A stretch of 23,745 bases of DNA from a virus. The stretch spans positions 1 through 23,745 of the IMG/VR virus record IMGVR_UViG_3300009788_000302; one strand, given 5' to 3'. Numbering within the stretch: the first letter of the stretch is position 1; each line of letters starts with the position of its first letter. This document shows, piece after piece, positions 1-23,745 of the stretch. The notes below the pieces were generated by a model. That model made no database searches. It saw nothing but the letters and a program-made list of their open reading frames with translations, and was not told where the DNA came from. The position numbers and the translations under genes are program-made.

Positions 1-2450
1 AGGTCTTGACGCTCATCAATCACGAACTCAACCTGAATCGCACCATCCGCGAACAGTTCCGAGTAGGTGAGAGCCGCCGCTGATAGTCGAGGACAAAGGT
101 TCGCGGTCAAGTAAGCCGGGATGCCAGACTTCGATAACGCCTTGACACAGTACTGAAAGACGATCCGCGACTTCGACGCTTTGTCGTGCTTCGCCATCCA
201 CTCTTTAACGCTCTTCTTCGCCGCTGTCCGTTTCGTCCTGAGTTCCTGAAGTCGCTTCTGTTGTTCCTTTCCTCTCAAGAGGAGTTGTTCGTTTACTGCG
301 ATACCACGGTCATAACTTTGTGCCGCTTGCTGAAGGACGTCGAGTTCTTCGCCCGCGTCCTCCGCTTTTTTGTGGTACTGCGCTATCGCTCCCTCAAGTT
401 TCCGGAAAGATAAAGCAAGACCTACCGCCTTTCGTTTCGCAGACGCCAACTCTCGTGTCATCTCACTGACCCGAGTCACGCGATATTCTTCTGCAATGTC
501 CTGACCACACTTTGAACAAGTCGCTCTCAGACTCTCCGCCAAACGCAACGCCTTCTCTACTGTCCCAGCCGTCGCAACTGCGGAAGCGTGAGCGGTCATT
601 GCCGCGTCGCGCTTCGGCTTCAACTTGTCTGCCGCTTCGTCTGCGTCCGCGTACTTCTGGGAGACTTTACCCTTCTTTGCTGCGTTCCCCCGAAACTTCT
701 TCTTCAGCAAAGCAAGTTCTGCATTGACCACATTGACATTGATCTTACCGTCCGACGCCAACTCGATAAGATCCTCGAACTCTTCAACACGTTGCACCGC
801 ATGATCCTTGTTTAGAAGTGCTCTCGCTTCCCGCTTCTCAGCTTCGAACAGATCCGCCTTAACAAGCTTCCGCGCCGTTTCGTACTTCTCCAATTGGAGG
901 ACCTGGAAGATCAGTGCTTTCCGTTCGCCGTCCGTTCCGTCTACAAGCGTATTGCCCTCACTCTGATCGAGGTAGATGACAGAGGTTAGGAGATCCCACG
1001 TTAACCCCGTGAGCGTCTCAATATCGTCTTGAGCGCCCTTCCCTGTTGTGATGTTGTCGCCGACAGTGACCTCTAACTTCGCCGGGTTGCGCTGTCTCAA
1101 GATCTTCATCTCGCGACCATCCGGAAGGATCAATTCAAGTGCGACATACGCCTTCTCTTTTGGAACTGTGTCGCGGACCCATGCGTCCGCCTTCTGCCCC
1201 TTCCGTGTCCGACCGAACAACGCAATCGCGAGAAGCTGAAGGAAGTTTGTTTTTCCGGAACCATTAGACTCATCCCAATCAAGATTTTCTCCAGATACGA
1301 CCGTGATCCCTTTCATCGAGAAGTCAGCCTTCACAAACTCGAACGAAAGAACATTCTCTGCGACCGCGCTTTGAAACTCAATCCCGCGAACGTTACGTGC
1401 TGAGCCGCCCGCCGCCTCAATCTTTGAGTTCAGATACCCGATCACCTTCTCTTCTGGAAAGTTAGGCGGAGCCGTATCCTTCACATACTGAACTACTGCC
1501 TCATCCTGCCCTGACTCTGGATCGATCAGCGCCGCCGCGCCGTCCGCGATAACTTCCGGAATGATATGAAGGACCGCGCCGGGATATTTGTTCTCCAGTC
1601 GCGCCCGCGCTGTCGCAAGCTCAGTTGAGGAATTCTTTCCGGACACTGGAACTCGACAACGAAAATCAATACCAGTCCAGTTTCTACGCTTCGTCGGAAA
1701 GTCTGGAAGATCCGGGTCGACCCATCCGGGTAGCTTGGAATTTATCCGCGTGAGCTTCCCGCGCCGGTCCAGGAAGAGATAGCCCTTCTGCTGATTGACC
1801 TCTCCCCAGTCGTGACAGATCGGAGAGCCGACGTAATGAACCGCCCCAAACTGTCCTCGCAACACTTGAGGTTTATGAATGTGACCACCTATACAAGCGT
1901 GAAAGACTCCGGGACAGAGATCATCAACCTCCGAGTCATCTGATCCATCTGCGACCTGAGTTCCAACTCGAAGCGACGCACCCTTTACCGTTTGGTGGAA
2001 ACAAATAACAGCGGGAGACTTTGACGCGTTCGCTTCCTCCGATGCCCTGAGGACCGCTTGACGAAAATCCTCATCTTTCCGGAAGAACGGAATCATGTAG
2101 AACGTGATACCACCAAACCGGAAAGACCCTGGAGACGAGAAGACTTGAGACCCGAACCGTTCGAGCGCAGGGAACCAATCAGCCGCGCCGTCGTTTAGCG
2201 CGATCCGATCATGATTTCCCTGAAGGAAAGAGGTCCCGATCTCTGCTTTCGAGAAGTTTGCAATCATCTCGATAGTCCAATTCACAACACGAACATCTAT
2301 CGGAGGAGACATCGCGTGTTTGACGTCGCCAAGATTAATTATGTGCGTGAAGGGATGCTTCTTCCGGATCGTGAAGATCTCTTTGACAACCTGATCCATT
2401 CGCGGAAGATTCGAGTTCGATAACTGCCAGTCTGAAGTGAAGAGAATCAT
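1..2450 (-). CDS. Fused SbcD-SbcC (Mre11-Rad50, T4 gp47-gp46) nuclease/ATPase, C-terminus off the window
   Basis: One frame is open without a stop for 816 codons from ATG 2450 to the left edge. AGGA lies 8 bases before the ATG. Residues 1 to about 340 are a calcineurin-like phosphoesterase of the SbcD/Mre11 type: D7 (in DWQ), G41-D42, G78-N-H-D81, H152, and G189-H-I-H192. Residues from about 355 are an SbcC/Rad50 N-terminal ATPase half, with Walker A ending G397-S-G-K400-T401. A charged coiled coil follows, with a zinc hook C645-S-K-C648, then the returning coiled coil. The second ATPase half lies outside the window. These complexes resect and trim DNA ends for recombination; T4 uses gp46/47 in recombination-dependent replication. 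Oddities: the two subunits are normally separate genes; motif I reads DWQ where the usual form is DxH; and the first Gly of the Walker A is Glu394. Confidence 0.93.
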   Translation of the reverse strand, partial: MILFTSDWQLSNSNLPRMDQVVKEIFTIRKKHPFTHIINLGDVKHAMSPPIDVRVVNWTIEMIANFSKAEIGTSFLQGNHDRIALNDGAADWFPALERFGSQVFSSPGSFRFGGITFYMIPFFRKDEDFRQAVLRASEEANASKSPAVICFHQTVKGASLRVGTQVADGSDDSEVDDLCPGVFHACIGGHIHKPQVLRGQFGAVHYVGSPICHDWGEVNQQKGYLFLDRRGKLTRINSKLPGWVDPDLPDFPTKRRNWTGIDFRCRVPVSGKNSSTELATARARLENKYPGAVLHIIPEVIADGAAALIDPESGQDEAVVQYVKDTAPPNFPEEKVIGYLNSKIEAAGGSARNVRGIEFQSAVAENVLSFEFVKADFSMKGITVVSGENLDWDESNGSGKTNFLQLLAIALFGRTRKGQKADAWVRDTVPKEKAYVALELILPDGREMKILRQRNPAKLEVTVGDNITTGKGAQDDIETLTGLTWDLLTSVIYLDQSEGNTLVDGTDGERKALIFQVLQLEKYETARKLVKADLFEAEKREARALLNKDHAVQRVEEFEDLIELASDGKINVNVVNAELALLKKKFRGNAAKKGKVSQKYADADEAADKLKPKRDAAMTAHASAVATAGTVEKALRLAESLRATCSKCGQDIAEEYRVTRVSEMTRELASAKRKAVGLALSFRKLEGAIAQYHKKAEDAGEELDVLQQAAQSYDRGIAVNEQLLLRGKEQQKRLQELRTKRTAAKKSVKEWMAKHDKASKSRIVFQYCVKALSKSGIPAYLTANLCPRLSAAALTYSELFADGAIQVEFVIDERQD

Positions 2451-2545
2451 TCTCTTTATCCTTTCGATCCTGTCCCCCTCAGAGCGTCGCCGTTCTCTCA
2501 CCCTCCCCCGAGACTAAGAAGAACGCGCGACGCCCCAAAGAGCTT

Positions 2546-3520
2546 CTAAGAACGCTTCGCGCCTCTAATGTATGACGCTGCTTCGAGCAATTGCGCCGTT
2601 ATAACTGCTGCCGCCGCCGGATCTTCTGGAGGAACTGGAGACCCGAGCGCCTGAATTGCTCTGTTGTAACTGACCGACGATGGACTCCCGAGAAGAACCT
2701 TCCGGAGATAACTCAGACAAGCAAGACGAGTTCCTCGAAGTTCCTCTGAAGTTGCTTCTCCGATCAACTCCGCGATACCGCTTGCATTGCCCGTGTTGAC
2801 GTGACGGCAAACACCTATCACATCGACGCCGTTCGACTCGACGTCGGCACCGAGAGCCGCCGCCTTCTCATTCTTCCCCGCAAAGAACAACTCGCAAGCA
2901 TTGATAACTGCTCTCGGTCGCGTAACCCCATAGGTGTTCAACTCCCGCGCGAGTTGCTCTGTCTTTCCGGAAAACTTCGCCGCCCTTGCCGCCCGCTTGA
3001 TCAAGGTCACAACACCAGGGGAAGTTAACTCCCGCATCTGTACGCCGTAACATCGGTCTCGAAGTGTCTTCTTCAACTTTGAAGGTTCAGTAGTGCAGAA
3101 GATCCAAACGCCCGGTCCCTGTTCGCTTGGCATCAAGAGCGAGTCTTGCGCTTGCTTCGAGAGCGCGTGAGCTTCATCGAGAATGAACACCCGCGCCTGA
3201 GACGGAGCGGAAGGCATCAGCGAAGACTGTCGTATTAGCTCTCTCGCTCCATCAACGCCGGTTAGGTCTGAAGCATTCCGTTCGAGAATGTTCAGGATAA
3301 CTCGTTCATCCCACGCTTTTTCCGGAAGTTCGTCCTTCCCGAAATGGTACTGCAAAGCTAAGAGCCGAGCGAGTGATGTCTTCCCCGTTCCCGCGTCTCC
3401 GGAAAGCACCCATCCGAACGGAGCGCCGGTCCGAAACTGTTCGAGGATCGGAACCACGTCAAGTCCGATGAAGTGTTTCAATTGACGCGGTCTTAGAACG
3501 TTTTGGAGACGCCCAGTCAT
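2546..3520 (-). CDS. Sliding-clamp loader AAA+ ATPase (gp44/RFC/DnaX-like)
   Basis: A 324-residue AAA+ protein. Walker A is G41-D-A-G-T-G-K47-T48, Walker B is FILD115-E-A-H, and a sensor-1 region (IFCTTEPS, about 140-147) is followed by L153-R-D-R-C157, the equivalent of the SRC arginine-finger motif with Ser changed to Asp. The C-terminal third is helical, as in RFC small subunits and gp44. It should load the DnaN-like clamp encoded at 9832-10908. The start overlaps the stop of the upstream 108-aa gene (ATGA), which implies translational coupling. No separate gp62-like small subunit is obvious. The basic 108-aa neighbour is the only positional candidate, with no sequence support. The gap to the SbcD-SbcC gene (2451-2545) holds only that gene's ribosome binding site. 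Confidence 0.9.
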   Translation of the reverse strand: MTGRLQNVLRPRQLKHFIGLDVVPILEQFRTGAPFGWVLSGDAGTGKTSLARLLALQYHFGKDELPEKAWDERVILNILERNASDLTGVDGARELIRQSSLMPSAPSQARVFILDEAHALSKQAQDSLLMPSEQGPGVWIFCTTEPSKLKKTLRDRCYGVQMRELTSPGVVTLIKRAARAAKFSGKTEQLARELNTYGVTRPRAVINACELFFAGKNEKAAALGADVESNGVDVIGVCRHVNTGNASGIAELIGEATSEELRGTRLACLSYLRKVLLGSPSSVSYNRAIQALGSPVPPEDPAAAAVITAQLLEAASYIRGAKRS

Positions 3521-3843
3521 TGGGTCCGCGCCGATACCATAGAAGCGAGAGACGGAGCCGCTGAAGCAAGCCGCGAGACAAGCGGCATCATTTGACGCCC
3601 CATCTGTTCGCGCTCCCGCTCTCCGCGCCCCTCAAAGAGTACCGCGATTTTCTTGTCAGCTTCTTCGAGCGAACCGTCATTGAAGATCACTTCATCAATG
3701 ATCTCACGTAGGAACTCACGTGGATCAAAATCCAGTTGCATCGACTTACGCCCGGTCCGATGCTGTTCCCTTGTCGGTGCGCCCTTCTTCGTCGCTCTCT
3801 TCGTGGTTGCCTTCTTCGTCATTACTTTTTTACGTGTAGCCAT
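3517..3843 (-). CDS. Unknown 108-aa protein with Lys/Thr/Ala-rich basic N-terminus, between recA and clamp loader
   Basis: I do not recognise the family. I place the start at ATG 3843, four bases past the recA stop with AGGA about nine bases upstream, rather than at a longer upstream start inside recA. The first 25 or so residues are lysine-, threonine- and alanine-rich, like the histone H1-type tails on the neighbouring RecA and ssDNA-binding proteins. Residues 36-75 are acidic and helical (FDPREFLREIIDEV, EEADKKIAVLFEG). The tail is helical and lacks a membrane segment. Its stop overlaps the clamp-loader start. Its place between a recombinase and a clamp loader suggests an accessory replication or recombination factor that contacts DNA through the basic tail; that is inference. 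Confidence 0.75.
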   Translation of the reverse strand: MATRKKVMTKKATTKRATKKGAPTREQHRTGRKSMQLDFDPREFLREIIDEVIFNDGSLEEADKKIAVLFEGRGEREREQMGRQMMPLVSRLASAAPSLASMVSARTQ

Positions 3844-3847
3844 AGTT

Positions 3848-4765
3848 TCAGATCCTATCCGCCTTAACAAATTGAGCGCGTCCATCGTTGTAAATCTTGT
3901 AGCCGATCTCTCGACCCTCGACCCCGCCCGCCTTGTTTTTGTGGTTTTTCATAAGTCCCTTGATCCCGATGATATCAGAACCGAGTCGCATCTTTCCGGA
4001 ATCCTTCCCCTTCCGCCGCATCCGGACCCGAACGTGAGCGTAGAAGGGGAGAGCGTTCCCACCATTTGAATACCACGGATCGCCGAACGCAATCCCCGGT
4101 TTCTGTCTCAGTTGATTGATAAAGATCGCCACGCCGCCGCATGATGCGACGACACCGATCCAGCGTGGCATGAGCCGCGACATAAGCTTCGGAAGCGCCT
4201 GATCGTTCCTCATGTTCTGGTCGTCGATCTCGTCTTGTGCCGCGCCCTCTGGCATGATCGACGCGACCGAGTCGAGGATCAGGAAGGGATTCCGATCCGC
4301 CGCCCTCACTGCCTTCATCCAGTGTTCTGCTTCTTTCAGTAGCTCTTCGCCCGTGATCAGATGCGGTTCTTTCTCCGTCCCGACTGTTCCGAGGTATGGT
4401 TGAAGTAATGTGAACTGTTCTTCCTCCGGTCCGCATTTCAGACCGCGAGTTGTGCTCCACTTCTCGTCAAACGATTGTTCGAAGTCGAGCAAGCCGACAA
4501 TGAAACCAGCCGCCTGTGCGACCGCGCCGATGTCTGTCGCGATTACAGACTTTCCGGAAGACGGTTGACCAGACAGTTCAATTATCGATGGAACCCTGAT
4601 CCCTGTTTTGTGGTCACCGAACACCGCGTTCAAGCCGACGTTCCCTGTATCGAGTCGCCGGTTCTCAAGCATCCGATACGGTTTGTGTTTCAACGCGGAA
4701 CGGATCTTTTCCGAGGTCGGAAGCGCTTTCTTTCGTGGAGTTGCTGTCTTCTTTGCCGTTGCCAT
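3848..4765 (-). CDS. RecA/UvsX-type strand-exchange recombinase
   Basis: A 305-residue RecA-fold recombinase, which forms filaments on ssDNA and catalyses ATP-dependent strand exchange. Walker A is G66-Q-P-S-S-G71-K72-S73. The catalytic glutamate is E96 in LLDFEQSFD. Walker B is FLILD165-S. A conserved INQLR (216-220) leads into an L2-like stretch with G228 and GGNALPFYA (235-243), as in bacterial RecA. Residues 1-20 form a Lys/Ala/Thr-rich tail not typical of RecA. The large C-terminal domain of bacterial RecA is missing, as in phage forms. The ribosome binding site is the AAGG inside CTTCCGGAAGG, a copy of the genome-wide palindrome. The gene follows a terminator-like hairpin after the ssDNA-binding protein gene, so it may be transcribed partly by read-through. 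Confidence 0.95.
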   Translation of the reverse strand: MATAKKTATPRKKALPTSEKIRSALKHKPYRMLENRRLDTGNVGLNAVFGDHKTGIRVPSIIELSGQPSSGKSVIATDIGAVAQAAGFIVGLLDFEQSFDEKWSTTRGLKCGPEEEQFTLLQPYLGTVGTEKEPHLITGEELLKEAEHWMKAVRAADRNPFLILDSVASIMPEGAAQDEIDDQNMRNDQALPKLMSRLMPRWIGVVASCGGVAIFINQLRQKPGIAFGDPWYSNGGNALPFYAHVRVRMRRKGKDSGKMRLGSDIIGIKGLMKNHKNKAGGVEGREIGYKIYNDGRAQFVKADRI

Positions 4766-4789
4766 AGTGTCACCTTCCGGAAGCTGGAA

Positions 4790-4813
4790 AAGGGTCCGTG
4801 AAAAACGGACCCT
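4790..4813 (-). terminator. Intrinsic terminator or attenuator between the ssb and recA genes
   Basis: A perfect 9-bp stem (4791-4799 with 4805-4813) and a 5-base loop. Read on the minus strand it is followed by TTTTCC. It sits 12 bases after the ssDNA-binding protein stop and just before the recA ribosome binding site. It would let the binding protein be made in excess over RecA and downstream products. There is no second obvious promoter for recA, so partial termination is the simplest reading. Confidence 0.75.
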
Positions 4814-4825
4814 CCCAGTGTGCTG

Positions 4826-6031
4826 CTACTTACGCCGCGTTGTCTTTCGAGGAGCCGCCTTCGGAGCTGCCTTCGGAGCTGCTCTTTTTACAGTGGTCTT
4901 CTTCGGAGCCGCCTTCTTTGCAGTGGTCTTCTTCGGAGCCGCCTTCTTTGGAGGTTCCGCTGCTGCTTCGTCTGCGCCGTCTTCGAAATCAAAATCAGCG
5001 AGATCGTCACCTTCCGCTTCCGCTTCCGGTTCCGCTTCCGGTTCCGCTTCGGTCTCATCCTCGAAGTCAAAGTCGTCGCCGTCGTCGCCTTCCGGTTCGG
5101 CTTCCGGTTCAGCTTCCGCTTCCGAGTCGTCTCCCTCGAAATCGAACTCTCCCTGATCGGCTTCCGGTTCAGCTTCAGCTTCCGCTTCCGCTTCCGGTTC
5201 GGCTTCCGAATCATCTCCCTCAAAGTCAAAGTCGTCGCCGTCGTCGCCTTCCGGTTCAGCTTCAGCTTCTTCCACTTCCGGTTCAACTTCGACTTCTTCC
5301 ACTTCCGGTTCAACTTCGACTTCCGGTTCTGCCTTCGGACGACGTCGCGACGTTTTCGGAGCTTCGTCCTCTGCCTCCTTTGTCTCTCGACGTGGGAGTT
5401 CCTTCCCCTCAAACATCGCTTTCTGAATTGCCGGATCGTATTCCGGAATGATCTCCTCAAAGCGTTTGAGCTTTTTCAGAATTTCCTTCGGAACGCGCGT
5501 CCGCCCTTCGTCCGGTTCCGGAGCGCCATAGCTGGTGTCTTTCATACCAGTCCCGACGCGATTGATCGTCAGGTTCCTGCCCTTGATCGGATGATCATAG
5601 AACACCCGAGTCGAAGAGAGCCGGTTCTGCATTTTTGTCGAGAGCGACTTCGCGCCACCTGTGCTGACATACCAGAGAAACGGACCGTCCCAGTCGCCGC
5701 CATCAACGGATGCGACTTGCATGATCATCTGACGCTTCGCCCGCATCGCTTCCGCTTTGTCCCGCAGACTCTTCTTCGTGCTCTTCGCCAGTTTCGGAAT
5801 GACGCGGTCGCACAGCCAGCAAGAACCTTGACCGTCTGTGTCCTTACCGCAGTTGACTAGCCGTTTGTCAGGACCGACGTCCCCATGCTGCATGATAATG
5901 ATGTAGGGAGCACGGTCCAGACCGTTTCTGTTTGGCAAAACGCGGAAAGTGTTTTCACCTTCCTTCAGCTTGAACTTCCCGCCCGCCATGATTTTCTTTA
6001 CTTCTTTTCGTGCATCTTCGCGCCATCCCAT
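4826..6031 (-). CDS. gp32-type single-stranded DNA-binding protein with acidic repeat tail and basic C-terminus
   Basis: A 401-residue protein with AAAGGTGG upstream of ATG 6031. Residues 1 to about 215 look like the T4 gp32 fold: an early KLKEGENTFRVLP strand and a zinc site of H49, C61, C71 and C74. C61-x9-C71-x2-C74 has the same Cys spacing as I recall for T4 gp32 (C77, C87, C90). It should coat ssDNA during replication and recombination. Residues from about 225 to 355 are Glu/Asp/Pro/Ala low complexity carrying four copies of an FDFE-like acidic-aromatic motif (DDFDFEG, GEFDFEG, DDFDFED, ADFDFED). SSB and gp32 proteins recruit partners through acidic tails. Unusually, about 45 residues of Lys/Ala/Pro/Thr H1-like sequence follow. 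The DNA of this tail is an imperfect short tandem repeat, and its antisense is open only for that reason. Confidence 0.88.
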   Translation of the reverse strand: MGWREDARKEVKKIMAGGKFKLKEGENTFRVLPNRNGLDRAPYIIIMQHGDVGPDKRLVNCGKDTDGQGSCWLCDRVIPKLAKSTKKSLRDKAEAMRAKRQMIMQVASVDGGDWDGPFLWYVSTGGAKSLSTKMQNRLSSTRVFYDHPIKGRNLTINRVGTGMKDTSYGAPEPDEGRTRVPKEILKKLKRFEEIIPEYDPAIQKAMFEGKELPRRETKEAEDEAPKTSRRRPKAEPEVEVEPEVEEVEVEPEVEEAEAEPEGDDGDDFDFEGDDSEAEPEAEAEAEAEPEADQGEFDFEGDDSEAEAEPEAEPEGDDGDDFDFEDETEAEPEAEPEAEAEGDDLADFDFEDGADEAAAEPPKKAAPKKTTAKKAAPKKTTVKRAAPKAAPKAAPRKTTRRK

Positions 6032-6046
6032 AAGATGACCACCTTT

Positions 6047-6562
6047 CTACAGACTGCCCTTCGGATATTTTTTCCGGAGACTTTTTTCTATATCTTCTGT
6101 TGAGATCTTCGTCGCCATCTCTTTAATCAAAGTTCGACCTATGTTTTTCAGATCTCCCTCGACTAGACCACTAACAACCTGAAGCGCAAAGCCACGCTGC
6201 CGGAAGGATTCGAGAAGAGACTTCGTGTACTCTTCCTCCACCTCCGCCGTGTTAAGCCGCGCCTTTGCCTTCGCAACTTTCTTCTGAGTTGCGACCATCG
6301 ACTTTACAATATCAACCGTCGCCTTTTCTCCGATACGTTCAAGATGCCGCTTCGCCGCGAGATATGCGTCTGCCTCAATCATTTCGAGGTACGCTTTTGC
6401 GTTTAGTCGTTCCTCTTGTTTTTGCGCCCGGAGTCTCGACGCCGCTTCGTGCAACGTCGCTTGAGTTGTGCCCGCTAAGACAATCGTGTCCGCATCGAAT
6501 GCAAGACCGTTCAAGAGTTCCTCGACGTCTACGCTTTTAGCAATGTGTTCTGATAATTCCAT
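6047..6562 (-). CDS. Probable UvsY-like recombination mediator
   Basis: A 171-residue, highly helical, charged protein with AAAGGG shortly upstream of ATG 6562. It lies directly upstream of the ssDNA-binding protein gene. The stretch around residues 100-130 (KAKARLNTAEVEEEYTKSLL then ESFRQRGFALQVVSGLVEG) resembles the C-terminal part of T4 UvsY, where a helix ending in SRGFAIK precedes the C-terminal helix. UvsY (137 aa) loads UvsX onto gp32-coated ssDNA. The synteny with gp32-like and UvsX-like genes supports the call, and the extra C-terminal 40 residues do not contradict it. The alternative is an unrelated coiled-coil accessory protein. The call rests on a weak motif plus context. Confidence 0.5.
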   Translation of the reverse strand: MELSEHIAKSVDVEELLNGLAFDADTIVLAGTTQATLHEAASRLRAQKQEERLNAKAYLEMIEADAYLAAKRHLERIGEKATVDIVKSMVATQKKVAKAKARLNTAEVEEEYTKSLLESFRQRGFALQVVSGLVEGDLKNIGRTLIKEMATKISTEDIEKSLRKKYPKGSL

Positions 6563-6585
6563 CCTGACCCTTTACTAATACGCGA

Positions 6586-9432
6586 TCACGCCGCGAGTTC
6601 AAATTCTTCTGCCATCTTCGCATCTACCTTCACGTTCTTGTTCTTCCAGTCATTCAAAAGAATCGGAAGCGGTCCGCCCTCGTAATCGACCTGGACTCCA
6701 TAGCGGAACCCGACCGTCGCTTCAGCAAGTAACGGAACCTTCAACGAACGTCCCCAAACTTTCCGGATGTATTGCGGGACTGCTTTCTCTAGCAAAAACT
6801 TCGATTGTTTATGAGCTTCCGGAAGGTCACGAACCTTCGTCCGCCAGACAATAGCGTCGTGTACTTCCATGATCGGGCGACTGAGCGCCGGAAAGAGATC
6901 CGGTCGAACATTCATCAAAGCCATTGCACAAAGTAGAAACGTGTGAGCCGCGCCCTGAATTGGAGTATTGATCGCCTGATTCGCCGGGTTCGTATCCCGG
7001 TCATCTTCTCCGCCGATCATACGCCGGAATCCGAAAATGTTTTCGACGTAGCCGTACTTCTCCGCGAACGCCCGCTGATATTTGATAAACCGCGCGACAC
7101 CCTTATACTTCCGGAAATATCTTTCGTGGAACTCCGCGACCCGTTTCTTCGTGGTCTTGACCCCTTGCGCTGTGAGGTAAAAGTACAGACCGTCTGGAGA
7201 CAATCCGAAGACCATCCCGAAGTGACAACCTTTAACAAACGTCCGCGTCTCCTTGTCGCCCTTGATAAACTCTAGTGACCATGCCGGGTTCAAAAGGTTC
7301 CCGACGAGACAATGAATGTCTGAGCGCGGGTCGGAAGGATCAGCGGAAGCGTGAGCTTCGCGGAACTGACGCGAGAGGAGAGGATCGCCGGAACACTCCG
7401 CCAACATCCGAATCTCGATCTGACCATAGTCATTCGAAATGAAAGCGTCGAGGTCGAGGATCTCTTCTGGTAGCGAGTAGGAAAGTCCCTTCTGTTCACG
7501 ATCCAAAGCCTCTAGGAGCCTCTGAGAGAGTCGAGAGTCCTCTGTAAGCAATCGCCAGTTACGATCACTCACGAGCAAGTTTTGAAGGAACGGAGAACCA
7601 TGTAAGTTTTGGAAGTTCACCTTGCCATCGAACCCATCACGAGAACCACCAGATCGAAGACGCCCAGTAGCCGCGCCGGTCAGAAACCATTTAGTCCGGA
7701 GTTCGCCTTTGTTCATCTCCGCCGACTTCAGATAGTTTGACAGATAGGTTGATTCCATCTTAGAGAAGCGCCGGTACTTTATTACTTTTTCCGGAAAGTC
7801 GTTATGGTACTTCCGACCGAGAAGTTCGAGGATCTCTTTTTTCGTTGATCTTTCCGGATTCTTTTTCTTATTGTGACCAACGCGATACACTCCCTGTCCG
7901 CGCCCCTTCGTGTCCGGTTCCAAGGGTTCGAACCCGAGCTTATCATAGAGAACTTCCGCGATCTCTTCCGGTGTGTTCGGGTTCAAGTCTGGATTATCTG
8001 CTATGATCCGGATCTCGTTCGCCAAACTCTCCACCTTATGAGGGATGACCCGCGCCGCTAGTTTGAAGTGATCCATATCGAGGACAGGTCCGCGATCTTC
8101 CATCCGGTCGAGCGTCCATCCCGCCCGCGTGTAGGTTCGGAGAAGCGAGAAGTCCACCTTCTGAGCCGCGATGATATCAAGCTCCATCCGCTTTGTCACC
8201 GCCGCATCCGCGCCATTGTAGAGCGTCATGATTGGAATTGGAATGTCCGCATAGTTTCCGGAAACAGCAACGTAAGGTTTGATCAGATCGTAATATCCTG
8301 CATACTCTGGGTAACCCCGTTGCGTGACCGCTGCAAGACCGTGTCTCTTCTGGAAAGACTGATTGAGGAAAGACGCATAGATCGTGTCATATAGGTAGCC
8401 GTGAACCGTGATCCCGAGAAGCGCGAGAATCTCATCAACATCGAAGCTCCCGTACTGAAAGACTTTCTCGATCTTTTTGTCTTCGAGTAGATCCTTCAGC
8501 GCCGCGAGAACTTCCCGACGTTCCCCCGGAGTCATGAGCGGAAGGTCTTTGTGATTCAGATAGACCGTCCGCGCTTGATTCTTCGCCCATGAGAAGCCAA
8601 TACAAATGATCTTCTTCTCCCGGTCGCGACCGAAGAAGCCGGTCTCGATATCGACCGAGACCCGCTCACCTTTTTCCGCTGCGCGTCTCGCATCGCTGAC
8701 AACCTTCCGGACACTCTTCGGTTTGAAGACTCCCTTCAAGTTCTGAGCTTTGAGCCATCCGAAACGACCTGAATACTTGAGATGTTCCGCAACCGCTGAC
8801 AATCGCTTCTGAAACATTTCGAGCTTCCACTCTGCATACTTACCGCGCGTGAAATATGAAGGTGAATCGAGACAGTAAACCATCGCGTCATACTTCTCAC
8901 TCCAGAAGATAGATGCCCCGCCCTTGTACTCTTTCCCGAAGAGCGTCATCGCTGTCTTCTTCCCGAGCGCAACGATGATCTCGACCTTCCCTTTGTTGAG
9001 ACCGAACGCTGTATCAGTGTGCTGTCTACAGTGCGCGATCTCTTCGCCGGTCGGTTCCCGGTCGAGAACAACTAAACCGCCTTGCGCCTTCTTCACGGGA
9101 CGACAGCGGACGATGTTCTGAATATCGAAGTCGCCGCGCGAGAGACCGACCGCTTCCATCTCCTCCCAAACCATCTTCCCTTCCGCGCCCGTGAGTTCGA
9201 GTCCATTGATAACGTCTTGCTTGCCCACCGACAAACTAAAGAGCATCGCCCGCCGCCGATGTATCCTCTTATGCCCGAGAACCTTCCGCCGCCCCTCTGT
9301 GTCCAGCGGACAGTTATGGCAACCGTATCCAAACTTTCCGGAACGTTTCTTTGGTTTGCCTTTCCCGTCCGAAAGCATCGGACGTTCCGGGTCTAAGAGG
9401 TTCAGCCACAAAGCAGGAGTCGCCGACTTCAT
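6586..9432 (-). CDS. Family A DNA polymerase with 3'-5' exonuclease and degenerate UDG-like N-terminal domain
   Basis: A 948-residue replicative polymerase. Residues 30-215 resemble a family 4 uracil-DNA glycosylase: four Cys for an Fe-S cluster (C38, C41, C110 in NIVRCRP, C135), and IIVALG at 152-157. The catalytic GEAPG segment reads LSVGKQDV, and the HPS motif reads DSPS, so glycosylase activity is probably lost. Exonuclease: D261-I-E263, D331, Y405-N-G-A-D409. Polymerase: motif A D668-Y-G-Q-I-E-I-R; motif B R730, K734, H737-F-G and F742-G; motif C V857-H-D859-A860. The usual forms are DYSQIELR, KxxNFGxxYG and VHDE, so several second-shell residues differ while both metal aspartates remain. 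An insert of roughly 35 residues precedes motif A. From memory, SPO1-like phages also carry a UDG-like domain on their polymerase. The start overlaps the upstream stop (ATGA). Confidence 0.95.
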   Translation of the reverse strand: MKSATPALWLNLLDPERPMLSDGKGKPKKRSGKFGYGCHNCPLDTEGRRKVLGHKRIHRRRAMLFSLSVGKQDVINGLELTGAEGKMVWEEMEAVGLSRGDFDIQNIVRCRPVKKAQGGLVVLDREPTGEEIAHCRQHTDTAFGLNKGKVEIIVALGKKTAMTLFGKEYKGGASIFWSEKYDAMVYCLDSPSYFTRGKYAEWKLEMFQKRLSAVAEHLKYSGRFGWLKAQNLKGVFKPKSVRKVVSDARRAAEKGERVSVDIETGFFGRDREKKIICIGFSWAKNQARTVYLNHKDLPLMTPGERREVLAALKDLLEDKKIEKVFQYGSFDVDEILALLGITVHGYLYDTIYASFLNQSFQKRHGLAAVTQRGYPEYAGYYDLIKPYVAVSGNYADIPIPIMTLYNGADAAVTKRMELDIIAAQKVDFSLLRTYTRAGWTLDRMEDRGPVLDMDHFKLAARVIPHKVESLANEIRIIADNPDLNPNTPEEIAEVLYDKLGFEPLEPDTKGRGQGVYRVGHNKKKNPERSTKKEILELLGRKYHNDFPEKVIKYRRFSKMESTYLSNYLKSAEMNKGELRTKWFLTGAATGRLRSGGSRDGFDGKVNFQNLHGSPFLQNLLVSDRNWRLLTEDSRLSQRLLEALDREQKGLSYSLPEEILDLDAFISNDYGQIEIRMLAECSGDPLLSRQFREAHASADPSDPRSDIHCLVGNLLNPAWSLEFIKGDKETRTFVKGCHFGMVFGLSPDGLYFYLTAQGVKTTKKRVAEFHERYFRKYKGVARFIKYQRAFAEKYGYVENIFGFRRMIGGEDDRDTNPANQAINTPIQGAAHTFLLCAMALMNVRPDLFPALSRPIMEVHDAIVWRTKVRDLPEAHKQSKFLLEKAVPQYIRKVWGRSLKVPLLAEATVGFRYGVQVDYEGGPLPILLNDWKNKNVKVDAKMAEEFELAA

Positions 9433-9617
9433 AGCTTCACTCGTTCACCACTACAAAGAATGTGTAAGAAGGGTCCGCCGTTGAAGTCGAGGTTCTCGTA
9501 ATCCATTGGATGATCATAGTACAGCTTTCCGCACTCGTCACAGACACAGTCTCCGCCCGCTCGAATAAACTCGACCTCTGAATCCGATTCACCCGCAAGT
9601 CTCTTGAAGGGATTCAT
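9429..9617 (-). CDS. Mini zinc-binding protein, copy 2 of a tandem pair (62 aa)
   Basis: A 62-residue protein with a C-V-C-D-E-C cluster, then DHPMDY, and a late Cys in HILCSGERVKL. The CxxC, His and Cys could bind one zinc ion. It is a clear paralogue of the gene immediately upstream, sharing the GDCVC, LYxDHPMD, PFLxILC and RVKL blocks. Its start overlaps that gene's stop (ATGA), and its stop overlaps the polymerase start. Lodged between the sliding clamp and polymerase genes, the pair may modulate the replisome or simply be a duplicated accessory gene. I do not recognise the family. Confidence 0.85.
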   Translation of the reverse strand: MNPFKRLAGESDSEVEFIRAGGDCVCDECGKLYYDHPMDYENLDFNGGPFLHILCSGERVKL

Positions 9618-9832
9618 AGCTTGACCCGCCGTCCATCACAAAGAATGTTTAAAAATGGAAGGTCTTGAAAGTCGAGAATATCCCAGTCCATAGGATGATC
9701 GACATACAACTTCTTACACTGTTCACAGACACAGTCCCCACACGCAAGCGAGAACTCAACCGCTGAATCCCCTTCGCCCGCGCGTGGAAGATCAAAGAGG
9801 TTCATCGGTGGACCCTGCGGAAGCGGTTCCAT
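9614..9832 (-). CDS. Mini zinc-binding protein, copy 1 of a tandem pair (72 aa)
   Basis: A 72-residue protein ending in the same blocks as its downstream paralogue (GDCVCEQC, DHPMDW, PFLNILC, RRVKL). The ATG at 9832 makes a TAATG junction with the sliding-clamp stop, with GGAAGG upstream, and I use it. The in-frame ATG at residue 10 would give a 63-residue product aligning end to end with copy 2 and is also possible. Both copies keep every Cys and His of the putative zinc site, which argues that both are functional. No known function. Confidence 0.85.
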   Translation of the reverse strand: MEPLPQGPPMNLFDLPRAGEGDSAVEFSLACGDCVCEQCKKLYVDHPMDWDILDFQDLPFLNILCDGRRVKL

Positions 9833-10908
9833 TAGAGAACCTTCCGCGAAACGAGAAGCTGAGCGTCGAGGTTCTCACACTTGATCAGAAACGGAGAAGT
9901 CTTGTCGCCATAGAGGATCTCAACCGCCGCATCAGCGGGACAGAGACTCAGGAAGGGCATTAGAGGCGGAATAAGGATCGTCAGTCGATCCCCCGGAGAG
10001 GTAACGTCTAACGACTCCCGGAACGTTCCCGAAGGCGTAGAGACCACGAAGAGCGCCTTCCCTTCCTTGCTCTCTGTATCAATCCCGACCGTGATGTCTT
10101 CCGCCTCTGACTTGTGTGCGAACTGGGACATCTCACGAAGAAGCGCAAGAACAGTCCCAACCGGATAAAGTGTAATCCCTTGTTTGAATTTCGAAGCAAG
10201 AGCGAAGAGTTTCTCAAAGTGTTTTTCCGGAAACTTTTTGAGAGTGTCCCGATCATAGGTCCTGTAGAGCGACCCGCCCGCGAAAGTGACTCGCGCCGCT
10301 TCCGTGTTTCGCCAGAGTGTTGAGTCTGAAGTCACCGCCTTAAGCAGATCAAGCGGGACGGGTCCTCTCCAGTTTCCGGAGACTGGCGCTTTTATCATGG
10401 TGAGTTGATTCGAAGCGAGAAGCGAGTCTCCAGTAAACCATACACAATCAAGAGAAGGATCAATCCCTTCCCCGCCCGCATAGCTAAGCGCGAGTCGAAT
10501 GAAGTCGTAGTCGAAGCCACCTAGATCTAGCTGAGTTGCCTTCGTCGTCTTCGGCCACGGTTCAAACCCTTCTGTTGATTCCTGAAGCGGAAACTTTCCG
10601 GAACGTCTTCCCGCGCGAACGATTAGAGTATCGTCAACCTGAGAGATCGTCAGATCCCCGCTCAACTTCTTCAGTCCCTTAATCCACTGAAGGAAGAGCG
10701 CCCGGTTAACATTCGCTCTGATCGCTTCGCCGACTTGACCTTCAATCCATGTCTGAGCTTGGAGCGATGACGCCGCCCGAAAGAAGATTCGTCCGACCGT
10801 TGCATTCGTCGCTATCCGCAGTAGGTGTGACGCTGGAAGCGCGTTCACCTTTGGCACCTTCTCAAGAACCGCTACCACCTCTAACAATTTGTCTATCGGA
10901 ATTTTCAT
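9832..10908 (-). CDS. DnaN-like sliding clamp (beta clamp)
   Basis: A 358-residue protein close to the length of bacterial beta clamps (about 366). It looks like three repeated mixed alpha/beta domains without transmembrane or nucleotide-binding motifs: an N-terminal MKIPIDKLLEVVAVLEKVP helix, strands with GRIFFRA (about 39-45), a central LDLGGFDYDFIRLALSYAG helix, and a third domain ending with KCENLDAQLLVSRKVL. The ring clamp tethers polymerase to DNA and binds partners through short hydrophobic peptides. The neighbouring clamp loader, family A polymerase and sigma-like gene (compare T4 gp45 with gp44, gp43 and gp55) fit. The ATG overlaps the upstream stop (ATGA), and the stop overlaps the next start. 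Confidence 0.75.
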   Translation of the reverse strand: MKIPIDKLLEVVAVLEKVPKVNALPASHLLRIATNATVGRIFFRAASSLQAQTWIEGQVGEAIRANVNRALFLQWIKGLKKLSGDLTISQVDDTLIVRAGRRSGKFPLQESTEGFEPWPKTTKATQLDLGGFDYDFIRLALSYAGGEGIDPSLDCVWFTGDSLLASNQLTMIKAPVSGNWRGPVPLDLLKAVTSDSTLWRNTEAARVTFAGGSLYRTYDRDTLKKFPEKHFEKLFALASKFKQGITLYPVGTVLALLREMSQFAHKSEAEDITVGIDTESKEGKALFVVSTPSGTFRESLDVTSPGDRLTILIPPLMPFLSLCPADAAVEILYGDKTSPFLIKCENLDAQLLVSRKVL

Positions 10909-11459
10909 AGCACCCTGACCCTAAGCTTCCCGTCACTTTCATCAAAGACCCACTCGACGCCATTTTTGAATTGCTTCCGGAAGGTTCGAAGGTAGTAGGC
11001 GTGGTCTCCGCCCATCTCTTCGAGGTACTGATCAAACTCGACCCGAGTCATTCCACTGTCGCGCATCTTATCAAAGAGCGGTCGCGCAATACTCCCGCGC
11101 GTGAACGGATTATTCTTCGCCGTCTTTTTGAATCCAGCCTCCCGCTTCTGAACTTCAGTTATACAACGGAGACTTTCCGCTCGAATTTTCGCCGTCATCT
11201 CGATCAGTCGCATGATACGCCCCTCTGCAAACAGCCGACAAGGTAGCCGATCCTGACAATAGGTCGAACACTCGTCCGCTTCTCGATCATAGAGTTCACT
11301 ACCAAAACATGACGCTCGTGTCGGATATTTTGACAGTCGCTTCAGACATCGGTAGCACGTCATACACTCCGGAAAGAAAAGAAAGCCGCCAACATCGCTT
11401 GTAGAGAAACGATCTCCACAATCAATACAAATCAAGATTGGTGACTTTCCGGGTTTCAT
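10905..11459 (-). CDS. Unknown Cys-rich zinc-finger-like protein (184 aa)
   Basis: Not recognised. The first 75 residues contain about a dozen Cys arranged as a zinc ribbon (C11-x2-C14, then E-C-x2-C-x2-C near 31-38) and a second cluster of the form CFG...YD...ECSTYCQDRLPC at about 51-75. The middle is helical. Residues 115-165 (GSIARPLFDKMRDSGMTRVEFDQYLEE and after) look like a small helical or winged-helix unit, with a strand-rich end DGKLRVRVL. The start overlaps the sigma-like gene's stop and the stop overlaps the clamp start, so it is translated in step with them. A DNA-binding or transcription accessory role is a guess from the zinc ribbon and neighbours. Confidence 0.8.
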   Translation of the reverse strand: MKPGKSPILICIDCGDRFSTSDVGGFLFFPECMTCYRCLKRLSKYPTRASCFGSELYDREADECSTYCQDRLPCRLFAEGRIMRLIEMTAKIRAESLRCITEVQKREAGFKKTAKNNPFTRGSIARPLFDKMRDSGMTRVEFDQYLEEMGGDHAYYLRTFRKQFKNGVEWVFDESDGKLRVRVL

Positions 11460-11995
11460 TTAAACAAGTAGAGGAAATCTTCGACCGTGACCGACGTCTG
11501 CGCCGACAACCATTGAACCTCAGCTTGGAAATGTGAGAATACGCGAGACGATGCTCTCTCCGGAAGCTGACCGCCGAACACATAGAGATCAAGCGTCTCT
11601 CGAAGTTCCTCTGAAGCGAGATCGTAGAAACGCTGTACCCGCTCTTCCGCCCCTGGATTCATCTCGGAAAGAACTGGAAGGAAGATGCCCTCTACTGGAT
11701 CGTCATAACTCACGACGACCCCCTTCCGCTTCTTATAGTTCATCCCCTTTAGGACATCCTGAAGACGACGCGAGACCGCGTAGGTAAGAAGCTTTGGGAA
11801 TGGTTGGCGCTTGCCGCGCCGGTCCTCGAATTTCTGCTTCGCGTAAATGAAATGCTCCGCTCCAATTGCATAGAGATCCTCAACATCGACAGAGTTCAGG
11901 AAAGATGGTGGTATCCGGGAGTAAAATCTATGTGCGAGTTTCCAAAGAAGCCGCGAGTAGTCTTCAAATTTAATTTCTGTAGGATGATCCGACAT
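11456..11995 (-). CDS. Sigma-70 family-like transcription factor
   Basis: I choose ATG 11995 (179 aa), which has GGAG seven bases upstream, over an upstream TTG. Residues 35-90 resemble sigma region 2: DVEDLYAIGAEHFIYAKQKF then PFPKLLTYAVSRRLQDVLKG, matching the helix pattern of core-binding region 2.1-2.3. The C-terminal third could be a divergent region 4, with helices from about 120 to 160. The protein ends TVEDFLYLFK, an acidic-hydrophobic peptide like those used to bind sliding clamps. T4 gp55 (185 aa) is a phage late sigma factor that works only with the clamp gp45, and the gene lies two genes from the clamp. It probably directs middle or late phage transcription. Full sigma function is not proven from sequence. 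Confidence 0.65.
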   Translation of the reverse strand: MSDHPTEIKFEDYSRLLWKLAHRFYSRIPPSFLNSVDVEDLYAIGAEHFIYAKQKFEDRRGKRQPFPKLLTYAVSRRLQDVLKGMNYKKRKGVVVSYDDPVEGIFLPVLSEMNPGAEERVQRFYDLASEELRETLDLYVFGGQLPERASSRVFSHFQAEVQWLSAQTSVTVEDFLYLFK

Positions 11996-12021
11996 CCGCA
12001 ATCTCCGATCACTTAGGTTAC

Positions 12022-13002
12022 TTACCGGACAGTAGCGCCCTTGAAAAATTCTGTCATGCGAGACGTAAGATATCCGCTCTCAATCCCGCCGATCCAGTCT
12101 AGCAGAGCTTTCGCTTTCTTCGCCCGCTCCGCTTTCGTCATGAAGCGTTCCATCGTTTCCCACATAGTTGTAAGTTCGCGGTCGATGTGATCCTTTGTCG
12201 CTCCAGAGAACTGGGAGTAGTCACTCGTTCGCGGAATGTAAACCGTCCGGAAGCATCGATGCACTCGATCCCATCTCGCACGGAGCTTTGGGTATTTCGA
12301 CCGAACCTCATTCGGAAGTTTCCGGAAGTCCGCCTTCGAAGGATCGACGCCGTCTAGGATCATCGCTTTCGCGCCGACCGGACCGAGACCCTTGATTGCT
12401 TTGATATTGTCACTTGGATCGCCTGCAAGCGCTTTGTAACGCGACCACTGTCCCGACGTGATACCGTGCTCTTCCTTCAGGTCCGCTGCCGTGTAGAGCT
12501 TGATACCACCACCGTTCTCAGGTCTGAGAGCGAAGCACCTTCGAGAAAGCAACTGGAAGAGATCCTGATCGTTCGAGTAGAAGTAGGAAGCGCCCGCGAT
12601 CTTGTCGCGGACCCACCGTGTCCCGATGCCGATCAGGTCATCAGCTTCGAGCGTCGGAACCGCCACCGTTGCGAAGCCACATATCCGAAGGAACTTCAGA
12701 AGTTCCGGAAGTTGAGCGTGAACTTTCTTCTTCTCATCGTCTACCTTCCGCTGTCCCTTATATTCCGGAAGGATGTTATAGCGGAACGAGCGCCTCTGGG
12801 TTGCGCCGGGATATCCGGAGTCGAAACAGAAAACAATCCGCGCCTTAGAAGCGATCTCTAGCAGCGTGAGAATCATCGAAGGAACCCCGAACAGAACAGA
12901 GGTCGGATTCCCTGCGGAGTCCGTCAGTCTTTGGTGTGCATAGTGCGCCCGGTAAACGAGATTCGACAGGTCCACAAAGACAACGTCGCCAGATTCTAGC
13001 AT
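12022..13002 (-). CDS. 5'-3' exonuclease / flap endonuclease (FEN, RNase H-like)
   Basis: I place the start at ATG 13002 (326 aa), preceded by GGAGG ten bases upstream, rather than at a start 48 bases earlier inside the primase gene. FEN-family motifs: VFVD11-LSNLVYRAHYA at the N-terminus; FCFDSGYPGATQRR; EADDLIG; SNDQDLFQLL; and the helix-3-turn-helix GDPSDNIKAIKGLGPVGA. These match the 5' nuclease domain of Pol I and T4 RNase H or T5 exonuclease, which remove RNA primers and flaps. The family A polymerase here lacks such a domain, so this gene supplies it. It overlaps the primase stop by seven bases. Confidence 0.92.
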   Translation of the reverse strand: MLESGDVVFVDLSNLVYRAHYAHQRLTDSAGNPTSVLFGVPSMILTLLEIASKARIVFCFDSGYPGATQRRSFRYNILPEYKGQRKVDDEKKKVHAQLPELLKFLRICGFATVAVPTLEADDLIGIGTRWVRDKIAGASYFYSNDQDLFQLLSRRCFALRPENGGGIKLYTAADLKEEHGITSGQWSRYKALAGDPSDNIKAIKGLGPVGAKAMILDGVDPSKADFRKLPNEVRSKYPKLRARWDRVHRCFRTVYIPRTSDYSQFSGATKDHIDRELTTMWETMERFMTKAERAKKAKALLDWIGGIESGYLTSRMTEFFKGATVR

Positions 13003-13925
13003 AGGTTTGCAACCTCCAGAGAGACCCTCTGACGAAGCGACCGTGACCATGGCTTAGCACCTATCGCCGCTGTCTGGATCTCTTCCTGAGACAAGTCGTC
13101 CGCGTCCGCAAGTGGGAGCGGATGAACAAAACGTACATCGAAGTTCTCATCGCTGAGCCGGTCCGCGACATTGATCGCCCCTTCAACGCCGACGCGATCC
13201 GCATCCGAGAAGATGACCATCTGGCGATGACCCGACTCCCGGATCTGATCAACCTGAAGCTCCGTTACTGAGTGACCAAGTAGCGCCGAGCTTCCGACTT
13301 TGAATCTGAGAAGCGCCTGTTCAATTGCGACCGCCTTGAAACAACCTTCTGAGAGGAAGAGCGGACCCTTACCTTCCGGAGAAAGATTGTACATCGAACG
13401 TTCACCCGCTGAGTTGAGATACTTCGGTTCCCGGCATCCTGTCCAGTCACGTCCGACGATCCCCTTTAGTTCCTCTTTGAACACGACCGGAATGATAATC
13501 CTGTACCCAAACTTTCCGGAAAGACAACCACCTAGATAATGTTCCTCAATAACCTTCGGAGTAACACCGCGCTCTAGTAGGTACTGCCGCGCTGTCCAGA
13601 GAGGACCGTCTTCTTCTTCCACCGTTGATAGTAGTGTGAAGTCTTCCGGAAGCTCTAACGGTTTCTCTTCGGCTTCCTCGACCACGTCCATCCCGGAATC
13701 GTAGATAGAGACTGAATCAATCTGAAGCTGAAGCAGGATCAGCCGCGTCGCCTTCCGACTCTTCCATCCGCAGTTGAAACAATGAGCAACAGATTTGAAA
13801 TAGTTCAAACCGAGGCGGAACCTCATGTCGTCACAGAACGGACAGCATAGGTTGACTTCGTTTCTCCGAGAGACGTTGCGCCTGTATTGAACGCCGCGAA
13901 AGGTCAGAGCTTCGAGGAAGGTCAT
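12996..13925 (-). CDS. DnaG-type primase with zinc finger and Toprim domain
   Basis: A 309-residue primase. The N-terminal zinc-binding domain is C28-P-F-C31 and C49-F-N-C52, as in CHC2-type fingers. The Toprim core is about 150-260: E193 in FLSEGC, then FSD241-A-D243-RVG. A typical Toprim has EGxxD at the first motif; here the residues after EG are CFKA, so that aspartate is absent. It should make RNA primers for lagging-strand synthesis with the adjacent DnaB-like helicase. Its ATG overlaps the helicase stop. It is about half the length of bacterial DnaG and lacks a separate helicase-binding domain, as in small phage primases. Confidence 0.9.
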   Translation of the reverse strand: MTFLEALTFRGVQYRRNVSRRNEVNLCCPFCDDMRFRLGLNYFKSVAHCFNCGWKSRKATRLILLQLQIDSVSIYDSGMDVVEEAEEKPLELPEDFTLLSTVEEEDGPLWTARQYLLERGVTPKVIEEHYLGGCLSGKFGYRIIIPVVFKEELKGIVGRDWTGCREPKYLNSAGERSMYNLSPEGKGPLFLSEGCFKAVAIEQALLRFKVGSSALLGHSVTELQVDQIRESGHRQMVIFSDADRVGVEGAINVADRLSDENFDVRFVHPLPLADADDLSQEEIQTAAIGAKPWSRSLRQRVSLEVANLC

Positions 13926-15277
13926 TCGTCGTTCTCCAGTTCTTCAAGCTGTTTCAAGACGTCCGCCCGCTCCATTGCTTGCGTTGCGTCGCGGTCGAAG
14001 ACCAGCATTCGAGGAAGGTCAGGCATGATATTACACCCAATGTTTCCCCGGTCGAACTTGTGAGCCGCGACATGGACATAGATCGACTCGTCTCCCCAAT
14101 CACCGCGACCGAGAGCGAAACAGCAAGCGACCTTCTTAGCTTTCCCAATGTCTTCGCCGACCTCATCACCAACGATGATCTTTAAGTCCGATGTGTTCCG
14201 CTTCGTCTGAGCAGCAGTCCATCCTAGTAACTGCTCCCGCGCCATGAAGCGACGAAGCGCCCGATAGATCTGATCGAAGTCCATTCGCCGTTGTTGGTTA
14301 TTTGCTTCCGGTTCGATCTCTTCATCGTAGTCGACAATAATCGCATCAACCTTGAACCCGAGTTCCTTCTCCATTTCATAGATCTGAATGATCTTAGAGA
14401 CTGTGATCCCGCCATCCGTTCCGTCGTAGATCTTGAGCTTTGATTTGATAAGTCTCCGGAACCTCGCAAAACGTCTCCGCAATTCATCCGGATCATCACC
14501 AACTTCTTTGACTGGAATCTCTGCAATGCCCGCGTCAAAGCGATCCTCCACGTCATCTCTTGGGTCTTCGAGCGTGATGTATAAAACGTTCAATCCCTGA
14601 AGAGTGTACGCCTTCGCGATCTGGATCAGGAAGAGACTCTTCCCGCGCTTGTAGGGAGCCATCACGAGACCGAGCTGACCTCTCGCAATGGAGCGAACCA
14701 TCTGATCAACGGGATCGATCATGATCGCCGGATAACGGGAGTCCTTCCGGAAGGCGCGGCGCATGATCCGATCTTCAAGCGTAGCGTAGTACTCCGCGAC
14801 TTCGACCCCTATCGAGTCCTCAATTGAAGAGACCCGCCGAACGATGGACGCGAAGACTTCGTTCGATAGTTCGTTCGCCGCATTCAGTTCAATGATTTCG
14901 TCGATTGCCTTCGTCCGCTCCGCTGTAACCCGCCACTCGATAAGCCGATCTGAAACAGCTTTCGCGTTCGGGTCGTCGTGGAGTAGGTTCCGAGCAAGAC
15001 CCGCGAGTTCCTTCGCCCGGTCCTTCCCGAATCGAGCAATCCGAACGTGTTCCTTCAGTTCGACGCCGATCAGTTTCCCGATAGGTTCACGGTACTTTTT
15101 GAAGTGGTCGAGTGCTTTTGTCGCGATGATCCATCGATCACGGGAACCGCTATTCGATGCCGGTTTGAAGTCTCCCGCCGCGAGAAGCGTCGAGTGTCTT
15201 CGGAGGAACGCCCGGTCGTTTATGATCAGCGACAGGAGAGAATCCTGATAACCAACGTCGTCGATCAGAGACGGCAT
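13922..15277 (-). CDS. DnaB/gp41-type replicative DNA helicase
   Basis: A 451-residue RecA-fold hexameric helicase. An N-terminal helical domain (1-150) resembles the DnaB primase-interacting domain. The ATPase carries Walker A A207-P-Y-K-R-G-K213-S214, where the first Gly is Ala. It also has ITLE237-DP, the expected catalytic Glu position; Walker B AIIVD317-YDEE; and AAQTKR (355-360), matching the QxxR DNA- and nucleotide-sensing motif. It should unwind DNA at the fork together with the primase encoded next, whose start its stop overlaps. GGAG lies eight bases before the ATG. The stretch 15278-15302 to the next gene is only a short gap. Confidence 0.92.
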   Translation of the reverse strand: MPSLIDDVGYQDSLLSLIINDRAFLRRHSTLLAAGDFKPASNSGSRDRWIIATKALDHFKKYREPIGKLIGVELKEHVRIARFGKDRAKELAGLARNLLHDDPNAKAVSDRLIEWRVTAERTKAIDEIIELNAANELSNEVFASIVRRVSSIEDSIGVEVAEYYATLEDRIMRRAFRKDSRYPAIMIDPVDQMVRSIARGQLGLVMAPYKRGKSLFLIQIAKAYTLQGLNVLYITLEDPRDDVEDRFDAGIAEIPVKEVGDDPDELRRRFARFRRLIKSKLKIYDGTDGGITVSKIIQIYEMEKELGFKVDAIIVDYDEEIEPEANNQQRRMDFDQIYRALRRFMAREQLLGWTAAQTKRNTSDLKIIVGDEVGEDIGKAKKVACCFALGRGDWGDESIYVHVAAHKFDRGNIGCNIMPDLPRMLVFDRDATQAMERADVLKQLEELENDE

Positions 15278-15302
15278 AAGACCGACTCCGCGAGTGTTGC
15301 CG

Positions 15303-15827
15303 TCAAGTCCAAGGTGAGTTGCGGTAGCGTCGTAACAGACGCCGATCCGCTTCGTGGGAGGCTTTCTCGCGATGTACGGTTAGGGCTTCTAGGTATCTTT
15401 CCGGAAACTCTTCCGGGTGCTCTGGGAGTTGAACGCTGAAGGTTGCGGAATTTATCGCCTGCTGTTTTCGAAGTCGCCATGATTTGATTTGCTCACCATT
15501 GGGAAATTTTTTCTGAACCTGACTGTCAAGGTACTTCATTGCCGACGTTCCTGTCAAGACCTTTATCGAAACACCTAATCGATCTGAACTCGCGCCCTTG
15601 CCGCGTCGGTACTTCCCAAGCAAGATACCGAGTAGCTCAGACAGCGGGAGCCGATGTTTCAAAATAGCACCCCTCAAGTTTAACAAACGGACAAGGGTCT
15701 CCGGTTTTGTATCAAGGATCACATCGATGCCCATTTTGGAAAGCGCCCGCTCAACACGACGGACGAACTGCATCGCTTGAAGTTCGGTTGCCGATAGTCG
15801 CTTTCGAAATGCTTCCCGTTTGTCCAT
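15303..15827 (-). CDS. Unknown 174-aa basic protein upstream of the replicative helicase
   Basis: No family recognised. The protein is basic, with helical segments at 1-40 (MDKREAFRKRLSATELQAMQ and after) and 40-75 (PLSELLGILLGKYRRGKG), and a charged C-terminus with FPERYLEAL. There are no cysteines, membrane segments or nucleotide motifs. Position suggests a helicase loader (T4 gp59 analogue) or an origin-binding protein: it is the first gene after a terminator and a repeat-rich non-coding region, and directly precedes the DnaB-like helicase. That is positional inference only. The ATG at 15827 has a weak ribosome binding site, with AAAGG about 15 bases away. Confidence 0.7.
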   Translation of the reverse strand: MDKREAFRKRLSATELQAMQFVRRVERALSKMGIDVILDTKPETLVRLLNLRGAILKHRLPLSELLGILLGKYRRGKGASSDRLGVSIKVLTGTSAMKYLDSQVQKKFPNGEQIKSWRLRKQQAINSATFSVQLPEHPEEFPERYLEALTVHREKASHEADRRLLRRYRNSPWT

Positions 15828-16014
15828 GTATTGAAGATACGCCTTTCTCCGATCCTTCCGGAATCACCGCGAAGCGAAAGGGTCTCGCGCACGCGAGAAC
15901 CCGAACTAGCTATTGTCTAAACGAAGTGAGCCTGAGCGAAGCGAAGGTAGACATTAGCTAGTTCGAACCTGTATTACCTTATCCTCTATTCCTTTGTTCT
16001 TCAAAGAAAGACTC
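15828..16014. other. Non-coding region with long hairpin and iteron-like repeats; candidate origin or control region
   Basis: This 187-base stretch is the longest non-coding gap inside the replication block. It holds an 18-bp inverted repeat with one mismatch (15902-15919 and 15948-15965) around a 28-base loop. A 7-bp palindromic hairpin of TCTCGCG/CGCGAGA type lies at 15883-15898. Two near-identical direct repeats read GCGAAGCGAA(A)GG (15869-15881 and 15936-15947), with a weaker third at about 15921. A TTCCGGAA copy is at 15856-15863. No convincing promoter was found. The setting, between a terminator and the unknown gene before the helicase, suits a replication origin or a structured leader. 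Confidence 0.45.
15902..15965. repeat. 18-bp inverted repeat (17/18) forming a long hairpin
   Basis: Arm 15902-15919 (CGAACTAGCTATTGTCTA) pairs with 15948-15965, with a single mismatch. The loop is 28 bases and contains GCGAAGCGAAGG, which recurs at 15869. No T-tract follows on either strand, so a simple terminator is unlikely. Confidence 0.85.
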
Positions 16015-16037
16015 GGGAATCCCCGTAGGGGATTCCC
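16009..16037 (-). terminator. Intrinsic terminator downstream of the uvsW-like gene
   Basis: A perfect 10-bp stem (16015-16024 with 16028-16037) and a three-base loop, read on the minus strand, is followed by a T-rich GAGTCTTTCTTTG. It lies 18 bases past the helicase gene stop at 16055. It separates the helicase transcript from the rest of the replication block. Confidence 0.75.
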
Positions 16038-16054
16038 TCCCAGAAAGAAAGTTC

Positions 16055-17542
16055 CTACTTTGTCGATATCAGCCCCTTCAGACGGGTCTCAGCAAGATCA
16101 AAGAGATAGCCAGCATTGTTCCTCCAGAGCTGAGGATCGACGGTCACCTTCAATTCTCTGAGCGCCCTACGACGTGAGAGCGTCGCATCCCTGAAGGGAT
16201 TACAACCACGGGTTGGAGCCTTGTCGCCAATGTCGAAGTAGATCAATCCAGTCTTTCCGGAAACTATCCGAGCGCCGCGCCCATACTTCTGTTTGACGTC
16301 GTTCCCATCACGCCCGCCCGCTGCTTCAATGATCACATCGAGCGACTTGATATCGACTCCCTTCCGAAAGACTCGATTGCAAACGAGAAGCGGAACCTTC
16401 CCCGCGTCGAAATCTTTCCGCGCCCGGTTGCGAACCTTCGCCGGAACCGCGCCATAGATCGCCTGAGGATTCAGGTCCGCTAGTTCATCCATAATCAGTT
16501 CGATATGTGCTATCCGGTCAACAAGGATCGCTGTCCGCTTGCCGCGTCTGAACGCCTCCCGAGCGAGAGCAAAGATCGCTTCGTTTCTTTCCGGAGACAT
16601 CACAAGATATTCTCCATAGAGCACCGTGTACGGAAGCTCTTCGAGTTCACCTTCCTCGAAGTTTATGTGACGCATGACGTCAACCGCGACAACCGTTCCC
16701 GGAGAGAGCTTCTCCTCTCTGACGCCCTTCTCGTACGGGTAGTTGTAGACGACCGGACCGGAGAGCGCTAGAGCCGGGAACAGCGCGTAATCTTTCTGGA
16801 GTTCGAGCGTCGCCGTAAGACCAAAGACGCCTCTTGGTTGAAGTAGTTTCAACGTCGCGCGGGTCCGTTCGTTTAGCTGAAGGTGCAATTCATCGAGGAA
16901 CATTGCTGAACAGTTGTTCCCAAGATCTTTCATGATCTTCGACTGTCGATACTTGTGAAGAGTTTGAATCGTCGCAACCGTGATCCGTTTCGGATCAAAC
17001 TCCTGATCACCGATGACGCCGATCTCTTCCTGAAGAGCTGACTCGAATGCTTCCTTCGTCTGGTACAAGAGCGTCAACTCATCAACTACAAAGATTCCGG
17101 AACCTTCCATGATCGCGAAGTAAATAGCCGCGATCATTGTCTTCCCAGAGCCGGTCGCATTGAGAATTATCCCGCCGATGTTTGAACGCTTCATCATTCG
17201 TTCAACCGCAAGACTTTGGTGCTCCCAGATCTCGATAGATTTGTTTGGTAGCTGGAAGCCTTCCAGTGAGTCGACCTTGAACTGTACGTGACGTCGAAGG
17301 TCTCTCAATCGGAAGTGAAGCTTTCGCTCCCGCTCGATTTGTTTGTAACGGTGCAAGAACAATCCGGAAGGAACGAGAGACCCCTTCATCAGACGAATGT
17401 AGCCGTCCCACCCGCGACGTCGTTTCATCTGCCAGTAATAGTCTTTCGGACGAAAAATGAACTCGTCCGAGAGGTCATCTGGGAACGGATAAACGAGCCG
17501 CGTGAAACGGTTTCCGACCTCTCCTTTGACCACAGTCCTCAT
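16055..17542 (-). CDS. UvsW-like superfamily 2 DNA helicase
   Basis: I place the start at ATG 17542 (495 aa); upstream in-frame codons run through the divergent promoter region and look non-coding. SF2 motifs: A129-T-G-S-G-K134-T (I); motif II D217-E-L-H in place of DEAH; FGLTATLE (about 240-247, III); RTAILVDR; VLLVCNRVFRKGVDI (V); and QKYGRGARI (VI, Q-x2-GR-x2-R). An N-terminal domain of about 100 residues precedes the helicase core, as in T4 UvsW, which unwinds R-loops and branch-migrates recombination intermediates. No ribosome binding site precedes this ATG. It is the first gene of the leftward replication block and is closed off by its own terminator. Confidence 0.9.
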   Translation of the reverse strand: MRTVVKGEVGNRFTRLVYPFPDDLSDEFIFRPKDYYWQMKRRRGWDGYIRLMKGSLVPSGLFLHRYKQIERERKLHFRLRDLRRHVQFKVDSLEGFQLPNKSIEIWEHQSLAVERMMKRSNIGGIILNATGSGKTMIAAIYFAIMEGSGIFVVDELTLLYQTKEAFESALQEEIGVIGDQEFDPKRITVATIQTLHKYRQSKIMKDLGNNCSAMFLDELHLQLNERTRATLKLLQPRGVFGLTATLELQKDYALFPALALSGPVVYNYPYEKGVREEKLSPGTVVAVDVMRHINFEEGELEELPYTVLYGEYLVMSPERNEAIFALAREAFRRGKRTAILVDRIAHIELIMDELADLNPQAIYGAVPAKVRNRARKDFDAGKVPLLVCNRVFRKGVDIKSLDVIIEAAGGRDGNDVKQKYGRGARIVSGKTGLIYFDIGDKAPTRGCNPFRDATLSRRRALRELKVTVDPQLWRNNAGYLFDLAETRLKGLISTK

Positions 17543-17552
17543 GCTATTCAGT

Positions 17553-17590
17553 CTAGCATAGTTTCCCGTATACAAGCTAGGATAGTTTCC
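17553..17590 (-). promoter_or_regulatory. Paired 14-base direct repeat upstream of the uvsW-like gene
   Basis: Two copies of GGAAACTATSCTAG (minus strand; 17553-17566 and 17577-17590) differ at one base and start 24 bases apart. The inner copy ends 10 bases before the helicase ATG. They contain TATGCT and TATCCT, which could be -10 boxes, but I see no matching TTGACA at proper spacing. They may be sites for an activator or for a phage-specific sigma factor. Confidence 0.45.
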
Positions 17591-17602
17591 AGAAGATTCC
17601 TC

Positions 17603-17632
17603 TTGACATCTTTCCGGAACCTGTGCTCCAAT
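17603..17632 (+). promoter_or_regulatory. Promoter-like box with TTCCGGAA in the spacer, upstream of the 80-aa gene
   Basis: TTGACA at 17603-17608 is followed by a spacer carrying TTCCGGAA (17612-17619) and a weak -10 (TCCAAT, 18-base spacing). It would give a leader of about 40 bases before the ribosome binding site at 17669. The -35 is perfect and the -10 is poor, so confidence is moderate. Confidence 0.45.
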
Positions 17633-17680
17633 GGAGTCCGTGGCAATCAACCGCGTATATCTAAACCTGGAGGTCGCACT

Positions 17681-17923
17681 ATGGCAAGATGTCAACCATG
17701 TGAACCGATCATGACTGGACTACAGTTTCTGTATGCTTGCCGGAAAGCAGTGAAGGATGAGACCGCGTTAGTGGTTGACAGTGACATCCTTACGTTGGGC
17801 TTCGCGAAATTGGTTTTAGCGCTGTACGAAGGAATGCCTGAACTTGACCGAAAGGAATTCTTCGCCCAAGACGCCACGATGATCATTGCCGCGATTCGTC
17901 TATCACTCTCAGGTTACGCATGA
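17681..17923 (+). CDS. Unknown 80-aa protein, first plus-strand gene
   Basis: ATG 17681 with a strong GGAGG seven bases upstream fixes the start; the longer upstream open frame is antisense to the helicase gene. The product begins MARCQPCEP, with a CxxC that lacks a second pair. The rest is a helical acidic protein (SDILTLGFAKLVLALYEG, EFFAQDATMIIAAIRLSL) with moderately hydrophobic helices but no clear membrane segment. No family recognised. It lies divergent to the leftward replication block and is followed by a short AT-rich inverted repeat (17928-17955) that may end its transcript. Confidence 0.8.
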   Translation: MARCQPCEPIMTGLQFLYACRKAVKDETALVVDSDILTLGFAKLVLALYEGMPELDRKEFFAQDATMIIAAIRLSLSGYA

Positions 17924-17958
17924 GCCTAAATCTTTTTAAACTTTTTGGAAGATTTCTC

Positions 17959-17987
17959 TTGACAAAACCTTCCGGAAGGTTTAAGCT
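17959..17987 (+). promoter_or_regulatory. Leaderless-type promoter with an 18-bp palindrome between -35 and -10
   Basis: TTGACA (17959-17964), a 17-base spacer, and TAAGCT (17982-17987). The spacer is almost exactly a perfect 18-bp palindrome, AAACCTTCCGGAAGGTTT (17965-17982). The ATG of the next gene begins six bases after the -10, which is where transcription should start, and there is no ribosome binding site. A protein bound to the palindrome would block RNA polymerase, so this is a strong operator candidate. Confidence 0.7.
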
Positions 17988-17993
17988 TTAATC

Positions 17994-18278
17994 ATGACAG
18001 ACGCAAGAATCACCGCCTCTCTCGCAAAGCTGAATGATAGTCCTCTGCATCTCGGATACACTCTTCCGAAGCTTGCCGCCGCCTTCAACCGCGTGACCGT
18101 CTCGACCTCGTGGAAAGAGGTTATCAATAAGCAGTTTCCTACCGTCCTGACTCGTGCAGAGAAGAGCGCAATCGCCGCCTCTGTCGGCTTCTACACTGGC
18201 GAGAATCCTGTCATCACTGACAACTACTTTGGGACAAGAGTTGCCGGTCGAGGTTATTACAAGGTCATAGGAGCTTAG
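17994..18278 (+). CDS. Unknown 94-aa protein from a leaderless-type promoter
   Basis: The start ATG 17994 sits six bases after the -10 box, so the mRNA would start at or next to the AUG. The protein is small, soluble and mildly basic (SLAKLND, LPKLAAAFNRVTVSTSWKEV, LTRAEKSAIAASVGFYTGENPV, ending GRGYYKVIGA). There are no motifs I recognise. It shares its promoter type, and the AATCATG start context, with the gene at 18495, but the two proteins are not alike. Such small early genes often encode host-takeover factors; that is inference. Confidence 0.8.
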   Translation: MTDARITASLAKLNDSPLHLGYTLPKLAAAFNRVTVSTSWKEVINKQFPTVLTRAEKSAIAASVGFYTGENPVITDNYFGTRVAGRGYYKVIGA

Positions 18279-18459
18279 ATCTCCTGACGTCCGACCGGAA
18301 GCGGACGATAAAGAATCCTTCCGGAGAAAGCGAGGACGCTATACGACGCTAACGATTTGTCACACAATTGAATAGGGGATTTGCCTTGTAAGCGGTCCCC
18401 ACTCATGACAGGGATCGGAACTTTCGGGAGAGGGTTCCGGTCCCGATCTATTTTAGGAG
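18279..18459. other. Gap with remnant duplicated 3' gene end
   Basis: No intact gene is seen. From 18424 the sequence matches 18740 onward (49 of 54 bases through the -35 and palindrome). The matching part of the later copy is the end of the 90-aa gene plus the next promoter. Here the reading frame gives FRERVPVP, like RERIPVSL at the end of that gene, but its upstream frame closes at about 18389. It looks like a leftover of a tandem duplication of gene-plus-promoter cassettes. Confidence 0.5.
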
Positions 18460-18488
18460 TTGACAAAAGCTTCCGGAAGGTTTATTCT
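18460..18488 (+). promoter_or_regulatory. Leaderless-type promoter, second copy, with TTCCGGAA in spacer
   Basis: TTGACA (18460-18465), a 17-base spacer with AAAGCTTCCGGAAGGTTT (one mismatched pair from a perfect palindrome), and TATTCT (18483-18488). The ATG at 18495 is six bases after the -10, the same geometry as the promoter at 17959. No ribosome binding site is present. Confidence 0.75.
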
Positions 18489-18494
18489 TGAATC

Positions 18495-18767
18495 ATGCTA
18501 GACGCTGACAGAGTTCAAACGAACAAAGAAGCAAAAGCCGAAGCGAGGAAAGTTCAGAAGCAGTTTCCGGGATCTCTCCTGAAAACTGGTAAGTGGGCAA
18601 TCTATGTTTACTTTGAAAAGACGGAAGCCGAAGTAAAGGCAACAGCGGACGGAGTTTCTCGCTGGAACGTCAAAGCATCTTGGGATCGCTGGACCTTCAC
18701 AAAGAAAGAAAAAGCAGCGGGAAAAGTTCCCGGATGGTATCGGGAGAGGATTCCAGTCTCGCTCTAG
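18495..18767 (+). CDS. Unknown 90-aa basic protein from a leaderless-type promoter
   Basis: ATG 18495 follows the -10 by six bases, so translation probably starts at the 5' end of the mRNA. The product is lysine-rich, with an N-terminal helix (NKEAKAEARKVQKQFPGSL). Strands around KWAIYVYFEKTEAEVKATADGVSRW and SWDRWTFTKKEKA suggest a compact alpha/beta fold rich in Trp. No cysteines or membrane segment. No family recognised. Its last codons lie inside a 54-base repeat shared with 18424-18477, so it is one cassette of a duplicated promoter-gene series. Confidence 0.8.
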   Translation: MLDADRVQTNKEAKAEARKVQKQFPGSLLKTGKWAIYVYFEKTEAEVKATADGVSRWNVKASWDRWTFTKKEKAAGKVPGWYRERIPVSL

Positions 18768-18775
18768 TTTAGGAG

Positions 18776-18804
18776 TTGACAAAAGCTTCCGGATGTATTA
18801 CTAT
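18776..18804 (+). promoter_or_regulatory. Third promoter of the same family
   Basis: TTGACA (18776-18781), a 17-base spacer with AAAGCTTCCGGAT (the palindrome broken on its right side), and TACTAT (18799-18804). The expected start is about 18811. No start codon sits at the +1, unlike the two preceding promoters, so it drives either an RNA or the 45-aa frame at 18832. Confidence 0.7.
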
Positions 18805-18810
18805 GAAGTT

Positions 18811-18942
18811 GTCGCCGGGATCGCCTAACCCGTGATCACCGCGCGGCAACTCAAAAGTGTTTGTAACCTCCAGAAGGACCCGGTTTGTCGCTGGGTCCTT
18901 CGTCGTTTCCGGAACAATAAGACCCGCTTCCAGAAGCGTTTT
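18811..18942 (+). ncRNA. Candidate structured small RNA ending in tandem hairpins
   Basis: From the predicted start, GUUGUCGC (18809-18816) can pair with GCGGCAAC (18843-18850) with one G-U. An 8-bp perfect hairpin of AAGGACCC with GGGTCCTT follows (18874-18881/18893-18900). Then comes a short hairpin with TTTT (18925-18942) typical of a terminator. A small 45-aa frame overlaps the same interval, so this is an alternative interpretation, not an established RNA gene. Confidence 0.35.
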
Positions 18943-18969
18943 CCCCTCAAAGAGTTAATCGAGTACTAG
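18832..18969 (+). CDS. Possible small basic protein (45 aa, GTG start)
   Basis: A frame from GTG 18832 to TAG 18967-18969 encodes a compositionally plausible Arg/Lys-rich peptide (QLKSVCNLQKDPVCRWVLRR then KTRFQKRFPLKELIEY). It begins about 20 bases after the predicted transcription start. There is no good ribosome binding site, and the frame runs through two hairpins that would otherwise read as a terminator pair. The codons look gene-like and contain one TTCCGGAA in frame as FRN. Coding and non-coding readings are about equally likely. Confidence 0.35.
   Translation: MITARQLKSVCNLQKDPVCRWVLRRFRNNKTRFQKRFPLKELIEY
18925..18942 (+). terminator. Short hairpin with T-tract ending the plus-strand cluster
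   Basis: CGCTTC (18925-18930) pairs with GAAGCG (18933-18938), immediately followed by TTTTCCCC. The stem is short and the loop tight, so strength is uncertain. It fits the end of the plus-strand transcripts before the convergent gap. Confidence 0.5.
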
Positions 18970-19289
18970 TACAATCCTAGACAAGACTAGACCTTAGAAG
19001 GAATCTTTCCGGAATTCGAAGGTAAGACTAGGGAGGTAAGAGGGTCGTTCGTTTCCCGCGTCCGACCCTCTAAGGTTCGGAAAAGATGTTCCGGATCATG
19101 GCGGACCCGGTCATCTCTAGGCGAGTATCAATTGATCCAATGCTAGCAGATCTTCCGGAGATTGTCCAGAGGAATAGGACTAGCACGAGAAGAAGCTCTC
19201 TGACGCTGTCAAACGCTTCGAATGCCCCGAACTATGTTGAGACCCTCAGGAGCGCGTCAGAGAGCCCCAGTTCCGCAAGGATACGTCTT
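18970..19289. other. Convergent gap between plus-strand small genes and the leftward lysis genes
   Basis: No gene I can support. It contains CTAG-rich short repeats near 18965-19035, a TTCCGGAA copy (19007-19014), and a 9-bp hairpin at 19039-19071 with no T-tract. A plus-strand frame from ATG 19086 continues antisense into the holin-like gene and looks spurious. A minus-strand frame with a hydrophobic stretch has no usable start. The region could hold a decayed gene. Confidence 0.5.
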
Positions 19290-19625
19290 CTACTTCAGGT
19301 CTGGATATTGGATCTTCTTCGGTTGATTGCTGATCAGCATTTTGAAAGCGGAGTGTTGCATCACATACTGACCGCCCGCGTTGAACAAAAAACCGACGAT
19401 GTTCGCTACAGTCAAGCCGGTAATCGTCAGAACGCCGCCATCAAACGTGTAGAGGATGCCCGCTGTTGACAACGCCGCGACCAAAGCAGAGAAGCCACGA
19501 AGAAGACCCGGATGCTCAGCCGTGAACAAGCTCAGCCCTTTCGCGGGAGAGTTCTTCAAGAACTGAATTACATAGGATGCAAGGATCGCAATGATTACAT
19601 TGTCTCCGGAAAGTTGTTCAGTCAT
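19290..19625 (-). CDS. Holin-like membrane protein (111 aa)
   Basis: A small protein with three likely membrane segments: about 9-24 (NVIIAILASYVIQFL), 41-62 (LLRGFSALVAALSTAGILYTF) and 66-90 (LTITGLTVANIVGFLFNAGGQYV). It ends in a short charged tail (SNQPKKIQYPDLK). GAGG lies ten bases before the ATG. Size and topology fit phage holins, which permeabilise the inner membrane at lysis. The XhlA-like gene directly upstream supports a lysis role. No endolysin is in this window. The alternative is another small phage membrane protein. Confidence 0.6.
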   Translation of the reverse strand: MTEQLSGDNVIIAILASYVIQFLKNSPAKGLSLFTAEHPGLLRGFSALVAALSTAGILYTFDGGVLTITGLTVANIVGFLFNAGGQYVMQHSAFKMLISNQPKKIQYPDLK

Positions 19626-19654
19626 TGTATGGGAACCTCGAAAAGAGTTTCATG

Positions 19655-19963
19655 TTACTTACCTAGTTGTGCAATGATCAGCGCGACGATGCCAGTCCCG
19701 AGCGCCGCAAGGAATCCAGACGCCGCGCCTATGATGCTCGACCGCATCTCCAGACTAGCGACTCGTTCCCGTAGCAGGGAGTTTGATTCCGTCAGCGTCG
19801 AAAGGGTTTCTTCATGGTCCGCATACTTCGCGAGTTCGACTGCAAGAGTCTGAACTTTCAGCGCCATCGATTCCAGTACATCGCTATGACGACGGAGTTC
19901 ATTCAAGACGAGACGCTCGTATTTGTTCCAATCATTTTCGGGAGTTTGCTCTTCTTCTCTCAC
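19655..19963 (-). CDS. XhlA-like coiled-coil protein with C-terminal membrane anchor
   Basis: The open frame extends upstream into the tail gene, but the gene probably starts at GTG 19963 (102 aa), just past that gene's stop at 19981, with AAAGG upstream though very close. An internal ATG at about 19865 is the other option. The protein has an acidic N-terminus, a long coiled coil (ALKVQTLAVELAKYADHEETLSTLTESNSLLRERVASLE) and a C-terminal membrane helix (SSIIGAASGFLAALGTGIVALIIAQL) ending GK. This is the architecture of the XhlA hemolysin/holin-associated family, which acts with a holin in lysis. It could also be a spanin-like or other tail-anchored protein. Confidence 0.6.
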   Translation of the reverse strand: MREEEQTPENDWNKYERLVLNELRRHSDVLESMALKVQTLAVELAKYADHEETLSTLTESNSLLRERVASLEMRSSIIGAASGFLAALGTGIVALIIAQLGK

Positions 19964-19980
19964 GCCTTTAATTATCCGGT

Positions 19981-21207
19981 CTAGTAGATCTTCGAGCCGT
20001 AGCCGTCGATTAAAACCGGAATTCCCTTCGGTGAGAGAATCTCTGAATACACTGAAAAGATTCGGACAGTTCCCCCACTGCTTTGGTGGTAACCGATCTT
20101 TGCTGAAACCATTTCGGCAAAAGTCCAGGCAGATCCTGTTGCAGGGTTGCGATTCCAGACAAACTGAATCGAGGTTCGATCTGTGTCCGGATTGCCTGAA
20201 GTCCATGTCAAAGTAGCCGGGTCCGGAGTATAGGGTCCATTGATCAAGTCGGCGTAATAGGTCGTTCCATCGATCTTCAACGTCGGGACTACGACGCTAT
20301 CGGAGTCCATCGCTTGCGCCGCGACCGTGACCGCGACCGCTAACGGAATCTCATATTCGTAGGCGTACCGCTTTGAAAATGTTGCCGCCATGCCAGACTG
20401 GGAAACGAGGTACTGATCATAGTCCGGAACGTCAAAGATACCACTTGCCCAGTAGTCGGAAACTAAATCCCATTCATCTATCCCCGGATGGCTCTTCGTA
20501 ATGCCAGCGGAGATCGCATCATTGGCGACAGGCGTGAGAAGTTGAACGCGGCAGTCTCCTAGATCGCCAACGTTGATATCCGCTTCATCGGTGACGTAGC
20601 AGTTGTCAAAAACGACATCCCGCGCTCCAAAGTCCTGGTAGTAGATCATCGGTTGGTTGCCGCCCGGTGTTCCACTGAAGACAGCGACGTCTTCCACTCC
20701 TATTGTTCCGGAAGCAAAGTCCGCATAGAAGCTCCGCCATGTATCAAATTCGTCAAGCGGATCGATGATCCCATTCTGTTGCGCGAAAGTGCCGCCGAAC
20801 TTGTCCGCCTTCGTTCCCGCTGTCCAGAGTTCGTAGTAGAATCGAGCATCCCCCGCATCCCACTTACAAACAAATGAGTGTACGATGCTCGTGTCTCCGG
20901 AAGCTACGCGAAAATACGCACAATTTGCGACTGAGCGAGGAACGCCTGCGCGTCCAAAATTAAGGAAGTCCATTCGCCAGAAGAGATCTCCGGTCCGGTT
21001 TGGGAAAGCAAGAGTCTGACCACCGTAGCCGAATCCAGTATTCGAGTAGTAACCGCCAACATCCCGCCGATCTGGTGAGTCGCCGTTTTCGTTGTAGCGC
21101 CCATACTCATATCGGCTTCGAGCCCCTCTGTCGCTGACCTTTGTCCAGCGTCGGTAGTCATTGAACTGAGAGTGACCGTCAAAGCCATCGATTAGAAGGA
21201 CCGCCAT
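19981..21207 (-). CDS. Tail or virion surface protein (408 aa)
   Basis: A 408-residue, Tyr/Gly/Asp-rich, beta-rich protein that begins MAVLLIDGFDG and ends VLIDGYGSKIY. The N-terminal half has a lectin or LamG-like pattern: GFGYGGQTLAFPN, then strands with aromatic residues (FRVASGDTSIVHSFVCKWD, FYYELWTAG). The second half carries another domain rich in Tyr and Trp (WTFAEMVSAKIGYHQSSGG). Such proteins decorate phage tails or capsids and may contact the host surface. It shares one base with the upstream tail gene (19981-21207 against 21207), so the two are translated together. Confidence 0.7.
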   Translation of the reverse strand: MAVLLIDGFDGHSQFNDYRRWTKVSDRGARSRYEYGRYNENGDSPDRRDVGGYYSNTGFGYGGQTLAFPNRTGDLFWRMDFLNFGRAGVPRSVANCAYFRVASGDTSIVHSFVCKWDAGDARFYYELWTAGTKADKFGGTFAQQNGIIDPLDEFDTWRSFYADFASGTIGVEDVAVFSGTPGGNQPMIYYQDFGARDVVFDNCYVTDEADINVGDLGDCRVQLLTPVANDAISAGITKSHPGIDEWDLVSDYWASGIFDVPDYDQYLVSQSGMAATFSKRYAYEYEIPLAVAVTVAAQAMDSDSVVVPTLKIDGTTYYADLINGPYTPDPATLTWTSGNPDTDRTSIQFVWNRNPATGSAWTFAEMVSAKIGYHQSSGGTVRIFSVYSEILSPKGIPVLIDGYGSKIY

Positions 21208-23745
21208 TAGACATAACCTGTGACGGTGACGGTTCCGTTTTTGCCGGGAGTCGTCGAACCTATTTGAAGAATGTCGATCCGAATGATCGCGCCCTTCGGC
21301 AGTGTGAGCGGAGCCGCCACGAAACTGCTGAAGGTATACTGTCCCGATCCGATCTCGGTTATACTTCCGGAAAGAAGAACTGAGACGCCGTTTGACTTCA
21401 CATCGAGAGAGACTGTAGCTCCTGTAGGCGGAGTCGCAAAGTTGACCTTAATATCTTTCAAGGTCAGGTTCCATGGCAACTCTTGACGAGCTACGTCGTT
21501 CCTAACTACGATCCCCGGATGATCAAGCGGCGGAGAATCCCATGCAAGGTTGAAAGCAATACTCTTCAATTGCTTAACCGGATTCTGCCGGATACGCCGA
21601 ACCAAACGTTGCATCGTTGCGAGAGCGTCTCTCTGTTGGATCTGATTCGAGACTGTGACCGTGTGTGAGAGCACCGTTCTCTGACGCTCTTCTAGTGTGA
21701 CCCGCTCGACGGTGCCAGTGACGCCGGTCACATTCCATGAGGGCAGGTTCAACGACATATCCTGTCCCGGTTCGAGACCCCACTTCTCAGTTTCAACCGT
21801 AACCTCGACACCGAACTCTGAGAAGCGGTCGAGAAGTGCGTTCGCGTACTCTTCGAGTAGTTGCGGGTCATCAACATCATTAACGATCTCGCTCGACGCA
21901 TAGATGCCTGTTCCGCCTTCAACCGCCGCCCGCGCGTCGATCTCCGTTTGATTGTCAACAACCATCGGCGGAATGCCCTGAGACTCAGAGCTTATATTTC
22001 CGGAAGGTTGAACCGTTCCACCGATCTGCTCTGTCGCTTCGAACGTAACCCGGAGAATGTCTCCCCCGGTCGGATACGCGCCCGGTTTCCCGAGATGATT
22101 CCAGACCATGTCTAGTTTCCCTGGGTAAGTCTCATCGTCTGAGGTTCCATAAACAACGACGTAATCCCAGTCGGACGGAACGCCCCCCTCATCAAGGTAG
22201 TACCATGACAACGGAGTTCCATTCAGCGTGACTGACAGAATCCGTTTGATGTGGTTCTCGTAGCGACTGTCTGAGAGGAATTGACCGGAGTAGAAGACCG
22301 GAAGACCGTCAACAGTTGTGTCAGTCGGAACCGTGTACTCAAACGTGATGATCCCGCCCGGTCCGCCGAAGATCGTATATCCGGGAGCGCCCGTGACACC
22401 AGTCGTAGCTTTCGCGAAAGTTGATTTGATATAAATCCGGTTCCGGTAAAGTCCGCGATTCTTCCGGACACGAAGATTCCGCCAGTCTTCATTAGGCGTT
22501 TCAGTAATCGCCCATGGTGCCGAAGTTGATTCCGCAGGTCGATCATACATTCGGAAGTTTTTATCAAAATCGACTTGCCAGTTCCATCCGGTAAGTTCTC
22601 CGAGTTTGTCAAGCGCTTCGTTCAACGGGATCGCGTCGAACTCGATATCGCCGATAACGATTCCTGGGTCTCCCTGACTGAGATAAGATATTCCTTCCGG
22701 AACCAAGTACTTCTCACTGATATCATCGAGGATCGACGTTAGTGTTCCAAAGGAGTTCTCCGCGTACTTCGCGCGAATGATCCGCCGCGAGAGTGCCTTT
22801 GCCCAATCTGTCGCCTGAATGTCATGGAAAGTTTCGAGTCCGCCCGTCGTCGGTGACTTCGTCGTCTCGAAGCTGTCAACCGTTCCCGCGAAGAGTTTCT
22901 TCCAGTCGGAAGAAGCCTCATCCCAGAAGTAGAGTAGAACATCCTGACCGAGAGATGGGAAGTAAGTTCCCGCCGAATCATAGACTCGGAAGGATGTAGC
23001 GCCTAAGAAGTTCAACTGCCGGTCGATCCTGACAGAGTCGACAAGCGCGTTCATCTGTTGACCGTTTACATGAACAACAAAGGGTGAGTATCCGGAAGCT
23101 ACCGGGTCGTCGAGAAGCTGAAGGACCGCGCCGCTTTGACCAAACCGTTCCGCCGATGGAATCCCCACTAGACCTAGCATCGGAAATAGAAGCGAACCGT
23201 CCGCGCCAAAGTTTTCTAGAGATGGAATGCCCTTTGCACCTACGATGACCGCGACAGTCCCGTCAGTGCCGAAAGCTTCAGCCGATACGATGCCCGCCGC
23301 TCCGGTGATTGCACCCGTGACGGAGCCGCCTGAACCGAAAGCTTCAGCGGAAACTATCCCAGAGATACCCGTCAGTGGTCCTGCGAGAGTGCCTGTCGCA
23401 CCGAAGGCTTCCCCGGAAGGGATTCCAGTCGCTCCGGTGAGCGGACCCGTGATGGAGCCGTTAGCGCCGAAGGCTTCAGCCGTTATGATTCCGGTTGCGC
23501 CGATCAATCCCTGTTGGTAAACAAGACCTGCGAGAGGAGCACCGAAGGCTTCAGCCGAAGGGATGCCGGTCGCACCTGTGAGCGGACCTGTTACGATACC
23601 ACCTGACCCAAAAGCTTCAGCAGTAGAGATTCCGGTTGCGCCGATTAAAAGCGTCTCACCTACAAGACCATCAGCGCCAAATGTTTCTCCGGAAGGAATT
23701 CCTGTAGAACCTGTGATGGTTAGAGGAACAAGTACTTCGCCGCCC
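21207..23745 (-). CDS. Tail/baseplate protein with tandem 22-aa repeats, N-terminus off the window
   Basis: The frame is open to the right edge, so the gene starts beyond 23745; a TTG at 23507 lies inside the repeats and is not the real start. At least nine copies of an about 22-residue unit, consensus TGIxSAEAFGxxGxxxGPLTGA, occupy 23120-23745, some degenerate. The SAEAFG type of repeat is, from memory, common in phage tail proteins. Downstream comes a tail-hub-like region (FVVHVNGQQMNALVDSVRID, then DVLLYFWDEASSDWKKLFAGTVD, and an ATDWAKALSRRII segment). A long beta-rich part and a C-terminal strand-rich domain (LKDIKVNFATPPTGATVSL) follow. This fits a baseplate hub or distal tail protein. 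It is followed by the other tail protein, then the lysis genes. Confidence 0.75.
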   Translation of the reverse strand, partial: GGEVLVPLTITGSTGIPSGETFGADGLVGETLLIGATGISTAEAFGSGGIVTGPLTGATGIPSAEAFGAPLAGLVYQQGLIGATGIITAEAFGANGSITGPLTGATGIPSGEAFGATGTLAGPLTGISGIVSAEAFGSGGSVTGAITGAAGIVSAEAFGTDGTVAVIVGAKGIPSLENFGADGSLLFPMLGLVGIPSAERFGQSGAVLQLLDDPVASGYSPFVVHVNGQQMNALVDSVRIDRQLNFLGATSFRVYDSAGTYFPSLGQDVLLYFWDEASSDWKKLFAGTVDSFETTKSPTTGGLETFHDIQATDWAKALSRRIIRAKYAENSFGTLTSILDDISEKYLVPEGISYLSQGDPGIVIGDIEFDAIPLNEALDKLGELTGWNWQVDFDKNFRMYDRPAESTSAPWAITETPNEDWRNLRVRKNRGLYRNRIYIKSTFAKATTGVTGAPGYTIFGGPGGIITFEYTVPTDTTVDGLPVFYSGQFLSDSRYENHIKRILSVTLNGTPLSWYYLDEGGVPSDWDYVVVYGTSDDETYPGKLDMVWNHLGKPGAYPTGGDILRVTFEATEQIGGTVQPSGNISSESQGIPPMVVDNQTEIDARAAVEGGTGIYASSEIVNDVDDPQLLEEYANALLDRFSEFGVEVTVETEKWGLEPGQDMSLNLPSWNVTGVTGTVERVTLEERQRTVLSHTVTVSNQIQQRDALATMQRLVRRIRQNPVKQLKSIAFNLAWDSPPLDHPGIVVRNDVARQELPWNLTLKDIKVNFATPPTGATVSLDVKSNGVSVLLSGSITEIGSGQYTFSSFVAAPLTLPKGAIIRIDILQIGSTTPGKNGTVTVTGYV
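23120..23745. repeat. Tandem 66-bp coding repeats (SAEAFG type)
   Basis: About nine imperfect units of 63-69 bases, each encoding GIxSAEAFG followed by a Gly/Thr/Pro-rich linker. Divergence is greater toward the end of the repeat array at 23120-23230. Codons differ between units, so they are old or repeatedly gene-converted. Confidence 0.8.

Follow-up and report, generated by a model that had tools for sequence, protein, structure and literature searches.

A palindrome, TTCCGGAA, is built at one fixed position into about 20 promoters of a group of related phages, and roughly a hundred additional copies are dispersed beyond promoters across their genome fragments. The anatomy of these promoters, the fixed register of the palindrome within them, the footprint common to promoter and dispersed sites, and the purifying selection on the word are established by the comparisons given below. 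As the most probable explanation (roughly 0.58), we propose that one dimeric DNA-binding regulator recognises all of them and that, at a set of early promoters, it keeps RNA polymerase from binding.

The phage group and its genome fragments

The window, i.e. the whole stretch of DNA analysed here (G000; 23,745 nucleotides), is a 23.7-kb virus fragment, for which no DNA-level match to any isolate phage was found; likewise, searches with PolA and UvsX did not find a close relative of these phages. Profile searches identified in it a leftward replication module encoding a clamp-loader-like AAA ATPase, RecA/UvsX, a gp32-like SSB, a 5'-3' exonuclease, a primase-like Toprim protein, a DnaB-like helicase, a DEAD/UvsW-type helicase and an SbcC/D-like nuclease. 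The DNA polymerase A (6586-9432) is fused to a uracil-DNA-glycosylase superfamily domain (Pfam PF03167, PF01612, PF00476). The group has two different sigma-70 region 2 proteins, one at L033:7304-7963 and one on the minus strand of the window at 11456-12001 (phrog_351, E 7.6e-9), the latter a candidate phage sigma factor.

Scanning IMG/VR for TTGACA-N5-TTCCGGAA returned two contigs, L033 and L066, which contain 8 and 9 copies, respectively, and both come from metagenome 3300009788; L092, from a different metagenome, is an identical piece of the first sibling. The siblings, named G001 (L033 and L143) and G002 (L066 and L144), share ~80% identity across their common part and amount, together with the window, to ~77 kb. 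Terminase, portal, head and sigma-factor genes are found in G001, whose end is 78% identical to positions 20815-23618 of the window in reversed orientation; this homology overlap places the window in the group as its replication arm, and the window and G002 may belong to one and the same genome. L321, the third relative, shares 78% identity with G001. The strong Shine-Dalgarno core AAGGAG is strongly depleted on both strands of the window and the two siblings (8 vs 62 expected).

A promoter family with a palindrome in fixed register

In the window, promoter 1 (17959-17987, plus strand) was read directly as a -35 box TTGACA (17959-17964) and a -10 box TAAGCT (17982-17987), whose 17-bp spacer contains most of AAACCTTCCGGAAGGTTT (17965-17982), the perfect 18-bp palindrome of the preliminary description. 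The ATG of a 94-aa ORF (17994-18278, plus strand) comes six bases past the -10 box, and a degenerate palindrome with 2 mismatches, TTTTGGAA (17943-17950), lies 8 bp 5' of the -35 box as the upstream half of a paired operator. Promoter 2 (18460-18488, plus strand) consists of TTGACA (18460-18465), TTCCGGAA (18471-18478) and TATTCT (18483-18488), again six bases before the ATG of an ORF (90 aa; 18495-18767, plus strand); over the surrounding 46 bp it shares 93% identity with the G001:3844 promoter, and a terminator-like hairpin with a T-rich tail (18411-18454, plus strand) stands directly 5' of it. Both ORFs are predicted to be leaderless and had no family match in profile searches. Promoter 3 (18776-18804, plus strand) has TTGACA, TTCCGGAT and TACTAT (18799-18804), without an ATG at +1, and its upstream portion duplicates promoter 2, so that these two promoters, both sitting in duplicated flanks, are not independent.

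The earlier reading of these three copies as TTGACA and a -10-like box exactly 17 bases apart thus stands, and TTCCGGA begins 5 bases past TTGACA in 3/3, except that the palindrome of promoter 3 is imperfect. A fourth TTGACA, said to carry the palindrome at the same place, proved to be different: in this out-of-register TTGACA-N3-TTCCGGAA element (17603-17619, plus strand) the palindrome begins 3 bases past TTGACA, and CTCCAA rather than a -10 box is found at 17 bp. It is probably a decayed or shifted relative of the family, since TTCCAGAA (17587-17594) lies 8 bp 5' of its TTGACA, as in the other members; an 80-aa ORF with a GGAGG Shine-Dalgarno (17681-17923, plus strand) is located downstream. 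From promoter 3, a short RNA with two stable hairpins is predicted (18811-18900, plus strand; -42.8 kcal/mol, z -3.65 for 18811-18912), overlapping a possible 45-aa GTG ORF (18832-18969), and this transcript may be a small RNA or a leader for that ORF.

All three fragments were scanned, blind to the palindrome, for TTGACA (at most 1 mismatch), a spacer of 16-18 bp and [TC]ANNNT. Every exact TTGACA-17-[TC]ANNNT-N6-ATG site (18/18; 8 in G001, 8 in G002 and 2 in the window) carries CTTCCGGAA at an identical offset (-25 to -17), with the same invariance as TTGACA itself, which bears out the view of the palindrome as a fixed component of a promoter family; the 18 are not 18 independent cases, as the cassettes are partly paralogous duplicates. 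The -10 box, by comparison, varies within this set (TATTCT, CATACT, TATAGT, TAAGCT or TAATCT). None of the exact-TTGACA matches lacking the palindrome has an ATG six bases past the -10 box, and across spacers of 16-18 bp no leaderless palindrome promoter was found with a length other than 17 bp. Adding the copy at 18776 and one more that is truncated where G002 ends brings the family to 20 members, 17 of which are carried by the siblings.

A second TTCCGGAA is present 8 bp 5' of TTGACA, intact in 13 of the 18 promoters and with a single mismatch in one more (14/18), while in two orthologous promoters it lies 18 bp 5', i.e. 10 bp (about one helical turn) further; both upstream copies in the window are degenerate. 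With TTGACA, a 17 bp spacer and a TATAAT-like box, the family has the features of sigma-70 promoters. Apart from promoter 3, all exact-TTGACA palindrome promoters have 6 nt between the -10 box and the ATG, which places the expected start on the A of the ATG and leads us to infer leaderless mRNAs. The paired-operator promoter was absent among 84,980 genomes scanned and, within IMG/VR, was found in these phages only; the 104-kb contig L141, which matched one motif, and the repeat contig L295 were rejected as chance or tandem-repeat matches.

Dispersed copies of the palindrome and selection within genes

The window contains 37 exact copies of TTCCGGAA between 400 and 22702, mostly within the leftward replication genes, against 0.96 expected, and 0/100 shuffles reached this number. 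They start at 400, 1253, 1554, 2077, 2965, 3320, 3994, 4552, 4775, 5441, 6817, 7109, 7789, 8256, 9336, 10225, 10596, 10975, 12320, 12703, 12763, 13514, 13644, 14745, 15399, 15856, 16255, 17095, 17612, 17970, 18471, 18907, 19007, 20706, 21365, 21998 and 22695. Thirty of the copies fall in coding sequence, compared with a mean of 3.4 and a maximum of 11 in 500 codon shuffles keeping amino acids and codon usage; a second comparison with codon shuffles gave 20 vs 1.5. In the window and siblings together the total is 133 in 77 kb (~1.7 per kb). Within positions 1-17600 of the window the copies are spaced more evenly than random (CV 0.56 vs 0.97; P 4e-4); even spacing was not found in the structural arm, and this property, being confined to the replication arm, is not relied on here.

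In alignments of G001 with G002 or the window, 33 of 41 sites are conserved, the corresponding values being 25% for 8-mers in general and 28% for permuted words; this breaks down into 12/12 promoter-linked sites and 21/29 dispersed sites (P 1e-5 vs permuted words). Among coding sites with identical amino acids, 12/14 are conserved, as against 35% of control 8-mers (P 1.3e-4), which implies selection on the DNA word as such within coding sequence. The dispersed copies are therefore under purifying selection and are not drifting. In L321, 5 of its 6 sites are in register with those of G001.

Compared with control GGAA contexts, the flanks of non-redundant dispersed sites show a preference, numbered from each half-site, for R in position +1, W in +3 and T in +4 (P 6e-7, 1e-8 and 3e-3, respectively; 2e-3, 1e-5 and 5e-3 against the stricter CGGAA control). 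Promoter sites agree with this preference, having G at +1 and T at +3. Such a common symmetric footprint of 14-16 bp suggests that one dimer reads promoter and dispersed sites alike, and, together with the purifying selection, makes the earlier proposal that the dispersed sites serve the same protein look correct.

The same 77 kb (window, G001 and G002) is poor in other palindromes. Nineteen of the 64 hexamer palindromes are absent, including CGATCG (0 vs 77 expected), CTCGAG (0 vs 61 expected), GAGCTC, GCGCGC, CCGCGG, CGGCCG and GGATCC, and GGCC occurs 6 times vs ~150-200 expected (3-4% of expectation). TCCGGA, in contrast, is in 6.5-fold excess, which is more notable given the avoidance of other palindromes. 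Palindrome avoidance is described as an anti-restriction strategy (PMC6286503), and here it is suggestive of a group of hosts rich in restriction enzymes.

The proposed regulator, its alternatives and known systems

In the model that we favour, TTCCGGAA would form the centre of a symmetric site of 14-16 bp for one dimeric protein, encoded by the phage or by its host; in ~20 single-gene cassettes, each with a strong promoter of the sigma-70 type, this site would have a fixed place in the spacer that separates the -35 box from the -10 box. With the A of the ATG as predicted start, the site is centred at about -20; a dimer bound there would occupy the region between the two boxes, thereby excluding RNA polymerase and switching off the battery of early promoters. 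That early promoters are shut off together is favoured by each small gene having a promoter of its own and by the terminator-like hairpin preceding promoter 2. A second site ~27 bp upstream, or in two cases 37 bp and thus a further turn of the helix away, might allow two dimers to act jointly, although sites 27 bp apart lie on different faces of the helix. The intragenic sites (1-1.5 per kb) would be extra sites of the same protein, retained by selection, that could titrate that protein, make elongation slower or give the phage DNA its organisation. In this model, the protein, the repression and the function of the dispersed sites are inferred. The preliminary description saw no repressor gene in the window, and this holds for the ~77 kb of window and sibling sequence, from an incomplete genome, in which no helix-turn-helix gene was recognised. 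The best guess for the regulator, a 108-aa protein (L033:839-1165) that looked winged-helix-like by eye, has no family match, and its single-sequence model is too poor to be of use (pLDDT 49).

The rather unlikely alternative that TTCCGGAA, with TCCGGA as its core, is a highly iterated palindrome of the HIP type, linked to a methyltransferase and common to an unsampled host, with promoters that respond to methylation or hold the word incidentally, draws on several likenesses: a density of 1.2-1.7 per kb matches that of cyanobacterial HIP1, one-nt deviants are biased to the outer bases (91/154) as in HIP1, and symmetric extensions are also a HIP trait (PMC4390886). Furthermore, UBA1952, an unrelated Bacteroidetes MAG, contains 3302 copies of TTCCGGAA in 2.7 Mb vs 28 of the control, so that such words do arise in cells. 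Its sites, however, have other flanks (A at +1 in 78%), other deviants and no exact TTGACA-N5-TTCCGGA, which argues against UBA1952 as the source of the word; the three-site scan of 84,980 genomes returned it four times, near the expected number, with no other genome of like density among the matches listed. No methyltransferase was seen among the profile-searched phage proteins, the word is missing from distant phage relatives (helicase ~40% identical), and we know of no HIP word in a fixed promoter register with helical phasing. The flank preference favours a binding protein over a methyltransferase, which need not have one, without deciding against a HIP word, as these can have symmetric extensions (PMC4390886). 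Its flanks, deviants, tetranucleotides and missing promoter speak against UBA1952 as a host linked by the common word, and the word pointed to no other host candidate in the sampled Bacteroidota or Spirochaetota. In UBA1952 itself (G005; sample L324-L332), the word typically reads TTTCCGGAAA, apparently an independent HIP-like word in Bacteroidota, and another HIP-like excess was observed in the Ruminococcus MAG UBA4321 (G017; L172), with 1095 copies of TTCCGGAA in 1.8 Mb vs 1 of the control.

Unlikely, in our opinion, is a phage-wide marking, in which one protein would read a palindrome about every 600 bp as well as at each early promoter, serving as a switch while also providing a nucleoid or self-identity code for the phage, with other GC-rich palindromes almost all removed. 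More doubtful still is a switch protein that, in the manner of phi29 p4, would be a repressor at the TTGACA early promoters and an activator at the structural operon. It is prompted by a rightward promoter before the packaging genes (G001:3863 and G002:3257) in which the palindrome replaces the -35 box: TTCCGGAA-N15-TATTCT/TATTAT-N6-ATG, without TTGACA, is kept in both siblings 5' of the thymidylate synthase, terminase, sigma and portal genes, and its palindrome doubles as the upstream site of a divergent TTGACA promoter. This amounts to one independent case, with ~0.07 strict chance matches expected by estimate, and is suggestive only. Passive capture, whereby a compositionally common word was caught once in a promoter cassette and then duplicated, with no binding protein, seems very improbable; while promoters 2 and 3 are duplicated and flanks are common to cassettes, it is contradicted by the codon-shuffle excess, by conservation above control 8-mers at unchanged amino acids, by the extended flanks in common, and by a spacer core that is invariant while the adjacent bases and the -10 box diverge.

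Overall, this is a large and exactly built phage promoter set with embedded putative operators and a matching dispersed family, on which selection can be measured inside genes. It makes testable why some genomes retain a short palindrome at very high density, and the short site and compact promoter would allow the binding protein to be fished directly. All its single elements are precedented (an operator between the boxes, dispersed L5-like sites, HIP words and leaderless genes). To our knowledge, their combination, one symmetric site in ~20 identical leaderless promoters plus high-density selected intragenic copies, is found in no described phage. LexA, Arc and TetR-type promoters have a palindromic operator between -35 and -10, where binding excludes RNA polymerase; the present system differs in its ~20 identical, predicted leaderless cassettes in one phage and its dispersed site family. 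MerR-type promoters hold a palindrome in a 19-20 bp spacer, as opposed to 17 bp here. In the early/late switch of phi29, p4 represses early and activates late promoters; a protein of that kind here would do both from one type of site, an activating role hinted at by one promoter pair only.

Leaderless genes of Deinococcus-Thermus have a -10 box a few bases 5' of the start codon (PMC12340547); compared with these, the promoters reported here add a strong TTGACA -35 box and an operator in the spacer. HIP1 and the alternate HIP of cyanobacteria are 8-bp GC-centred palindromes found about once per kb, mostly in genes, with outer-base deviants and symmetric extensions (PMC4390886). The phage word is an 8-bp palindrome at a frequency likewise within hundreds to thousands per Mb, and resembles them in density, mostly genic location, deviants and extensions; it differs in belonging to a phage lineage, in being another word, in its constant offset inside promoters and in having no linked methyltransferase seen. 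L5-type stoperators measure 13 bp, follow the direction of transcription and number up to ~30 per genome (PMC6550527), and their repressor recognises an asymmetric sequence as a monomer (PMC9283540). As in L5 and other Cluster A mycobacteriophages, one site family occurs here in early promoters and at many other places in the genome. In contrast to the asymmetric L5 sites with their known repressor (PMC6550527, PMC9283540), the present sites are symmetric, the core being a perfect palindrome and the symmetry reaching 18 bp in promoter 1, occur at ~1.7 per kb and in ~20 promoters, and are mostly intragenic, so that the stoperator analogy drawn earlier fails on anatomy. Judged by its sites, we would class this phage system as an analogue of the L5-type stoperators and not as a member of that group.
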